A stretch of DNA of 64,000 nt from Zhongshania marina (GTDB lineage: Bacteria > Pseudomonadota > Gammaproteobacteria > Pseudomonadales > Spongiibacteraceae). The notes under the pieces are model-generated. The model ran no database searches. It saw nothing but the letters and a program-made list of their open reading frames with translations, and was not told the DNA's origin. Positions 1-64,000 of the stretch are shown here, piece after piece (the stretch's first letter is position 1; each line of letters opens with the position of its first letter). The stretch is taken from positions 1 through 64,000 of the forward strand of contig NZ_PQGG01000035.1 in NCBI RefSeq assembly GCF_002915595.1, in the 5' to 3' direction. Both the position numbers and the translations under genes were made by a program.

Positions 1-581
1 TTGCTGTAGGTGTCGACAAATGTCTGCTGGTAAATCCGACCAACACCCTTGAGATTGCCCACGTAGAAGGTGTCTTGAGAGCCAAGATAACCGGGATGAT
101 GGGTTTCAATTTCCCCGCATGCTTCGTCATCATGTTTCTTCTTTTCAAGGGCTGCAACCTGGGCATCACTCAGAATTATCCCGTCAGTAGCGACTCGCTC
201 TTCCAGTGCTTTAAGCCGCTTTTTAAAGTTCTCAAGACCATTGCGTAACCAGATTGACCGAACACCACTGCCAGAAACAAAGACGCCTATTCTGCGCAGT
301 TCGTTACTAGTTCTGTGCTGACCATGGGCTGGCTGCTCAATGGCATAACTAATGACCGCTTGTTCTATCGTTTCATCGACTCGATTTTTGGTGTTAGGGG
401 TTCTGCGGCTTTTGTTAATCAAATTCTCGATCCCGCCATCATCAACCAGCTCACGATAGCGATAGAACGTATCCCGCGATACGCCCATGACCTTGCATGC
501 TTTAGAGACGTTACCGAGCTCTTCCGCTAAATTTAGCAGACCTGCTTTGTGTTTAATGATGGGATTGCTAGTATGGAGCAT
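1..581 (-). CDS. IS481-family transposase, N-terminal part
   Basis: This is the N-terminal part (about 193 residues) of a DDE transposase that cuts and joins the ends of its own element. The frame is open from an ATG at 579-581 to the window edge. The N-terminus (MLHTSNPIIKHKAG) is followed by a helix-turn-helix around residues 18-45 containing GNVSKACKVMGVSRDTFYRY, then a basic linker with NKSRRTPNTKNRVDE and the motif QPAHGQHRTSNEL, all as in the IS481 proteins I know. The last visible residues (YQQTFVDTYS) correspond to the start of the catalytic core with its first aspartate. Whether the rest is intact cannot be judged here. Confidence 0.85.
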   Translation of the reverse strand, partial: MLHTSNPIIKHKAGLLNLAEELGNVSKACKVMGVSRDTFYRYRELVDDGGIENLINKSRRTPNTKNRVDETIEQAVISYAIEQPAHGQHRTSNELRRIGVFVSGSGVRSIWLRNGLENFKKRLKALEERVATDGIILSDAQVAALEKKKHDDEACGEIETHHPGYLGSQDTFYVGNLKGVGRIYQQTFVDTYS

Positions 582-684
582 GAGAGTTACCTTTTTGTTT
601 TGATTTAAGATTCGACACCTTTATCAAAACGGGTAACTCTCTCTTCTTCAAGAAGATATGTCAGATCAGATCGAGACTTCTACA
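1..684 (-). mobile_element. IS481-family insertion sequence, one end only
   Basis: The region holds the 5' part of an IS481-type transposase gene on the minus strand and about 100 bp of upstream terminal sequence. The outermost bases at 659-684, read on the minus strand, begin TGTAGAAGTCTCGATC; ends that start with TGT are usual for this family, so I place the element end near 684. The other end lies beyond the left edge, so the terminal repeat and target duplication cannot be confirmed. An intrinsic terminator with no gene in front of it lies 17 bp outside the element, which suggests the insertion cut or displaced a plus-strand gene. Confidence 0.75.
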
Positions 685-700
685 TGTAATGTAAATAAAA

Positions 701-736
701 GGCGCAGCGAGTAATGTTACTCGCTGCGCCTTTTTT
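701..736 (+). terminator. Rho-independent terminator, orphan
   Basis: A perfect 14-bp stem (701-714 with 717-730, arm GGCGCAGCGAGTAA) with a 2-nt TG loop is followed by six T. A-rich sequence precedes it, so it may act in both directions. No plus-strand gene lies upstream inside the window because the insertion element begins 17 bp away. It most likely ended a gene now separated from it. Confidence 0.85.
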
Positions 737-850
737 GTTTTAGCACCCTATCCCTTATAGCGAGTAAATTGCCTGCTTTGAATGCGGGTCGATTTTGTGC
801 CGACAAAGCTAGTTTTTATCCTATGTTTTTACTTCTCTGTACCCCGCAAG

Positions 851-868
851 TAGACGGGAATCCGTCTA
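851..868. promoter_or_regulatory. Palindrome upstream of the phosphotransferase gene
   Basis: Seven-base arms TAGACGG and CCGTCTA flank a 4-nt GAAT centre, about 78 bp before the downstream start codon. No T-run follows, so an operator is more likely than a terminator. The binding protein is unknown. Confidence 0.35.
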
Positions 869-945
869 TCGAGTGTGGGATCAATGCTTGTTAGTATCTC
901 TATATCGCTTATCGACTAAATATAATTACCTAGGTGTTTAGAGTA

Positions 946-2091
946 ATGAAATTATCATTTGAAGAAATAAAATCTCGTTTTGATGTGGAAAATGCCGCGC
1001 GCAGTGTGGTTACCCGCGCGGACCAAATTCCTATGGCCTACGATTTGCTCAGCAAGGAATGGTTTACGGATGTACTTTGTAAAAACCAGACCGGTACAGA
1101 AGTAGTTGATTGGCGCTTAGGTGATGAAGACGAGGGAACATCTAGTCGCCGTAGAATTTTTCTAGAATACAATAAGCCCGAGTCTGGTCTACCGAGTAGC
1201 GTGTTCTGCAAATCGACTTTTACACTGGCAAGCCGCTGCTTGTTAGGTATGAATGGCGCCATTGAGGGCGAGGTGAACTTCTACAACATCATTCGTCCAC
1301 AATTACAATTAGAAGCGCCGAAGAGCTTATTCGCCAATTTTAATCCCGAAACCCTCAACTCCATTGTCATGCTAGAAGATATGAGTAATGACGTTACCTT
1401 CTGTGATCACCGCACTGTGGTCACCGAAAAAATGGCGCTTGAACAGGTTTCATTGCTGGCTAAATTGCATGGCAAATACTACGAAAGTGATGCCTTTAAA
1501 GGTGAGTTGTCTTACCTGAATACCTGGGAAGATTTTTTTACAATTACCGCCAATGAAGCGGGATTTGGTCCACAGGCTGATATCGGCTTTAAAGAGGCGA
1601 GAGAGGTCATTCCTGCGCGCTTATTTAAGCAAGCAGACAAGGTCTGGCCTGCAACCTTGCAAAGTGTGGCGCGCCACGCGCAGCTTCCCCATACCCTTGT
1701 TCATTCTGATGTGCATTTGAAAAATTGGTATATCACCGCTGACAATCATATGGGTTTGAGTGACTGGCAGTGCATGTGTGTTGGGCATTGGAGTCGAGAC
1801 ATCGCCTATGCACTCTCTACTGGATTGGCGACGGCAGATCGTCGAGCATGGGAAAAAGACTTAATTATTCATTATTTGGCTGAGTTAAAGGCCAATGGCG
1901 GTCCTGAAACGTCCTTTGATGAGGCGTGGACCCAGTATCGGCAGCAGTTGTTTGGTGCTTTAGCGTGGTGGACGCCGGTGCTTAGCCCTAATCCTGATGT
2001 GCCAGATATGCAGCCAAGAGATACCTCTTTAGAGTTTATTGGCAGAATGACTCACGCTATAGACGATTTAGATGCTTTGAATAGCTTTTAA
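946..2091 (+). CDS. APH-family phosphotransferase (ecdysteroid-kinase-like)
   Basis: A 381-residue soluble protein of the aminoglycoside-phosphotransferase/ecdysteroid-kinase-like fold. Such enzymes move the gamma phosphate of ATP to a hydroxyl on a small substrate. The catalytic loop HSDVHLKNW places the base at Asp255 and a metal ligand at Asn260, and LSDWQ at residues 271-275 supplies the second Mg-binding aspartate (Asp273). I chose the ATG at 946 because AGGTG at 932-936 is a suitable ribosome-binding site; an in-frame GTG at 934 lacks one. The gene stands alone and ends at a strong hairpin. Proteins of this type are common among acyl-CoA and steroid catabolic genes, and two further APH genes occur in this window. 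The substrate is unknown. Confidence 0.8.
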   Translation: MKLSFEEIKSRFDVENAARSVVTRADQIPMAYDLLSKEWFTDVLCKNQTGTEVVDWRLGDEDEGTSSRRRIFLEYNKPESGLPSSVFCKSTFTLASRCLLGMNGAIEGEVNFYNIIRPQLQLEAPKSLFANFNPETLNSIVMLEDMSNDVTFCDHRTVVTEKMALEQVSLLAKLHGKYYESDAFKGELSYLNTWEDFFTITANEAGFGPQADIGFKEAREVIPARLFKQADKVWPATLQSVARHAQLPHTLVHSDVHLKNWYITADNHMGLSDWQCMCVGHWSRDIAYALSTGLATADRRAWEKDLIIHYLAELKANGGPETSFDEAWTQYRQQLFGALAWWTPVLSPNPDVPDMQPRDTSLEFIGRMTHAIDDLDALNSF

Positions 2092-2101
2092 TATAGTAAG
2101 G

Positions 2102-2137
2102 GTGCGGCTCAAAACCGGCAAAGATTTTGAGCCGCAC
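2102..2137. terminator. Hairpin between convergent genes
   Basis: A perfect 13-bp stem (2102-2114 with 2125-2137, arm GTGCGGCTCAAAA) with a 10-nt loop lies between the convergent phosphotransferase and LuxR genes. There is no clear T-run, so its efficiency is uncertain, but its position suggests a shared terminator. Confidence 0.6.
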
Positions 2138-2178
2138 TGTGAGATCATTTATTGATGGTGTCGGCGTCGCACAGCGTA

Positions 2179-2946
2179 TTATTTTGGCAGCTGGGCTAGC
2201 GTCGCTATTAGTTCTGTGCGGCTGTGAACACTAAATTTTTTGTAGATATTTCGCAGATAATTTTCAATCGTGTATTCGGAAAGGTTTAAGGTCGCACTGA
2301 TTTTTTTGTTGCTTTTTCCTCTGACTAATTCATTCACAACATCCGCCTCGCGCTGGCTTAGACCGTAATCTCCACGGCAAATTGTTGTAGCGTCAATAAT
2401 AGCGTGCTGCGGTTCATTGTGAAGTCGCTGCCGAATTGACGATTCGATGAGAGTGTCTGCGCAGACCTCTAACCAGTTTTCTACAAGTTGGCTGGCAGCA
2501 TCTAGTTGTAGCTGAGTTCTGTTCCGCGCCCCCTTAGATAAGAGTAGCCCCACAACCAAGTGCAAGTTCTTGCTAATGCCATGTGTGTAGGCAGCCGTTT
2601 CTCGGTAACCCGCATGGCTGAGAACATCTTGGTATAAAGCGTCGGAATTTAGCGTGCTTTCTAGTTGTTGGCGTTTTGTGTTTGTTTGGCCAATGTCCGT
2701 TCGGCGGATATTGTCGGTGTCGCTTGTACCGGCGTGGGGAAGTAGTGGGTCGTGTAGACAGATTCGCTTGCTGTAATTGGCGGCGAGGGTGGCTGGTATG
2801 CCGTCATTAAATAAAAAAGTAATAGGGTGTTGGGGGGTGCTGCGATCGTAAAGCATTAAGGCGATATGATTGGCCCTAGTGATCCGCATTATGTTGTTTG
2901 AAAACTGTTTATCGGCGGCCTGAAATTGCTGCGTATAGCTATTCAT
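2179..2946 (-). CDS. LuxR-family transcriptional regulator
   Basis: A 255-residue regulator with a C-terminal LuxR-type helix-turn-helix over roughly residues 193-250: LSQREADVVNELVRGKSNKKISATLNL followed by SEYTIENYLRNIYKKF. The N-terminal 180 residues carry no domain I can name with certainty. A phosphoacceptor receiver domain is not evident, and a ligand-binding role is possible. It is clearly related to the regulator at 17770-18522: both share SEYTIEN, an I-Y-K/R-KF segment and VHSRT near the end. The two genes sit at opposite ends of the alicyclic-acid island, which suggests both control it. The start at 2946 has GGGG a few bases upstream. Confidence 0.85.
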   Translation of the reverse strand: MNSYTQQFQAADKQFSNNIMRITRANHIALMLYDRSTPQHPITFLFNDGIPATLAANYSKRICLHDPLLPHAGTSDTDNIRRTDIGQTNTKRQQLESTLNSDALYQDVLSHAGYRETAAYTHGISKNLHLVVGLLLSKGARNRTQLQLDAASQLVENWLEVCADTLIESSIRQRLHNEPQHAIIDATTICRGDYGLSQREADVVNELVRGKSNKKISATLNLSEYTIENYLRNIYKKFSVHSRTELIATLAQLPK

Positions 2947-3028
2947 TGTTTACCCCAATTATAGTTTTATCTGGAGTGTTTAACGTCGCATGGGTGTGAG
3001 GAATTTTATCGCGCTTTGGTAAGGGTAT

Positions 3029-3060
3029 AAAGCAACCCCGCAAGATGGCGAGGCTGCTTT
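3029..3060 (-). terminator. Terminator of the badH-badI operon
   Basis: Arms 3029-3041 and 3048-3060 surround a 6-nt loop. In minus-strand RNA all 13 pairs form, two of them as G-U wobbles. In plus-strand RNA those two positions would be A-C mismatches. The asymmetry and the UUUAU that follows mark it as a terminator for the minus-strand operon. Confidence 0.6.
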
Positions 3061-3065
3061 ATCAT

Positions 3066-3854
3066 TTAGAATTGACGGAAGTTAGGCTTACGTTTTTCGT
3101 TAAACGCGTTTACGCCTTCTTTCGACTCTTCTGTATCGTAATACAATTTTACGGCATTGAGGCCCATCATGCTGATACCGCGAATAGACTCGGAATCGCA
3201 GTTAAATGAACGCTTAGCCAGTGCCAGCGCAGTGGGGCTGTGTTCCATGATAGTTTCGCACCAGCTTGTTACTTCAGCTTCTAGTTCAGCGGCGGGAACG
3301 ACCTTGTTTACCAAGCCCATATCCATCATTTCTTGTGCAGTGTAGCGCTTGCACATATACCAAATTTCGCGGGCTTTCTTTTCGCCAACGATACGCGCTA
3401 AATAGGCCGTGCCCCAGCCGGCATCAACAGAACCAACTTTAGGTCCTACTTGGCCCATTTTTGCGGTATCAGCCGCAATAGTCATATCGCAAATTGTGGC
3501 GAGCACGTGTCCGCCACCAATCGCAAAACCATTTACCGCTGCAATAACGGGCTTGGGAATATCGCGGATGGCAGATTGCAGCTCGTCAATTGGCAGGCCT
3601 ACCACACCGCGGCCATCGTAGTCGCCGTCGTGGTTAGACTGGTCGCCACCGGTGCAGAACGCTTTGTCGCCAGAACCGGTTAGTACCACTACGCCCACGC
3701 TTTTGTCGCTAGCGGCGGTCAAGAAGGCGTGAATAAGTTCTTCGATGGTTTTGCCACGGAAGGCGTTGTAAACCTTGGGACGGTTAATGGTAATCCACGC
3801 TGCCCCATTGCGGTTTTCGTAGGTAATGTCTTCATAAGGTGTATTTGCAAACAT
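3066..3854 (-). CDS. badI: 2-ketocyclohexanecarboxyl-CoA hydrolase (BadI-like)
   Basis: Hydrolytic ring cleavage: opens 2-oxocyclohexane-1-carboxyl-CoA to a pimelyl-CoA-type dicarboxylic monothioester. The 262-residue protein is a crotonase of the MenB/BadI clade. CTGGDQ at 67-72 and GFAIGGGH at 109-116 form the oxyanion hole, and QVGPKVGSVDAG at 135-146 and YDTEESKEGVNAF near the C-terminus follow. The stretch YDGRGVVGLPIDELQ matches what I remember of Rhodopseudomonas BadI (YDGRGTVGLP) and differs from the corresponding MenB loop, which favours BadI over naphthoate synthase; no men genes are nearby. It lies 37 bp downstream of badH in the same operon. A ring substituent such as isopropyl is possible but cannot be read from the sequence. 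Confidence 0.9.
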   Translation of the reverse strand: MFANTPYEDITYENRNGAAWITINRPKVYNAFRGKTIEELIHAFLTAASDKSVGVVVLTGSGDKAFCTGGDQSNHDGDYDGRGVVGLPIDELQSAIRDIPKPVIAAVNGFAIGGGHVLATICDMTIAADTAKMGQVGPKVGSVDAGWGTAYLARIVGEKKAREIWYMCKRYTAQEMMDMGLVNKVVPAAELEAEVTSWCETIMEHSPTALALAKRSFNCDSESIRGISMMGLNAVKLYYDTEESKEGVNAFNEKRKPNFRQF

Positions 3855-3891
3855 AGTAATTTACCTCTTTAAAGCTGTGTTTAAACGGGAC

Positions 3892-4659
3892 TTAGCCGTG
3901 CATTGTTAAGCCGCCGGAAACAGAAATGGTCTGTCCGGTGATGTAGTCAGCGTCGTCGCTACCAAGGAAGGCGATGATGCCTGCGTAGTCATCTGCTTTA
4001 CCCATACGGCGCAGTGGAATACCTCTAGCCATTGAGTCCTTCCATTTTTGCGCTTCTTCACCAGTACCTGCTACGGCTGCCATTGCAGGAGTATCGGTTG
4101 GGCCAGGGCAAACGGAGTTTACTAATACATTGTTGCGCGCTAATTCGCGTGCGATTGATTTACCAAATGCGATTGTGCCGCCTTTACAGGCTGAATATAC
4201 CGCCTCATGGCTGGTGCCAACACGACCTGCATCAGAGGCGACGTTGATGACGCGTCCAGCGTTGCGTTCGGCCATGCGTTTGCAGACTGCTGCGTGCATG
4301 TGTATTGGGCCGTAAAGGTTTAGATTAATAATTTTTTGCCACAATTCCGGCGTGGTTTTGAGGAAAGGCGTGATTTGATCCCAGCCCGCATTGTTTACCA
4401 ACATCCAGATTGGTCCAAGCGTTTCTTCAACTTGGGCTACGGCAGCTTCTACGGCATCCATATTGGTGATGTCAGCAATAAAAGGCGTTACGCTGCCCGC
4501 TGCCGAGCTAGCTTTGGCGGCAACTTGCTCTGCTGCTGCGCCATTGATGTCGAATAACGCGACTTTGCAGCCTTCTTCGGCTAGACGTAAAACTATTGCT
4601 TCACCAATGCCGCTGCCACCACCGGTAACGATGGCAACCTTTCCATTTAAGCCTTTCAT
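3892..4659 (-). CDS. badH: 2-hydroxycyclohexanecarboxyl-CoA dehydrogenase (BadH-like)
   Basis: An NAD-dependent short-chain dehydrogenase of 255 residues predicted to oxidise 2-hydroxycyclohexanecarboxyl-CoA to the 2-keto ester used by BadI. The Rossmann motif TGGGSGIG is at 12-19 and NNAGWD at 89-94. The catalytic triad is Ser142, Tyr155 and Lys159 (ASDAGRVGTSHEAVYSACKG). The C-terminus DYITGQTISVSGGLTMHG matches remembered BadH sequences closely. It is the first gene of a two-gene operon with badI. The 150-bp upstream region has a copy of the shared 18-bp motif at 4756-4773, so control with the other island operons is likely. Confidence 0.88.
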   Translation of the reverse strand: MKGLNGKVAIVTGGGSGIGEAIVLRLAEEGCKVALFDINGAAAEQVAAKASSAAGSVTPFIADITNMDAVEAAVAQVEETLGPIWMLVNNAGWDQITPFLKTTPELWQKIINLNLYGPIHMHAAVCKRMAERNAGRVINVASDAGRVGTSHEAVYSACKGGTIAFGKSIARELARNNVLVNSVCPGPTDTPAMAAVAGTGEEAQKWKDSMARGIPLRRMGKADDYAGIIAFLGSDDADYITGQTISVSGGLTMHG

Positions 4660-4755
4660 GTGTTGATAAACTCCTACTTTACGAACTATTAAAGGGTGAG
4701 TTTGATAAAGGAAAACACCCTGACTGCAAATGATATCTATACTACATTAACTGTT

Positions 4756-4788
4756 CGCATGATTACAATATGCAAACACTTATATCAA
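4756..4788 (-). promoter_or_regulatory. badHI promoter region with shared motif (site C)
   Basis: The plus strand at 4756-4773 reads CGCATGATTACAATATGC, which matches the motif at 8063-8080 (reverse strand) at 15 of 18 positions. Minus-strand TTGATA (4788-4783) and TAATCA (4765-4760), 17 bp apart, are a possible -35/-10 pair for badH overlapping the motif, though the -10 is weak. GCAT and ATGC form outer palindromic arms. Confidence 0.5.
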
Positions 4789-4809
4789 CTTGCGCCCGCG
4801 CTTTGGGTC

Positions 4810-6051
4810 TCACTCAGCCAGCTTTGATTCAAGGCTTTCGCGATGGTCCGGGTGGGCGATAGCAATAATGCGCTCATGTCGCTCACTCGGGGTGGCGCCC
4901 CGCAAATAGGCGGCTCCGAACTCCGTAACGACATAATCGACATCAAACTGAGGTACGCTCACGGGGGTGCCACTGCGAAATTTCGCGGTAATACGCGAGT
5001 GCTTGCCGCTGGGATCGGTCGACGGGAGGGCTACAATTGACAGGCCATCTTGCTGGCGGCTGGCGGCGGCAGCAAAGTCGGGGAGCCCCCCTGGTGCACT
5101 GACGTATTTGTTGTTCAAGGTCTCAGCGTTTACTTGACCCAATACATCTACCTCCAGCGCAGAGTTAATGGCGTGAAGTTTGGGTACTTTGACCAGTACT
5201 GCTGGGTCGTGGGTAAACTCCGCACCGGCAATGTTTAGGGATTGCAGAGTGGGAAGTTGTTTATATAAGTTTTCTGAGCCCACAAATACCGCGGTTGTTA
5301 AGGCATTTTTTTCGCGCAGTGCGCCACTGCTTGCTAGTGGCAGTATCGAGTCAGATAACATGCCGGTGTGAAATCCAAGTTCGCGATGATCGCGCAGCGC
5401 CGCTAAAAGCTGGGAAGGAATTTTTCCTAGGCCGATTTGCAGCGTGGCACCGTTGGGAATGAGTGCCGCGATGTGCTGTGCAATGGCTTCTGATGTGGCG
5501 TTGCTACTACCCGCGTCGTAGCTTTCTAGCGGGGTGTTTGATCTAGCTGTCGCCGTTAGTCGGCTTGCAGCCAAACTGGGTGCTGATGGCGTATTGGGGG
5601 TGTTTGGGTTTATCAGGCCAAGTATTTTGCAGTCGCGGGCGATCAAGCCAGGAAGAAACTCGGCATGGGGGCCGAGTGAGTGGCGGCCATCGACTGCATC
5701 GGCAACTTGCACGACAAGCCAGTCGATACGGGTGCTGGCGGCGCAAAGATATTGTTGTATCTGTTTAAAACTGATTGGCCGAAATTTTATCCCGCCTTTT
5801 TCGTAGTCTTTGCGAAAATGACTTTGCATAAAAAACACCGCCATTTTGCGTTTTGTTTCAATATTGCAAAGATTGCGAGTGTTGATACCCGGGACAAAGC
5901 TGGTAATGAATGTGACGCCGGGTGCAAGGTCTGGATTATTTACCAACATCTCGGTGAGTTCACTCGGTTCGCCGGCGCTACCAGGTATGAACACAGTATC
6001 GCCAGGTTGAAAGTGGGCGGCGAGTTGTTCTATGTCAGCTGCGGTGTTCAT
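4810..6051 (-). CDS. Acetyl-CoA hydrolase/transferase family protein, catalytic Glu absent
   Basis: A 413-residue member of the acetyl-CoA hydrolase/4-hydroxybutyrate CoA-transferase family, which moves CoA between carboxylic acids through a glutamyl-CoA intermediate. The CoA-binding glycine loop is visible as LQIGLGKIPSQLLAAL, and NSALEVDVLGQVN follows about 80 residues later. At the site where the family normally has HTEM, with the glutamate as nucleophile, the sequence is LGFHTGMLSD. The codon is GGC, two base changes from a Glu codon, so a single sequencing error does not explain it. The protein may be a thioesterase, use another residue, or have lost activity. It lies 15 bp downstream of the acetoacetyl-CoA synthetase gene, suggesting linked work on a 3-keto or dicarboxylic acid CoA ester. 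Confidence 0.8.
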   Translation of the reverse strand: MNTAADIEQLAAHFQPGDTVFIPGSAGEPSELTEMLVNNPDLAPGVTFITSFVPGINTRNLCNIETKRKMAVFFMQSHFRKDYEKGGIKFRPISFKQIQQYLCAASTRIDWLVVQVADAVDGRHSLGPHAEFLPGLIARDCKILGLINPNTPNTPSAPSLAASRLTATARSNTPLESYDAGSSNATSEAIAQHIAALIPNGATLQIGLGKIPSQLLAALRDHRELGFHTGMLSDSILPLASSGALREKNALTTAVFVGSENLYKQLPTLQSLNIAGAEFTHDPAVLVKVPKLHAINSALEVDVLGQVNAETLNNKYVSAPGGLPDFAAAASRQQDGLSIVALPSTDPSGKHSRITAKFRSGTPVSVPQFDVDYVVTEFGAAYLRGATPSERHERIIAIAHPDHRESLESKLAE

Positions 6052-6066
6052 TTTGTATCCCTTAAT

Positions 6067-8019
6067 TTATTTGGCAAGTTCGGCGCGATTGCGAAAGTGC
6101 TCCAAGGATTCTGGATTGGCTAAAGCGTGTATCTGTGATGGTTCGCGGCCATTAATAAGTGCAGATACGGCGGTTTCAGCATTTTTTCCGCTGCGAGTTT
6201 TGGGAATGTCATCAACGGCAATAATGAACTTTGGTACATGTCGCGGCGATGCATTTTCGCGGAGAAGCTGGCGAATTTCTGCGCATAATTCATCGCTTAG
6301 TTGTTGACCTTGCGCCAAAACAACAAACAGTACAACGCGAACGTCATTGTCGTATTGTTGGCCGGCGACGACACAGTTCTCGATACATTCTATTTTTTGG
6401 ACTTGGCGGTAAATTTCTGCGGTGCCGATGCGGACGCCACCGGGGTTTAAAACGGAGTCGGAGCGGCCGTGAATGATAAAGCCGCCATTCAGTGTTTCCT
6501 CTGCAAAGTCACCGTGGGTCCATACGTCGGGAAAGCCTGCAAAATATGATTTGGTAAAGCGCTTATTGCCGGGATCGTTGGCAAAGCGTACCGGCATGCT
6601 CGGTGCAGGTGCGCAGCAAACCAGTTCCCCGCGTTCGCCGATGACAGGATTACCGTCTTCATTAAAAATTTGCACGTCCATACCAAGGGCTGGCCCCTGC
6701 ATTTCTCCGGCGTAGACTGACTGCCATTTATTGCCAAGCATAAAGCAAGAGACAATATCTGTACCGCCAGAGCCGGTAGTCAGATGGACTTGGGGTGAAA
6801 CGTGCTCGTATACGTATTCAAATCCTTCTGGAGATAAGACTGAGCCGCCGGCAAAAATTAATTTTAAATCCTTGAGCGGCACCTGGCCTTTGATATCAAT
6901 TTGCTTTTGACCGCAGCGTTCTAAAAAGGCGCTTGGTAGGCCAAGTGTGTTAACTCGTAGCTGCTGCGCAAGCCGGAAAATAGACAGCTCATCCGGCGCG
7001 ACGACGGAGCCATCATAAAGTATGACTGTGGCACCACTAGCTAGGGCACTAATACTCCAATTCCACATCATCCAGCCAAGGGTAGAGGGAAAAATTACCC
7101 GTTGTTGCGCGCTAATATCACAGTGCAATTGGTGCTCTTTGGTGAGCTGGATTAGGGTGCCGCCGTGGCCGTGAACAATACATTTTGGCGCGCCGGTTGT
7201 GCCAGAGGTAAAGAGTACAAATAAGGGGTGGTGAAAGGGCAGGCGAATAAAGTCAGGCTGTTGTGTGTTGTCTGAGGGGAGGGCGTCCTCTAAGTGTACA
7301 CCGACACTGCCTTCGGGCCAGCCGCCGCCAATTTTTACTAAGCGCTTCAGGCTTGGTAAGTCGGCGGCAATCTTGTCGATATTAGCCGCTACATTATAGC
7401 TCTTGCCATTAAAGCGATATTCCGCCACCGAATATAAGACACAAGGATTTACTTGCCCGAGTCGGTCGAGAGCGGCGGCGACCCCAAAATCTGGCGACAC
7501 CGAGGCCCAGCTGGCACCAATACTGGCGGCGGCAAGCATGATTGCTACAGCTTCACCAGCATTAGGTAATACACCGGCGACACAATCGCCCGCGCTAACG
7601 CCGAGTTCGCGGAGTGCTCGTTGGTGTTGAGAAACTCTGCAGCGTAATTCTGAAAAGCTCCAGTGCCGACCTTCACCTTCTTCACCGGCTTCAATAAGTG
7701 CGGTCCAGTGGCCCGGCCAGCGCAGCATGTTTTCTGCGTAGTTAATATTTAACTGGGGAAACCAGCGGGCAAATGGTGCTTGTTCGGTGTTGATTCGGGC
7801 GGGGTGTATGTCGCCGTCATACACAAGACCAAATGCGCTAATGCATTCCGTCCAAAAGGCTTCGGGATTTTGTATAGACCACTGATGTAGGGCGCGAAAG
7901 TCGTGATTAAAGCTGAGCTTATGGGTGGCTTCGATGCCTTTGGCAAAGCTGCTCAATTTAGCAAGTGCTATATCGTCTTTTGATGGTGACCAGAGCGGCA
8001 GAGTCGAGGTAGCTGTCAT
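6067..8019 (-). CDS. Acetoacetyl-CoA synthetase (acetoacetate-CoA ligase)
   Basis: A 650-residue ANL-superfamily adenylating enzyme that activates acetoacetate or a related 3-oxo acid with ATP and CoA. The N-terminus PLWSPSKDDIALAKLSSFAKGIE and NINYAENMLRW are typical of acetoacetyl-CoA synthetases. The P-loop is LFTSGTTGAPKCIVHGHGG, the hinge region carries GRSDSVLNPGGVRIGTAEIY, and the C-terminal adenylation lysine lies in TRSGKNAE. It is first in an operon with the atypical CoA-transferase. The predicted promoter has -10 TACAAT inside the shared 18-bp motif, so I infer co-regulation with badHI. The true substrate could be a larger 3-oxo acid from ring cleavage. Confidence 0.87.
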   Translation of the reverse strand: MTATSTLPLWSPSKDDIALAKLSSFAKGIEATHKLSFNHDFRALHQWSIQNPEAFWTECISAFGLVYDGDIHPARINTEQAPFARWFPQLNINYAENMLRWPGHWTALIEAGEEGEGRHWSFSELRCRVSQHQRALRELGVSAGDCVAGVLPNAGEAVAIMLAAASIGASWASVSPDFGVAAALDRLGQVNPCVLYSVAEYRFNGKSYNVAANIDKIAADLPSLKRLVKIGGGWPEGSVGVHLEDALPSDNTQQPDFIRLPFHHPLFVLFTSGTTGAPKCIVHGHGGTLIQLTKEHQLHCDISAQQRVIFPSTLGWMMWNWSISALASGATVILYDGSVVAPDELSIFRLAQQLRVNTLGLPSAFLERCGQKQIDIKGQVPLKDLKLIFAGGSVLSPEGFEYVYEHVSPQVHLTTGSGGTDIVSCFMLGNKWQSVYAGEMQGPALGMDVQIFNEDGNPVIGERGELVCCAPAPSMPVRFANDPGNKRFTKSYFAGFPDVWTHGDFAEETLNGGFIIHGRSDSVLNPGGVRIGTAEIYRQVQKIECIENCVVAGQQYDNDVRVVLFVVLAQGQQLSDELCAEIRQLLRENASPRHVPKFIIAVDDIPKTRSGKNAETAVSALINGREPSQIHALANPESLEHFRNRAELAK

Positions 8020-8062
8020 AACTTGGGTTCCGATTTTGAACTTGCTGATTTTTAGGTATTAA

Positions 8063-8095
8063 GCATATTGTAAGCTAGCGATATAATTCAGTCCA
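8063..8095 (-). promoter_or_regulatory. Promoter and shared motif (site A) for the acetoacetyl-CoA synthetase operon
   Basis: On the minus strand TGGACT (8095-8090), a 17-bp spacer and TACAAT (8072-8067) form a sigma-70-type promoter about 45 bp before the ATG. The -10 lies inside CGCTAGCTTACAATATGC (8080-8063), the shared motif. Binding there would block transcription, consistent with a repressor site. Confidence 0.6.
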
Positions 8096-8204
8096 TAGAT
8101 GTATTAAAGGCCATGGATTCTTTAGTTCTTTGATCAAAGTAGCGCAGCAAAGGTAATATATTGAGTAACCTTGCATATAGTTTGCTTTATTACTAAATTT
8201 GTGC

Positions 8205-8330
8205 AAGCATAAGTCAAGAGTTGGTGTTCTCACACAAATTTTTTGCGGTGCAAAATATTTGCCCGTATTAATTGCGAACTTACTTCCAGGTGAGTGTATC
8301 TTTGGCCGCTATACAGCGGCCTTTTTTTTT
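8205..8330 (+). ncRNA. Candidate small RNA ending in a strong intrinsic terminator
   Basis: No plus-strand gene lies between 8020 and 8303, yet a strong plus-strand terminator stands at 8304-8330. A possible promoter is TTGCAT (near 8172), a 17-bp spacer and TAAATT, predicting a start around 8205 and a transcript of about 125 nt. The only open frame through here runs across the terminator and has no ribosome-binding site. Promoter and 5' end are inference. The rest of the 8020-8499 gap holds the promoters described separately. Confidence 0.4.
8304..8330 (+). terminator. Strong Rho-independent terminator without an upstream gene
   Basis: The stem GGCCGCT/AGCGGCC (8304-8310 and 8315-8321) with a 4-nt loop is followed by nine T. 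The T-run is only on the plus strand, so it ends plus-strand transcripts. Confidence 0.9.
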
Positions 8331-8499
8331 GGCTCCGCTGCTTGCTGCATGTGGTCCTATTATTGTGTGTGCAGATATGATCGTTGTTTGCTGGGGTGAA
8401 ATATTACAGATTCATTAAAGTGAATTGTATTTTGCGTATATAGTGTATGATTAGCATAGTTATAGTTAATATTTTCGTATATACACAATGAGGTCGGTG

Positions 8500-9006
8500 A
8501 TGGCTGCAAAAGGAAAGTCGCTCGGGTATGACGCTGCACTGTCAAATGACTTTCTCGAATCAGAGGAAGATTTGGTATTGCGTTTGGGGTTTATTATTCA
8601 TGACGCTGCTCGGCTTCGCCGCATAGTCATCGATGATTTGTTCAAACCGTTAAAGGTTACTCGTTCACAGGCGTGGGCAATGGCGTATTTATCGCGCCGT
8701 GATGGTGTGCCTCAGTCAGATCTTGCTGATGAGATGGGCTTGGGTAAGGTTACCTTAGGTGGTTTGATTGATCGCCTGCAAGATGTTGGCATGGTAGAGC
8801 GCCGTGCAGATGCTAGTGACCGTCGTATTAAGCGTATACACCTCACGCCAGAAGGCCGCCGCGTTATTAAAGAAATGCGGGTGTTAACGGTTCAAGCGAA
8901 CGAGGATATGTTGGCGGGAATCAGTATTGACGAAGTTCGTGGCTGTGTTGAAATGTTGAGAAAGCTGAATAAAAACCTTGATGCAATGAAGGGTAAAATT
9001 AGTTAG
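8500..9006 (+). CDS. MarR-family regulator (BadR-like)
   Basis: A 168-residue winged-helix MarR protein. The DNA-binding region runs from about residue 50 (VTRSQAWAMAYLSRRDGVPQ), with recognition helix GLGKVTLGGLIDRLQDVGMVERR and the wing DASDRRIKRIHLTPEGR. In Rhodopseudomonas the cyclohexanecarboxylate ring-cleavage genes are controlled by a MarR repressor, BadR. Its position next to badHI-type operons makes this a likely functional equivalent that senses a ring acyl-CoA. I prefer the ATG at 8500 because GAGG (8490-8493) is a well-spaced ribosome-binding site; an in-frame ATG at 8488 lacks one. A weak match to the shared motif at about 8454 may allow autoregulation. Confidence 0.82.
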   Translation: MAAKGKSLGYDAALSNDFLESEEDLVLRLGFIIHDAARLRRIVIDDLFKPLKVTRSQAWAMAYLSRRDGVPQSDLADEMGLGKVTLGGLIDRLQDVGMVERRADASDRRIKRIHLTPEGRRVIKEMRVLTVQANEDMLAGISIDEVRGCVEMLRKLNKNLDAMKGKIS

Positions 9007-9024
9007 TAGCTTTACGCTAATTGC

Positions 9025-9067
9025 AAAAAAATACCCGCAGCCTTGCAGAGGTTGCGGGTATTTTTTT
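9025..9067. terminator. Bidirectional terminator between convergent genes
   Basis: The stem ATACCCGCA-G-CC (9031-9042) pairs with GG-T-TGCGGGTAT (9050-9061) around a 7-nt loop. It is flanked by seven A on the left and seven T on the right, so it serves both the MarR gene and the minus-strand ligase operon. Confidence 0.9.
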
Positions 9068-9082
9068 GTCTGAACGCGCGGT

Positions 9083-10651
9083 TTACACTGCGCGCTTTTG
9101 GCCTTGCCAATAAGGTGCTCTCAAATCCTTTTTAGAAACTTTTCCGGCGCCGGTGCGAGGGAAGTCATCAACGAAATCCACGCTTTTGGGGCATTTATAC
9201 CCTGCTAGATTCTCTTTGCAATGGGCAATGAGTTCGGCTTCGGTTGTTGATTGGCCGGGTTTTAGCATAATAAATGCTTTCACTTCTTCGCCCCATTTTT
9301 CGCTTGGTATGCCAATGATGGCGGCGGCAGCAACGGCGCCGTGAAGTGACAGGCAGTTTTCTACTTCTGAGCAGTAGATATTCTCGCCTCCGCTGACGAT
9401 CATGTCTTTTGCGCGGTCAATTAAATAGAAGTAGCCATTGTCGTCGTAGTAGCCAATGTCGCCAGTTTTATACCAGCCGTCGTTGTATACCTCACTCCAA
9501 GCCTCAGGTTTATTCCAGTAGCCTTTGGTAATTGCTGGATTGAGAATGACCATTTCGCCAGGGCTATTGGCGGGAAGCGCATTGCCTTCACTATCGAGAA
9601 TTTTAATCTCAATGAGTGGAAGTGGCTTGCCACATGAGGTGAGAATATTGTCGTCGTCTGAATAATGATCGTCTGGTCTCAATAGCGTAATCGCGCCACC
9701 AGACTCAGTGGCGCCATAAAATTGCATGAATTTGCAGGGGATTGCTTCAATGGCACGTTTTAGCAAGCCCTTAGAAATTGGAGAGCCCGCGTATAAAATT
9801 TCGCGAATACCACTAAAATCGGTGTTTGCAGAATTTGGGTGATCCAGTAGAAATTGGATCATTACCGGTGCCAATCCCATTAGAGTCGGCTTGTGGGCAT
9901 TAATAACGGCCAGTACTTCCTCGGGGTCAAAGCGCGGCGCTATAACTATGCATGCGCCGTTATACATGGCTTGCATAGACAGACCTAGTCCGAGCAGGTG
10001 GAAGCTCGGTACGCAGAATAGGTAGCGATCATTCGCTCCCCAGGTGTATGCCGGCTCTAAATGCTCACATAGGCGCATATTCATTATGCCAGCATGAGTT
10101 AGTTCTACACCTTTGGGGGCACCCGTGGTCCCAGAGGTATAAATTTGCCATGCAGTACTGTCGCCTTCGCAAATAAAGTGCGGATCTGAGTTATCAAATT
10201 TACTGGCCCATTGCCAAAATGGATTGTCAGCCTGCTTACCTGGATCAATGTAAATCGTCTTGATTTTTTGCGTAAGTTTGGTCTGTACCTCTTCCCATGT
10301 TGCTTTGTAAATGAGATCTACCAGCGCGATTTTTGGCGCGCTATCTTCGACAATGGCGGTAATTTCGGGAACACTCAGTCGCCAGTTCAAGGGGATGAAT
10401 GCCGCGCCAATTTTTGCAGAGGCGTAAATGGTTAAAAAATAATCGTCTGCATTACCCGCAAAATAAAGAACGCGATCCGTTGCTACCACGCCTTCGGCGC
10501 TTAAGCCATTTGCCATGCGACTCGATAGTTCATGGACGTCTGACCAGCTAAGGCTGTGATCACAAAATATGGTGCTGGGTTTGTCGCTGTAGTTCTTTGC
10601 ATTGTAACGAACAATATCTGCAACGTTTTTGATTTCGGGATAGGGCCACAT
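9083..10651 (-). CDS. Acyl-CoA ligase, candidate cyclohexane-type carboxylate activator
   Basis: A 522-residue AMP-forming acyl-CoA synthetase. IYTSGTTGAPKGVELTH is the P-loop, QFYGATESGG the A4-type motif, YKTGDIGYYDDNGYFYLIDR the A7/A8 region, and PRTGAGKVSKKDLR carries the catalytic lysine. It resembles the medium-chain/aryl acid ligase group rather than long-chain FadD. It is the last gene of a four-gene operon with reductases and a crotonase, so activation of an alicyclic acid such as cyclohexanecarboxylate or a p-menthane-derived acid is the most natural role (the AliA position in the known pathway). The exact acid cannot be told from sequence. Confidence 0.82.
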   Translation of the reverse strand: MWPYPEIKNVADIVRYNAKNYSDKPSTIFCDHSLSWSDVHELSSRMANGLSAEGVVATDRVLYFAGNADDYFLTIYASAKIGAAFIPLNWRLSVPEITAIVEDSAPKIALVDLIYKATWEEVQTKLTQKIKTIYIDPGKQADNPFWQWASKFDNSDPHFICEGDSTAWQIYTSGTTGAPKGVELTHAGIMNMRLCEHLEPAYTWGANDRYLFCVPSFHLLGLGLSMQAMYNGACIVIAPRFDPEEVLAVINAHKPTLMGLAPVMIQFLLDHPNSANTDFSGIREILYAGSPISKGLLKRAIEAIPCKFMQFYGATESGGAITLLRPDDHYSDDDNILTSCGKPLPLIEIKILDSEGNALPANSPGEMVILNPAITKGYWNKPEAWSEVYNDGWYKTGDIGYYDDNGYFYLIDRAKDMIVSGGENIYCSEVENCLSLHGAVAAAAIIGIPSEKWGEEVKAFIMLKPGQSTTEAELIAHCKENLAGYKCPKSVDFVDDFPRTGAGKVSKKDLRAPYWQGQKRAV

Positions 10652-10671
10652 GATATTTGGTCTCTTGTTAT

Positions 10672-11460
10672 TTATTTGTAGTTAAAAACGGGTTTCTGTT
10701 TTTTTGCAACGGAGTTGACGGCATTCCAGGTATCGTCGCGTCGGGTGCAATCAGCAAGGGCGCGGGCCTCTTGCTCAAGCTGTGCCTCTAGGGTGTTTTC
10801 TTGGCTGGAGTGGAACAAGTTTTTAATTTGCCCATATGTATAGGTTGGGCCTTGTGCCAGTTCTTCTGCCAGTGCTAGAGCTTTTTCAGCCAGTTGTTCA
10901 CTTGGAATAATCTCGCTGGCGAGTCCGTATTCTAAGCATTGCTCGGCAGACCACTTTTGATTTCTGAGATAAAAATCAAAGGCTTTGCGTTGGCCCACGC
11001 GGCGCGGCATAAAATACGAAGAGCCGCTGTCGCAGGAAAAGCCGATACCGCTAAATGCGGCGTAGACGCTCGCTTTTTCACTGAGTAAGGCGTAGTCGGC
11101 GGCGGCGACAATTGCAACCGCACCGCCTGCGGCTAGGGCGTCACAGGCGAGTATAACCGGTGCGTCACCCCGTGCCAGGCGCGAAACACCCGAGTGTAGA
11201 TCACTGGTTGCAGACTTAATAAATCTTGGCAATCCATCGCGATCACCTAAGAAAGTTTTAAGATCGCCGCCAACGCTGAAATACGGTCCATTTGAGTCTA
11301 TAAGTACGGCGCGCACCTCGGGATTTTCGTCGCACTCGTTAGCAATTTCTTTAAACTCTCGGCAAAACCTAGCGTCAAACGGGTTGCCGCGTTCTGGTTG
11401 GTTTAAGGTAATGTGCCCAACGTTATTGCGGATCTCAAATAAAAATGATTCCAACTTCAT
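10672..11460 (-). CDS. Enoyl-CoA hydratase/isomerase family, PaaG-like isomerase
   Basis: A 262-residue crotonase. The oxyanion-hole segments are FSVGGDLK at 61-68 and LAAGGAVAI at 109-117. The two catalytic glutamates of true enoyl-CoA hydratases are not present: the usual PEI-LG segment reads FSGIGFS. Asp144 in CDSGSSYFMPRRVG occupies the place of the catalytic aspartate of PaaG (PDCGGTWLLPR), and the rest of the C-terminal half also follows PaaG. I therefore expect double-bond isomerisation of a ring enoyl-CoA rather than hydration. Its neighbours, a dienoyl-CoA-reductase-like SDR and an MDR enoyl reductase, fit an unsaturated ring substrate. No canonical BadK-type hydratase is apparent in this island. 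Confidence 0.8.
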   Translation of the reverse strand: MKLESFLFEIRNNVGHITLNQPERGNPFDARFCREFKEIANECDENPEVRAVLIDSNGPYFSVGGDLKTFLGDRDGLPRFIKSATSDLHSGVSRLARGDAPVILACDALAAGGAVAIVAAADYALLSEKASVYAAFSGIGFSCDSGSSYFMPRRVGQRKAFDFYLRNQKWSAEQCLEYGLASEIIPSEQLAEKALALAEELAQGPTYTYGQIKNLFHSSQENTLEAQLEQEARALADCTRRDDTWNAVNSVAKKQKPVFNYK

Positions 11461-11487
11461 TTTGATTACTCCAAATACTTTTCTTGG

Positions 11488-12369
11488 TTAGCCGACGCTG
11501 CGCTGGGTTTTTTCTTTTTCAGCAGACGCTTTAATGGAGTCCCGAACCGATGACCAGTCGTCATCAGACCAGCTACCTAAGCTTGCAAAGGTGCTTGGCG
11601 CAGCTAGGTGGTGACCGCCGTCTATACCAATGGTTTGACCGGTAATATAGTCACAGCCGTCGGCTTGTAAGAAAGTCATTAAGTTCGCTAGTTCTTGCAT
11701 CTCGCCGTAGCGTCCCATTGGTACGGTGCTGGCGTCGGTGGCGCCAGTTGATGTACCGGTGGGGTTCAGCTTGTCCCAAGCGCCTTCAGTTGGGAAGGGG
11801 CCGGGGGCAACGGCGTTTACGCGAATGCCGTAACGTCCCCATTCAACCGCGAGCGATTTGGTCATGGAGTCTATGGCGGTTTTAGCCATTGCGGACGGTA
11901 CGACATAGGCTGAGCCAGTCCATACCCACGTTACCAAATTGCTCACGATAGAGCCTTTAATGCCTTCTTTTATCCAGCGCTTACCAATAGCGAGCACGGT
12001 GTAAAACGCGCCGTCCATAACGGTGGAGCGTATGGCTTGATAACCGCGTGGAGATAGGTCTTTGGTGGGCGAAATAAAGTTGGCGGCGGCATTGTTAATT
12101 AGACCGGTTAATGCGCCTTCTTCCCAAATAGACGCCACCATTGTCTCAATCGCATCTGGGTCGCGAATGTCGGTTACGCGGTAGTGAATCTTGCCAGAGC
12201 CTATTTTTGCTAGCTCAGCAACTGTTTCTTGCAATACTGATTCACGACGACCGCAGATGTAGACTTCAGCGCCGTAGCTTAGTAAGCCTTTCGCGATTTC
12301 TTTGCCGAGACCAGTGCCGCCACCGGTGATGAGTACGCGTTTGTTCGCAAGTGTAGAGTCTTTAAACAT
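11488..12369 (-). CDS. SDR oxidoreductase, 2,4-dienoyl-CoA reductase-like
   Basis: A 293-residue short-chain dehydrogenase with the cofactor loop TGGGTGLG at 15-22 and NNAAAN at 92-97. The usual YxxxK motif is not present: the sequence around residues 153-166 is SAYVVPSAMAKTAI, with Tyr155 eight residues before Lys163 and Ser159 at the usual Tyr place. This arrangement and the following MTKSLAVEWGRYGIRVNAVAPGP are characteristic of 2,4-dienoyl-CoA reductases (DECR type), which use NADPH to reduce conjugated dienoyl-CoAs. The C-terminal 40 residues are charged and extended. It is the second gene of its operon and probably removes a ring double bond before hydrolytic cleavage. Confidence 0.83.
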   Translation of the reverse strand: MFKDSTLANKRVLITGGGTGLGKEIAKGLLSYGAEVYICGRRESVLQETVAELAKIGSGKIHYRVTDIRDPDAIETMVASIWEEGALTGLINNAAANFISPTKDLSPRGYQAIRSTVMDGAFYTVLAIGKRWIKEGIKGSIVSNLVTWVWTGSAYVVPSAMAKTAIDSMTKSLAVEWGRYGIRVNAVAPGPFPTEGAWDKLNPTGTSTGATDASTVPMGRYGEMQELANLMTFLQADGCDYITGQTIGIDGGHHLAAPSTFASLGSWSDDDWSSVRDSIKASAEKEKTQRSVG

Positions 12370-12402
12370 AGTGTTATCTCTTAGTGATGATATTTAGTTG
12401 GT

Positions 12403-13416
12403 TTAATCTGCCAATTTAATTAAACGTTTGCCAAGATTGTCGCCGCGATAAAGTGCGGCGATTGAGTCTGGGGCTTCTTCTATGCCGTGTTTTATTTCTT
12501 CTCTGTAGTGTAGTCGACCTTCGAGTATCCACTCGCTTAACTGCTTGACGCCTTCGTGATAGCGATCGGCGTAGTCGAAAATTACAAAACCTTCCATACG
12601 CGCACGCTTGACGAGTAAGTGGCGCTCTACACGCGGGCCGAGTGGGATCGGGCTCCATTGAGAAATTGACGCGGTGCCGCAGATAACAACCCGAGCGCGC
12701 TGATTGAGAAGCGTTAACGCCGCGTCGCTAATACGGCCCGCGGTATTGTCAAAATAAACGTCGATGCCGTCGGCGCAGGCATTGGCGAGTTCTTCGACAA
12801 AGTTGGGGGAGTTGTAGCTAACGGCTTTGTCGTAGCCAAACTCATTAATGCAAAGTTCAATCTTCTCGGGGCTGCTGGTAATGCCAATGGTTTTGCAGCC
12901 CTTAATTTTGGCAATTTGCGCAACACAAGATCCCACGGCTCCGGCGGCTGTCGACACTAATACGGTATCGCCAGGCTTGGGTAATCCCACTTCAAGTAGT
13001 GCAAAGTAGGCGGCAAGCCCGTTAATCCCTAAAATACCAAGTGCGGTAGAAATGGGGAGTTGGCTAGTGTCGATGACGCGGTCGATGTTTGTGGCGTCGG
13101 TGGTGGTATGGCTTTGCCAGCCAAACATGCCTAGTACATGCTGACCGACATGGTAATCAGGGCTTTTGGATTCAATAATTTCGCCAACGGCTAAAGAACG
13201 CATCACTGTATTAATACCAACGGGTTCTGAGTAGTTGCCAGCGTCGCATATCCAGCCGCGCATGGCGGGCTCTACAGAGAGATAGTGATTGCGTATAAGG
13301 ACTTGCCCATCTTTAGGTGGGATGATCGGGCATTCAGATATTGTGAAATTCTCCGCCTGGGGTATACCTTTAGGGCGCGAATTTAACAAAACCTGTGTGT
13401 TGGTTGCATTGCTCAT
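12403..13416 (-). CDS. NADP-dependent MDR oxidoreductase (enoyl/prostaglandin-reductase type)
   Basis: A 337-residue zinc-free medium-chain reductase of the leukotriene B4 12-hydroxydehydrogenase/CurA type, which reduces alpha,beta-unsaturated carbonyls with NADPH. The N-terminal catalytic domain has the family stretch YLSVEPAMRGW. The Rossmann domain begins VLVSTAAGAVGSCVAQIAKIKGC near residue 150, and DVYFDNTAGRISDAAL follows. No structural-zinc cysteine cluster is present. It is the first gene of the four-gene operon and lies next to shared motif site B. An unsaturated ring ketone or enoyl ester is the probable substrate. Confidence 0.82.
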   Translation of the reverse strand: MSNATNTQVLLNSRPKGIPQAENFTISECPIIPPKDGQVLIRNHYLSVEPAMRGWICDAGNYSEPVGINTVMRSLAVGEIIESKSPDYHVGQHVLGMFGWQSHTTTDATNIDRVIDTSQLPISTALGILGINGLAAYFALLEVGLPKPGDTVLVSTAAGAVGSCVAQIAKIKGCKTIGITSSPEKIELCINEFGYDKAVSYNSPNFVEELANACADGIDVYFDNTAGRISDAALTLLNQRARVVICGTASISQWSPIPLGPRVERHLLVKRARMEGFVIFDYADRYHEGVKQLSEWILEGRLHYREEIKHGIEEAPDSIAALYRGDNLGKRLIKLAD

Positions 13417-13492
13417 ACATGTTCCTAGGGTGGGCCGATTGCAAACCGTTGCACCGACTAATCGTGTTGTTCTGCGTGCTATGTATTTTATA

Positions 13493-13510
13493 CGCTAGCT
13501 TATAGTATGC
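13493..13510. promoter_or_regulatory. Shared motif (site B) upstream of the MDR-SDR-isomerase-ligase operon
   Basis: The sequence is CGCTAGCTTATAGTATGC, identical to site A at 16 of 18 positions. It lies about 75 bp before the start of the MDR reductase gene, inside an AT-rich stretch. I could not fix the -35/-10 pair for this operon. Confidence 0.55.
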
Positions 13511-13645
13511 ATAAATATATGTTGGCTTACAACTTGTTAAAGTGAATTTTGGCGGGGCCTTTCGGCCCACTGCTACTTTATTAAGAGGGTGAATTTGGCC
13601 GCGGTAGAATGGTTTTGAGCTATGCTGAAATTGTGTGAGTTCGTG

Positions 13646-13678
13646 TTGACATAAAAAGTACGCTTACTTATATTAACC
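13646..13678 (+). promoter_or_regulatory. Sigma-70 promoter of the reductase-ALDH-ADH operon with motif-like site D
   Basis: TTGACA (13646-13651), a 17-bp spacer and TATATT (13669-13674) form a near-consensus promoter about 70 bp before the GTG start. The sequence starting at 13661 (CGCTTACTTATATTAACC) agrees with site B at 13 of 18 positions and covers the -10. Confidence 0.7.
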
Positions 13679-13747
13679 ATATAAACCTAATTATTAATTT
13701 ATGAACCAATGGCAGCGTATATGCAAGTTGGTGGTCAGGAGTAAGGT

Positions 13748-14815
13748 GTGGCACTTTTTGATTTTTTAAAACCCTCCGCAAAGACGGTCACTATATTGCC
13801 AGCGGGCGTCAGTTTTGACGTAAAGCCGGGGCAATCGGTGTTAGAGGCTGGGCTTTCTCATGGTTACGCCATGCCTCATAGCTGTACGGTGGGTACCTGC
13901 GGCAGCTGCAAGTGCAAATTGGCCGAAGGCAAAATAAAGGAATTAACTGATTTCGCCTATGTCTTGGAAGCCGATGAATTACAGAGCGGCATTATATTGA
14001 CGTGTCAAAGTGCCTTGAAAAGCGACGTTACCCTTAATATCCCGAATTTTGAGCTAAAACAGTTGCATCCGCCGGAAGATTACGACGGCAAGATCACTAA
14101 AACAGAAAATCTCACCCACGACACCAAGAAAGTCAGCATCTTATTAGATAGGCCAATCTGGTTCGACGCGGGTCAGTACGTGCAATTAGAAGTAGAAGAA
14201 GGTCTGGCTGCACGCTCTTACTCATTCGCCCTACCTCCTGCAGAAGACGGCTGTCGAGAAATTGAGTTATTTATTCGGCAGGTACCGGGTGGCGAGTTTA
14301 CCGGTATGTTGTTTGACGGCAAGTTAGATGGCAAAAGTGTCAAGGTGCATGGGCCTTCAGGGAATTTCTGGCTGCGGGATGGCAAGGGGCCAATCATTTG
14401 TGTGGGCGGTGGCAGTGGTTTAGCGCCTATTGTAAGTCTTTTGGAGCAGGCAGCTAAATCTCCGCTTGGCCGACCCTGCATTATGCTGTTTGGTGCTCGA
14501 ACCCAGGAAGATTTGTATTGCTTAGAGCGTATTGAAGAGATTGCCGCGAAATGGGATGGCGCGTTTACCTTTGTGCCGGTTCTGTCCAATGAGCCCGAGG
14601 GCAGTGGATGGACTGGACATACTGGGTTTGTAAACACCGTGATAGAGCAAGTGGCCGCCCAGCATTTATCTAACGAAACGCAGGTTTACCTGTGTGGGCC
14701 ACCGCCAATGATCGATGCGGTGACTGACACCGTCTTAAAACTAGGCATTGTTTCAGAAAATATTCACGCTGATAAATTTTTAGACGCCAGTCATGGCCTT
14801 GCGCGACAAAACTAA
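13748..14815 (+). CDS. Ferredoxin-NAD(P)H reductase component of an oxygenase
   Basis: A 355-residue electron-transfer flavoprotein. Residues 14-100 are a plant-type [2Fe-2S] ferredoxin domain with ligands Cys46, Cys51, Cys54 and Cys86 (SCTVGTCGSCKCK and LTCQS). An FAD domain follows with RSYS at 156-159, then an NAD domain with CVGGGSGLAPIVSLLEQA and, near the end, YLCGPPPMIDAV. This is the XylA/CymAb/phenol-hydroxylase-reductase layout that feeds electrons to a hydroxylase. It heads an operon with aldehyde and alcohol dehydrogenases, as in toluene/xylene and p-cymene methyl oxidation, but no hydroxylase gene is in the window. The start is a GTG with AGGAG six bases before it. Confidence 0.88.
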   Translation: MALFDFLKPSAKTVTILPAGVSFDVKPGQSVLEAGLSHGYAMPHSCTVGTCGSCKCKLAEGKIKELTDFAYVLEADELQSGIILTCQSALKSDVTLNIPNFELKQLHPPEDYDGKITKTENLTHDTKKVSILLDRPIWFDAGQYVQLEVEEGLAARSYSFALPPAEDGCREIELFIRQVPGGEFTGMLFDGKLDGKSVKVHGPSGNFWLRDGKGPIICVGGGSGLAPIVSLLEQAAKSPLGRPCIMLFGARTQEDLYCLERIEEIAAKWDGAFTFVPVLSNEPEGSGWTGHTGFVNTVIEQVAAQHLSNETQVYLCGPPPMIDAVTDTVLKLGIVSENIHADKFLDASHGLARQN

Positions 14816-14915
14816 AGTTGGGTACGGCTTGGCGCTGATCCACTGATACTGGTGGGAATTCGGCCCAAGCCATTTGCAGTTTTAATTACTTCTTTAATAA
14901 GAACAGGAACACATT

Positions 14916-16385
14916 ATGAATACTATCGAAGATGCAGTTATTCCCTCAGGAAAAATGCTGATTGGTTCAAACTGGACGTTTGCGCAAAGTGGCCAAACCC
15001 TAGAAGTAATTAACCCTGCAACAGGTCGTTCATTTGCAAGCGTGGCTGCGGGCGGGGCAGAAGAGGTTGATGCCGCGGTAAAAGCTGCGCGCGCTGCCTT
15101 TGAATCTCCGGGTTGGGCTAAAATGCGCCCTATTGATCGCAGTAAATTATTAGAGCGTGTTGCCCAAATAATTGAAGAACATGCTGAAGAGTTGGCCCTA
15201 TTAGAAAGCTTGGACAACGGTAAGCCTAAGCATTTGGCGATGATGGTCGATATTCCATCCGCTGTCGAAGTCTTTCGCTATATGGCGGGCTGGTGCACTA
15301 AGATTTATGGCAAAACGCTGCCGGTGTCTGGTGATGGTCGCCAGTATCACGCTTATACACTGCGCCAACCGATTGGCGTTGTAGGTGCAATAGTGCCTTG
15401 GAACTACCCATTGGCAATGGCGTCTTGGAAGATCGCCTCGGCATTGGCTGCAGGCTGTACAATGGTACTCAAACCCTCTGAAGTGACATCTTTAACTGCC
15501 TTGCGTCTTGGCGAGCTGATGCTTGAAGCTGGTGTACCACCGGGCGTGCTCAACATTGTTACCGGCGATGGCCAATCTGCGGGCGAGGCGCTGATTACTC
15601 ACCCAGACGTCGACAAAATTGCGTTTACAGGTTCGACTCCCGTTGGTAAACACATTATGCGCACGGCAGCGAATGATATGCGCCGCGTAAGCTTAGAGCT
15701 TGGCGGTAAATCACCAACCATCATCATGCCAGATGCCGACCTCGAGCGTGCGATTCCTGACGCCGCAATGGCCATTTTCTTTAACTCTGGACAAACTTGC
15801 TTTGCTGGCTCGCGCCTGCTTTGTCACGAGTCGATTTACGACACTGTTATTGCTGGTATTGCAGAAGTCGCTAAGGCGCTGCCGATTGGTCACGGTCAAG
15901 ACCCTACTACCATGATTGGCCCCGTGGTCAATAAAAAGCAGCAAGATCGTATTCAAAGTTATATTGATATTGGTCAGCAAGAGGGCGCAGAGGCAATCTC
16001 GGCGGGTAGTCCTTTGCCTAGCGAAGGTTATTTTATCGAACCCACTATTTTGTCCAATGCGACCGCAGATTCGCGCGTATTTAACGAAGAAATTTTTGGC
16101 CCAGTGTTAGCGGCAACCAAGTTTAAAGACATGGACGAAGCTATTTCGCTGGCAAACAAAACTCGCTTCGGTCTGGGCGCCAATATCTACAGTAAAGACA
16201 TGAATACCTGCCACAAAATGGCGGCGGGCATTCATGCCGGTACCATTTGGTTGAACACCTATTTTGTTGTCGATGCTGCAATGCCATTTGGCGGCTTTAA
16301 AGAGTCAGGCGTTGGTCGCGAAGTGGGCGACGAAGGTGTGTTGATGTACACCGAGTCTAAATCTGTTTGTGCACTGTTAGACTAG
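14916..16385 (+). CDS. NAD-dependent aldehyde dehydrogenase
   Basis: A 489-residue aldehyde dehydrogenase that oxidises an aldehyde to the acid. PWNYPL at 161-166 and FTGS at 237-240 contribute to cofactor binding. The general base is Glu261 (LELGGKSP) and the nucleophile Cys295 (NSGQTCFAGSR). Its length and motifs fit the benzaldehyde/geranial/betaine-aldehyde group. Lying between a ferredoxin reductase and a Zn alcohol dehydrogenase, it should carry out the second step of methyl-group oxidation, giving an aromatic, cumic-type or alicyclic acid for the CoA ligase. The 100-bp gap before it contains a possible hairpin with GGCTTGG/CCAAGCC arms. Confidence 0.9.
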   Translation: MNTIEDAVIPSGKMLIGSNWTFAQSGQTLEVINPATGRSFASVAAGGAEEVDAAVKAARAAFESPGWAKMRPIDRSKLLERVAQIIEEHAEELALLESLDNGKPKHLAMMVDIPSAVEVFRYMAGWCTKIYGKTLPVSGDGRQYHAYTLRQPIGVVGAIVPWNYPLAMASWKIASALAAGCTMVLKPSEVTSLTALRLGELMLEAGVPPGVLNIVTGDGQSAGEALITHPDVDKIAFTGSTPVGKHIMRTAANDMRRVSLELGGKSPTIIMPDADLERAIPDAAMAIFFNSGQTCFAGSRLLCHESIYDTVIAGIAEVAKALPIGHGQDPTTMIGPVVNKKQQDRIQSYIDIGQQEGAEAISAGSPLPSEGYFIEPTILSNATADSRVFNEEIFGPVLAATKFKDMDEAISLANKTRFGLGANIYSKDMNTCHKMAAGIHAGTIWLNTYFVVDAAMPFGGFKESGVGREVGDEGVLMYTESKSVCALLD

Positions 16386-16496
16386 ACTTTTTAAGTATTT
16401 CCAAACCTTACCCTTTGCAGCATAAGCGGCGGGGGGTAAGTAATAAAATCCGCGCTGGCTATCGAGCATTTAGCGCAAGTCTTATTAGGGAAAAAT

Positions 16497-17600
16497 ATGA
16501 AAATTACTGCTGCAGTGACTCGTGAAATTGGCGCTGACTTTACAATTGAAGATATTGAGTTAGAAGAGCCGCGTGACAATGAGGTTTTAGTTCGTATTGT
16601 TGGTGTAGGTGTTTGTCATACTGATATTGCCGCGCGTGATCAAGAGGTGCCAACCCAGTTACCCGCCGTATTGGGGCATGAAGGTTCTGGTGTCGTAGAA
16701 AAAGTCGGTAGCAACGTCACGTCGGTAAAACCTGGTGATCACGTTGTGTTGTCATATACCTTTTGTGAACAGTGTAAGCCCTGCGATCACGACCATATTA
16801 ATTACTGCCAAAGTTTTGCGCCGCTAAATTTTGTAGGCATGCGCGCCGATGGCAGCAGTGCATTAAGTAAAAATGGCGAGCGTGTTGCTGGTCATTTCTT
16901 TGGGCAGTCGTCTTTTGCGAGTTACGCGCTTGCCTATGAAAATAATGTTGTTAAGGTTCGCGACGACGCGCCGCTTGAGTTACTTGGTCCCTTGGGCTGC
17001 GGTATTCAAACCGGTGCGGGCACCATGATGCGTTCATTTGCTTGCGAAGCGGGTTCTGCTGCTGCGGTTGTCGGAGGAGGCGCAGTGGGTTTGAGCGCGG
17101 TTCTAGGTGCGGTAGTGCAGGGTTGTAATCCCATTGTTGTTGTTGAACCCCATGCGAATCGTCGTGAATTAGCTTTGTCATTGGGTGCAACACACGTTAT
17201 TGATCCTTTGAATGGCGAAGATGTAACTGAAAAACTACGTGAAATAAGCCCGAATGGTATTGATTACGCCTTAGATACCACTGGATTACAGTCTGCGATT
17301 ACCTCTGTTTATAACGCAATGGCTGCGGCTGGCACCATTGGTCTAGTTGGTGTACCAAAACCAGATAAGCCAGATGTAGAGTTTGGTGTATTGAATATGC
17401 TGCTGTGCGGCGTAAATATAAAAGGTATTTGTGAGGGTGATGCAATCCCGTCCGAATTTATTCCGGTCATGGTTGATCTGTTTATGGAGGGGAAATTCCC
17501 CTTCGATAAGCTGTGCCAAACCTTCGACTTTAAAGACATCAACGACGCTGTTGCCGCGCAGCACAAAGGTAGCTGTATTAAGGCAGTGTTGAAGGTTTAG
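16497..17600 (+). CDS. Zn-dependent alcohol dehydrogenase (aryl/allylic alcohol type)
   Basis: A 367-residue medium-chain dehydrogenase. The catalytic zinc site uses Cys40 (GVCHTD) and the GHEGSG motif with His61 and Glu62. The structural zinc is bound by Cys90, Cys93, Cys96 and Cys104 (FCEQCKPCDHDHINYC). VVGGGAVGLSAVLGAV is the NAD-binding loop. Length and motifs fit the XylB/geraniol dehydrogenase group, which oxidises benzyl-, cumic- or perillyl-type alcohols to aldehydes. It is the last gene of the three-gene operon, which ends at the terminator at 17631. Confidence 0.9.
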   Translation: MKITAAVTREIGADFTIEDIELEEPRDNEVLVRIVGVGVCHTDIAARDQEVPTQLPAVLGHEGSGVVEKVGSNVTSVKPGDHVVLSYTFCEQCKPCDHDHINYCQSFAPLNFVGMRADGSSALSKNGERVAGHFFGQSSFASYALAYENNVVKVRDDAPLELLGPLGCGIQTGAGTMMRSFACEAGSAAAVVGGGAVGLSAVLGAVVQGCNPIVVVEPHANRRELALSLGATHVIDPLNGEDVTEKLREISPNGIDYALDTTGLQSAITSVYNAMAAAGTIGLVGVPKPDKPDVEFGVLNMLLCGVNIKGICEGDAIPSEFIPVMVDLFMEGKFPFDKLCQTFDFKDINDAVAAQHKGSCIKAVLKV

Positions 17601-17630
17601 TCACGCCATAGCTCGGAGCTAGTTTTATCA

Positions 17631-17672
17631 GGCGATATGGAGTTTTAACTGCATAGCGCCTTTTTTATTTTG
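17631..17672 (+). terminator. Terminator of the alcohol-oxidation operon
   Basis: The stem GGCG-A-TATG pairs with CATA-G-CGCC (17631-17660) and is followed by TTTTTTATTTTG. Confidence 0.8.
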
Positions 17673-17769
17673 TAAATGCAAAAAGAGTTATCAGAAAGTT
17701 GTTATTAGTCGTTTTCTCGAGCGCGTAGTCAAATAATTAATAATATAAATACCAGCGGGAGGTGCCAGA

Positions 17770-18522
17770 ATGGAGTTAAGTTCTGACGTTTGTGGATTGG
17801 CTGCACAGGTCTTGGCGCGTTCAAAGGTAAGCAATTTATGCGTATTTTTGTATGACACCAAGCCGACAAAGCGCGCAGTTAGATTTTTGTATAACCAGGG
17901 CATGACTGATCGAGTACGCACAGAATACAGTAATCATCTGTGGTCCTATGATCCCTTTCTTCGCAATATTAATTCTTGTAGCGATGGCCGTTCTGCGCCG
18001 GGAACGCGGGTGCTGGAGCGCCGGCAATTAGAGGCTTCTGATCAGCAGCGCAGTTGCGAACCCTATTGGCGCTATATGGATTTAATTGGCTACCGAGAGA
18101 TTGTCGCCGCGACCCACTGTATTGCTCCGGGCTTGCACATGGTTGCAGGTGTTATGCGGCAGAACTGCATTCGGGGTGTGCATATCACAGCGAGTAGGGT
18201 GTCTGCGGATCTCGAAAATTTACTCACACAGTCGTCTGAAGATTATATCGCACAGCTAGTTCGCCAGCAGATGCATGCAGATCAAGTGGTATGGGCTGAT
18301 GATGCCAAAATATGCCATTCTGCCGCCACAGATGCCGTGTTGACTCCTAGAGAAACCCAGGTGGTGGAAGGGCTTCGCGGCGGGCACGGCAATAAGCAAA
18401 TTGCCGCCGCACTAGGTTTGTCTGAATACACAATAGAAAATCATTTAAAGCGTATTTATCGTAAGTTTCGAGTTCATAGTCGTACGTCTTTGCTCGCGAC
18501 CTTGGATTCGTCACTAAATTGA
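17770..18522 (+). CDS. LuxR-family transcriptional regulator, paralogue of the one at 2179
   Basis: A 250-residue protein with a C-terminal LuxR HTH: LTPRETQVVEGLRGGHGNKQIAAALGL then SEYTIENHLKRIYRKFRVHSRTSLLATL. The N-terminal half lacks a recognisable receiver domain and shares short stretches with the regulator at 2179-2946 (an LCVFLYD/IALMLYD-type start, a phrase about returning operators YSNHLWSYDPFL/YSKRICLHDPLL, and GYREIVAATH/GYRETAAYTH). That identifies the two as paralogues with the same domain plan. It begins after the terminator of the alcohol-oxidation operon and is transcribed alone; GGGAGG is upstream of the ATG. It marks the right border of the island. Confidence 0.85.
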   Translation: MELSSDVCGLAAQVLARSKVSNLCVFLYDTKPTKRAVRFLYNQGMTDRVRTEYSNHLWSYDPFLRNINSCSDGRSAPGTRVLERRQLEASDQQRSCEPYWRYMDLIGYREIVAATHCIAPGLHMVAGVMRQNCIRGVHITASRVSADLENLLTQSSEDYIAQLVRQQMHADQVVWADDAKICHSAATDAVLTPRETQVVEGLRGGHGNKQIAAALGLSEYTIENHLKRIYRKFRVHSRTSLLATLDSSLN

Positions 18523-18619
18523 GTTTTAAGGTTTGGCAATTTCTAGCTAGAAACTGTGCTTGATTTACGAATGATTCGCCCCAATAATCCGCGAACTGCG
18601 GACACTGTAATTAAACACC

Positions 18620-18991
18620 ATGCCCACCTCATCACTTAGTACAAAACTAGACAAGCGCACGGCGTCGCCAATGCTTGCCTGGCTTTTTGCACTTATTGGG
18701 ATGCTCGCCACGGGGGTAAACTTACAAGCCGCGGCACTGGATACCGACAGAAATTTTAATAAGCATGACTCATCTCAGATTTTTGTCTTTTCCAGCGGCA
18801 GCAATGCCATGCTTGTTTCTGAGCGTGATGACAATGATCATAGCTTTAGTACATCCAAAGCGAGTGTTTTTACTGGCAGCCAACCCAGTTGGCGCTTTAT
18901 TGGTCTGGTATCACCAACAGCCAATTGGGCACCCGCATTACAGGCGCTAGTTCACCTCCGGCCGCCGCTGCGCGCACCTCCGTTTAACTAA
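18620..18991 (+). CDS. Small hypothetical protein with an N-terminal membrane segment
   Basis: A 123-residue reading frame of unknown function. Residues 18-40 (MLAWLFALIGMLATGVNLQAAA) look like a signal peptide or anchor with a plausible AAA cleavage site. The rest is polar and ends in a proline-rich tail (LRPPLRAPPFN). I see no ribosome-binding site before the ATG. It lies 55 bp before the secDF gene on the same strand, so co-transcription is possible. I do not recognise a family and give only moderate weight to its being a gene. Confidence 0.45.
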   Translation: MPTSSLSTKLDKRTASPMLAWLFALIGMLATGVNLQAAALDTDRNFNKHDSSQIFVFSSGSNAMLVSERDDNDHSFSTSKASVFTGSQPSWRFIGLVSPTANWAPALQALVHLRPPLRAPPFN

Positions 18992-19046
18992 TCCTCCTCA
19001 ATTTTTGTATTTCGATTTTTATTTCATTAATTTGAAAGGATTATTC

Positions 19047-21563
19047 ATGCGATTCTTTAATACTCGGGCGGTAATTTATTTGCTGCTCATACTGCTTGGC
19101 TTATGCAGCGTGGTTCCTAACTTTTTGAATACGAACGCGCAAGCAAAGCTACCAGCGTGGTTTACGCACAACACCTTAAAACTGGGTTTAGACTTGCAGG
19201 GCGGCTCACATTTACTGATGAGCGCTGATACTGCTCCGCTTATAAATGGCGCGGTAGAGCGCGTTGCAGAACAAATAATAACGCAGTTGCGAGAAGGTAA
19301 AATCGCCTATGCAAAAGCGCAGCTTGAGGGCCCCCACTGGCAAGTAAGCCTGCGAGATGCTGACAATTTGCGAAAAGCCAAGGCACTGGCCACTGAGCAC
19401 AATAGGACAGCTACCGGCGTACGAATGTTTAAAGTCGCAGGCCAAGAAAACATCTTGAGTATCTCCCTAACGGAAGAATATATAGCGGAAATTAAGAAAG
19501 ACGCCCTAGACCGCAGTCTCGAAGTGCTTAGGCGGCGGCTCAATGAAACCGGCTTGGTTGAGCCCAGTATCAGCAAGCAAGGTGACGATGGCGTGCTAAT
19601 TCAAATGCCAGGTGTTAGCGATCCTGCGTATATTCGTCAATTATTGGGCACAACGGCGCAGATGTCTTTTCACTGGGTAGCGCGCCCGCAAAGCATAATA
19701 CCGACAATGACGGTGCTAAGCAGTCAAGACCAGCAAGCCTATACCTTAGAAAAACAAGTCGCCATGAAAGGCGAGCATATTAGTGACGCGAGTTTAGGCT
19801 TTCATCAAAACACTGGCGAGCCAATAGTCACCTTTGCACTCGACCATGTCGGCGCCAAACTCTTTGGCGAAATGACCCGCAATAACATTGGTAGGCCGCT
19901 GGCAGTTGTTCTTGATAACAAGGTGATTACAGCACCGGTAATACAAGGCGTTATTGGTGGTGGTCGCGGTGAAATAACCGGTAATTTTACATCCAGTGAA
20001 GCGAGTGATCTTGCTCTGCTACTCCGAGCCGGCGCGTTACCTGCGCCTTTGGCGGTTGTTGAAGAGCGCACTGTAGGCCCAGACCTTGGCAGCGATGCCA
20101 TTCAAATGGGTTTGTTCACCGGTGTATTAGGTGCCGCTTTGGTATTAGTATTTATGACGGTTATCTACCGAGGCTGGGGCTTAATTGCCTGCGCAAGTTT
20201 GACCATTAATATTGGTCTGATCTTCGGCATATTAAGCCTGCTAAGCGCAACGCTCACCCTGCCAGGCATAGCCGGTATTATTTTAACCATTGGTATGGCC
20301 GTTGATGCCAATATTCTTATTAACGAACGTATCCGCGAGGAATCGGCACGCGGCAAGCGCGCAATGGCCGCCATCAATGCCGGTTTTGATAAAGCCTATG
20401 CCACGATTATCGACGCCAATGTCACCACCCTTATCGCGGTTAGTCTGTTATTTATGTTCGGCAATGGCCCTATTCGCGGTTTTGCGGTGACAATTGCCAT
20501 TGGCTTAGTTACGTCCATGTTTAGTTCTATCGCGGTGACTCGCGTATTGATTAAATGGCATATACGTAAGCGCCAAAGAGATGTGTTGTCTTTCTCTGGT
20601 TTTGCCATGCTGGATCGGCTTAGTAAGCGCAATACAAACTTCCTCGGCGGGCGGTTTATGGGCTTGGCTTTGTCCGCAATATTGTCGCTGGGTTCAGTGG
20701 CGCTATTTATTGGGGGCGGTTTAAATTATGGCGTCGACTTCACTGGTGGAACCTTGGTGAATGTGAAAACGGAGCAGCTCTCGGTGCAGGGTTTGCGTAG
20801 TAATCTGCTGGCCCATGACTTTGATCGTGTGACGATTCAGGAGTTTGGCGACGCGGGTCAATTTTTGGTTCGGCTCCCCGCGCAAAGCGGCGATAAGCAG
20901 TTAAGCGCTAACGAAATTGACTCGCTAAAAGCCGCCATTCTCAGCGAAGACGCTACGGCGAGCTTTCCGCGGGTGGATATGGTGGGTCCCAAAATCAGCG
21001 GCGGCTTTGCCGACGCCTCCATACTTGCCGTGCTATTAGCTGCGGCGGGGATGCTGGTGTATTTATGGATTCGATACGAGTCACATTTCGCCACCGCAGC
21101 CATCGCCACTATTGGTTTAGACATCACCAAAACCATTGGCTTTTTTGCTTTAACGGGCCTGGAGTTCAACCTAACCGCCGTTGCCGCGTTGCTCGCGCTT
21201 ATTGGCTATTCAATTAATGACAAAGTGGTTGTGTTTGATCGGGTGCGAGAGGGGCTGCGCGCCAATCCCGATGCGCCGCTGCTACGTGTTCTAAACGAAA
21301 GTATTTCCTCAACCTTGACGCGCACACTATTTACATCGGCAACCACTTTATTAGCTATACTGCCAATGGCTGTGGCCGGCGGTGATGCGGTATCGAGCTT
21401 TGCCAAGCCCATGCTATTCGGCATTATTGTTGGCACAAGCTCGTCAATTTTTATTGCCTCGCCAATCTTGTATTTTCTGGGTGTATGGCGCGAGCAAAAA
21501 GGCTTGAAACAGCTTAGGCCTAGCGCCGAGGAAGTTCGGGAATCCTTAGCACTTATGCCTTAA
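19047..21563 (+). CDS. secDF: Protein translocase SecDF, fused form
   Basis: An 838-residue inner-membrane RND-type protein that uses the proton or sodium gradient to help pull secreted proteins through SecYEG. The first membrane segment (residues 7-24) is followed by GLDLQGGSHLLM, the large periplasmic P1 domain, and a membrane block containing GMAVDANILINERIREE. The SecF half starts near residue 525 and contains GVDFTGGTLVNV and NDKVVVFDRVREG. SecD and SecF are normally separate genes behind yajC in gammaproteobacteria. Here they are fused, without yajC or tgt nearby, so this is probably a second copy. I chose ATG 19047 because AAGGA lies six bases before it; an upstream TTG would add a poor 14-residue extension. 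Confidence 0.92.
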   Translation: MRFFNTRAVIYLLLILLGLCSVVPNFLNTNAQAKLPAWFTHNTLKLGLDLQGGSHLLMSADTAPLINGAVERVAEQIITQLREGKIAYAKAQLEGPHWQVSLRDADNLRKAKALATEHNRTATGVRMFKVAGQENILSISLTEEYIAEIKKDALDRSLEVLRRRLNETGLVEPSISKQGDDGVLIQMPGVSDPAYIRQLLGTTAQMSFHWVARPQSIIPTMTVLSSQDQQAYTLEKQVAMKGEHISDASLGFHQNTGEPIVTFALDHVGAKLFGEMTRNNIGRPLAVVLDNKVITAPVIQGVIGGGRGEITGNFTSSEASDLALLLRAGALPAPLAVVEERTVGPDLGSDAIQMGLFTGVLGAALVLVFMTVIYRGWGLIACASLTINIGLIFGILSLLSATLTLPGIAGIILTIGMAVDANILINERIREESARGKRAMAAINAGFDKAYATIIDANVTTLIAVSLLFMFGNGPIRGFAVTIAIGLVTSMFSSIAVTRVLIKWHIRKRQRDVLSFSGFAMLDRLSKRNTNFLGGRFMGLALSAILSLGSVALFIGGGLNYGVDFTGGTLVNVKTEQLSVQGLRSNLLAHDFDRVTIQEFGDAGQFLVRLPAQSGDKQLSANEIDSLKAAILSEDATASFPRVDMVGPKISGGFADASILAVLLAAAGMLVYLWIRYESHFATAAIATIGLDITKTIGFFALTGLEFNLTAVAALLALIGYSINDKVVVFDRVREGLRANPDAPLLRVLNESISSTLTRTLFTSATTLLAILPMAVAGGDAVSSFAKPMLFGIIVGTSSSIFIASPILYFLGVWREQKGLKQLRPSAEEVRESLALMP

Positions 21564-21572
21564 CGTGGATAA

Positions 21573-21599
21573 AGTCACACGGATTAGGTCTGTGTGACT
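21573..21599 (+). terminator. Hairpin after secDF
   Basis: Perfect arms AGTCACAC and GTGTGACT flank an 11-nt loop, 10 bp after the stop codon. Only a short T-run follows, so it is a weak terminator candidate. Confidence 0.5.
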
Positions 21600-21687
21600 G
21601 TTTGCCTGCGATATGGCTTTTAACTACATACGTCACGATAAAGATTCATCAACGTAACCCTTACTCATTTATAGGTAGTATAAGAAT

Positions 21688-22659
21688 ATGACACTTGCAC
21701 TGATGGCCGTTCTTGGTGGATTCGTGCTGCTAATTTGGAGCGCAGACCGCTTTGTAGAAGGCGCTGCCGCTACCGCTAAATATATGGGTATGCCTACCTT
21801 ACTGATTGGTATGGTGGTTGTCGGTTTTGGTACATCGGCGCCCGAGATGGTGGTTTCGGCAATGGCGTCGTTCGACGGCAATCCAGACCTCGCGCTAGGC
21901 AATGCGATTGGATCAAACATAGTTAATATTGGCCTGATTCTTGGAATTACCGCATTAATATCGCCGATCACGGTGCACTCCAATATCGTGCGCAAGGAGC
22001 TGCCACTACTCACACTGATTGGCGGCTTGGTCGGCTATATATTGTGGGATGGCGCCCTCACTCGCTTAGAATCGATTTTGCTCTTGGCAGGGTTTATTGC
22101 GCTTGTTAGCTGGACGATATTTGTGGCGATGCGCAGTCGAGGCGATCACTTAGAAACTGAAACGGATGAGTTACTCGCCGCGCAAGCGATGTCATTACAA
22201 AAAGCACTGTTGTACTTGGTGCTGGGTTTAGTAGTGCTGATTATTAGTTCACGTATTTTGGTATGGGGTGCAGTTACCATAGCCCAATTGCTGGGAGTGA
22301 GTGATTTAATAATTGGCCTAACGATTGTTGCCTTTGGTACCTCGCTCCCCGAACTAGCGGCTTCCATTATTGCCGTTCGTCGCGGTGAGCACGATATCGC
22401 CATTGGTAATGTCGTCGGCTCTAATATGTTCAATTTACTGGCGGTCATTGGCATAGCGGGCGTTATTAATCCTATCAGCGCATTTCCTGTCGAGATTATT
22501 AATCGTGATTGGACAGCGATGATGCTGATGACCATTGCTTTGTTTGTCATGACGTTCGGATTTAAAAAAATCAGGCAGCTCAATCGACTCAGCGGTGGAA
22601 TTCTGTTGATTTCATTTGTGGCCTACAACGCGTGGTTGCTAGTCTCGGTCATGAGTTAG
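21688..22659 (+). CDS. yrbG: Calcium/sodium antiporter, CaCA family
   Basis: A 323-residue polytopic inner-membrane exchanger of the YrbG type, built as an inverted repeat of about five helices each. The two alpha repeats are visible as GFGTSAPEMVVSAMAS with GNAIGSNIVNIGLILGI, and AFGTSLPELAASIIAV with GNVVGSNMFNLLAVIGIAG. Their Glu and Asn residues coordinate cations. It exchanges Ca2+ for Na+ across the inner membrane. A polar loop near residues 150-170 separates the halves. Its location next to a SecDF fusion may be a small ion-linked membrane group but no operon can be shown. Confidence 0.9.
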   Translation: MTLALMAVLGGFVLLIWSADRFVEGAAATAKYMGMPTLLIGMVVVGFGTSAPEMVVSAMASFDGNPDLALGNAIGSNIVNIGLILGITALISPITVHSNIVRKELPLLTLIGGLVGYILWDGALTRLESILLLAGFIALVSWTIFVAMRSRGDHLETETDELLAAQAMSLQKALLYLVLGLVVLIISSRILVWGAVTIAQLLGVSDLIIGLTIVAFGTSLPELAASIIAVRRGEHDIAIGNVVGSNMFNLLAVIGIAGVINPISAFPVEIINRDWTAMMLMTIALFVMTFGFKKIRQLNRLSGGILLISFVAYNAWLLVSVMS

Positions 22660-22902
22660 TTAACTCATTGAAATTTATACAAAACGCGATATGATCAAGG
22701 GAAAGGATTGTTTGACAGAAATAAAGGGAATTAGTCTTCGTTTGTCCGGCGCTTGCTAATGGCGATGCCGCCAACTAATTGAATCCCCTATAAATAATCA
22801 ATCAATGTTAAAGCCCACTCCTTGATACGGGGCCAAAGCGATACATGGCCTGAGTCGTTATAACAACTGTTAAATTTCAAGGAAAGCGTTATTGACATTT
22901 CA

Positions 22903-23202
22903 ATGAGTGATGTTATTGCAATTATTGCGGTGTTAGTAGCAGCGCCCTCGGCACTTTATGCTCGCTGGTCTGTTAAGGAAGCGAGAAAAGCGAATGATAT
23001 TGGTAGGTTGAATGCGTTGCTCGCGTTTCGTGCACACTATCTTGAGCTAATGGCCCAAAATGGGCGAATTGCTGAACAACTCAAAGGTATGCAGGGGGCA
23101 GAGAAAGCATTTGAGGCATACGCTGAGCTTGACTCAAAGTTGCGTGAAGTAAACCGAGAAATCAATTGTTATCACGGGAAAGTTGTTGCATCAGAAATTT
23201 AA
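22903..23202 (+). CDS. Small hypothetical protein with an N-terminal membrane anchor
   Basis: A 99-residue protein of unknown function. Residues 3-24 (DVIAIIAVLVAAPSALYARWSV) form one hydrophobic helix; the remainder is charged and probably helical or coiled-coil (KEARKANDIGRLNALLAFRAHYLEL). The ATG at 22903 has a purine-rich AAGGAAAG only 15-20 bases upstream, so an earlier non-ATG start is possible. The 240-bp gap before it holds no other feature I can support. It precedes a toxin-antitoxin pair but is not obviously part of it. Confidence 0.5.
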   Translation: MSDVIAIIAVLVAAPSALYARWSVKEARKANDIGRLNALLAFRAHYLELMAQNGRIAEQLKGMQGAEKAFEAYAELDSKLREVNREINCYHGKVVASEI

Positions 23203-23345
23203 CAATACGCTTAAGTTCGTTCCCAGCCTGGAGGCCGTCCACCGGATACCCTTGTCAGGGCACCGCTTAGCTAGGCGCTATGCGTCTTGACCACCCTGAT
23301 CGATAGCGGTATCGTAATACTAGACCCTTATCGATAGGTGCCGCC

Positions 23346-23552
23346 ATGACCTCAGTAACTGTTTCTCCCAAATATCAGATTGTTATTCCTAAAGAAATTC
23401 GTGAATCCATGGGGATTGTGTCTGGGCAAAAGGTCCAAATTACATCGTACCAGGGGCGAATTGAGGTTATTCCTCTCAAGCCGATGAAGGAGATGAGAGG
23501 CTTTCTGGAAGGAATTGATACTACGGTTCTTAGGGAAGAAGACCGGGCATGA
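23346..23552 (+). CDS. vapB: VapB-type antitoxin, AbrB/MazE fold
   Basis: A 68-residue swapped-hairpin DNA-binding antitoxin. VTVSPKYQIVIPKEIRESMGIVSGQKVQI is the AbrB domain, and the C-terminal part (MRGFLEGIDTTVLREEDRA) should wrap the toxin. The gene overlaps the toxin start by four bases (ATGA), which implies translational coupling. It should repress its own promoter together with the toxin. Confidence 0.88.
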   Translation: MTSVTVSPKYQIVIPKEIRESMGIVSGQKVQITSYQGRIEVIPLKPMKEMRGFLEGIDTTVLREEDRA

Positions 23553-23929
23553 ATGTCGTAGATTCGTCAGCTTGGTTGTCGTATTTTGCCGGCGATGGTA
23601 ATTCTGCGGTTTTCGCGGAACCCATTGAAAAGCTATCAGAGCTGCTGGTGCCAAGCATCACAATCACTGAGGTTTTTAAGAACGTATTGCGCCAACGAGG
23701 GGAAGAAGCTGCGCTGATTGTCACTGCTCATATGGAGCAGGGTAAGGTAGTTCCGCTGGGTTCGGAGCTTGCCAAGGATGCAGCTAAATTTGGCGTTCTC
23801 CATAAGTTACCGCTAGCTGATAGTATTATTTTTGCCACTGCTCACAAGTTCTCCGCGGCTATCTGGACTCAAGATAGCGATTTCGAAGGGCTGGCGAATG
23901 TCAAATATATTTCCAAGAAACGCACATAA
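23549..23929 (+). CDS. vapC: VapC-type PIN-domain ribonuclease toxin
   Basis: A 126-residue PIN-domain RNase that stops translation by cutting RNA, typically tRNA or rRNA. The acidic metal-binding residues are visible: Asp5 (NVVDSSAW), Glu in TITEVFKNV, Asp in LPLADSIIFATA, and Asp in TQDSDFEGL. Length and motifs are normal, so the module is probably active. It follows its antitoxin directly. The second VapBC in this window (56673-57253) uses a different antitoxin fold, so the two are independent. Confidence 0.9.
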   Translation: MNVVDSSAWLSYFAGDGNSAVFAEPIEKLSELLVPSITITEVFKNVLRQRGEEAALIVTAHMEQGKVVPLGSELAKDAAKFGVLHKLPLADSIIFATAHKFSAAIWTQDSDFEGLANVKYISKKRT

Positions 23930-24111
23930 CTATCACGGGTATGCGACGCCAAAAAGGCGGCGCGCCAGCTATAGGCGTGACGCGTAATTTGACGAGTTGT
24001 TCCGGCTGCCGTCTGATAATAAGCTCAAGCGCACTGTGTTGAAGTTGAGTTCAGTTATCACAGCTGCGTTATGAGGACGTGCCATAAATAGGAATACCAA
24101 AGGGTGCCAGC

Positions 24112-24735
24112 ATGGAATTTACTAATAAACGAACTGTTCAAATTACATCGTATTTGCTGCTGGCGCTGGCAGCTACGCAGGCATGTTATACCATTCTTCA
24201 CCTCGCTGAGCTTAGCGTTCCGCGGCAGTTATTATGGGGGGTGGAGTGTTTTCTTTTCACCATTCTAACGGCGTTTGCCGGCGCCGCGATGGTGCAGGCT
24301 AAAAGCTATCATGTGGGGTGGTCTGCCATTGCCTTCAGTGCGGTACTCAATGTTGTGCAAGTTAGCATTGGTCTTACTTTGTTCGGGCCATTTCGTGAAG
24401 CGGCGAGTCAACTCGAGGCACTTGGTCCTTTAGCAGGTGGAGTCGTAGCCTTGTCTTTTATGATCTATTACGCAGCAAAGCTCTTGTTAGGCTTTACTGC
24501 ACTCATTTTCGGTGTCGCAAAGATGGCGGGAGGGGGCAAGGCTTTGGGAGGCTTGACTGCAATGCTTGGCGTTGTTGCCATGTTCGCCAATGCGATTCTG
24601 ATTGTGTTTGGGCGTGACGCGTTTCTACCCTCCGGCGTTGCTGGGGGATCGGGTGTCTTCGCGACCTTGCTTCTGGCGCTCTGCTTGACGAGTGTTGTCC
24701 GAGAAGACCCTGACGCGCTCAAGAAGAGTTCGTGA
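24112..24735 (+). CDS. Hypothetical multipass membrane protein
   Basis: A 207-residue protein with about six hydrophobic helices (around residues 10-28, 38-58, 68-90, 102-135, 139-163 and 178-198) and a polar C-terminal tail (VREDPDALKKSS). AGGGTG precedes the ATG at good spacing, and a hairpin follows the gene, so it is probably a real single-gene unit. I do not recognise its family, and no catalytic or transport motif is visible. Confidence 0.7.
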   Translation: MEFTNKRTVQITSYLLLALAATQACYTILHLAELSVPRQLLWGVECFLFTILTAFAGAAMVQAKSYHVGWSAIAFSAVLNVVQVSIGLTLFGPFREAASQLEALGPLAGGVVALSFMIYYAAKLLLGFTALIFGVAKMAGGGKALGGLTAMLGVVAMFANAILIVFGRDAFLPSGVAGGSGVFATLLLALCLTSVVREDPDALKKSS

Positions 24736-24744
24736 CGCAAGCGC

Positions 24745-24766
24745 ACACCTTGTTTGAGCAAGGTGT
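24745..24766 (+). terminator. Terminator hairpin after the membrane-protein gene
   Basis: Perfect 8-bp arms ACACCTTG and CAAGGTGT surround a 6-nt loop. A T-rich stretch (TTGATTTT) follows after a few bases. Confidence 0.55.
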
Positions 24767-25106
24767 TGAGTTGATTTTGCACACTTGGTGACTAGTCATA
24801 GTCGCAAGACCACATTAGGCCTATGTGTGAGCTTCCGTCTAACAAGCTCAATTTCATTACGGCCGCAAAGGGCGGGGCCTTCAGATGGTAGACCCTCGTC
24901 GCTCAGCGCGGGGGTGGAGTAATGCCGCTGTTCAATAAATCAGATTATTTAACTAAATTTGTAAGCTCTTTCCTTTGAGTAGGCTGTGCATGCCAATCTT
25001 GCTTAGCTGAAATCAGTCCATTGTCGTTAATTCTCCTATTGGTATTCTGAATGTTAGCCATCGTCCTTGACGGTGTGATCAGAATAATTGAATTAGGAAA
25101 GAGCTA
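24767..25106. other. Intergenic region with a spaced inverted repeat
   Basis: I see no gene here. TATTCTGA (25043-25050) and TCAGAATA (25079-25086) form a perfect inverted repeat with half-sites 28 bp apart, 20 bp before the next start codon. This could be a looping operator pair for the following operon. The first 200 bp hold nothing I can support. Confidence 0.35.
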
Positions 25107-26036
25107 ATGACAAGAACGCTAACGACGGATATTCGAGCCTTAGATCCAATCCATGACAATCGCCATAAACTCGGAACAGGGCCGCTGGCCCGCGAGTCGA
25201 TGGCGTATATGATTCAAATTCCAGAAGAGCAAATTGGCGGCTTTATTTATACCTGGATTAATGGTGAAGGCCTAGCGGGCAGTGCGGTCACGCTTTACGG
25301 CCCCGGTATTGGCCCAGAGCCCTTGCTGGAGAAGTTTGACGGTATTGCCATGTCGCCGGATGCCGATTTTTTTGATTGGCGGGTGAAGAAACTGCATTTT
25401 CGTCTAGGCGAATTATTGAAAACCGCTTCGATTAGTTACAAATCCGAGCTATTCGATATTGAATACAATTTTACTGCCACCCAGCCCGCTTACGCATACA
25501 GCAGCCATAAAGGCGGTTGCCCGCAGTGGATAGCGCACGATCGTTTTGAGCAGCATGGCATGGTGTCTGGCTACGTTAAAGTGGGCGGTCGTGAAATTGC
25601 TTTGCAGGGCTATGCGCAGCGTGACCATTCCTGGGGTGTGCGCGACTGGGGTTTGAACCAGCATTGGAAATGGGTTCATGCGCAAGCGGGACCGGAGCTG
25701 GGCGTGCATTTTTGGAAGCTAGAATCGATGGGTAAAACCTTGATTCGCGGCTTTGTCGATAAAAACCAGCACATTGCCCAAGTAGTCGATGTAGATATCG
25801 ACCTAGATATTAATGACGATCTAAAAACGCGTACGGTGAATGCCACCATATACGATTCAGCCGGACGCACCACGATCTTTCAAGGCGTTGCCTATGCGAC
25901 TTTTCCGCTTTGCCCCGATCCCATGATTACCTTGTTTGAATCGCCGATTATTGCCCATATCGACGGCGTAAAGGGTGGTGGGTGTTGCGAAGTGTTGTGG
26001 ATGAATAGCCTGATCGAATACGTAAACAAGAAATAG
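25107..26036 (+). CDS. DUF7064/DUF7065-type lipocalin-like protein
   Basis: A 309-residue soluble protein of the AttH/CrtC-like beta-barrel superfamily, found in many genomes near phosphotransferase and acyl-CoA genes. The diagnostic segment is GYAQRDHSWGVRDWG near residues 171-185, preceded by the N-terminal block. No signal peptide or membrane segment is present. The biochemical role is unknown; related folds bind hydrophobic ligands. It is followed after 11 bp by a phosphotransferase and then a small protein, which together look like one operon upstream of the p-cumate cluster. Confidence 0.7.
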   Translation: MTRTLTTDIRALDPIHDNRHKLGTGPLARESMAYMIQIPEEQIGGFIYTWINGEGLAGSAVTLYGPGIGPEPLLEKFDGIAMSPDADFFDWRVKKLHFRLGELLKTASISYKSELFDIEYNFTATQPAYAYSSHKGGCPQWIAHDRFEQHGMVSGYVKVGGREIALQGYAQRDHSWGVRDWGLNQHWKWVHAQAGPELGVHFWKLESMGKTLIRGFVDKNQHIAQVVDVDIDLDINDDLKTRTVNATIYDSAGRTTIFQGVAYATFPLCPDPMITLFESPIIAHIDGVKGGGCCEVLWMNSLIEYVNKK

Positions 26037-26047
26037 GCGGGATAGAA

Positions 26048-27199
26048 ATGAAATCAAGTGTAGTGACCGCGCTCACATCGGGCGTGGATATAGAGCCAAG
26101 TATTCAAGCTATGTTGCAGGCAAATTTTAGCGCTCGAAATGAAGGGGTATATGAGCCGCTAAGCCCTCAGCAAATGGAGCCCAAATTATTGGCATTTTTA
26201 GCAGCGCAAGGGCTTGCGGAAGCCCGGGTTGAAGGTTTTAAGCGCATGGGTGGTGGTGCGTCTAAAGAACAGTTCGTTTTTGATTTATACGCAGGGGATA
26301 AATTTGTTAGGAAATGCGTTTTGCGTATGGATCCTCTAGAAAGCGCGGTGGTGACTGACCGCGCAAAAGAGTTTGGGGTTATGCGTGCAGTAGTAGATAA
26401 ATTGCCGGTACCACCGGTTTTGTGGGCAGATTTGCACGGCGAGCACTTGGGGCGACCAGCGCTGATTACAGGGTTTATTGGCGGGGTCACCAAGCCTAGT
26501 AATAACGCGGGCAATGTGTCGGGTTTGGGCACCTTAATTAGTGAGCCATTTCGCGCGGGCTTGTCGCAGGAGTTTATGAAGTACCTGCAAATAATGCACG
26601 GTATTAGTCCAGACTTTGACGACGGTAAGGTTTTTCAGCTGCCTAATCAAGATGATTACCAAGCTGCGCGATGGCAGCTAAATTGGTGGGTAAGCGCATG
26701 GCGTGACGATGCGATTGAGGGCTTGCCGATAATGGGTTTGGCTGAGCGTTGGATGCGCGATAACCTGCCTAAAACCTCGGAGCTGGTTATTGTTCACGCA
26801 GACTACCGAACTGGTAATTATTTGTTTGATGAGCAGAGTCAGAAAATTACCGCCATCTTGGATTGGGAGTTGGCACATATAGGTGACTATCACGAAGATT
26901 TAGGGTGGATTGCTTGTCATCAAGGTAAGACTAATGACGGCGAGGTTTTGGCCTCGGGCTTAATGCCATTGGCGGAGTTGTGTTCGCGATATACCGCTAT
27001 GACCGGGAGAGTTGTGGACAAGCAGGCGCTGTATTTCTATCAAGTGTTAAGCGTGTACAAATGTGTCGTTATTTGTTTGGCGACATCGGCGCGTACTGCC
27101 GGAAACAAGCATAGTCACCAAGATATATTGCTGAGTTGGCTGACGGCAGCGGGTTACGCCTTTGTGGATCAGCTTATCTGTTTGCTTGAGGAGGCCTAA
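26048..27199 (+). CDS. APH-family phosphotransferase (LvaA/ACAD11-kinase-like)
   Basis: A 383-residue kinase-fold protein with the catalytic loop VHADYRTGNY (Asp252, Asn257) and the metal-binding ILDWELAHIGD (Asp272). The DWELAHIGD...DLGW form is typical of the subgroup that includes LvaA, which phosphorylates 4-hydroxyacyl-CoA in levulinate catabolism, and the kinase domain of eukaryotic ACAD10/11. A small gene starts one base after its stop region, as in lvaA-lvaB. No dehydrogenase partner is adjacent, but an ACAD11-like one is at 53824. Substrate is inferred, not shown. Confidence 0.8.
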   Translation: MKSSVVTALTSGVDIEPSIQAMLQANFSARNEGVYEPLSPQQMEPKLLAFLAAQGLAEARVEGFKRMGGGASKEQFVFDLYAGDKFVRKCVLRMDPLESAVVTDRAKEFGVMRAVVDKLPVPPVLWADLHGEHLGRPALITGFIGGVTKPSNNAGNVSGLGTLISEPFRAGLSQEFMKYLQIMHGISPDFDDGKVFQLPNQDDYQAARWQLNWWVSAWRDDAIEGLPIMGLAERWMRDNLPKTSELVIVHADYRTGNYLFDEQSQKITAILDWELAHIGDYHEDLGWIACHQGKTNDGEVLASGLMPLAELCSRYTAMTGRVVDKQALYFYQVLSVYKCVVICLATSARTAGNKHSHQDILLSWLTAAGYAFVDQLICLLEEA

Positions 27200-27200
27200 T

Positions 27201-27698
27201 ATGAATCCATCAACCCAGTTGCGTTTAAGCACCATGATGCGTGCGATGACGGATATTATTTTACCGGCGATTCCCGCTAGTGAGTCTATGGCGCAGGAGC
27301 AAAGCCAGCTATTGATTGGTCATATCGCGGCATTGATGGCGCAGGATGGCCGAGAAAGAGAGTTACAGGCGCACAATGCAGCGAACTTAATTGATGTCGC
27401 TAAGCAGCTAATTCTTCTCGCAGAATTAGAAAAGCTTGCGGCAGAAAAGCTCGCTGAATTAAATGCCGCGCTTGCCGGCAACGACATCGCAAAAATCGCC
27501 TTTGCCTCTGAACGATTAATGGCCGACTGTGACGTGAGCGCAGGGTTTAAGAGCAAGTCTTCGGAGTTGATGATTAATTATGCCCGCCATCACAGTGTGG
27601 TAGGGCGTAGTTGGTTTAGCCCTATGGGCTTTGACAGCAAGCCAGAAGAGCTGCTCGATGTGGCTAGCTTGCTGACTGCCAGTGCAGCAAATAATTAA
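27201..27698 (+). CDS. Small alpha-helical protein paired with the phosphotransferase
   Basis: A 165-residue, probably all-helical protein (long runs such as DVAKQLILLAELEKLAAEKLAELNAAL). The ATG at 27201 follows the upstream stop and has GAGGAGG well placed before it; a longer frame starting with GTG at 27162 overlaps the kinase gene and is less likely. Position and size match the LvaB/DUF6285 partner of LvaA-type kinases, but the sequence is not clearly DUF6285, so I give only a positional comparison. The downstream half contains YARHHSVVGRSWFSPMGFD, which I do not recognise. Confidence 0.65.
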   Translation: MNPSTQLRLSTMMRAMTDIILPAIPASESMAQEQSQLLIGHIAALMAQDGRERELQAHNAANLIDVAKQLILLAELEKLAAEKLAELNAALAGNDIAKIAFASERLMADCDVSAGFKSKSSELMINYARHHSVVGRSWFSPMGFDSKPEELLDVASLLTASAANN

Positions 27699-27723
27699 GT
27701 CTAGTAATACTTCCATGCAAATT

Positions 27724-27750
27724 ATGTAGCATGCGTAAAGTGTGCTACAT
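27724..27750. promoter_or_regulatory. Palindrome upstream of the p-cumate operon
   Basis: ATGTAGCA (27724-27731) and TGCTACAT (27743-27750) are perfect arms with an 11-nt centre. No T-run follows, so an operator for the downstream operon or a weak terminator of the upstream one are both possible. The remaining 200 bp before the next gene also hold CGAGATG/CATCTCG arms about 35 bp apart. Confidence 0.4.
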
Positions 27751-27959
27751 TCCTTGTCTCTATTGAAGTTAATGCAGCGTAAAAATAAGCCGGATTCAAG
27801 GCGGGAATTATTTTAAAAAGATCGTTGACGTTATTTTGTATTTAACTTACGATGCGTTTACACGGTTTGTTTATTGTCGAGATGTTAGAGCTTGCTGCTC
27901 GAAAAGTGGAAATACGGCATCTCGTGCTTGACCAATAAAAATAGAAACAGGGCAGAACT

Positions 27960-28886
27960 ATGAAGACCCCAATGCAAGGTCTACCTTTTTTGTATAAGCG
28001 CTTGGCCTATGTTGCACTCAATGTGACCGATATTAATAAATCTATTGCCTTCTATAGTGGGCAACTCGGTTTGAATGTACACGTTGAGCGGCAGGGAGAA
28101 AAAGTAGGGCTGCGCTGCGATCAATATGCAATGAGTCTTGTCCTCTACCAAGAAGACGTTGCGGGATTGCGCAGAGTTTGTTTTCAGGTCGCCTCGTCTG
28201 CAGATTTGCAGCTGGCCAAAGCCCATTTCCAATCAAGGTCTTATGAGTGTTGGGATATACCCGCCGCAGAAATTGAGTTTTTGAACATTGCCGGTGGCTT
28301 TAGAGTTCACGAGCCAATTACCGGTGTCACCTTTGAGTACATCGACTGTATGGTCGAGCCGCCTAAAGTGCTGGATCAATCTTTGGCAAAAATCCAGCGT
28401 CTAGGCCATGTCGTTATTCGAACTAACAAGCTAGATGAGGCTTGGGCAGTTATGAATAATGATTTTGGTTTGCTTTCTTCAGATTTTGTTGTCGATAAAG
28501 CGGTGTGGGCGCGTTGTTATCCCAACCCTTTTCATCACAGCTTTGCGATGGTGAAAAGTGACAGCCAAGGTTTGCACCACGTTAATTTTATGGTCAGTGA
28601 AATTGATGACGTGGGGCGCGCTAGGAATAGGCTAATTAATGCGGGGGTGGATATTGTTTTTGGCCCCGGTCGCCATATGCCGTCGGGCAGTGTGTTTCTG
28701 TACTTTTTAGATCCAGACGGAATGACCGCCGAATTTAGTTTTGGTATGGAAGAGTTTCCAGAAGAAAATCCTCGAGAGGCGCGAATGTTAGAAAACAGCG
28801 CGCAAACTATGGATTTATGGGGCGGCATGCCAAAACCGGAGTTTTGTAAGCGCGGTGAAATAGCGGGGCCTGAATTCAATGAGTGA
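27960..28886 (+). CDS. cmtC: Extradiol ring-cleavage dioxygenase (2,3-dihydroxy-p-cumate 3,4-dioxygenase type)
   Basis: A 308-residue two-domain type I extradiol dioxygenase of the vicinal oxygen chelate family. It opens a catechol ring next to the hydroxyls using Fe(II). The 2-His-1-Glu metal site is His150 (RLGHVVIRT), His207 (GLHHVNFMV) and Glu258 (GMTAEFSFG), and His239 may be the second-shell base. Surrounding genes include a dihydrodiol dehydrogenase, a ring-fission decarboxylase and hydrolase, and Rieske components, which together match the p-cumate pathway. It is the first gene of the operon. The next gene starts inside its last codons. Biphenyl-type cleavage is an alternative but the decarboxylase argues against it. 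Confidence 0.8.
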   Translation: MKTPMQGLPFLYKRLAYVALNVTDINKSIAFYSGQLGLNVHVERQGEKVGLRCDQYAMSLVLYQEDVAGLRRVCFQVASSADLQLAKAHFQSRSYECWDIPAAEIEFLNIAGGFRVHEPITGVTFEYIDCMVEPPKVLDQSLAKIQRLGHVVIRTNKLDEAWAVMNNDFGLLSSDFVVDKAVWARCYPNPFHHSFAMVKSDSQGLHHVNFMVSEIDDVGRARNRLINAGVDIVFGPGRHMPSGSVFLYFLDPDGMTAEFSFGMEEFPEENPREARMLENSAQTMDLWGGMPKPEFCKRGEIAGPEFNE

Positions 28887-29646
28887 AATCAAAATAGCGG
28901 CCAAGACAAAGGTTGCGATAGTCACCGGTGCCTGTAGCGATATTGGCAAAGCCATCGCAATCGCCCTTGCCGATACCGGTGCTGCCATAGTGTTAAGCGA
29001 TTTATCGTCCGAAAACCTCGCACTATTAAAAAATGAAATGGTGGAAAAGAAATACACCGTAGCGGCGCACGCCGCTGATTTGTCAACGCAGGCGGGGGCG
29101 GAGTCATTAATTCATTTTAGCCTTGCGAGCTTTGAGCGCGTCGATATTTTAGTCAATAACGCAGGCGGCGGCATTATTCGTCCCTTTCTTGAACACACGC
29201 CAGAAACCCTGATGCAAACGGTAGACAGAAACTTGTGGACTGCGCTTTGGTGTAGCTGGTGTGTGCTGCCAAAAATGAAGGCGCAGGGCTTTGGTCGGGT
29301 GATCAATATTGGCGCAGATTCTGTGCGCAATGGCCTGTGGGCGCATGCTGCCTATAACGCCGCAAAAGGCGGTGTTCATGGTATGACCACCGGCTTGGCT
29401 AGAGAGTTTGCCAAAGACAATATTACGGTTAATACCGTTGCGCCCTGTGCAGTAGAAACTGCCGCGCTCAAAGACTTTGTCGAGCGCGATTCGCAAACAG
29501 CAGAAAAATTTCTAAGTGTTATCCCCGTTGGTCGTGCTGCAAAAGTGGAAGAAGTGGCTTCTATGGTTGCGTATTTGGCAAGCGACGCCGCCGCTTTTGT
29601 GACTGGGCAGGTCATAAGTGTTAACGGCGGCAGTACCATGTTGTAA
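28879..29646 (+). CDS. cmtB: Dihydrodiol dehydrogenase (2,3-dihydroxy-2,3-dihydro-p-cumate dehydrogenase type)
   Basis: A 255-residue short-chain dehydrogenase that should re-aromatise the cis-dihydrodiol made by the Rieske dioxygenase, reducing NAD. TGACSDIG is at 16-23, NNAG at 93-96, and the catalytic residues are Ser148, Tyr159 and Lys163. The start ATG lies inside the end of the extradiol gene, so the two are translationally coupled. Sequence alone cannot separate this from other SDRs such as 3-oxoacyl reductases; the assignment rests on the operon. Confidence 0.75.
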   Translation: MSEIKIAAKTKVAIVTGACSDIGKAIAIALADTGAAIVLSDLSSENLALLKNEMVEKKYTVAAHAADLSTQAGAESLIHFSLASFERVDILVNNAGGGIIRPFLEHTPETLMQTVDRNLWTALWCSWCVLPKMKAQGFGRVINIGADSVRNGLWAHAAYNAAKGGVHGMTTGLAREFAKDNITVNTVAPCAVETAALKDFVERDSQTAEKFLSVIPVGRAAKVEEVASMVAYLASDAAAFVTGQVISVNGGSTML

Positions 29647-29658
29647 GGAATAAAAATA

Positions 29659-30021
29659 ATGACGAATGTTATAGCAAGTAGTGAGGACTGGGTCTTTCTC
29701 TGCAAAGCAGACGAGGTTGCAGTGGGCGAAATAGGCACCGCAAAACATCCCGGTGGAATGGATCTCGCCATATTTAATGTGGACGGCGAATTTTACGTGG
29801 CGGTAGATCGCTGCACACATGGCGCCGCATCTTTCTACGACGAAGGTGAGTTGAACGGCCATATTCTTGAGTGCGCGTGGCATAACGGCACATTTGATGT
29901 GCGAAGCGGTGCGGCTTTAACTATGCCTTGTCGGGTGCCATTGCGAAGCTTTGAAACTCAGGTAATCGACGGCGATATTTATATCAACCCACGCGCTAAG
30001 CGTTTTCAAAAACCTGATTAA
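29659..30021 (+). CDS. cmtAd: Rieske ferredoxin of the ring-hydroxylating dioxygenase
   Basis: A 120-residue [2Fe-2S] Rieske ferredoxin that passes electrons from a reductase to the terminal oxygenase. The ligands are Cys52 and His54 (CTHG) and Cys72 and His75 (CAWH). It lacks other domains and a signal peptide, as expected of bacterial dioxygenase ferredoxins. GGAAT precedes the ATG. The cognate reductase is not in this operon; the flavoprotein at 13748 carries its own plant-type cluster and may not be the partner. Confidence 0.9.
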   Translation: MTNVIASSEDWVFLCKADEVAVGEIGTAKHPGGMDLAIFNVDGEFYVAVDRCTHGAASFYDEGELNGHILECAWHNGTFDVRSGAALTMPCRVPLRSFETQVIDGDIYINPRAKRFQKPD

Positions 30022-30064
30022 TAGAACGTTAACATTTAAATAATTATTTGCAGTGAGGTGTTGT

Positions 30065-30898
30065 GTGAGTGCGCAGAATCCGGAAATGGGTAAACGAGTT
30101 AAACTGGCAGATGGCTACGAGGCTAATTATTTAGAGTCGGGTGATCGCAAAAATCCTACCGTGATTTTACTGCATGGCTCCGGTCCTGGGGTAACAGCGT
30201 ATGCGAATTGGCGTTTGCTTATTCCCGCCTTAGAAAATGATTTTCACGTCATTGCTCCCGATGTGATCGGTTTTGGGTACACCGATAATCCCGATGGCTT
30301 TGAATACAATTTAGAAAATTGGCTGCGCTTTATGTGTCAGTTTATGGATGCAATTGACGTTAAAATAGCCCATTTTGTAGGTAACTCTTTTGGTGGTGCG
30401 ATTAGTTTGGCGATGGCTGCACGTCATGGCAATCGAGTTGATCGATTTGTGATGATGGGCGCTGCGGGTATTCATTTCAATATCACCGATGGTTTGCGTG
30501 AAATTTGGGGTTACAAACCCTCGGTCGATGCAATGCGCAGCTTAATGTCTATCTTTGCTTATCGACAAGATTTGGTGAGCGAAGACATTATTAAATCGCG
30601 CTACGAGGCTAGTATTCGCCCTGGTTATCAAGAGGCCTACGAAAAATTATTCCCTGAACCGATGCAGGAAAAGTTAGATGGTTTAGGTATTCCTGAAGAT
30701 GAAATCGCACAGGTTCAGCATAAAGCCTTGATGGTTCACGGCCGCGAAGACGTGATTGTACCTATGGAAAACTCTATAAAAGCACACCGCCTAATGAAAA
30801 ATTCGCAACTGCATATTTTTGGTGAGTGTGGCCACTGGACACAGGTAGAAAAGCCCGCTGAGTTTTCAAGCCTAGTTAAAAACTTTTTGATTCTTTAA
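30065..30898 (+). CDS. cmtE: Meta-cleavage product hydrolase, alpha/beta fold
   Basis: A 277-residue alpha/beta hydrolase expected to split the C-C bond of the ring-fission product, giving 2-hydroxypenta-2,4-dienoate and isobutyrate in the p-cumate route. The oxyanion loop is HGSGPG at 37-42, the nucleophile Ser108 (GNSFGG), with Asp229 (GREDVIVP) and His257 (CGHWTQVEKP). I place the start at GTG 30065, six bases after AGG; a GTG at 30053 is in frame but lacks a ribosome-binding site. Confidence 0.85.
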   Translation: MSAQNPEMGKRVKLADGYEANYLESGDRKNPTVILLHGSGPGVTAYANWRLLIPALENDFHVIAPDVIGFGYTDNPDGFEYNLENWLRFMCQFMDAIDVKIAHFVGNSFGGAISLAMAARHGNRVDRFVMMGAAGIHFNITDGLREIWGYKPSVDAMRSLMSIFAYRQDLVSEDIIKSRYEASIRPGYQEAYEKLFPEPMQEKLDGLGIPEDEIAQVQHKALMVHGREDVIVPMENSIKAHRLMKNSQLHIFGECGHWTQVEKPAEFSSLVKNFLIL

Positions 30899-30936
30899 CC
30901 GTTTAAAAATACTAAAGAATTGAAGATAGGTGAATT

Positions 30937-31839
30937 ATGAGTAAAAAGTTGAGAGCCGTTATTATTGGGCCGGGCAATATAGGTACTGATTTACTGATAA
31001 AAATGCTGCGTTCAGAGTGGGTTGAGCCGGTGTGGATGGTGGGTATAGATCCCGAGTCTGACGGCCTAAAACGTGCGGCTGAGATGGGTATTAAAGTCTG
31101 TTCAGAGGGTGTCGATGGTGTGCTGCCATTTATTAAAGCAGACGATATTACTATCGCCTTTGATGCGACCTCGGCTTATGTCCATGCGGAGAATAGCCGC
31201 AAGCTGAATGAATTGGGTGTGACGATGATCGACCTCACGCCGGCAGCCATAGGCCCTTACTGCATTCCCCCAGTTAATTTGGCGGCGCTCAGTCAAGGCA
31301 ATATTCAAAACGTCAATATGGTCACCTGCGGTGGTCAGGCGACTATTCCGATGGTGGCGGCGGTGTCGCGGGTTCAAAGCGTGAGCTACGGTGAAATTAT
31401 AGCGACGGTATCTTCGCGCTCAATTGGCCCAGGTACCCGCGCTAATATTGATGAGTTTACCCGCACAACCGCTAGCGCGGTGGAGAAAGTGGGCGGCGCA
31501 AAGCAAGGCAAGGCAATCATCGTAATTAACCCTGCTGAACCGCCACTCATTATGCGCGACACCATTCACTGCTTGGTTGAAGGCGAGGCTGATCAAGCCG
31601 CCATTACCGCATCGGTGCATGACATGGTAGGTGAAGTGCAGCGCTACGTGCCGGGCTATCGCTTGGTGAATGGGCCGGTATTTGATGGCCAGCGCGTCTC
31701 TATGTATATGGAGGTTGAGGGCCTTGGTGATTATTTGCCTAAGTATGCGGGCAACCTCGACATTATGACGGCAGCGGCATTGCGTACAGCAGAAATGATT
31801 GCCCAAAAACTCACAGAAGCGAGTGCTATTACGGCCTAA
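30937..31839 (+). CDS. cmtH: Acetaldehyde dehydrogenase (acylating)
   Basis: A 300-residue DmpF/MhpF-type enzyme that turns acetaldehyde into acetyl-CoA with NAD. The nucleotide-binding loop is GPGNIGTD at 11-18 and the catalytic cysteine is Cys131 (VTCGGQAT). In this family the enzyme forms a channelling complex with 4-hydroxy-2-oxovalerate aldolase, whose gene follows immediately. All expected motifs are intact. Confidence 0.93.
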
Positions 31840-31887
31840 TAATTTACGCCGCTACCTTGTAATAGCCGACAGTGAAAGGTGCAGAGT

Positions 31888-32931
31888 ATGACAAATAAAT
31901 TTGTGAAATTGCATGATATGAGCCTGCGCGATGGCATGCATTCAAAACGCCATCAGATTTCCATTGAACAAATGATCGCGGTATCAACGGCGCTAGATGC
32001 TGCGGGTATGCCGCTTATAGAAGTCACTCACGGTGACGGTTTGGGCGGCGCATCGGTAAATTATGGTTTTCCGGCACACAGCGACGAAGACTACCTCAAT
32101 GCGGTTATCCCAAAAATGACACAGGCCAAAGTGTCGGCCCTGCTATTGCCGGGAATTGGTACGGTTGACCACATTCGCATGGCACAGGCCTGTGGCGTAA
32201 GCACCTTAAGAGTCGCAACCCATTGCACAGAAGCTGATGTATCTCAGCAACATATTGCCTATTCAGCCAAGTTGGGTTTAGACACCGTTGGCTTTTTGAT
32301 GATGGCGCATATGATTTCTGCAGAGGCTTTGCTGGAGCAAGCAAAGCTCATGGTGAGCTACGGCGCTAACTGTATTTACTGCACTGACTCGGCGGGCTTT
32401 ATGTTGCCAGAAGAAGTCACCGAGAAGATATCCACATTGAGAAACGGCTTGCCAGATAATGTAGAGATTGGTTTTCACGGTCATCACAATCTCGCAATGG
32501 GCGTGGCTAATTCGGTTGCCGCCATTAATGCCGGCGCTTCGCGCATTGATGGTTCAGTCGCTGGGCTCGGCGCTGGTGCCGGCAATACCCCGCTAGAGGT
32601 TTTGGTCGCCGTTTTACATCGTATGGGCATGAAGACCGGCATAGATCTCTACAAGATTATGGATGTGGCGGAAGACCTCATTGTACCGATGATGGATAGT
32701 CCAATACGTATTGATCGCGACGCGCTAACTCTTGGTTATGCCGGTGTTTATAGCTCCTTCTTACTATTTGCTAAGCGCGCGGAACAGCGTTACGGCGTGT
32801 CAGCAAGAGATATTCTGGTTGAGCTAGGACGGCGCGGTACCGTGGGTGGCCAAGAGGACATGATTGAAGACCTAGCCTTAACAATGGCAAAGGAAAATGT
32901 GACGGCCGAGACGGCGAGTGCGACGGGCTGA
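31888..32931 (+). CDS. cmtG: 4-hydroxy-2-oxovalerate aldolase
   Basis: A 347-residue DRE-TIM metallolyase of the DmpG/MhpE type that splits 4-hydroxy-2-oxovalerate into pyruvate and acetaldehyde. The N-terminal [13 protein letters not shown] carries the catalytic Arg-Asp pair, and [14 protein letters not shown] the metal-binding histidines. The C-terminal region forms the dehydrogenase-contact domain. I chose the ATG at 31888, with AAAGG eight bases before it, over a GTG at 31879. Confidence 0.93.
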
Positions 32932-33016
32932 GAATAAATTTCGCAACTTAACTTAAGGCTGCGATTAGGCAGTTCCCGCGAGTAAATAATAAATAACTAA
33001 CTAACACGTGGAAAAC

Positions 33017-33790
33017 ATGACGCAAACAGCAATAAACACGCAACACATCAAGCTGCGCATGGGAGCCAGAGCACTGGGGCGCGCGGGCTTGGTGCACGCT
33101 TTCGGTCACTGCAGCATAAGGGTAGATGATGAGCAGTTTTTAGTGTGCGCTCCTCAGCCAATGGGCACTATTGCCGTGAAAGAAGCGAATACGGTTGTTT
33201 CAGTAACGGGGCCTCTGCCAAATGGGGTGTTGGGCGAAGTTAGAATCCATCAAGCAATTTATCAGCGCCGACCTGAAATTAAGGCCGTTTGCAGAATAAT
33301 GTCGCCAGCGGTAATGACGCTATCTACGCAGGGTTTAACACCAACTTGTCGGCATGGTTTGAGCGCGTACTTTGCCAACAATATTCCCCTGTGGGCTGAT
33401 CCGCGATTGTTACGTGACGATGAACGCGCGCAATCCCTCGCCGATATGATGGGGTCGGCAACGGCCTTGGTTATGCGGGGAAATGGCGCAGTAGTGCTTG
33501 GTGAATCAATCGAAGAGGCGGTGTCTTACGCTTGGTTTTTAGAGGACTCTGCGCGGCTAGAGTTAAGTGTACGCAGTGCCAATTTTAAGCCTGAAGAGGG
33601 TGTGCTGTCGCTTGATGAGATTCGAGACAGACAAGTTAAAGTCGGCGTGTTTGAGCGCATGTGGCGGTATTTAACCCACAGCGACCCAGAAACGGATATG
33701 GCTCAAGACTTACCGATTAGTGCTCTGAGCGAAGATAACGAAATTGCATGCGACGATGCTGAACTAGAGCTATACCACTTTGTGGTATGA
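33017..33790 (+). CDS. cmtD: Class II aldolase-type decarboxylase of the ring-fission product
   Basis: A class II aldolase/adducin-domain protein of 257 residues. In the p-cumate pathway a protein of this family (CmtD) removes the carboxyl group from 2-hydroxy-3-carboxy-6-oxo-7-methylocta-2,4-dienoate before hydrolysis. The N-terminal GLVHAFGHCSIRVD and the central GNGAVVLGESIEEAV are family landmarks. Where zinc aldolases have an HTH pair, this protein reads CRIMSP, so metal binding may differ. Its presence is the main reason to call this a p-cumate rather than a biphenyl or cumene operon. An in-frame GTG at 33008 is an alternative start. Confidence 0.78.
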   Translation: MTQTAINTQHIKLRMGARALGRAGLVHAFGHCSIRVDDEQFLVCAPQPMGTIAVKEANTVVSVTGPLPNGVLGEVRIHQAIYQRRPEIKAVCRIMSPAVMTLSTQGLTPTCRHGLSAYFANNIPLWADPRLLRDDERAQSLADMMGSATALVMRGNGAVVLGESIEEAVSYAWFLEDSARLELSVRSANFKPEEGVLSLDEIRDRQVKVGVFERMWRYLTHSDPETDMAQDLPISALSEDNEIACDDAELELYHFVV

Positions 33791-33835
33791 AAATAAAAAT
33801 TAATTTCTTAAATCCAAAAGCGTGAGGTGGTTGAC

Positions 33836-35095
33836 GTGGAAACTCCTTATATTATCGATGATCGGGACGGCGGGCGTTTTAAAGTAGCGCGCGAAACGTT
33901 TACCAGTCAGGAAGTGTTCGAAAAAGAACGCGATTTAATATTTCAAAATTGCTGGCTGTACTTGGGGCATGAATCCGAGCTGAAGGAAGCCAGTGCGTTT
34001 GTGGCGCGCACGGTGGCAGATCAGAATATTCTATTTGTTCGCGGTCGCGACAATGTGATTCGCGCCTTGTTTAACGTCTGTCCGCATCGTGGCTCTACTG
34101 TGTGTAGAGAGAAGCGTGGCAAGGCCAAAACCTTTCAGTGTATGTATCACGGCTGGGTGTTTAAAAATACCGGTGAATTAGCGCATCTCTCCGGTGAGAA
34201 TGCTTATAGCAAAGACTTTAAAGAAGGCGATGAATCAAATTTACGGCCTGTGCCAAGGCTGGAACAGTACGCGGGATTCTACTTCATTTGCTTTAATAAA
34301 GACGTTGAACCCCTTGAGGATTACCTAGCGGGTTCTAAAGAGTATTTAGATGTGGTTTCAGCGCAGTCTGCGCAAGGTATGGAAATCATCGGCGGCACCC
34401 AAGAATACTCCATTCAGGCCAATTGGAAGTTATTGGTTGAAAACAGTGTTGATGGTTATCACGCAGAATCCACTCACGCTACCTACCTAGATTATTTGAT
34501 GAATACCAATGGTGGTTTAACGGCAACCCGTCTTGCCGGTAAAGGCTATGATCTAGGGAATGGACACGCTGTTATTGAATACAGCGCGCCGTGGGGGCGT
34601 CCGGTAGCGCAGTGGATACCTATGTGGGGAGAAGACGGCAAGAAAGAAATTAATCAGGTTTACGATGAGTTGGTGGGGCGTGTCGGCGCAGAAACCGCTG
34701 AAAAGATCGCAACTAAAAACCGCAATATGATTATTTTTCCCAACTTGGTCGTTAACGACATCATGGCAATTACGGTGCGTACCTTCTACCCAACATCACC
34801 AAACTCAATGATGGTGAATGGGTTTGCAATGGGTGTGGTGGGTGAAAGTGATTGGCGCCGTGAATATCGTCTATCTAACTTCCTAGAATTTATTGGCCCT
34901 GGCGGTTTTGCAACTCCTGATGATGTCGAGGCTTTGGAGCAGTGCCAGAACGGATTTAAGTCTGCTGCTAATGCGCCGTGGAATGATATTTCTAAGGGAA
35001 TGAAGGCGGCAGTTCCCTCATTTGATGACGAGTTACAAATGCGCGCATTTTGGCGTGAATGGAATCGTCGTGTCAGCGAATTTGAGGAGAAGTAG
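33836..35095 (+). CDS. cmtAb: Ring-hydroxylating dioxygenase large subunit (p-cumate 2,3-dioxygenase type)
   Basis: A 419-residue Rieske non-heme iron oxygenase alpha subunit that adds O2 across an aromatic bond. Rieske ligands are Cys82, His84, Cys102 and His105 (CPHRGS and CMYHGW). The mononuclear iron is held by His209 and His214 in [12 protein letters not shown], with Asp206 as the bridging residue. TGAGG eight bases before GTG 33836 supports that start over a GTG at 33827. The small subunit gene follows three bases later. The substrate, p-cumate, is inferred from the operon. Confidence 0.88.
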
Positions 35096-35098
35096 GCG

Positions 35099-35611
35099 AT
35101 GGCTAGCGAGTCTGATTTGCAAGAAATGTTTCAATATTTTCGTATCCAAAAATTGCTGAATGAAGAAGCTAAATGTTTGGACGACTGGCGCTTGCAAGAC
35201 TGGTTGTCTTTATATACCGAGGATGCAAGTTATTATGTGCCACCGACGGACATAGCTGCTGCGGAAGCAGACCCTACAAAGCATCTTTACTATATTGCAG
35301 ATAATCGTGGTCGTATGGAGGAGCGGGTAACTCGACTTGAGAAAAAGACCTGCCATGCCGAGTTTCCGCGCTCAAAGGTTCAGCATGTAGTTAGTAATAT
35401 TGTGGTGAATGATAGTCTTGAAAATGGCCGACTTTCTGTGAGTGCGTCGTTTGTAATTTACCGTTCAAAAAATGGTAGCACAGACATGTTTATGGGTAGC
35501 TATTTGTATGAGTTGGCCAATATAGAAGGTCAATTACGAATTTGTAAAAAAATGTGCTCTTTAGCGCTTGATGGTTTACGGCCACAGGCAAAGATCAGCA
35601 TTATTTTGTAA
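35099..35611 (+). CDS. cmtAc: Ring-hydroxylating dioxygenase small subunit
   Basis: A 170-residue beta subunit of the NTF2-like/SnoaL fold that completes the alpha3-beta3 oxygenase. The N-terminal helix with LLNEEAKCLDDWRLQDWLSLYTEDASYYVPPTD and the C-terminal FMGSYLYELANIEGQLRICKKMCSLALDGL are typical of the family. It has no catalytic metal. It is tightly linked to the large subunit gene. Confidence 0.9.
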   Translation: MASESDLQEMFQYFRIQKLLNEEAKCLDDWRLQDWLSLYTEDASYYVPPTDIAAAEADPTKHLYYIADNRGRMEERVTRLEKKTCHAEFPRSKVQHVVSNIVVNDSLENGRLSVSASFVIYRSKNGSTDMFMGSYLYELANIEGQLRICKKMCSLALDGLRPQAKISIIL

Positions 35612-35658
35612 ATTATTTTTTAACATACATTTCATAACGAGTAATTGGAATAGCAAGT

Positions 35659-36438
35659 ATGAATCAGCAGCAACTGCAGGATATTAGTACCGAGTTATAT
35701 CGCTCTTTGCGAGAGGCCAAGGCGGTGTCGCCTCTAACTACACGCTATCCTGATATCAGTATTGATGACGCCTATCGCGTATCGTTGAATATGCTGGCGA
35801 TGCGCGAGGCTGATGGTGAGAAACTGATTGGCAAAAAAATTGGTGTTACCAGCAATGCTGTGCAGTCTATGCTCAATGTGCGGCAGCCGGATTTTGGTTT
35901 TTTGACCGATAAAATGATCTGCGACGGTGAGCTGTCTCTAAGTAATATGATTGCACCGCGCGCCGAAGGTGAAATTGCATTTCTATTAAAGAGTGACCTG
36001 AAGGGGCCGGGCGTTACCGAAGCGGACGTATTAGCGGCAACGGAGGCGGTAATGCCGTGCTTTGAAATTGTTGATTCTCGTATCGCTGACTGGAAAATTA
36101 AAATTCAAGACACCGTGGCCGACAATGCCTCCTGCGGCTATTTCGCCGTTAACTCTGCCGCCGCGATAGACCCCAAACAAGTAGATTTAATTAATTGCGA
36201 AATGCAGGTGTGGAAAAATGGCGAAAAGCTCAGTTTTGGAACCGGCGCAGAGGCCTTGGGTAATCCACTCACCTGTGTGGCGTGGTTGGCTAATACCCTC
36301 GGTGAATACGGTATCAGCTTAAGTAAAGGCGACATTATTTTATCGGGCTCTTTAGTGCCATTAGAGTATGTAAAACCCGGTGACAAAATGTCCTTAGACA
36401 TATCTGGTATTGGTAGCCTAGCGCTCGATTTTATATAG
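35659..36438 (+). CDS. cmtF: 2-hydroxypenta-2,4-dienoate hydratase
   Basis: A 259-residue MhpD/DmpE/XylJ-type hydratase that adds water to 2-hydroxypenta-2,4-dienoate to give 4-hydroxy-2-oxovalerate, the substrate of the aldolase. KIGVTSNAVQSMLNVRQPDFG and the metal-binding acidic residues in RAEGEIAF and CFEIVDSR are present. The C-terminal GDIILSGSLVPLEYVKPGD is also typical. A related exported protein is encoded at 45543. Confidence 0.92.
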   Translation: MNQQQLQDISTELYRSLREAKAVSPLTTRYPDISIDDAYRVSLNMLAMREADGEKLIGKKIGVTSNAVQSMLNVRQPDFGFLTDKMICDGELSLSNMIAPRAEGEIAFLLKSDLKGPGVTEADVLAATEAVMPCFEIVDSRIADWKIKIQDTVADNASCGYFAVNSAAAIDPKQVDLINCEMQVWKNGEKLSFGTGAEALGNPLTCVAWLANTLGEYGISLSKGDIILSGSLVPLEYVKPGDKMSLDISGIGSLALDFI

Positions 36439-36474
36439 TGTTTAGACTGCTAGGTATTTGGCTGGGAGATAATA

Positions 36475-38334
36475 ATGAATCACGATGAGAATATTAGTCT
36501 GTGGGCAAAGGCTGCCGAGGGTATAGACTGGTTTAGCAAGCCCGAGCTTACCTTGGATGATAGCAAAGCTCCTCTGTATAACTGGTTCAGCGATGGTGTG
36601 TGCAACACCTGCTTTAACAGTTTGGATCGCCACGTGACCGCTGGTCGCGGCGAGCAGACTGCAATTATTTACGACAGCCCAGTTACCGATACGGTAGAGC
36701 ACTGGTCTTACCAAGCCTTGCTTGATCGAGTGTCGCGCTTTGCCGGAGCCCTGCGTTCTATGGGAGTTGAAAAGGGCGATAGGGTTGTCATTTATATGCC
36801 GATGGTGCCAGAGGCTGCTATCGCGATGCAGGCTTGTGCGCGCATTGGCGCCGTTCACTCGGTGGTGTTTGGTGGTTTTGCAGCGGCAGAATTAGCGTCA
36901 CGTATTGATGACTGTAAACCCAAGGTCGTGATTTCGGCTTCCTGCGGCATAGAGCCCGGCCGCTTGGTGGCCTATAAGCCGCTGCTCGATGAGGCCATTG
37001 AGCGGGCACAGAACAAACCGCTTAAATGTGTAATCTTACAGCGCCCGCAATTGCTTGCCGCGATGCAGGAAGGCCGGGATTTAGATTGGGTGGAAACTGA
37101 GGCGGCCGGCGAAGCCGTTGACTGTGTTCCCTTAGCGGCAACTGATCCGCTATATATTATTTACACCTCTGGCACCACGGGGAATCCTAAAGGCGTCATT
37201 CGCGACAACGGCGGCCACATGGTGGCAATGAATTGGAGCCTAGAAAATATCTACGGCATCAATCCCGGTGATGTGTTTTGGGCCGCCTCAGATATTGGTT
37301 GGGTGGTAGGGCATTCCTATATTGTTTACGGCCCCCTTATTCGCGGCGCGACGGCAATTATGTTTGAGGGCAAGCCCGTCGGCACACCTGATGCTTTATC
37401 GTACTGGCGTTTAATTGAGCGCCATAAAGTAAAGGCCATGTTCACCGCCCCGACTGCAATTAGGGCTATTAAACAGCAAGATCCTAATGGGCTTGGCCCT
37501 AGGGATTTTGATCTTTCTAGCTTGCAGCAATTATTTTTGGCCGGCGAGCGGGCAGACCCCGATACTATTCAGTGGGCTGAGCGCCAGTTAAATATTCCGG
37601 TGATAGATCACTGGTGGCAAACAGAATTGGGTTGGCCTGCGGTAGCAAACTGCGCAGGTTTAGGTTTGTTTCCGGTTAAATATGGTTCCTCCGGTAAGGC
37701 CGTGCCGGGCTTTGATGTGGTCGTGCTAGATGAAGCGGGGCATATGGTAGAAGCTGGCACAATGGGCGCTTTGGCGGTTCGTTTACCGCTGCCGCCGGGC
37801 ACCTTGCCGAGTTTGTGGAATAACGATCAGGGTTTTATTGATAAATATCTTTCTGAGTACCCCGGTTACTACAATGCCGGCGATGCAGGTTTTATCGACA
37901 GCGAAGACTATGTCCACATTATGAGTCGCACCGATGACGTGATAAACGTGGCGGGGCATCGCTTGTCTACTGGGCAAATGGAAGAGGTACTTAGCGCGCA
38001 CAAAGACGTGGCTGAATGCGCGGTGTTTGGTATTAACGATGAGATGAAAGGGCAGATACCGATTGGCTTATTGGTGCTTAATGCCGGTGTGGAACGCAGC
38101 GAAGAAAGCATCGTTCAAGAAGTAATTGCCTTAGTTCGGGAGCATATTGGGCCGGTGGCATTTTTCAAACAGGCGCGGGTGGTTAAGCGCTTACCTAAAA
38201 CGCGATCCGGTAAAATTTTGCGCGCGACCCTGCAAAAAATAGCCAATGGCGAAGATGTAAAAGTACCCGCAACGATTGATGATCCGGCTATTTTAGAAGA
38301 AATACGGCCGCTATTGAGCGCTGTGACTGCGTAA
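36475..38334 (+). CDS. Short-chain acyl-CoA synthetase (propionyl/isobutyryl-CoA synthetase type)
   Basis: A 619-residue AMP-forming synthetase of the acetyl/propionyl-CoA synthetase (PrpE/ACSS3) group. YIIYTSGTTGNPKGVIRDNGG is the P-loop, DHWWQTELGWP the substrate-pocket motif with the Trp seen in short-chain enzymes, and KTRSGKILR carries the adenylation lysine. It is the last gene of the p-cumate operon. The pathway hydrolase releases isobutyrate, so activation to isobutyryl-CoA for entry to valine-type catabolism is the most sensible role (inference). GGGAG precedes the ATG. Confidence 0.87.
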   Translation: MNHDENISLWAKAAEGIDWFSKPELTLDDSKAPLYNWFSDGVCNTCFNSLDRHVTAGRGEQTAIIYDSPVTDTVEHWSYQALLDRVSRFAGALRSMGVEKGDRVVIYMPMVPEAAIAMQACARIGAVHSVVFGGFAAAELASRIDDCKPKVVISASCGIEPGRLVAYKPLLDEAIERAQNKPLKCVILQRPQLLAAMQEGRDLDWVETEAAGEAVDCVPLAATDPLYIIYTSGTTGNPKGVIRDNGGHMVAMNWSLENIYGINPGDVFWAASDIGWVVGHSYIVYGPLIRGATAIMFEGKPVGTPDALSYWRLIERHKVKAMFTAPTAIRAIKQQDPNGLGPRDFDLSSLQQLFLAGERADPDTIQWAERQLNIPVIDHWWQTELGWPAVANCAGLGLFPVKYGSSGKAVPGFDVVVLDEAGHMVEAGTMGALAVRLPLPPGTLPSLWNNDQGFIDKYLSEYPGYYNAGDAGFIDSEDYVHIMSRTDDVINVAGHRLSTGQMEEVLSAHKDVAECAVFGINDEMKGQIPIGLLVLNAGVERSEESIVQEVIALVREHIGPVAFFKQARVVKRLPKTRSGKILRATLQKIANGEDVKVPATIDDPAILEEIRPLLSAVTA

Positions 38335-38341
38335 ATAAAAC

Positions 38342-38366
38342 GCCCCGTTGAGGTCTTCAGCGGGGC
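38342..38366 (-). terminator. Terminator of the tetR gene
   Basis: The stem GCCCCG-T-TGA pairs with TCA-G-CGGGGC. On the minus strand it is followed by GTTTTAT, so it mainly ends the convergent regulator gene, and may also slow the plus-strand operon. Confidence 0.7.
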
Positions 38367-38380
38367 CGAAAAATACTGAA

Positions 38381-38998
38381 TTAAGCTTGTGCTTTTAACA
38401 TTGCGACCATGCTTTTCCATTGCGTCATCATGGTCGACAAATCACTGCGGCTATGGCTAATCAATAGCTTTATTGCAAACCCTCTGACTAAGCAAAAGGT
38501 CATGCCGAGGATCATTTCGGCTTCGCTCTTTTCCCAGCCCAGTTCTATCAGTTTTTTAACCCAGCTTTCTTCTACCGAGGCGCGGCTTGTTACCGCAAGT
38601 CTGACCTGTTCATCTCTGAGTTCTTTGTTTTTACCACCGGCCATCAAAATATCTAATGCGACCATAAAATAATCAGACATGAAAAAGTCTTCAGCATCCT
38701 GAATCACCGCATCTAAGGGATCGTCGCTAGCGGAAAACGAGCTAATATTTTTTAAAAATTTACCGTTAGCCCGCTCATAGGCATATTCCATAGCAGCGGT
38801 GGTTAAGGAATCTTTGGTGGGGAAGTGATGGAGTTGCGCACCTTGTGAAACCCCGGCAGCCTTTGATACCGCCGAGGTGCGAAAGTTAGCGTAGCCGACT
38901 TCCTTGATTACCTCAAACGCAGCTTCAGAAAGTCGTTGCCGCATTGTTGCTGTGCGCTCGGCCTGTGGCGTTCTGGTTTTTACTGATTTCTGAGTCAA
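38381..38998 (-). CDS. cymR: TetR-family regulator, CymR-like p-cumate sensor
   Basis: A 205-residue TetR repressor. Residues 18-65 form the HTH domain with FRTSAVSKAAGVSQGAQLHHFPTK, which closely follows what I remember of Pseudomonas CymR (GVSRGAQSHHFPTK, preceded by a similar QAER start). CymR releases its operator when p-cumate binds. The convergent position at the end of the p-cumate operon supports the assignment. Two adjacent palindromes lie upstream of its start and may be its own operators. Confidence 0.8.
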   Translation of the reverse strand: MTQKSVKTRTPQAERTATMRQRLSEAAFEVIKEVGYANFRTSAVSKAAGVSQGAQLHHFPTKDSLTTAAMEYAYERANGKFLKNISSFSASDDPLDAVIQDAEDFFMSDYFMVALDILMAGGKNKELRDEQVRLAVTSRASVEESWVKKLIELGWEKSEAEMILGMTFCLVRGFAIKLLISHSRSDLSTMMTQWKSMVAMLKAQA

Positions 38999-39015
38999 AC
39001 TTTAAGCCTCAAAAT

Positions 39016-39061
39016 AATAATGATTGTAACAGGCATTATTTTAGCAGCAACAGCATGCTAA
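39016..39061. promoter_or_regulatory. Two adjacent palindromes upstream of the tetR gene
   Basis: AATAATG/CATTATT (39016-39022 and 39034-39040, 11-nt centre) is followed directly by TTAGCA/TGCTAA (39041-39046 and 39056-39061, 9-nt centre). They lie 18-63 bp before the regulator's start codon, so autoregulation is the likely use. Confidence 0.45.
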
Positions 39062-39247
39062 GTGCCTAAGCTTCTTGGATAATCTTTATGGCTATAGGCA
39101 ACCATAGGGTGTAATTGCACGGGGCTTGCAGGTGAATATGCTATGTAAATATCTATATCAAAGGTGATTATTTATATTGCTAGGCTAAATTTTGATTTTA
39201 AGTCGCAAGAAAGGCGTAGTATGGTTGGCGGCTAATATTTTCAAATA

Positions 39248-41446
39248 ATGAGCGCATCTATGAAAGTCATTGGCGGCGGCCCTAAAAAGGTTCTGTATAC
39301 CCTAAATACCGCACGTAAGATTGGATTACTTAATTCGGCCAAGGCACTGAATGCAAAAAATGCCTGTAAAGCCTGCGGTTTGGGTATGGGCGGTCAGCGT
39401 GGCGGTATGACTAATGAACTGGATGAGTTTCCGTCGGTATGCAATAAGAGTATTCAGGCTCAATCTACAGATATTCAAGCGCCGATTCCCGCCGAGGTGT
39501 TTGCTCATACTTTAGATGAATTTCGCGCGCTTTCTGCGCGGGAATTAGAAACCCTTGGGCGGCTTGGGCAACCCGTATATAAGGCTGCAGGTGAAAATCG
39601 CTATAAAATTGTTGATTGGGATTGGGCGATTGATCACGCGGCGGAAGGTTTGGCAAAGCTAAGTCCAGAGCGCAGCTTTTTTTATAGCTCAGGCCGCTCT
39701 TCAAATGAGGCGGGCTTTGTCTTACAGCTGATGGCACGGCTTTACGGTACGAATAATATCAGCAACTGTTCTTATTATTGTCATCAGGCTACTGGCGAGG
39801 CCTTGGCCAATACCGTTGGCACCGGTACGGCAACCGTTGAGTTAGATGATATTGCCCACTGCGACCTGTTCTTTTTGATTGGCGCAAATCCAGCTTCAAA
39901 TCATCCGCGCTTGCTGCATAAGCTCATCGGTTTGCGCCGTCGAGGCGGCACGGTGGTGGTGATAAATCCGCTGCGGGAGGCGGGCTTGGTACAGTTTGCT
40001 GCGCCTAAAATGATCAGCTCCCTGATCAAGGGCGGGGACGAAGTGGCGAGTATTTATTTGCAGCCGAAAATCGGCAGCGATATTGCCTTATTCACTGCAA
40101 TTGCCAAGGCGGTGATTGAAAAGGGCGGGACGGCCCAGCGATTTATTCGTGAGCACGCCAGTGGCTACGCAGAGTTTGAGCGCCATGTGCAGGCTCAGTC
40201 TTGGCAGGATCTACTCGACCGCTGCGGTATAGCAAAAGAAGATGTACTGCGTGTTGCTGATGTTTATATCCAATCACAAAATGCTATTTTTGCTTGGGGC
40301 ATGGGCATGACCCATCATCAGCACGGTGTTGATAATATTGAATGGATCAGCAATTTGGCCTTGATGCGCGGCATGGTGGGTAAGTTAAACGCCGGATTAT
40401 TGCCTCTGCGGGGGCATAGCAATGTGCAGGGTATTGGCACGATTGGTGTTAAGCCCGTTTTGCCTAGCGAGGTATTTAGTCGGATTGAGAAGACCTTTAA
40501 GGTGACGTTGCCTAAGGGCAAGGGTATGCATACCTTGGAATCTCTTGAACGCGCTCACGATGGTGATATAGACGCGGCTTTCATCATGGGGGGAAACCTT
40601 TATGAGGCCAGTCCAGACAGTAAGTGGGCAGCAAAGGCCTTGGATAATATTGGCCTTAAAATCTTTTTAACCACGACGCTTAATCGTGGTCATGTTACCG
40701 GTGTCGATGCCTGTGAGTCCTTGATTTTTCCGGTTTGTGCCCGCGACGAAGAGCCAGAACCGACTACGCAGGAATCTATGTTCAATTACGTTCGTTTAAG
40801 TGATGGTGGTATTGAACGTATTGCCTCGCTGCGTTCAGAGGTTGCTGTTTTGGCGGATATCGCCGATAAATTATTGCGGGATTGCCCAATTAATTTCAGC
40901 GAGTTTAAACACCACCAAAATGTGCGGCAGGCCATCGCCAAGGTGGTGCCTGGCATGGAGGAGTTAGCGGATATTGACGTGGCAAAGCAGGAGTTTTATG
41001 TCAGTGGTCGCCTAAAACACCTGCCGGAATTTCATACCCAAGATGGTCGGGCGCATTTTGTTGTTCCGCAACAGCTTGGTGTTGACCTTGAATCAACGCG
41101 GCCATTTACGATGATGACCATCCGCAGCGAAGGTCAGTTCAACTCGATTATTTATGAAGAGAGCGATAGTTACCGTGGTGTAGATAATCGCTGGACGGTA
41201 TTGCTGAATCAACAAGACGCTTTAGAGCTAGGCGTGGGTGAGGGAGCTACTGTCGATATTTGCTCCGACTACGGAGAAATGCGCGGGCTTGAGGTAAAAC
41301 TATTCAATTTACCCAGGGGCTGCGTAGCGGCTTATTACCCAGAGGCAAACGTGCTCAGTTCAAGGCTAACTGACCCGCGTTCGCATACGCCACAGTTTAA
41401 GTCGATCGCGGTGTCAGTGGCGTCGGCGAATGCTCGGCAGCATTAA
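39248..41446 (+). CDS. Molybdopterin-dependent oxidoreductase, FdhF/YdeP family
   Basis: A 732-residue cytoplasmic molybdoenzyme of the formate-dehydrogenase-like YdeP group. A CxxC pair (Cys40, Cys43) and Cys65 near the N-terminus may hold an iron-sulfur cluster, but I see only three candidate ligands. SNCSYYCHQATGEAL, IGANPASNHPR and GLLPLRGHSNVQGIGTIG are pterin-domain signatures. The C-terminal domain holds NSIIYEESDSYRGVDNRW. The electron acceptor and substrate are unknown. It is transcribed alone, divergently from the CymR-like regulator across a 250-bp gap, so control by that regulator is possible. An ATG at 39260 is an alternative start. Confidence 0.83.
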   Translation: MSASMKVIGGGPKKVLYTLNTARKIGLLNSAKALNAKNACKACGLGMGGQRGGMTNELDEFPSVCNKSIQAQSTDIQAPIPAEVFAHTLDEFRALSARELETLGRLGQPVYKAAGENRYKIVDWDWAIDHAAEGLAKLSPERSFFYSSGRSSNEAGFVLQLMARLYGTNNISNCSYYCHQATGEALANTVGTGTATVELDDIAHCDLFFLIGANPASNHPRLLHKLIGLRRRGGTVVVINPLREAGLVQFAAPKMISSLIKGGDEVASIYLQPKIGSDIALFTAIAKAVIEKGGTAQRFIREHASGYAEFERHVQAQSWQDLLDRCGIAKEDVLRVADVYIQSQNAIFAWGMGMTHHQHGVDNIEWISNLALMRGMVGKLNAGLLPLRGHSNVQGIGTIGVKPVLPSEVFSRIEKTFKVTLPKGKGMHTLESLERAHDGDIDAAFIMGGNLYEASPDSKWAAKALDNIGLKIFLTTTLNRGHVTGVDACESLIFPVCARDEEPEPTTQESMFNYVRLSDGGIERIASLRSEVAVLADIADKLLRDCPINFSEFKHHQNVRQAIAKVVPGMEELADIDVAKQEFYVSGRLKHLPEFHTQDGRAHFVVPQQLGVDLESTRPFTMMTIRSEGQFNSIIYEESDSYRGVDNRWTVLLNQQDALELGVGEGATVDICSDYGEMRGLEVKLFNLPRGCVAAYYPEANVLSSRLTDPRSHTPQFKSIAVSVASANARQH

Positions 41447-41500
41447 CTCTGCGCTCTTCCAGATTTGAGCTAAATCGTCTTCGATAATATATGGCCAGCC

Positions 41501-41659
41501 CTAGTGAAAATCATGGGATGTGGTGTCGATACTCATGAGCTGATCATGGCTTTCAATACTGAAGGCGACAATATGAATCACAGGGGTGGCATTGCCGACT
41601 GCGGCTTTTTGCAGGCAGCCCTTTACGATTAAAATTCGTCCTTGGAACAAGGCCTTTTG
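41501..41659 (-). pseudogene. Remnant of the C-terminus of error-prone DNA polymerase DnaE2
   Basis: A 52-codon open stretch on the minus strand ends with a stop codon at 41501. The encoded peptide contains RILIVKGCLQKAAVGNATPV and then VIHIVAFSIESHDQL, and ends TTSHDFH. DnaE2 proteins characteristically end in a segment of the kind V-G-LQ---G--HVIA--L-D--LL followed by SRDFH. The frame is closed by a stop just upstream and has no start, so only a tail survives. No imuA/imuB genes are nearby. The rest of the 41447-41893 gap holds nothing I can support. Confidence 0.55.
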
Positions 41660-41893
41660 ACATAATTTTAGAGATTCTTAAAGGGTTCACTAGTTAAGAT
41701 TTACAAGTATGTGCAGTTGCCGACTGAGTGGCGCGACATAACAGGTGGCCCATTTTTATTGTACTGTTTTCATCAAAAAAAGGTTGCCTGCTGTTCTTGT
41801 TAATAGTCGCTCATGATTCGAGATTATTCCAAAGTTCTAGATAGTGTATGTTTTAGCTTTTTTGTTTTTTATATACCTTCGAAATGCCTGTTT

Positions 41894-42607
41894 CTATAAG
41901 AACAACCGACCAATCAGCGTAGATACCGCTGTCTCTGTTTTTAAAATTCGCGGGCCGAGGCTGAAGCTTTGCATACCGGCGGCGATGAGCTTTTCACATT
42001 CGTAGGGAATAAAGCCGCCTTCTGGGCCTATGGCTAGTACGCAGTCTTGTTTTATAGCTTGCGGTGGGCTTTGTTCGGCGTAGGGGTGGGCGAGCAAGCC
42101 GATTTTATTTTCTAGCAGGCTGGGTAGTTCATCTTCTACAAAGGGTTTAAAGCGCTTTGCGCGGCTCAGCCTTGGCAAGACGGTGTCTCCGGCTTGCTCT
42201 AATCCTTCAAGCATTGCCTTGTGCAATGTGTCGTCGCTGACGAGGGGGCTTTGCCAGTAGCTTTTTTCAACTCGGTAGCTGTTGAGCAATATGATGTCGG
42301 CTGCGCCCAGTTCGGTGGCGGCGCGAATAATCCGTCTGGCCATTTTGGGGCGCGGTAGTGCTAATAGTAAGGTCAGCGGGAGCTTGGCCGGTGGCGGGGT
42401 GTGCAGTTCAAATTCAAGGCTAACTTTGCTGCCGCTGATAGCGGTGATGGTCGCGTTACCAGTTAGCCCGTTTAGTAAACCCACCTTAAGCATATCGCCA
42501 AGATTGGCGCGCAGTACATTGCGTATATGATCTGCGCGCGCATCGCTCAGTGTTATGTGGTTTGGGTTTGTGCCTAAGTCTTCAGGCTGCAATAGCAGCA
42601 GGTTCAT
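41894..42607 (-). CDS. rsmE: 16S rRNA (uracil-1498-N3)-methyltransferase
   Basis: A 237-residue SPOUT-class methyltransferase acting on the 30S decoding region. The N-terminal PUA-like domain contains HITLSDARADHIRNVLRANLGDMLKVGLLNG. The knotted SAM site includes LALPRPKMARRIIRAATELGA, LAIGPEGGFIPYECEKL and SLGPRILKTETAVSTLIG. The ATG shares its A with the TAA stop of rimO, so translation is coupled. A start 18 bases upstream would overlap rimO and is less likely. Confidence 0.94.
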   Translation of the reverse strand: MNLLLLQPEDLGTNPNHITLSDARADHIRNVLRANLGDMLKVGLLNGLTGNATITAISGSKVSLEFELHTPPPAKLPLTLLLALPRPKMARRIIRAATELGAADIILLNSYRVEKSYWQSPLVSDDTLHKAMLEGLEQAGDTVLPRLSRAKRFKPFVEDELPSLLENKIGLLAHPYAEQSPPQAIKQDCVLAIGPEGGFIPYECEKLIAAGMQSFSLGPRILKTETAVSTLIGRLFL

Positions 42608-43932
42608 TAGGCGGGTTCTGCCCAAAGGTCGTAGTCGTCTGAGTCGATAATATTCACGACTAGTGCGTCGCCGGGTTTTACGTCGGTAAAGCCATCTAAA
42701 TACACTTTGCCGTCGATTTCCGGTGCGTCAGCGACACTGCGGCCAATGGCGCCTTGCTCGTCAACGACGTCGATGAGGATTTCCTGTTGAGTGCCGATTT
42801 TTGTGCGCAGGCGCTGAGCAGAAATTTCCTGCGCGACCACCATAAAGCGCTCCCAGCGATCTTTTTTGATCTCATCTGGCACTTGGTCTGCCAGTTCATT
42901 GGCGGTGGCGCCTTCTACTGGCGAGTATTCAAAACAGCCAACGCGGTCGAGTTGGGCTTCTTGCAGCCAGTCCAATAATATTTGAAAGTCTTCTTCCGTC
43001 TCGCCGGGGAAGCCGACAATAAAGGTAGAGCGAATAACTAAGTCTGGGCAGATCTCGCGCCATTTTTTAATGCGCTCAAGCGTTTTTTCTTGGTGGGCGG
43101 GGCGTTTCATTGCCTTTAGCACTTTAGGGCTGGCGTGCTGAAAGGGAATGTCGAGGTAGGGCAGAATTTTGCCTTCTGCCATTAGCGGAATGACGTTGTC
43201 GACATGGGGGTAAGGATAAACATAGTGCAGGCGCACCCATACGCCCATTTCGCCCAGTGCTTCGCACAGCTCTAGCATGCGGGTTTTAATGGGTTGGCCG
43301 TCCCAAAAGTCGAGTTTGTATTTGGTGTCTAGGCCGTAGGCACTAGTGTCTTGGGATACCACCAGAATTTCGCGAACGCCGGCATTCACTAGGCGTTTGG
43401 CTTCTTCTAGCACGCTGCCGATGGGGCGGCTGACCAAGTCGCCACGCATTGACGGGATAATGCAGAAGCTACAGCGGTGATTGCAGCCCTCAGAAATTTT
43501 TAAGTAGGCGTAGTGACGCGGTGTAAGTTTAACGCCCTGGGGTGGAACCAAGTCGATAAAGGGATCGTGTTGTTTGTTGGCGGGCGCCCATTCGTGCACG
43601 GCGCCGACGACTTCTTCGTAGGCCGCTGGGCCGCTTACGGCTAATACATTGGGGTGTACGGCGCGAATCTTGGCATCGTCGCCCATACAGCCGGTGACAA
43701 TAACTTTGCCGTTTTCTTTAAGTGCTTCGCCTATGGCATCCAGCGATTCTTGCTTTGCGCTATCGATAAAGCCGCAGGTGTTGACCACGACCACGTCGGC
43801 ATCGTCGTAATTTGGCACAATATCGTAGCCGTCTATTCGCAATTGAGTGAGGATACGTTCAGAATCAACCAAGGCTTTGGGGCAGCCCAAGCTCACGAAT
43901 CCAACCCGTTTTCTGGTGTCTGTCATGCTCAT
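42607..43932 (-). CDS. rimO: Ribosomal protein S12 methylthiotransferase RimO
   Basis: A 441-residue radical-SAM enzyme that methylthiolates an aspartate of ribosomal protein S12. The N-terminal UPF0004 domain has the cluster cysteines in [22 protein letters not shown] and VTGCMGDD. The radical-SAM cluster is in [19 protein letters not shown], and a TRAM domain is at the C-terminus ([23 protein letters not shown]). All motifs are intact. It is the first gene of the rimO-rsmE operon. Confidence 0.96.
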
Positions 43933-43995
43933 ATTGTGTTCTTACCTTGCGGGTTGTGGTGAAAATGGGAAAGCGCGCAATTTTAGCACGACAGC

Positions 43996-44021
43996 CCCAT
44001 AAGCCATACATTGCTTATGGG
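43996..44021. repeat. Perfect inverted repeat between divergent genes
   Basis: Nine-base arms CCCATAAGC (43996-44004) and GCTTATGGG (44013-44021) enclose an 8-nt loop, upstream of both rimO and ybaK. It could be an operator or a terminator-like stem. I see nothing else in the 43933-44246 gap; a 71-codon frame at its end overlaps ybaK and is unlikely to be a gene. Confidence 0.4.
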
Positions 44022-44246
44022 TATTTCCGTGTTGGATAGCGTTAATAGTGCTCAATCACAGCAAAATATTTGCCGTGCTTGGCATGTGCTCAAGGCTAAA
44101 TAAGAATAGTTATTACTTGATGGGTGGGCGCGGGGCGTTTGATTTGGCGAATGTGCGCTATCACCTTGTTTTGGAACTAGAAACCTTCTTAGAGGTCAAT
44201 TGCAGGTGTTTATGCTTATGGCTTGGCTTAGTGGTGTGGATCGATA

Positions 44247-44711
44247 ATGACGCCGGCAATTAATTTACTTAAGAAGCAAAAGATAGCGCATATTGTTCAC
44301 GAATATGTCCACAATCCAGCTAGTGCATCTTATGGTTTAGAAGCGGCAGAAAAGCTGGGTATTGCACCGGAGCGGGTGTTTAAAACACTGGTGCTGGCTT
44401 TAGATAGCAAGGCGCTCGCGGTTGCGGTACTTCCGGTGTCGGCCCAATTAAATATGAAGCAGGCCGCTAAGGCCTTGGGTGTTAAGAAAGCAGCCATGGC
44501 GGCGCAGGCCGATGTTGAGCGTTCAACGGGCTATGTTTTGGGTGGGCTGAGTCCTTTGGGGCAAAAGAAATTATTGGCGACAGCGATTGATGACTCCGCG
44601 CGGGAATTTACAAGTATTTATATAAGCGCGGGGCGCCGTGGTTTAGAGCTTGAGTTGGCCGCCGAGGATTTATGCACAATGACGCGGGCGGTGTTTGCCC
44701 CTTTAATTTGA
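44247..44711 (+). CDS. ybaK: Cys-tRNA(Pro) deacylase YbaK
   Basis: A 154-residue editing enzyme that removes cysteine wrongly attached to tRNA-Pro. The family segments are HEYVHNPASASYGLEAAEKLGI with PERVFKTLVLALD, KQAAKALGVKKAAMA, and VLGGLSPLGQKK, the last lining the active site. Length is normal. It is a single gene, facing away from the rimO operon. Confidence 0.94.
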   Translation: MTPAINLLKKQKIAHIVHEYVHNPASASYGLEAAEKLGIAPERVFKTLVLALDSKALAVAVLPVSAQLNMKQAAKALGVKKAAMAAQADVERSTGYVLGGLSPLGQKKLLATAIDDSAREFTSIYISAGRRGLELELAAEDLCTMTRAVFAPLI

Positions 44712-44768
44712 ATAGCGCAGTGTATTGGAGCCGTGTGGCTTTTGAAGATAATAAGGGGGAAATAGGGA

Positions 44769-45494
44769 ATGACGAACGCTAAGAATTCACCAGCCAGCGC
44801 ATTGATATTGGGTATTTCACTGGTGCTTGGGCTTGCCGTATTGGGCGTGTTATTAGGCACTGCCGCGAGCCAATACCGCCAATTTGAGCGCAGCGTGACG
44901 GTTAAAGGTTTATCTGAGCGGGAGTTTACCGCTGACGTTGCCATTTGGCCGCTGCAGTTCACAGAGGCGAATAATGATCTGCCAAAACTGTACGTGCTTC
45001 TGGATGAGCGGGTGGCAACCATTAAGACATTTTTGCGAGACAAAGGTTTTTCCAGTGATGAGATTTCGATCTCGGCACCGGCGATTACCGATAAGTCTGC
45101 CCAGCAATACGGCAATAATGGTAATTCTCCCTTCCGCTACACCGCTGAGCAGACGGTGACGGTTTATTCGGAAAATATAGAAAAAGTGCGTGAAGTAAGC
45201 CGCGAGCTATCTGAATTGGGTAAAAAGGGCATTGCGTTTAATGGCAATAATTATCAAGCCCAGACGGAATATATATTCACCAAACTCAATCAGGTTAAGC
45301 CATCTATGATTGAGGAGGCGACCCGTCAGGCCCGTGCTGTGGCTGAGAAGTTTGCGGAGGATTCCGACAGCGTACTCGGCAAAATAAAGCGGGCCTCGCA
45401 GGGCCAGTTTTCGATTAGTGATCGCGACAAAAATAACCCGCATATTAAAAAGGTACGGGTGGTGTCCACGGTTGAATATTATTTATCAGACTGA
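44769..45494 (+). CDS. SIMPL-domain (DUF541) envelope protein
   Basis: A 241-residue protein with an N-terminal membrane anchor or signal (residues 9-34) followed by a DUF541/SIMPL domain: SVTVKGLSEREFTADVAIWPL at the start, and the later EEATRQARAVAEKFAEDSDSVLGKIKRASQGQFSI. Proteins of this family are periplasmic and linked to stress or membrane homeostasis; the biochemical role is unknown. AGGGA precedes the ATG. The next gene begins about 40-50 bp downstream on the same strand. Confidence 0.88.
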   Translation: MTNAKNSPASALILGISLVLGLAVLGVLLGTAASQYRQFERSVTVKGLSEREFTADVAIWPLQFTEANNDLPKLYVLLDERVATIKTFLRDKGFSSDEISISAPAITDKSAQQYGNNGNSPFRYTAEQTVTVYSENIEKVREVSRELSELGKKGIAFNGNNYQAQTEYIFTKLNQVKPSMIEEATRQARAVAEKFAEDSDSVLGKIKRASQGQFSISDRDKNNPHIKKVRVVSTVEYYLSD

Positions 45495-45542
45495 TTTTTA
45501 AGCAGTAGGCCATACCGGCGCTAGAGTTGAGTGTTAGTAAAA

Positions 45543-46349
45543 ATGCAGTGGTTTAGTGTAGTTTTTAATTTGAATAAGATGGTATTGGCGGCGGCCTTGC
45601 TAAGTTGCTCTGTTGTGGGTTTTGCCCAAAGTGGTGACGAGGACAGTGTCGAATCGCTTAAAAAATTGCAGTGGCGCGGTGCTTATCAATCGCAAAAGCT
45701 GAGTCTGGATAAAAAGCTTGGCGGGCGTCTGCCCGAGGGTTACAAGGCTGGGCTGACCTCGCTGGCGTCTCAGCAACAATTTCGCAGTGATCGCCCGATT
45801 ATGGGGGTGTTGTTGCCGGGGGCGCATTTAGATTCTAGCCAAGCCATCAAACTTTCTGATTTTAAAAAGGGGATGTTTGAGGTAGAGCTGGCTTATCGCT
45901 TAAAGCGGGCAATAAGGCATCCGGTTACCGACGTAGCAAGTTTGAAAAAATTGGTCGCGGTGGTTGCCCCAGCGGCAGAGTTGCCGGATTTAGGATTTAA
46001 AGCCCAGGGCATGCCGACGGTATTTGAGATTGTTCGCGCCAATGTCGCCGCGCGCAGTTTTGTGGTCGGTACGCCGGTGGCTGCAGATAGTGTCGATGTA
46101 GAGGCCATTACCGTTGGCTTGCATATTGACGATCAACCCGTGTTTTCGGCGCAGAGCGGTTCGCTAATCGGTGGGCAGTGGCAGATGCTACTGAATTTAA
46201 TCAATGATCGAATTGAGCAAGGCTGGGTGATTTATCCAGACCAGTGGCTGTTGACTGGCGCACTGGGGCAAATGCTGCCCTTGGAAAAAGGCCGCTATTA
46301 TGTGTCCTTTGGCGATCTGGGTGAGCTGTCACTACTAATTGAACCCTAA
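45543..46349 (+). CDS. Exported protein with 2-hydroxypentadienoate-hydratase (MhpD) fold
   Basis: A 268-residue protein with a signal peptide (MVLAAALLSCSVVGFAQS). The mature part follows the MhpD/FAH fold: YKAGLTSLASQQQFRSDRPI corresponds to the KIGVTSNAVQSMLNVRQPDF region of the hydratase at 35659. The acidic metal ligands also seem retained: FEVELAY matches RAEGEIAF, and AAELPDLG matches CFEIVDSR. An exported member of a cytoplasmic catabolic family is unusual; function unknown. The start is uncertain: GTG 45531, ATG 45543 and ATG 45579 are all in frame, and the last would begin close to the signal core. Confidence 0.7.
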   Translation: MQWFSVVFNLNKMVLAAALLSCSVVGFAQSGDEDSVESLKKLQWRGAYQSQKLSLDKKLGGRLPEGYKAGLTSLASQQQFRSDRPIMGVLLPGAHLDSSQAIKLSDFKKGMFEVELAYRLKRAIRHPVTDVASLKKLVAVVAPAAELPDLGFKAQGMPTVFEIVRANVAARSFVVGTPVAADSVDVEAITVGLHIDDQPVFSAQSGSLIGGQWQMLLNLINDRIEQGWVIYPDQWLLTGALGQMLPLEKGRYYVSFGDLGELSLLIEP

Positions 46350-46353
46350 AGGT

Positions 46354-46857
46354 TTAGATACTGATCACTGACTCTTCGCAGTAATGTTTAATTGGCAAAT
46401 GTCGGCGCAGCGCGGTGAGCAGGGCTTGGCTGTCATCTTTGCTCAAAAAACCGCCTATGAGTACATGCTCGCCGCAGTGGCTTAGGCTGATTTGCAGCGG
46501 GTCCCAGGGATGGGTTTTAACGGTGACCAGCACGCAACTGCTTTGTCTGGGCCAGTGCCAGCTGCGTTCACACTGCTGGTGCCCTTCGTCGATGCTGAGA
46601 GTTTGCGGGTCTAGGCTGACAATTTGTTGGATTTGCAATTTTTTGAATGTACGACTGATGATGAGCCACATCATCAGCAGCTCCAAGCCCATAAACGGTA
46701 GCACCAACCACGCGCCTATAGCGAGAAATCCCGCGCTGAATATCGTGTTGACGGTCATCACCGCCAGAATGAGGCGGCGATTTTGGGCCCAGCTAGCGGA
46801 GCAGTTGGGGCGCAGAATAATCTCTGCGCGGTGTTCGTTGTCGCGAATATCAATCAT
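46354..46857 (-). CDS. DUF2244 family integral membrane protein
   Basis: A 167-residue protein of the DUF2244 family. Two adjacent helices at about residues 28-70 (LILAVMTVNTIFSAGFLAIGAWLVLPFMGLELLMMWLII) are followed by a cytoplasmic beta domain with ERSWHWPRQSSCVLVTV. Function is unknown; family members often sit near cytochrome oxidase genes, which is not the case here. Confidence 0.85.
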   Translation of the reverse strand: MIDIRDNEHRAEIILRPNCSASWAQNRRLILAVMTVNTIFSAGFLAIGAWLVLPFMGLELLMMWLIISRTFKKLQIQQIVSLDPQTLSIDEGHQQCERSWHWPRQSSCVLVTVKTHPWDPLQISLSHCGEHVLIGGFLSKDDSQALLTALRRHLPIKHYCEESVISI

Positions 46858-46921
46858 GATGCACGCTCCTCGTTCTTCCTTGAGTTTAGCCGAAATTAGG
46901 TGGCTCGTTGGCCTGATCTGG

Positions 46922-47914
46922 CTAAACCTTTCGATATACCATCAAGGCATTGTGGGTTGGGTCGCCAGCTTGATAGAGCTTTTCACCGCTGCCCTGAAAG
47001 CCGGAATTGCTCAACCATTCATCTAAAAATGCCAGGCTATAAAAATTGCGCAATTCCTTGGCGTTGTATTCCCAGCTTTCGTTGGTGCCCATATTAAAAA
47101 CGTCGTGGGCGAGGCCGACCATCGCATGCATATCGTCGTTGTGGGCGTCGTGATCGCGCACAATTAAGTAGCCACCGAGCTTCATGCTGTCGCGAATATC
47201 GCTAATAAATTGCTCCCGCAGCGGCAGGGGGCAATGGTGAAAGCCAATAAACACCGTCACTAAATCTAAGGAATTGGCGGGAATGGCTTTGCCAAGCTCG
47301 GGGGCGTAGTCAGCCAAGGGGATGTAGTGACCGGCCTGCATGATTTGGCCGCGATCAAGAATATCGGGCAAAGAGTAGTTTGGGGCTCGCTCGGCGAGGA
47401 AATAACGCTCGCCGACGATGTCTAAGGGTTCTTCAAGCGCGTCGAGGTAGCGGCCAGTAGAACCGATCTCTAAATAGCCTTCATAGCGACGGTTTGTGTC
47501 GAGTAATTCGCAGCTTTGGCTGCGCATATCGCGTTTTTGTTTGTTCAGGGCGGGTAGGGCAAATGTTAATTCCGACAGAAACGGCTTAATATTGCCAATA
47601 TTCTGTTGAAGTTGTTTATAGACGTTTTCGTCTGCGCTATAGGATTCTGCAAAACTTTGGATAAGCGCGTGCAGTTCGTGTTCGGGGTAGAGGTGGAAAA
47701 CGTTGACCAAAAAATTAAAGAATTGCTCGCGTAAATCATTGTTGCGGTAAATATAGGAAAAGTTGCCGCCAAAGTTGTCGTCAACTAATAAGGGTACTGT
47801 TGGAAAGGGCGCGGCGGTGTTGTCCGAACTGTTTCCCAGTGAGCGCTGCGCCACCAGAGCCGAAAATACTAGCGAAAGCGATTTTACAAATTGTCGTCGT
47901 GAAACATGATTCAT
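46922..47914 (-). CDS. Tat-exported protein with a class I SAM-methyltransferase-like domain
   Basis: A 330-residue protein. The N-terminus MNHVSRRQFVKSLSLVFSALVAQRS matches the twin-arginine signal S-R-R-x-F-L-K and a hydrophobic stretch. The mature part contains YLEIGSTGRYLDAL (motif I, usually SAM-binding), SLDLVTVFIGFHHCP and LKLGGYLIVRDHDAHN (later methyltransferase motifs). SAM is not expected in the periplasm, so a repurposed fold, cofactor brought with the folded protein, or a role before export are all open. It is divergent from a membrane-anchored FAD oxidase across 60 bp, so the two probably share a regulatory region. Confidence 0.75.
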   Translation of the reverse strand: MNHVSRRQFVKSLSLVFSALVAQRSLGNSSDNTAAPFPTVPLLVDDNFGGNFSYIYRNNDLREQFFNFLVNVFHLYPEHELHALIQSFAESYSADENVYKQLQQNIGNIKPFLSELTFALPALNKQKRDMRSQSCELLDTNRRYEGYLEIGSTGRYLDALEEPLDIVGERYFLAERAPNYSLPDILDRGQIMQAGHYIPLADYAPELGKAIPANSLDLVTVFIGFHHCPLPLREQFISDIRDSMKLGGYLIVRDHDAHNDDMHAMVGLAHDVFNMGTNESWEYNAKELRNFYSLAFLDEWLSNSGFQGSGEKLYQAGDPTHNALMVYRKV

Positions 47915-47974
47915 TTATGCGCTCACTGCGTTAACAGGAATTCTGCTGTTATACATTAAAAAGGGAGTTTGAGC

Positions 47975-50461
47975 TTGTCTGAATTTTCCAAATCAAAATG
48001 GCGTCGTAGCCTCGGTGTGTGTTGGACAATAATTCGCAGTGTAGCAGCGCTGGTGATTCTTGCAGTAGTGCTGGCGGGAGTGGCGACCACGGTTATGGTG
48101 TTGCGCTCCGGTGACGATGAATTTGTGGTGCCGCAAATCCCGCAGCTTGTGAACGATGTAAGCCGCTTGAACGCGGTACGGGTGGCTGAGGTAATTTCCC
48201 CGCAGAGTGTAGAAGACATTCAGCAAGCACTGCGCGACAGCGATGGTCGGGTCTCGATTGGCGGCGGCCGCTATAGTCAGGGTGGTCAAACCGCTTATCC
48301 AGACAGCTTGCATATTGATATGCGTAACTTTAATAAAGTGCTGGCACTAGATACGGCTAAAAAGCAGGTGACGGTGCAGACGGGCATTAGCTGGCGGCAG
48401 TTGCAGTCCGAAATCGATCCCCATAACTTGTCGATCAAAATCATGCAAACCTACGCCAACTTCAGCGTTGGCGGCTCACTCAGCGTAAATGTCCACGGCC
48501 GCTATATTGGCGAGGGGCCGCTGGTGGGGTCGGTGTTGGGGCTTAAATTAGTACTGGCAGATGGCTCCATAATAGCGGCATCGCCACAGGAGAACGCCGA
48601 TATATTTTACGGCGCTATTGGTGGCTACGGCGGACTGGGAGTGATTGTCGAGGCGACACTGCAGTTAGAAGACAATCTGCCAGTAGAGCGCAAAACGAGA
48701 ACGATGCCGGTAGAGGATTACGCGGCTTATTTTCATGATGCCATTCGTGATAATGGCGAGGTCGTTTTTCACAATGCAGATATCTATCCCCCAGATTTTA
48801 CTCATTTGCGCGATGTGAGCTGGTACGCCAGCGACAAGGCGGTGACCAAAACCGAACGCCTTATTCCGGCAGATCAAGATTACCGTTTAGAGGTGGCGCT
48901 GGAGAAGTTTGTTGCAGGATCTGACTTTGGCAAGTGGAGCCGGCAGCACCTTATCGATCCGCTACTGTATTACCCCGAAAAAGTCGTATGGCGCAATTAC
49001 GAAGCCAGTTATGACGTGGCTGAACTTGAGCCAGATGACCGCTCTGAATACACCTACGGCCTGCGTGAATACTTCGTGCCGGTAGAGCGTTTTGATGAAT
49101 TTGTGCCGAAAATGCGGGAAATTTTCCAGCGTAACAAGGCCAATATCATCAATGTGAGTATTCGGCACGCCAAGGCAGATACCAATACATTGCTGTCGTG
49201 GGCGCGCTCTGAAGTGTTCGCCTTTGTTGTGTATTACCGGCAGGGCACCGATGCCGAGGCCAAGCAGGCGGTGGGCGTATGGAGCCGCGAAATGATTGAT
49301 GCGGCCATTGCGGTTGGCGGCGCCTATTACTTGCCCTACCAACTGCAGGCAAGCAAAGAGCAGTTTCTTGCAGCCTACCCCCGCGCCAAGGACTATTTCG
49401 GGCTTAAATGGCGGCTCGATCCTAACAACCGTTTTGTGAATATGCTTTGGGCGAAGTACTACCCCTTTAATAGCGATTTGATGGCCCAAACACGCAAGGA
49501 CATTGCGGAATATTATCGCCCTGTAGAGCAAACCCTGCTGACCATTCCCGAGTGGTATTTGGTGTTTCAGCCCAAGGAGTACGCGGATTATTTGGCGGCT
49601 GCTAGTGACCCAAGTCGCTTCCCCTTCTTTGAGAGCATTGATGAGTACTGGGTTCTGTATGATCGGGTGGTGGCGATAAGCGCGCAGAACTATCCGGCAA
49701 ATGCTGAATACCGCACCATGTTGCGGGTTATTGGCATCAGTACCACCTTGGAGTATCTGGTAAAAGGTGCTTACGAGGCGAGTGTCGGCCGCTTTAGCCG
49801 CTGGCTGGCGGGTGGCGAAGATACCCCGGAAGATATTTTGATTCAGCGGGCGCACCGCGCCTATAGCGAATTAATTTTTGACGAGCCATGGTATGAATTT
49901 GACTTCGCCGCATGGCGGGATCGTATATGGTCTGACACCCCGCTGTGGGGCGATCACGCTTTTCGCAAATGGGAGCGCAAATTATTTTTTAGCGCCGAAT
50001 TTGGTCTGAAATCCCTATACGCCAAATTAATTAAATACGCCGCGCAATCTACATATGGCGAAACCGATAAGCGGATTTACCTCACTGCGCAGCGGGTGCA
50101 GAGCAATAGCATTCGTCTGCCAGAAGAGCCTGAGGGTGCGGAGATAGTGGCGACCGGTGGCGAAGACTATATTATGTCGGTGCCGCGCTGGGGTGGTTTT
50201 ACCGAGATCATGCCTAAATTCTTCAATACCGAGTGGACGATCAGCGATATTTCTGGAAATCACCAAATCGCTGTGTCACTGCTCGCAGCAAAGGCTGCAG
50301 ATGTATCCAGTTTGCAGGCGCAGGAGCTGTTTCGCTCGCGCTTGGTGTCAGACGGCAGCCGCGAACGCATTGTCCTGATGGTTGCGGTAACTGAGTTGGC
50401 GCAATTGATATTGGATGTAGAGAGCGCCGGCATTGAGTTGGAGCACGTTTTTGATTATTAA
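47975..50461 (+). CDS. Membrane-anchored FAD-binding oxidoreductase (VAO/PCMH family) with C-terminal extension
   Basis: An 828-residue protein. A transmembrane helix (around residues 21-45) is followed by a PCMH-type FAD domain: VSIGGGRYSQGGQTAYPDS, then TVQTGISWRQLQ, and FSVGGSLSVNVHGR, whose histidine lies where flavin attachment occurs in some relatives. The order resembles sugar-lactone/alditol oxidases. From about residue 520 there is a further 300-residue region of no family I recognise (TIPEWYLVFQPKEYADYLA onward). I start at TTG 47975, seven bases after AAGGGAG; a TTG at 47969 is too close to that site. Electron acceptor and substrate are unknown. Confidence 0.8.
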   Translation: MSEFSKSKWRRSLGVCWTIIRSVAALVILAVVLAGVATTVMVLRSGDDEFVVPQIPQLVNDVSRLNAVRVAEVISPQSVEDIQQALRDSDGRVSIGGGRYSQGGQTAYPDSLHIDMRNFNKVLALDTAKKQVTVQTGISWRQLQSEIDPHNLSIKIMQTYANFSVGGSLSVNVHGRYIGEGPLVGSVLGLKLVLADGSIIAASPQENADIFYGAIGGYGGLGVIVEATLQLEDNLPVERKTRTMPVEDYAAYFHDAIRDNGEVVFHNADIYPPDFTHLRDVSWYASDKAVTKTERLIPADQDYRLEVALEKFVAGSDFGKWSRQHLIDPLLYYPEKVVWRNYEASYDVAELEPDDRSEYTYGLREYFVPVERFDEFVPKMREIFQRNKANIINVSIRHAKADTNTLLSWARSEVFAFVVYYRQGTDAEAKQAVGVWSREMIDAAIAVGGAYYLPYQLQASKEQFLAAYPRAKDYFGLKWRLDPNNRFVNMLWAKYYPFNSDLMAQTRKDIAEYYRPVEQTLLTIPEWYLVFQPKEYADYLAAASDPSRFPFFESIDEYWVLYDRVVAISAQNYPANAEYRTMLRVIGISTTLEYLVKGAYEASVGRFSRWLAGGEDTPEDILIQRAHRAYSELIFDEPWYEFDFAAWRDRIWSDTPLWGDHAFRKWERKLFFSAEFGLKSLYAKLIKYAAQSTYGETDKRIYLTAQRVQSNSIRLPEEPEGAEIVATGGEDYIMSVPRWGGFTEIMPKFFNTEWTISDISGNHQIAVSLLAAKAADVSSLQAQELFRSRLVSDGSRERIVLMVAVTELAQLILDVESAGIELEHVFDY

Positions 50462-50593
50462 AAAATAAAGGCAGCACCGCAGGCTTTTTGGAAGGGCTCA
50501 GTAAGTCGGTGTTGCCGCAATATTTGTAAGAAAATGTTCTGGATTCTTGTGAGTAGATTCAGCAGATATTGTCTTTAATTTTTATTCCTACAC

Positions 50594-50625
50594 AAAGTCT
50601 TTAAACAATATGCTTTAAAGACTTT
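50594..50625. repeat. Long perfect inverted repeat
   Basis: Twelve-base arms AAAGTCTTTAAA and TTTAAAGACTTT surround an 8-nt loop, 130 bp after the FAD oxidase gene. It may be a terminator with a short T-run, or an operator for the small downstream frame. Confidence 0.5.
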
Positions 50626-50667
50626 TGAGGCCTTGCTAAGTTTTTAAAAGCTGCTAACCTCAGGTTC

Positions 50668-50751
50668 ATGAAAAGGTCTTTGTTATATACAGTTCAAGGT
50701 TTCAATTTCGGCGCAGTTTGCGCTGGGATTTTTGCCGCCTTCCTCTCTTAA
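50668..50751 (+). CDS. Candidate 27-residue small hydrophobic protein or leader peptide
   Basis: An ATG five bases after CAGG opens a 27-codon frame: a basic start (MKRSLLYTVQG) then a hydrophobic tail (FNFGAVCAGIFAAFLS). The stop codon touches a stem-loop at 50752-50776. It is far below usual annotation length. A single-span membrane peptide or a leader controlling rnk are both possible. Confidence 0.35.
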   Translation: MKRSLLYTVQGFNFGAVCAGIFAAFLS

Positions 50752-50776
50752 GGCGATTGAGTTTTACTCAGTCGCC
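50752..50776 (+). terminator. Stem-loop directly after the small frame
   Basis: GGCGATTGAG pairs with CTCAGTCGCC, with one T-G pair, around a 5-nt loop. No T-run follows, so this may be an attenuator or RNA-end stabiliser rather than a terminator. Between it and rnk, GATATT-TTT-AATATC forms another short palindrome. Confidence 0.4.
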
Positions 50777-50843
50777 CGCAACACTCCCAATCTAATCATT
50801 TAATAATTAGTGGCTGATATTTTTAATATCACTGAGTTTTGCT

Positions 50844-51284
50844 ATGGAGAAAAAAGTGCAAGATTTGTCGCATATCCCTATTTTTGTAAAGCAATCCGAC
50901 TATCAGGTCTTAACAGAATTTATTGCTCGCAATCGTTCAGATGCCGCCAAGGATTTGCAGTCCGAACTCGATCGGGCTGAAATCGTGCCGGACCGCGATT
51001 ACAACAATGATTTTGTCTGCGTGGATTCTCAGGTGACGTTTATCGACTTGGATTTACTAAGCCAAACCAAAGTTACCTTGGTCATGCCCTGGCAGGCCAA
51101 CGTCACGCAGTTAAAAATTTCGGTGTTGTCGCCGGTGGGGTGCGCTCTGCTAGGTTTGCGCAAGGGCAATGAAATAGAGTGGCCCTTGTTAAACGGTAAG
51201 GTGCGGCGCTTATCTGTTCAGAAAATCGAAATTCCGCAGTGCAAAAGTAAGCGCCAGAGCGAGAAAATGGCGAGCGTGGGTTAG
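50844..51284 (+). CDS. rnk: Rnk, GreA/GreB-fold transcription-associated regulator
   Basis: A 146-residue member of the Rnk family, named as regulator of nucleoside diphosphate kinase, which binds RNA polymerase with its GreA/B C-terminal domain. The N-terminal short coiled-coil part spans residues 15-50 and the FKBP-like domain 55-135, with VTLVMPWQANVTQLKISVLSPVGCALLGLRKGNEIEW. The basic tail (KSKRQSEK) is variable. The gene is preceded by a 380-bp gap with several palindromes, so its expression may be regulated in the leader. Confidence 0.87.
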   Translation: MEKKVQDLSHIPIFVKQSDYQVLTEFIARNRSDAAKDLQSELDRAEIVPDRDYNNDFVCVDSQVTFIDLDLLSQTKVTLVMPWQANVTQLKISVLSPVGCALLGLRKGNEIEWPLLNGKVRRLSVQKIEIPQCKSKRQSEKMASVG

Positions 51285-51291
51285 ACCCCGT

Positions 51292-52461
51292 TTATAACAA
51301 GGCTTTGCGCGCCAGCCAATCAGCGCAGAGCCCAATGGCCTCTTTAAGCTGCTGTTCTTGGCCGAAATAATAGTGTGTGGCACCTTTAATTTCGTGCATC
51401 TCTTTATTGTTGTGGCCAATGGCCTCAAAGATCCGTGTGGTGTGGCTGGGCGTACAGGCGTCGTCTGCGCTGTTGCCAATGACCAGCGCAGGCACGGTAA
51501 TGGTTTCTGCACAAACTAGGCCATCGGCATTGGAGTCGTCGTAGCTCCACTGCGACAACCAACTGCGTAAAGTACAAAAGCGCGCCAAGCCCACTGGCCC
51601 GTTGTTGACCACTTCTGGGTCGCCTAAATAGCACCAGCGGGGCTGGCGGTCGTTGGCGTCGATTGTGGGGTCAAGCCAGCGTGGGTCGGCCATCGTGCCG
51701 TGTACCACAAAGGCGAACTCATCGTTGGGGCGTCCGCTGCTTTTAAGGTTTGCTAATTTTTCCTTCACCCATGCAGTTATTTTGCGATTGCGGACAATTT
51801 GCGCAGCGCGGTAGCGCTCTAAAAATGCTACTGAATAGGGCGGCTGGTTTGGATTCTGAGGGTTGTAAATATCTAATTCTGGATCCCGTTGACTTGGGTC
51901 TTGTTCGTCCAGAATCGATGCATCTATCCACTCTGTTAGTGTGTGCGTGCGGCTGATGTGAGCTGCTAGCATCATAATACCGTCTGCGGGGATCAGCCCT
52001 TGAATGGTCAGGTCAACCGAATCGCCTGCTGGCGTTTCTGTGATTGTCGGGTTTTCGGCCTGGCTCTGGTAAAACATAGACAGCGAACCACCGCCACTCC
52101 AGCCCGCTAAAATCACCCTGTCGAAACCAAATTTTTCCTTGGCATGACGAATGCAATTACCTAGGTCTATCACGACTTTTTCCATAATCAGAGCCGTGTC
52201 ATTGCCGGGATAACGGCTTTGACAATAGATAACGGGGTAGCCCGCAGAGGCGAGGGCGGTAATCATTGGTAAATATTCGCCACCGCCTACGGGGTGCATA
52301 AAGACAATAACGCTGTTTGTTTTGGGTTCTGCTGGTCGCAATAAATGTGATTTGAGTGCGCCAAAATCCATTGGGCCGCCGTAGGTTTCTTTAAACGGAC
52401 TTTTGTCTTGGTAGAAGATCAAATAGGGAATGCGTTCGTAGGCTTTCTTCTTATTGGTCAT
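51292..52461 (-). CDS. Alpha/beta-hydrolase family protein
   Basis: A 389-residue hydrolase. GWSGGGSLSMFY carries the nucleophile in a G-x-S-x-G motif, and VPALVIGNSADDACTPSHTTRIFEA and MHEIKGATHYYFG near the end supply the acid and histidine. A longer frame extends 42 codons upstream, but MTNKKKAYERIPYLIF looks like the natural start. It is divergent from a MarR regulator gene, the usual arrangement for a locally regulated catabolic esterase or thioesterase. Substrate unknown. Confidence 0.8.
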   Translation of the reverse strand: MTNKKKAYERIPYLIFYQDKSPFKETYGGPMDFGALKSHLLRPAEPKTNSVIVFMHPVGGGEYLPMITALASAGYPVIYCQSRYPGNDTALIMEKVVIDLGNCIRHAKEKFGFDRVILAGWSGGGSLSMFYQSQAENPTITETPAGDSVDLTIQGLIPADGIMMLAAHISRTHTLTEWIDASILDEQDPSQRDPELDIYNPQNPNQPPYSVAFLERYRAAQIVRNRKITAWVKEKLANLKSSGRPNDEFAFVVHGTMADPRWLDPTIDANDRQPRWCYLGDPEVVNNGPVGLARFCTLRSWLSQWSYDDSNADGLVCAETITVPALVIGNSADDACTPSHTTRIFEAIGHNNKEMHEIKGATHYYFGQEQQLKEAIGLCADWLARKALL

Positions 52462-52641
52462 AACGACACCCGCTGTTTCTGCGTAAATTGGTATAGGAGC
52501 AGTAGAGCAATTCCCAGAATATATGTCAATTATCTTTACTAAATGTAGGCTGCTAAGATAAGGGTTTTGCGAGGGTGGCGCATACAATAGAATGCTTCTC
52601 TCAAGCCTCCTCCTAGATCAGGGAAATATCTGGATTACTGA

Positions 52642-53097
52642 ATGAAAAAAATAGCAGAACATCAGGATTTTTTAATTGGAACCTTGGCCTATGCCCTGTT
52701 CTGGATGGATGAGAGTTTACAAGCCAGCCTCGAGGCGGCGGGCTGGGAGCGAATGAATCGCACTAAATCAATGATCATGATTAGTGTGACGGTGGGTATA
52801 AACCGGCCTGCGTTTTTGGCTCGCAATCTCGGTGTGAGTCGCCAGGCTATCCATCAATTACTGCAGGCCATGCGGGACGACGGTTTATTGGAATTGGTGC
52901 CCGATCCCGCAGACCGCCGTGCAAAGATTGTTCAATTCAGCGCTGCCGCCGATAAAATTCGTGAAGATGCCGAAAAAGCAGTTATTGGTATTGAAGATGA
53001 GCTCGCCAATCGAATTGGCAGGGCTCAACTCAAACAGCTCAAGCAGGTGCTAAGCAAGGGCTGGGGGCCGATAGTGGTTGTGCCCCCGGTTAAATAG
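52642..53097 (+). CDS. MarR-family transcriptional regulator
   Basis: A 151-residue winged-helix protein. NLGVSRQAIHQLLQAMRDDGLLELVPDPADRRAKIVQFS is the recognition helix and wing. It is divergent from the hydrolase gene and precedes the convergent VOC gene. It is unrelated in detail to the BadR-like regulator at 8500 and probably controls the hydrolase and the neighbouring acyl-CoA genes. Confidence 0.85.
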   Translation: MKKIAEHQDFLIGTLAYALFWMDESLQASLEAAGWERMNRTKSMIMISVTVGINRPAFLARNLGVSRQAIHQLLQAMRDDGLLELVPDPADRRAKIVQFSAAADKIREDAEKAVIGIEDELANRIGRAQLKQLKQVLSKGWGPIVVVPPVK

Positions 53098-53107
53098 GGT
53101 GGCGCCC

Positions 53108-53671
53108 TTAACGTGCTCGCTTGTCTATTTTTGCCGCACCAAAGGTTTGTTCTTTTAGCGGGCGGGTTTTCTTGGTCCACGCCGCCAATGAGCTGCGGGC
53201 GTCGTCGCTGTGTTTTTGCATTAAAGAGGGATCGGTGGCGCGACAGGTAATTTCTACCTGTATGCCGTTGGGGTCGTACATATAGACCGATTGCACAAAA
53301 CCGTGATCGACTGGGCCAAGACAGGTTTTGCCGGCGTCATTAATGCGTTTATGCCAAGCCAGTAAGTCCCCCATGTTTTCTGCTTCTAAAGCCAAGTGCA
53401 TGTCAAAGCTGTCTTTGCGGCGAAAGTCCTCTTCTTTCGAAATACCAGGTTCGTCAAAAAAGGCGAGGTAGTTGCCGTCACCCATTTCAAAGAAAATGTG
53501 TAAAAAATTGCGATTGCGGCCAAGGCCTTCACCAAAATCGATATCTTCCTCAAATGCGGCAGCTAATTTAAGGCCCATGATGTCTTCATAAAACCAGCGG
53601 GTTTGCTCGGCGTCGCGGCAGCGGTAGGCGGCATGATGAATATTGTTGAGTGGCTTTAATGAAGAGGTCAT
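53108..53671 (-). CDS. VOC-family protein, extradiol-dioxygenase-like
   Basis: A 187-residue vicinal-oxygen-chelate protein. Candidate metal ligands are the His of NNIHHAAYRCRD, the His of FDMHLALEAENM and the Glu of GIQVEITCRATD. The single-domain-pair size and pattern resemble glyoxalase/extradiol-like proteins of unknown activity. The start at 53671 fits the homologous beginning; a longer frame to 53968 would overlap the divergent acyl-CoA dehydrogenase gene by about 145 bp. The C-terminal 40 residues are basic. Confidence 0.8.
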   Translation of the reverse strand: MTSSLKPLNNIHHAAYRCRDAEQTRWFYEDIMGLKLAAAFEEDIDFGEGLGRNRNFLHIFFEMGDGNYLAFFDEPGISKEEDFRRKDSFDMHLALEAENMGDLLAWHKRINDAGKTCLGPVDHGFVQSVYMYDPNGIQVEITCRATDPSLMQKHSDDARSSLAAWTKKTRPLKEQTFGAAKIDKRAR

Positions 53672-53823
53672 AGGTATCTCGCTGCTGATGTCTTTGTTAT
53701 CGTCATTATTGTTAGTTGGGTTTAGCATTAAAGTCATCATATATAAAGTCAATTTACTTGACAATAAAAAGCCATCTTGTTTGTATTGCTGGCAGTTATA
53801 AATATAAAAATAGGGGAGTGCTT

Positions 53824-55038
53824 GTGAGCGAGTCACTTGCTTGGTTTGAGGTTCGTCAGCGTACCAAAGAATTTTTAGAGCAGCGTATATACCCCGCCGA
53901 AGCAGTATTGCAGGGCGCGGATAAAGTAGTGTCGGAGCGTAAGCTCGCTGAATTGATGACAGCGGCAAAGGCCGAAGGCTTATGGGCCCTGGGGCACCCC
54001 AAGGAGATTGGTGGGCAGGGCATGCCTTTTCTCGATTATGTGTATATCAATGAGGTGATCGGTCGCTCTGAATACGCACAGCGAGTGTTCGGCACCTATT
54101 CCTTGCAAGATTCCTTGATGCTTAAACAATACGCCTCACCTCAGCAGCAGGAGCAGTATTTGCGCCCGCTGGTTGCTGGCGAAATTTGCCCGAGTTTCGC
54201 GATGACTGAGCCCGCTTTGGCAAGCTCTGATCCTAGCCAATTGCAAACACGCGCAGTTTTAGAAGATGGGCATTGGCGTATAAATGGTCATAAGTGGTTT
54301 ACCACTGGAGCGGACATCGCGGCTTACACCACCATTATGTGCCGCACCGAGCCAGATGCGCCGGATCATAAAGCCTTTAGTATGATTATTGTTCCCACCG
54401 ACAGTGTTGGATACGAGATCCTTCGGGATACGCCTCTACTCGGCCTGAATAGCGGCCATTTTGAGGTGAAATACAATGATATTTGCGTGCCTGAGCATCA
54501 TCTCTTGGGAGGCCGAGGCGAGGGCTTTGTTATTGCCCAGCGGCGCTTAGGGCCGGGTCGAATCTTCCATTGCATGCGCTGGTTGGGGCAGGCTCAGCGG
54601 GCCTTCGATTTAATGTGTGAGCGCCTGCATAGTCGCAGCGCATTTGGCTCCAGCTTGGCAGATAAGCAGCTCATGCAGCAGCATGTGTTTGATAGTCTTG
54701 CGGAAATTCAGGCCTGCCGACAGCTGACACTTCACGCTGCGCGCTGCATAGATAGCGGTGATGCGGCGCGGGTAGAAATTGGCGCGATAAAAGTGGTTGG
54801 TGCACGCATGCTTCACAATGTTGTAGACCGTGCGATTCAAGTTTACGGCGCTGCCGGTCTTACCGACGACACGCCGCTCAGCCGTATGTATCGCCATGCC
54901 CGCGAGGCGAGGATTTACGATGGCCCAGATGAAGTGCATATCCAATCCGTCGCAAAGCAGGTTTTAAAACGCTATCGCGACAAGGGTCGGGGCTGGGATT
55001 TTGGTGAGCGCGACGCCGAATGGGCAAATACACCGTGA
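53824..55038 (+). CDS. Acyl-CoA dehydrogenase, ACAD10/11-like (LvaC type)
   Basis: A 404-residue flavin acyl-CoA dehydrogenase. FAMTEPALASSDPSQLQTRA and WFTTGAD are the FAD-contact segments. RLGPGRIFHCMRWLGQAQRAFD and ARIYDGPDEVHIQSVAK are hallmarks of the ACAD10/11 branch, which acts on 4-phosphoacyl-CoA or related esters made by a partner kinase. Here the kinase and a DUF6285 protein follow as separate genes. The start is GTG 53824 with AGGGGAG upstream; earlier in-frame codons run into the divergent VOC gene's leader. Confidence 0.88.
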   Translation: MSESLAWFEVRQRTKEFLEQRIYPAEAVLQGADKVVSERKLAELMTAAKAEGLWALGHPKEIGGQGMPFLDYVYINEVIGRSEYAQRVFGTYSLQDSLMLKQYASPQQQEQYLRPLVAGEICPSFAMTEPALASSDPSQLQTRAVLEDGHWRINGHKWFTTGADIAAYTTIMCRTEPDAPDHKAFSMIIVPTDSVGYEILRDTPLLGLNSGHFEVKYNDICVPEHHLLGGRGEGFVIAQRRLGPGRIFHCMRWLGQAQRAFDLMCERLHSRSAFGSSLADKQLMQQHVFDSLAEIQACRQLTLHAARCIDSGDAARVEIGAIKVVGARMLHNVVDRAIQVYGAAGLTDDTPLSRMYRHAREARIYDGPDEVHIQSVAKQVLKRYRDKGRGWDFGERDAEWANTP

Positions 55039-55052
55039 CGGAGGCCGCGGCG

Positions 55053-56054
55053 GTGCAAAGTGATAGCCAAGAGGCGGAAAAGCTGGAGTTGCCGCTGCAA
55101 AAACTGCTTGAGCGAGAGTGGGGCGAGCCCGTCGTGATAAGTGGCTTGCGCCGTCTTACCGGTGGTGCTGCGGCGCAAACCTGGTCGTTTAATGCCGCTG
55201 ACTCACGAGCCGAGCACCGCTTAATTTTTCGGCGCGGGCATGACGCCAGCCAATTTGGTGGCGCATTGAGTAAATCTGAAGAGGCCATGGTGCTAAATGC
55301 GGCGGTACTCGCCGGTGTGCCCGCCCCAGCGGTGATCGCCCAATTGCAGGCAAACGACGGTTTGGGCGAAGGCTTTCTCATGCGGCGTATCGATGGTGAA
55401 ACCCTGCCGCAAAAGATTTTAAAAGCACCGATATACAGCGCCGCAAGAGAGCGAATGGCTGGCCAGTGTGGTGAAATTCTGGCGACGATTCATGCGGTGC
55501 CATTAAATACCTTGCAAGGGTTAAGGCGGGCGTCGGCGGCGGATCAAATCGCGTTTTATTTGCAGGCATTTCGAGGTTATCAGCAAACCTTGCCGGTATT
55601 TGAATATGCGTTTCGCTGGATTGCTGAGCATATTCCCCATTGTGGTGAGCAGACCTTGGTGCACGGCGATTTTCGCAATGGCAATTTAATGGTCGGCGAA
55701 GACGGCATTCGCGCAGTGCTAGATTGGGAGCTGTCTCATATCGGCGACCCTATGGAAGACTTGGCTTGGCTCTGTGTGAATTCTTGGCGCTTTGGCCGCA
55801 TAGACAAACCCGTGGGTGGCTTTGGCGATAGAGAAAGTTTGTATTCTGCTTATGCCCGCGCAAGTGGTCGTGAGGTTGATCGCGACGCAGTAAGGTTCTG
55901 GGAGCTCTTTGGCGTGCTGAAGTGGGGCGTGATCTGCCTGTATCAATGCGATATGCACTTGAGCGGCCGTGAGCGTTCATTGGAACGGGTCGCAATTGGC
56001 CGCCGCGTGTCTGAATGTGAATTAGATATTCTCGATTTATTGAGGGGAGAATAA
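55053..56054 (+). CDS. APH-family kinase of the ACAD11/LvaA type
   Basis: A 333-residue kinase-fold protein with catalytic loop VHGDFRNGNL (Asp206) and VLDWELSHIGDPMEDLAWLC (Asp224). RLTGGAAAQTWSF near the start is the family's N-terminal glycine loop. It should phosphorylate the 4-hydroxy group of a hydroxyacyl-CoA, as LvaA does, in concert with the dehydrogenase before it. GTG 55053 has GGAGG eight bases upstream; an ATG at 55020 overlaps the dehydrogenase and lacks a good site, so the start is uncertain. Confidence 0.85.
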   Translation: MQSDSQEAEKLELPLQKLLEREWGEPVVISGLRRLTGGAAAQTWSFNAADSRAEHRLIFRRGHDASQFGGALSKSEEAMVLNAAVLAGVPAPAVIAQLQANDGLGEGFLMRRIDGETLPQKILKAPIYSAARERMAGQCGEILATIHAVPLNTLQGLRRASAADQIAFYLQAFRGYQQTLPVFEYAFRWIAEHIPHCGEQTLVHGDFRNGNLMVGEDGIRAVLDWELSHIGDPMEDLAWLCVNSWRFGRIDKPVGGFGDRESLYSAYARASGREVDRDAVRFWELFGVLKWGVICLYQCDMHLSGRERSLERVAIGRRVSECELDILDLLRGE

Positions 56055-56056
56055 CC

Positions 56057-56449
56057 ATGCCAATAAATCAGCCCAATGTTAGCCAGCTATGTGATGCCTT
56101 ACAGGAATTTTTAACTACAGAGGTGGCGCCGGCAGTTGATGACGACGCCATTAAATACAAACTAAAAATCGCCCTGAATGTATTGGGCATCATTGCGCGA
56201 GAGTCAGAGCTGGGGGAAGGCTTTAGGCGTTTAGAGCAATCAGAATTAAATGAGTTTCTAGGCGATGATCCCGAATGCTTAAAACCAGAAAGTAGGGATG
56301 TAAATCTGCGCCTGCTCGAACACATCCGCAGCGGAGATATAGCGCTGAGACAAGATGATTTACTTGCTGCTCTAGAGCGCATTACCGTCGCAAAGATGGC
56401 GATAGATAATCCGCGTTATGCCAGTTACTTAAAGCGTGTCGATGCTTAA
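56057..56449 (+). CDS. DUF6285-domain protein (LvaB-like kinase partner)
   Basis: A 130-residue all-helical protein. The segment LCDALQEFLTTEVAPAVDDDAIKYKLKIALNVLGIIARE is typical of DUF6285. In levulinate catabolism the small protein LvaB is needed for the activity of the LvaA kinase, and it has this size and position. It starts two bases after the kinase stop, so the trio dehydrogenase-kinase-DUF6285 is one operon. Confidence 0.82.
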   Translation: MPINQPNVSQLCDALQEFLTTEVAPAVDDDAIKYKLKIALNVLGIIARESELGEGFRRLEQSELNEFLGDDPECLKPESRDVNLRLLEHIRSGDIALRQDDLLAALERITVAKMAIDNPRYASYLKRVDA

Positions 56450-56604
56450 GCGCTGGTTTTAGAACGTGTCTTTGATACCGAATTGTCCGTAAGTGTCTAT
56501 CTTTTAAACTCGTATTCCGTGACCTCTGCCAACCGAATGCGAATGCTTGCCTTGAATACCCATTTTGTATCTCTCAGAAATACCTTGTCGGCCCATACAC
56601 TTGC

Positions 56605-56642
56605 TTGACTTTATTTGTGTATAAAGTTGATACTTTATACAC
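56605..56642 (+). promoter_or_regulatory. VapBC promoter with a perfect operator palindrome
   Basis: TTGACT (56605-56610), a 17-bp spacer and TGATAC (56628-56633) give a plausible promoter. It is overlapped by GTGTATAAAGT (56617-56627) and ACTTTATACAC (56632-56642), perfect 11-bp arms with a 4-nt centre. This is the form expected for autoregulation by a VapBC complex. Confidence 0.75.
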
Positions 56643-56672
56643 ATTTTATGGTTGTGCAACGTGAGGCCAATT

Positions 56673-56867
56673 ATGCGAACTAATATTGAGATTGACGATA
56701 AGTTAATGAATGAGGTGTTGAAGGCTACGGGCTTAAAGACTAAGAAAGATGTGGTTGAGCTGGGACTGAAGACCTTGATTAAGCTAAATAAGCAGGAAAA
56801 TATAAAGAAGCTGCGAGGGAAACTGCAATGGACAGGTGACCTTGATGATATGAGAGCCAATTCATGA
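56673..56867 (+). CDS. vapB: VapB-type antitoxin, ribbon-helix-helix fold
   Basis: A 64-residue antitoxin. RTNIEIDDKLMNEVLKATG is the ribbon-helix-helix DNA-binding part, and the C-terminal LRGKLQWTGDLDDMRANS should bind the toxin. The ATG at 56673 follows GTGAGG at proper distance; an upstream ATG at 56652 would place the start inside the leader. It overlaps the toxin gene by four bases. Confidence 0.88.
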   Translation: MRTNIEIDDKLMNEVLKATGLKTKKDVVELGLKTLIKLNKQENIKKLRGKLQWTGDLDDMRANS

Positions 56868-57253
56868 TTTTGGTGGATTCCAGTGTATGGATTGATTACT
56901 TCTCAGGATTGGACTCTCCCGAAGCTGATAAGCTCGATAATATTCTTGGAATAAGGCCGGTCGCTATAGGTGACCTGATTCTGACTGAGGTATTGCAGGG
57001 CTTTAGGAGCGACAAAGACTACAAGGCTGCACGCAGGGTTTTTGAAGATGTCACAATTTTCGACATGCTTGGAGAGAAAATGGCAATAAAGAGCGCAGAG
57101 AATTTTAGAACACTAAGAAAAAAAGGAATTACTGTGCGTAAAACCGCTGATGTCATTATCGCGACATTTTGCATTGATCAGAAACTCCCTCTTCTTTTTT
57201 CAGATAAAGACTTTAAACCTTTCGTTAAACATCTTGGCTTGATTGAGGCTTAA
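56864..57253 (+). CDS. vapC: VapC-type PIN-domain ribonuclease toxin
   Basis: A 129-residue PIN nuclease. Acidic residues are Asp4 (ILVDSSVWIDYF), Glu in ILTEVLQGF, Asp in KTADVIIATFC and Asp in FSDKDFKPF. The module is complete, with its own operator, and differs in antitoxin type from the first VapBC. It sits between two catabolic operons, as a movable module would. The 163 bp after it hold no feature I can support. Confidence 0.9.
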   Translation: MILVDSSVWIDYFSGLDSPEADKLDNILGIRPVAIGDLILTEVLQGFRSDKDYKAARRVFEDVTIFDMLGEKMAIKSAENFRTLRKKGITVRKTADVIIATFCIDQKLPLLFSDKDFKPFVKHLGLIEA

Positions 57254-57416
57254 TCTAAATATATATCCAAGCCATACGGCCGCGCCGGGCGATTGCGCCT
57301 ATGAGATTAACTAAGCGTTCCATAAGTGTGCCCAACTGGGTGTTGGTTATAGGGACTCGCGCTCTCTATCACGGCTCTCTCGCCTGATCATGTCGCATTT
57401 TTGACCAATGCTCGAT

Positions 57417-58451
57417 TTAAATTCTGTCTCCGCTTTTGAGTGAATCAGCCCCCAAGCTGTGATTGTCGCGATATTGGTGCGGGGTCACGCCAGTCCACTT
57501 TTTAAATGAGCGAATAAATGCACTGGGTTCAGAGAAGCCGAGCTGATAAGAGATTGTCTTGATCTCTCGGTTGTCGTGTAACAAATAGCCAATCGCGGTA
57601 TCTCGTATTAATTCGTTTTTGATCAGTCTGTAATCACAGCCTTCCTGTCGTAGTCGGCGGCGCAGTGTTTGCGGTGTTAGTCCTAGCGAAATCGCCATTG
57701 CCTCGTAGCTGGGAATGTCGGGCAGCGACTTTTTGAGCAGGCGACGAATCTGTTCGGTATAGCTGCTGCCCTGATTGGGTAGTTGTAGCAGTTCGTGGGG
57801 TAAGCGCGAAAGATAGTCATCGAGTTCGGCGGTCGAGCGTATTATCGGCAGGCTTAAATACTGGCGGTGAAAAATGATTTCGCTATGGTCTTGATTGAAG
57901 CGGGTGTCGCTAAAAAACAGGTAATGGTATTCCCCGCTGTGCACAGGCGCTGGGTAGTTGAAGTTGACCCGATACAGGGGAATGGGGCTGCCGCTTAGCC
58001 AGCTTAAAAAACGGTGGTTGATCATAAGATGTTGCTCGTATACCCAGTCCGTTAGGGTTAGGCCGAGGTCAGCTTGAAGTCGGTAGCTGATGTAATCACC
58101 GCTGCGAATAAGCGCAAGGCTAAAGCCAAAATCGAATAAATTATAAAATCTGACATTGCGTTCTATAGCCTGTTCTAAATCAACGGCGGTTTGCTGGTAG
58201 TGGGCAAGGGCGTGAAAGGTGCCGGGCTTTTGCGGCTGCCGATAATGCCCCATTCCCTCGTCGCCGGTGGCGTCGGTTATCCATTTATTCAGTAGCGATA
58301 GCTGCGTTGGGCTAACTCTGGCGCGCTCGCTGTTAATGGATTCTGGGTCTATGCCGGCGCGCTCAAGTAATTCTGCGCAATACCGTTTAGGTAGGCCGCA
58401 GCCCGAGACCATATTGCGTATAAAGGCGATGGATATGGTTCTGTTTTCCAT
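57417..58451 (-). CDS. AraC-family transcriptional regulator
   Basis: A 344-residue regulator with an N-terminal Arabinose_bd-like effector domain (residues 20-215) and a C-terminal AraC HTH pair: GLTPQTLRRRLRQEGCDYRLIKNELIRDTAI and ISYQLGFSEPSAFIRSFKKWTGVTPHQYRD. This OruR/ArgR-like branch often controls lipid or amino-acid catabolism. It is divergent from the beta-oxidation operon by 190 bp and probably activates it in response to an acyl compound. Confidence 0.87.
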   Translation of the reverse strand: MENRTISIAFIRNMVSGCGLPKRYCAELLERAGIDPESINSERARVSPTQLSLLNKWITDATGDEGMGHYRQPQKPGTFHALAHYQQTAVDLEQAIERNVRFYNLFDFGFSLALIRSGDYISYRLQADLGLTLTDWVYEQHLMINHRFLSWLSGSPIPLYRVNFNYPAPVHSGEYHYLFFSDTRFNQDHSEIIFHRQYLSLPIIRSTAELDDYLSRLPHELLQLPNQGSSYTEQIRRLLKKSLPDIPSYEAMAISLGLTPQTLRRRLRQEGCDYRLIKNELIRDTAIGYLLHDNREIKTISYQLGFSEPSAFIRSFKKWTGVTPHQYRDNHSLGADSLKSGDRI

Positions 58452-58529
58452 AAATTACCTAGTGGCGGCGGTGATTTTGTATCCCCGCAGACCGGTTTTT
58501 TGCCGTAGGCGCAGGAATGAGAGTGTTCA

Positions 58530-58546
58530 ATGTTAACTTGTAACAT
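58530..58546. promoter_or_regulatory. Palindrome in the araC-thiolase divergent region
   Basis: ATGTTA-ACTTG-TAACAT is a perfect 6+5+6 inverted repeat. About 20 bp further on, GTCATT is repeated ten bases apart (58561-58576), the kind of direct repeat AraC proteins bind. Confidence 0.35.
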
Positions 58547-58644
58547 AATGTCTATTGTATGTCATTCAGAGTCATTGCGGAGAATGGCTAAGAGGGCGAC
58601 TCTCTTGGTCACGTACAAATCCATGTCAGTCAGGGACACAAAAT

Positions 58645-59853
58645 ATGGCTACTACAGCTTTCATCTACGATGCAGTCCGCACGCCACGCGGCAAAGGTAA
58701 AAAAGACGGTTCATTACATGAGGTGAAGCCGGTTGATCTTCTCGCCGGTTTATTAAATGGACTTCGCGACCGACACAGTCTCGATACCAGCAAGGTTGAC
58801 GATGTCATTATGGGCTGTGTGACGCCGATTGGTGAGCAGGGCTCTTGTGTGGCGAAAACAGCATTGTTAAAAGCTGGCTGGGATGAGCGCGTTGCGGGCT
58901 TTCAGTTAGATCGCTTTTGCGCTTCTGGTCTTGAAGCGGTCAATCTTGCGGCGCAAAAAGTGGCGTCGGGTTGGGAAGACCTTGTGGTTGCTGGTGGTGT
59001 TGAGTGTATGTCTCGCGTACCGATGGGTAGCAATGGCGGCGCTTGGGGCGAAGATCCACAAACAGCCTTCGATAGTTCTTTTGTTCCGCAGGGTGTCGGT
59101 GCAGATTTAATTGCTACCTTGGCTAATTTTAGTCGTGAAGATGTAGATGCCTTTGCACTTAACTCGCAGAAAAAAGCAGCGGCGGCAAGAGACGCCGGCT
59201 ATTTCGACAAATCTGTTCTGCCGGTTAAAGACGAAAACGGCGTAACGATTCTTGAGCGTGATGAATTTATAAAACCAGATAGCAGTCTAGAAGGCTTGGC
59301 GGGATTGAAAGCCTCTTTTGAATTTCACGGTTCATTGGGCTACGACGATATTGCGCTTAGCAAATACCCTCAAGTTGTCAAAATCAATCACATCCACACC
59401 CCAGGTAACTCCTCAGGGATAGTCGATGGTGCGTCTGCGGTATTGATCGGCAGCGAAAAAATTGGCGCAGAGCTGGGCTTAAAAGCACGTGGTCGCATCG
59501 TTGCCACGGCGGTCACCAGTACCGAGCCGACCATTATGTTGACTGGGCCCGCTCCTGCCACGTGGAAGGTATTAGAAAAAGCGGGCATGTCGATTGATGA
59601 CATCGACCTGTTTGAAGTCAACGAAGCTTTTGCCTCAGTTGTACTGCGTTTCCAAAAAGAAACCGGTGTTCCCGATGAAAAAATTAACGTCAATGGCGGC
59701 TCAATCGCCATGGGTCATCCCCTAGGCGCGACGGGCGCGATGTTGGTTGGTACCTGTCTAGATGAGCTTGAGCGCCGCAATTTGCGCTTTGGTTTGATCA
59801 CCCTCTGCGTGGGTGGTGGCATGGGTATCGCCACCATTATTGAGCGGGTTTAG
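58645..59853 (+). CDS. Acetyl-CoA C-acyltransferase (thiolase)
   Basis: A 402-residue thiolase that splits 3-ketoacyl-CoA with CoA. The nucleophile is Cys92 ([12 protein letters not shown]), with the histidine of [13 protein letters not shown] and Cys388 (TLCVGGGMG) as the other catalytic residues. The start at 58645, with AGGGAC before it, gives the normal [17 protein letters not shown] beginning; the frame opens 30 codons earlier without homology. It heads the beta-oxidation operon. Confidence 0.92.
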
Positions 59854-59937
59854 AGCCAGTACTTTGGAATCAAATTGACGGCTAATCTGGTGAGCCAGAA
59901 TTGGCATTGACGACAAAACGAATGAATAGGTAGCGCA

Positions 59938-62085
59938 ATGAGCGGAACATTTAATTACCAAAAAGACAGCAACAACATTGTAACGGTGACTATGGACATG
60001 AGCGGTCCGGTCAACGCCATGAACGATGAATATATTGAATTAATGAGCGCAACGGTTGAGCGTTTAGAAGCCGAGCGTGCAGATATTGCCGGTGTCATAC
60101 TCACCTCAGCTAAGAGCTCTTTTTTTGCCGGTGGCGATATAAAAAACATGTTAAAGGCAGTGCCAGGTGTTGATGAGCCGGCATTGTTTGCACAAACCGA
60201 GTCGATCAAAAGCTTATTGCGTCGTCTAGAAAAATTGGGCAAACCGGTGGTTGCTGCAATCAACGGCGCGGCCTTGGGCGGTGGTTATGAGATTTGTTTG
60301 GCCTGCCATTACCGCGTGGCTCTAAATTCGCCAGCAGTGGCGATTGGATTGCCAGAGATAAGTTTGGGCCTTTTGCCTGGCGGCGGTGGTATTGTGCGTT
60401 TGGTTAGCAAGATGGGTGTCGAGAAGGCAATTATGCCGCTGCTTGAAGGCACACGCTTCAAGGCTGAAAAAGCGGCGGAATTTGGCTTGGTTGAAGAGTT
60501 AGCAACTGACACCGACGATATGATGACCAGGGCGCAGGCCTGGATTTTGGCGAATCCTGAAGCGGCGAATCCTTGGGATATTAAAGGCTTTAAAATCCCC
60601 GGCGGCGATTTGCGCAAACCCAATATTGCGCAGATGATCCAAGGTGCAGTGCCGATGTTGTCGCAAAAAACCAAGGGTTTGATGCCGGCGCCTGAGAAAA
60701 TTTTGGATGTAATTGCCAATACCTTGCGGGTGGATTTTGACACCGCGCTACGTATTGAAAGCCGCGCATTAACGAGCTTGGTAACGACGCCGCAAGCGAA
60801 AAATATGATGACCTTTTTCCTGCAAATGAATCAGGTCAACGGCGGTGGCAGTCGTCCAAAAGATGTTGCTAAGAGCAAGGTTAAGAAAGTCGGTATTTTA
60901 GGCGCGGGCATGATGGGGCAGGGTATTGCTTATGTGTCTGCTGTTGCCGGTATGGATGTGGTACTAAAAGACATCAACCAAGATGCGGCTGACAAAGGTA
61001 AGGCCTACACCGAAATGCTGCTGAACAAAGCATTAAAACGCGGTCGTATGAGCGAAGAGAAAAAGGCGGCTATTCTCGGTCGTATCACTGCCACAGTAGA
61101 TGCAAATGCGCTGCAAGGCTGCGATTTAATTATTGAAGCGGTATTTGAGAATGTCGATCTTAAACACGCGATGACCAAAGAACTGGAGCCACTGCTGGCC
61201 GAGGGTGGTGTATGGGGTTCAAATACGTCTACCTTGCCAATCACTTTATTGGCAGAGGCTTCGGCTAAGCCAGACAACTTCATCGGCATTCACTTCTTCT
61301 CACCCGTCGATAAAATGCCTTTGGTAGAAATTATTGTTGGTGAGAAAACCTCTCCAGAAACCTTGGCGAAGGCATTTGATTACTCTCAGCAAATTAAGAA
61401 AACGCCGATTGTTGTTAACGACTCTCGCGGCTTCTTCACGTCGCGGGTATTTGGCACCTTTGTTGATGAAGGCGCAGTGTTAATCGAAGAGGGTGTGGAG
61501 CCAGTATTAATTGAAAACTTGGCAAAATTAGTTGGTATGCCAGTAGGGCCTTTGGCCGTGCATGATGAAGTGAGTCAGCAATTGACCAGCAAAATTGTTG
61601 TGACCAACCGCGAATTAAATGAGCGTCTTGGTGACAATATGAATGTTGATACCGCAACGGGCCGGATGTCTAAGATATTTGTTGAGGAGTTTAAGCGTAA
61701 CGGCAAAGCCTATGAAGGCGGCTATTACGACTACGCAGCAGATGGCAGCAAGGTGATATGGCCGACTATTCGCGAGCGTTTTGTGAAGCCGGAAGTAGAC
61801 TTCCCTAATCTCGATATCAAAGAACGTATCTTATTCAGGCAGGTTGTGGAGTCGGTACGTTGCTTAGAAGAAGGGGTATTGAAATCGGTTGCAGATGGCA
61901 ATATCGGTTCAATCATGGGCATTGGTTTCCCACCTTATACTGGCGGTGTCTTCCAATATATTAATACCTACGGTGTGCAGAAATTTGCAGATCGCGCCGC
62001 TGAATTAAGTGAACTATACGGCGAGCGCTTTGCGCCGCCGGCTTTGCTACTGAAAAAAGCTGCAGATGGTGAGTTGTTCGTTTAA
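59938..62085 (+). CDS. fadJ: Bifunctional enoyl-CoA hydratase/3-hydroxyacyl-CoA dehydrogenase
   Basis: A 715-residue multifunctional enzyme. The crotonase domain (residues 1-190) has FFAGGDIKNML, GAALGGGYEICLACH and PEISLGLLPGGGG. The NAD-binding dehydrogenase starts near 320 with KVGILGAGMMGQGIAYVSAVAG, followed by HFFSPVDKMPLVEI. The C-terminal helical domain contains GIGFPPYTGGVFQYI. It hydrates enoyl-CoA and oxidises the hydroxyacyl-CoA. It lies 85 bp after the thiolase gene. Confidence 0.93.
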   Translation: MSGTFNYQKDSNNIVTVTMDMSGPVNAMNDEYIELMSATVERLEAERADIAGVILTSAKSSFFAGGDIKNMLKAVPGVDEPALFAQTESIKSLLRRLEKLGKPVVAAINGAALGGGYEICLACHYRVALNSPAVAIGLPEISLGLLPGGGGIVRLVSKMGVEKAIMPLLEGTRFKAEKAAEFGLVEELATDTDDMMTRAQAWILANPEAANPWDIKGFKIPGGDLRKPNIAQMIQGAVPMLSQKTKGLMPAPEKILDVIANTLRVDFDTALRIESRALTSLVTTPQAKNMMTFFLQMNQVNGGGSRPKDVAKSKVKKVGILGAGMMGQGIAYVSAVAGMDVVLKDINQDAADKGKAYTEMLLNKALKRGRMSEEKKAAILGRITATVDANALQGCDLIIEAVFENVDLKHAMTKELEPLLAEGGVWGSNTSTLPITLLAEASAKPDNFIGIHFFSPVDKMPLVEIIVGEKTSPETLAKAFDYSQQIKKTPIVVNDSRGFFTSRVFGTFVDEGAVLIEEGVEPVLIENLAKLVGMPVGPLAVHDEVSQQLTSKIVVTNRELNERLGDNMNVDTATGRMSKIFVEEFKRNGKAYEGGYYDYAADGSKVIWPTIRERFVKPEVDFPNLDIKERILFRQVVESVRCLEEGVLKSVADGNIGSIMGIGFPPYTGGVFQYINTYGVQKFADRAAELSELYGERFAPPALLLKKAADGELFV

Positions 62086-62205
62086 TTAGTAGTTCTATAA
62101 CAATGGCGGTGGAAACTTTTCACCGCCGCTATAAATAAAATAATGCCCAATATTTTTACCGATGCAATGCGTCGGTATTCCTCAAAAACCCGGAGTCCTA
62201 TCGCT

Positions 62206-63372
62206 ATGTTGCCACGTAATTTTACTGAAGAACAAAATATGTTTCGCGCAGCTTATCGCAAATTTTTGGAGCAAGAAATTGCACCCAATATAGAGCGCTG
62301 GCGCGAACAGGGAATTGTTGATCGCGATGCCTTTACCAAGGCTGGCGCGCAAGGATTCTTGATGATTTGGCCGGAGGAGCAATACGGCGGTATGGGCGAG
62401 AAGGATTTTCGCTTTGAGCAAATTATTATCGAAGAAACCAGCCGCATTCACGGTGGCGATTGGGCGAATACTCTGCACAGTCGTTTAGTCGGTCCCTATA
62501 TTGATCGTTTTGGGAATGACGAGCAGAAAGCGCGTTTTCTTCCTAAGTGCGCAAGTGGTGAAACGATACTCGCCATTGCAATGACAGAGCCTGATGCTGG
62601 TTCAGACTTGGCCGGTATGCGCGCCAATGCGAAAGACATGGGCGATCACTGGCTGCTAAACGGTACGAAAACCTATATCACCAATGGTATTAATTCCGAT
62701 GTGGTGATTGTGGCGGCGAAAACAGACCCAGAAAATAATCCCTATGCGGTTGGTCTGTTTTTAGTCGAGCGCGGCATGGAAGGTTTTGAGCGTGGCCGCA
62801 ATCTTAAAAAAATGGGTATGAAGGCGCAGGATACCGCAGAGTTGTTTTTTAAAGATGTGCGTATTCCCAAGGAAAATGTTCTAGGTGATGCCACCAAAGG
62901 CTTTATCTATTTGATGGAAGGTTTGGCTGAGGAGCGCTTAATTGGCGCCTGCGGCTTTCTTTCTGGCGCTCACCGCGCTTTTGAAGTCACCCGTGAATTT
63001 ACAATGGAACGTAAAGTATTTGGTAAGCCGCTGTCTAAAATGCAGAACACCGAATTTAAAATGGCCGATTTGCGTACAGAAATTGATGTTGCGCAGGCCT
63101 ATGTTGATCAGTGTGTTGCCGCTCACAATGCGGGCTTACTCACCTCTGAAGATGCCGCTAAAGCCAAACTCTATACCAGTGAGTTGCTGTGCAAAATGGT
63201 GGACGAAGGCGTTCAGCTTCACGGCGGTGCGGGTTTTATGGATGAGTATCCGATCAGTCGTATGTATACCGATGCACGTATTACACGGATATTTGCTGGC
63301 AGTTCAGAAATCATGAAATTAATTATTGGCCGAGATTTATATTCCGATAAATTCGTTTCATTTTTTGAATAA
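62206..63372 (+). CDS. Acyl-CoA dehydrogenase
   Basis: A 388-residue flavoprotein with AMTEPDAGSDLAGMRANA, TYITNG and VQLHGGAGFMDEYPISRMYTDARITRIFAGSSEIMK; the last includes the region of the base. It introduces the alpha-beta double bond. I chose ATG 62206, with GGAG upstream, over 62143, because homologous sequence begins at MLPRNFTEEQNMFR. Third gene of the beta-oxidation operon. Confidence 0.9.
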   Translation: MLPRNFTEEQNMFRAAYRKFLEQEIAPNIERWREQGIVDRDAFTKAGAQGFLMIWPEEQYGGMGEKDFRFEQIIIEETSRIHGGDWANTLHSRLVGPYIDRFGNDEQKARFLPKCASGETILAIAMTEPDAGSDLAGMRANAKDMGDHWLLNGTKTYITNGINSDVVIVAAKTDPENNPYAVGLFLVERGMEGFERGRNLKKMGMKAQDTAELFFKDVRIPKENVLGDATKGFIYLMEGLAEERLIGACGFLSGAHRAFEVTREFTMERKVFGKPLSKMQNTEFKMADLRTEIDVAQAYVDQCVAAHNAGLLTSEDAAKAKLYTSELLCKMVDEGVQLHGGAGFMDEYPISRMYTDARITRIFAGSSEIMKLIIGRDLYSDKFVSFFE

Positions 63373-63472
63373 TGTCTTAGTAAAAATTGCTAAGAGCCTT
63401 ATCTGTGCCAGCGGCGAGCTAGTCAAGCGCGTCGCTGTATAAACTGCACCCCAGACAAATAAGAGAGCGAGT

Positions 63473-64000
63473 ATGCATGCTAAATTTAGTCCTGAAGAAC
63501 TAGCCTTTCAGGAAGACGTTCGACGCTTTATGCGTGAAAACTTTACGCCGGAGCTTGCGGCCCGAATTCATCATCCCGATACTTTTCGCGATGCCAGTAT
63601 AGAGTGGCAAAAACTGTTGGACGATAAAGGCTGGGCGGCGAACGGCTGGCCAGTCGAGCACGGTGGTTGCGCTTGGAGCGCTACTCAAAAATATATTTAT
63701 ACGACTGAGCTGGCAGCTGCCGGTGCGCCAGATGTTGTGCCAATGGGTATAAAGATGGTTGCTCCTGTCTTGTATAGCTATGGCTCAGAAGAGCAAAAGC
63801 AGCGTTTTCTTCCCCCTACAAAATCTTCTGATATTTGGTGGTGCCAAGGTTATTCCGAGCCAGGAGCGGGGTCTGATTTAGCCGCCCTTCAAACGCGGGC
63901 GCTGCGCGATGGTGACGACTATATTATTGACGGCACCAAAATTTGGACGACCTATGCTCAGTATGCAGATTGGATTTTTTGTCTAGTCCGTACCGACAAT
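63473..64000 (+). CDS. Acyl-CoA dehydrogenase, N-terminal part, runs off the window
   Basis: The frame from ATG 63473 is open through 64000 (176 codons). The N-terminal ACAD domain (FSPEELAFQEDVRRFMREN, WPVEHGGCAWS) and the middle domain (WCQGYSEPGAGSDLAALQT, IIDGTKIWTTYAQYADW) are visible. It belongs to a different subgroup from the preceding dehydrogenase; pairs of this kind often form heteromers in sterol-type catabolism, which is a possible but unproven role here. The C-terminal part is missing. Confidence 0.9.
   Translation, partial: MHAKFSPEELAFQEDVRRFMRENFTPELAARIHHPDTFRDASIEWQKLLDDKGWAANGWPVEHGGCAWSATQKYIYTTELAAAGAPDVVPMGIKMVAPVLYSYGSEEQKQRFLPPTKSSDIWWCQGYSEPGAGSDLAALQTRALRDGDDYIIDGTKIWTTYAQYADWIFCLVRTDN

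Follow-up and report, generated by a model that had tools for sequence, protein, structure and literature searches.

Four promoters of a Zhongshania ring-acid catabolic island share a conserved 12-bp operator, with a SlyA-type MarR protein as its likely repressor

Introduction

BadR, described in Rhodopseudomonas palustris and Aromatoleum sp. CIB, is a MarR-family repressor of cyclohexane carboxylate genes, among them badH and badI, and its operator, CAATN2ATTG or CAAN4TTG, overlaps the promoter boxes (PMC9795900). The badR gene usually lies divergent from the bad catabolic genes. SlyA of Salmonella and Escherichia coli binds a 12-bp site, TTAGCAAGCTAA, composed of two 5-bp halves around a 2-bp centre (PMC5797941). 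Here we compare with these systems a catabolic island found in a 64-kb window (the whole stretch of DNA that was analysed) of a Zhongshania genome, four promoters of which share a short conserved site.

Results

The island and its relatives

Between two genes for GerE/LuxR-type regulators, the island carries its genes in the following order.

2179-2946, minus strand: luxR1, GerE-type regulator (PF00196) adjoining badI; badH-badI-luxR1 synteny in six genomes
3066-4659, minus strand: badI and badH, the operon behind site A; best matches TIGR03210 and TIGR03206, both below the curated cut-off
4810-8019, minus strand: CoA-transferase and acetoacetyl-CoA-synthetase-like ligase (AACS-CoAT), the operon behind site B
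8488-9006, plus strand: marR, MarR/SlyA-type regulator of 172 aa and candidate repressor; PF12802 and PF01047 above cut-off
9083-13416, minus strand: ACS, ECH, SDR and MDR, the operon behind site C
13748-17600, plus strand: Fe-S/FAD reductase (FdxR), aldehyde dehydrogenase (ALDH) and alcohol dehydrogenase (ADH), the operon behind site D
17770-18522, plus strand: luxR2, GerE-type regulator (PF00196) flanking FdxR-ALDH-ADH

The island reads as a set of genes for the breakdown of ring carboxylic acids; we can only infer the exact substrate, because the best matches of badH and badI fall below the curated cut-offs. A second badI, 91% identical, is found on contig 24 of this genome, G000 (37056-37841, locus L070), with no badH directly upstream.

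The whole island is present in the same order in two further Zhongshania genomes, G006 and G016, with 96-98% identity for marR and 67-76% for the LuxR-type genes. Five sister genomes encode a MarR that is about 70% identical (marR-a) in a different gene setting, and in four of these five the ACS-ECH-SDR genes are divergent from the reductase genes. When named genomes were scanned with the MarR protein, matches came only from Zhongshania aliphaticivorans and one Zhongshania MAG.

From an 18-bp motif to a 12-bp core

The initial annotation proposed that an 18-bp motif is shared by the island promoters. Its three strong copies are indeed present: with the copy at 8063-8080 (minus strand) as the reference, those at 4756-4773 and 13493-13510 (both plus strand) differ at three and two positions, and at three mismatches or fewer the window holds no other match (shuffled sequences gave a mean of 0.09 and never three). 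The weaker copy at 13661-13678 is also real, matching the 13493 copy at 13/18 positions and, by hand count, the 8063 copy at 12/18. The motif was also expected to be rare, and it is not a common genomic word: at this threshold the 4.13-Mb genome contains five matches in all, three of them in the island, and the reversed pattern gives three. A loose 14-bp pattern covering sites A-D showed no genome-wide enrichment, with seven matches in G000 (four of them A-D) and five in the control.

The 18-bp frame itself had to be revised, as the unit conserved in sister genomes is a 12-bp core, TWCGC-NN-RCKTA, offset by 2 bp so that it reaches 2 bp beyond the CGC end of the 18-mer. This core was defined from eight sister-genome sites, one in each SDR and reductase promoter of four genomes (for example, TACGCATGCGAA and TTCGCAAGCTTA). 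The GCATA end common to A, B, and C is missing from the sister FdxR and SDR sites. A 17-bp dyad, GCATA-N7-TATGC, taken from one badH promoter, was set aside because it is absent from those same sister sites. The dyad symmetry of the core is modest (3-5 of 6 pairs). The sites and promoters of the island are listed below, with ranks from the matrix described in the next paragraph.

4754-4765, minus strand: site A, operator core TAATCATGCGAA, overlapping the badH -35 (TTGTAA); 18-mer at 4756-4773, plus; conserved in G006 and G016
8067-8095, minus strand: AACS-CoAT promoter TGGACT-17-TACAAT, with operator B in the spacer; conserved in G006 and G016
8071-8082, plus strand: site B, operator core TAAGCTAGCGAT (ATCGCTAGCTTA towards AACS), within the promoter at 8095-8067; 18-mer at 8063-8080, minus
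8451-8462, no strand assigned: weak operator-like TAACTATGCTAA / TTAGCATAGTTA before marR; rank 49 of about 128,000, regional p about 0.09; block conserved in the three island genomes
13487-13515, minus strand: probable MDR-SDR-ECH-ACS promoter TTTATG-17-TATAAA, with operator C in the same register and a weak -35
13491-13502, minus strand: site C, operator core TAAGCTAGCGTA; 18-mer at 13493-13510, plus; rank 8 at 12 bp; conserved
13646-13674, plus strand: FdxR-ALDH-ADH promoter TTGACA-17-TATATT, with operator D in the spacer
13659-13670, minus strand: site D, operator core TAAGTAAGCGTA (TACGCTTACTTA towards FdxR); rank 15; orthologous site at the same place in 8/8 genomes

A weight matrix was built from the eight sister SDR and reductase promoter sites, with no island sequence in it. 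Among the approximately 128,000 positions of the window, this 12-bp matrix placed A at rank 2, C at 8, D at 15, and B at 33; none of 2000 column-shuffled matrices matched these ranks, nor did any of 100,000 random sets of four windows. Widening the matrix brought A to rank 1 at 16 and 18 bp and B to rank 4 at 18 bp, and worsened the fit of C from rank 8 at 12 bp to 127 at 18 bp. Both operators are also present, in the same places, in the fifth sister genome, G015, which was outside the training set. Other matrix matches in the window were rejected as poorly placed: one at 27726-27737 is part of another inverted repeat, one at 63470 lies in a start-codon region, and one at 12344 is inside the SDR coding sequence. 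The window also contains an inverted repeat, TGTAGCA-N11-TGCTACA (27724-27746), upstream of a meta-cleavage-type operon (27960-38334); it is found with a change in G006, and its core is unchanged in G016.

Promoter register and conservation

The promoters on which the proposed repressor placement was based, TGGACT-17-TACAAT at 8095-8067 and TTGACA-17-TATATT (11/12 consensus letters) at 13646-13674, are as described. At B, C, and D, as well as in the FdxR and SDR promoters of the sister genomes, the core is placed in the interval from the -35 to the -10 box, and its final TA opens the latter. It occupies positions 14 to 25 of the 29-base promoter in 11 promoters (B, C, and D plus eight sister promoters) belonging to four kinds of operon. 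When this register was written as an expression and run on 1.2 Mb of strand sequence, it matched these promoters and their island orthologues only, with zero matches for the reversed control; as the expression was built from these sites, the result gauges its specificity and is not an independent discovery. Site A differs in that it overlaps the -35 of badH. Core-like sites are likewise present in the sister badH promoters (regional p 0.015-0.067), where they lie upstream of the -35 or just past the -10. The core positions at A-D and in the sister promoters suit a repressor, and the overlap with a -35 or -10 box that marks a MarR-type operator in a core promoter is seen at all four sites.

Sites A, B, C, and D stand in long, nearly unchanged blocks in G006 and G016, whereas the intergenic flanks have diverged. 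The proposal of an operator shared across the island and placed as a repressor site would be is supported. Every marR-a genome (8/8) has a single copy of the FdxR promoter and its operator, and 0/13 others have one, with zero matches for the reversed control, although this co-occurrence tracks the FdxR gene itself and is therefore not independent evidence for MarR. No comparable motif was found at badI loci outside Zhongshania. Extra reductase copies (76-77% identity) in G006 (C1:656681-657745, L107) and G018 (C1:2990288-2991343, L099) have upstream DNA without the operator. In G004, a 15-base exact match to site B, CATATTGTAAGCTAG (L080:7269-7285), is found in a different catabolic cluster, where it precedes an SDR gene by about 85-100 bases.

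The marR promoter

The initial annotation noted a weaker match near 8454 and took it as a hint of autoregulation. A 12-bp core-like site is present there, at 8451-8462, and it is weak by both rank and regional p value. MarR autoregulation through this motif is doubtful, the core being absent from the sister marR promoters. An element close to TGTTACTATATGAATAGTTAA is conserved before marR in G004, G015, G017, G018, and G019 (L022, L024, L021, L020, and L023). Within the window, this element matches site A best (4746-4767, minus strand; rank 1 at widths of 22-29), and not B. Alignment of the 18-mer to the marR promoters was dropped, as a matrix of A, B, and C gave no significant sites in most of them. 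Between site B and marR, a conserved block at 8278-8330 ends in a strong terminator (GGCCGCTATACAGCGGCC followed by a T run), with no preceding gene on the plus strand, and is kept over its full length only in the three island genomes. It is possible that this block encodes a small RNA; an Rfam search of positions 1-20000 returned no RNA at the gathering threshold.

Discussion

The sites, their conservation, and their register within promoters are computational observations. On the evidence of sequence comparison, the operator is real, conserved, of repressor type, and common to four operons, ordinary in kind and new in detail. Because the same site stands in four promoters and is kept in the matching promoters of sister species, the island genes are probably switched together. 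Our main reading, to which we give a probability of about 60%, is that the four sites are operators of one ligand-released repressor, most likely the SlyA-type MarR of the island, which would control the four catabolic units together. In the mechanism that we infer, a repressor dimer would bind the imperfect 12-bp dyad (TWCGC-NN-RCKTA towards the gene) and block RNA polymerase, either between the -35 and -10 boxes (B, C, and D) or at the -35 (A), and a pathway intermediate, perhaps an acyl-CoA, would release it. BadR, for its part, responds to cyclohexane carboxyl-CoA.

MarR was named as the natural candidate from the start, and it stands as a reasonable one; the label "BadR-like" is not supported. 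The likeness to BadR lies in a winged-helix regulator of MarR type (PF12802 and PF01047), in badH and badI as putative targets, and in an operator placed over promoter boxes. However, there is no CAATN2ATTG in the intergenic DNA of the island, the single CAAN4TTG, at 13442, is outside sites A-D, and the MarR-like proteins that other genera encode next to badI are only 24-32% identical to the Zhongshania MarRs. Given the missing CAATN2ATTG and the low identity, we advise against naming the protein BadR. As for gene arrangement, marR lies in the same island as badHI and is divergent from the AACS-CoAT operon, not from badHI. Among solved structures, SlyA is the nearest to the protein (E 7e-16), although at 76 bits the protein does not reach the NCBIfam SlyA cut-off of 120. 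The island core has a 5-2-5 layout with a GC-N2-GC centre, similar to that of the SlyA site, but has GCG for GCT and usually TAC or TAA for TTA. The outer letters differ from the SlyA forms TTAGCAAGCTAA or TTAN6TAA, and some sister badH sites, such as TTAGCATGCGAA and TTAGCAAGCGAA, come close to them. The context, ring-acid catabolism, is also unlike that of SlyA.

MarR is the sole repressor-type gene within the compact island. It is present in 8/8 operator-bearing genomes and in 0/13 others, and no other MarR is common to all eight. The best match of the sister marR promoter element to site A is a further point in its favour. Against it, neither the marR promoters of the sister genomes nor the operon next to marR in them has the core, and the element of those marR promoters matches the sister FdxR and SDR operators poorly. 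The identity of the regulator is a good guess and not a result. A similar argument from distribution can be made for the LuxR-type proteins, also named initially as alternatives. The comparison of co-occurrence with the operator covered marR-a and the luxR homologues, and the latter were present in the same eight genomes and in none of the others that were searched. In gene order, luxR1 comes after badH-badI in six genomes, and within the island luxR2 adjoins FdxR-ALDH-ADH. That co-occurrence stands, and geometry makes their binding of the sites unlikely. A typical lux box lies upstream of the -35, whereas these sites have a short 5-2-5 layout and are within core promoters. One of these promoters is near consensus, and the placement fits a repressor better than a typical LuxR activator. 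In addition, the badH promoters of G015 and G018 have core-like sites without an adjoining luxR1, and no conserved core precedes the luxR genes. It is quite improbable that the repressor is encoded elsewhere in the genome, for example by a TetR-family gene such as that at 38381-38998 of the window; TetR operators are likewise short dyads, but the only repressor-type gene in the compact island is marR.

A possible, if doubtful, refinement is that two elements overlap, with the 12-bp core bound by one protein and the GCATATTGTAA stretch, present in A and B, serving promoter function or another protein. GC(A/G)TATTGTA is conserved at the badH -35 in eight Zhongshania genomes, where it sets TTGTAA or TTGTAT as the -35 while the position of the core varies around it. 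At site B, however, the GCATATTGTAA stretch covers the -10 and not the -35, and two elements would be compatible with MarR control, refining the operator model and not replacing it. GC(A/G)TATTGTA is seen upstream of badH at loci L033, L036, L038, L026, and L053. Finally, we consider it highly improbable that the sites resemble each other by chance or through shared sigma-70 promoter letters only. At B, C, and D the core and the -10 do have a TA in common, but the CGC and GC letters are conserved outside the boxes, shuffled matrices and random windows never did as well, and the reversed register and FdxR-promoter controls were zero.

A broader proposal, which we offer tentatively, is that a genus-restricted SlyA-type MarR replaces BadR over ring-acid catabolism in Zhongshania, and that recruited operons (AACS-CoAT and MDR) gained the operator of this protein at an identical promoter register; the outcome would be a multi-operon regulon whose site does not resemble that of BadR. 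If the shared-operator reading is correct, it would define a Zhongshania regulon for the degradation of alicyclic acids, under an operator different from the one reported to be conserved in the bad clusters of most Gram-negative bacteria. It would also supply a precise 12-bp target and promoter register, testable with one protein and four fragments, and would suggest that newly added operons acquired a common operator at a fixed promoter position.
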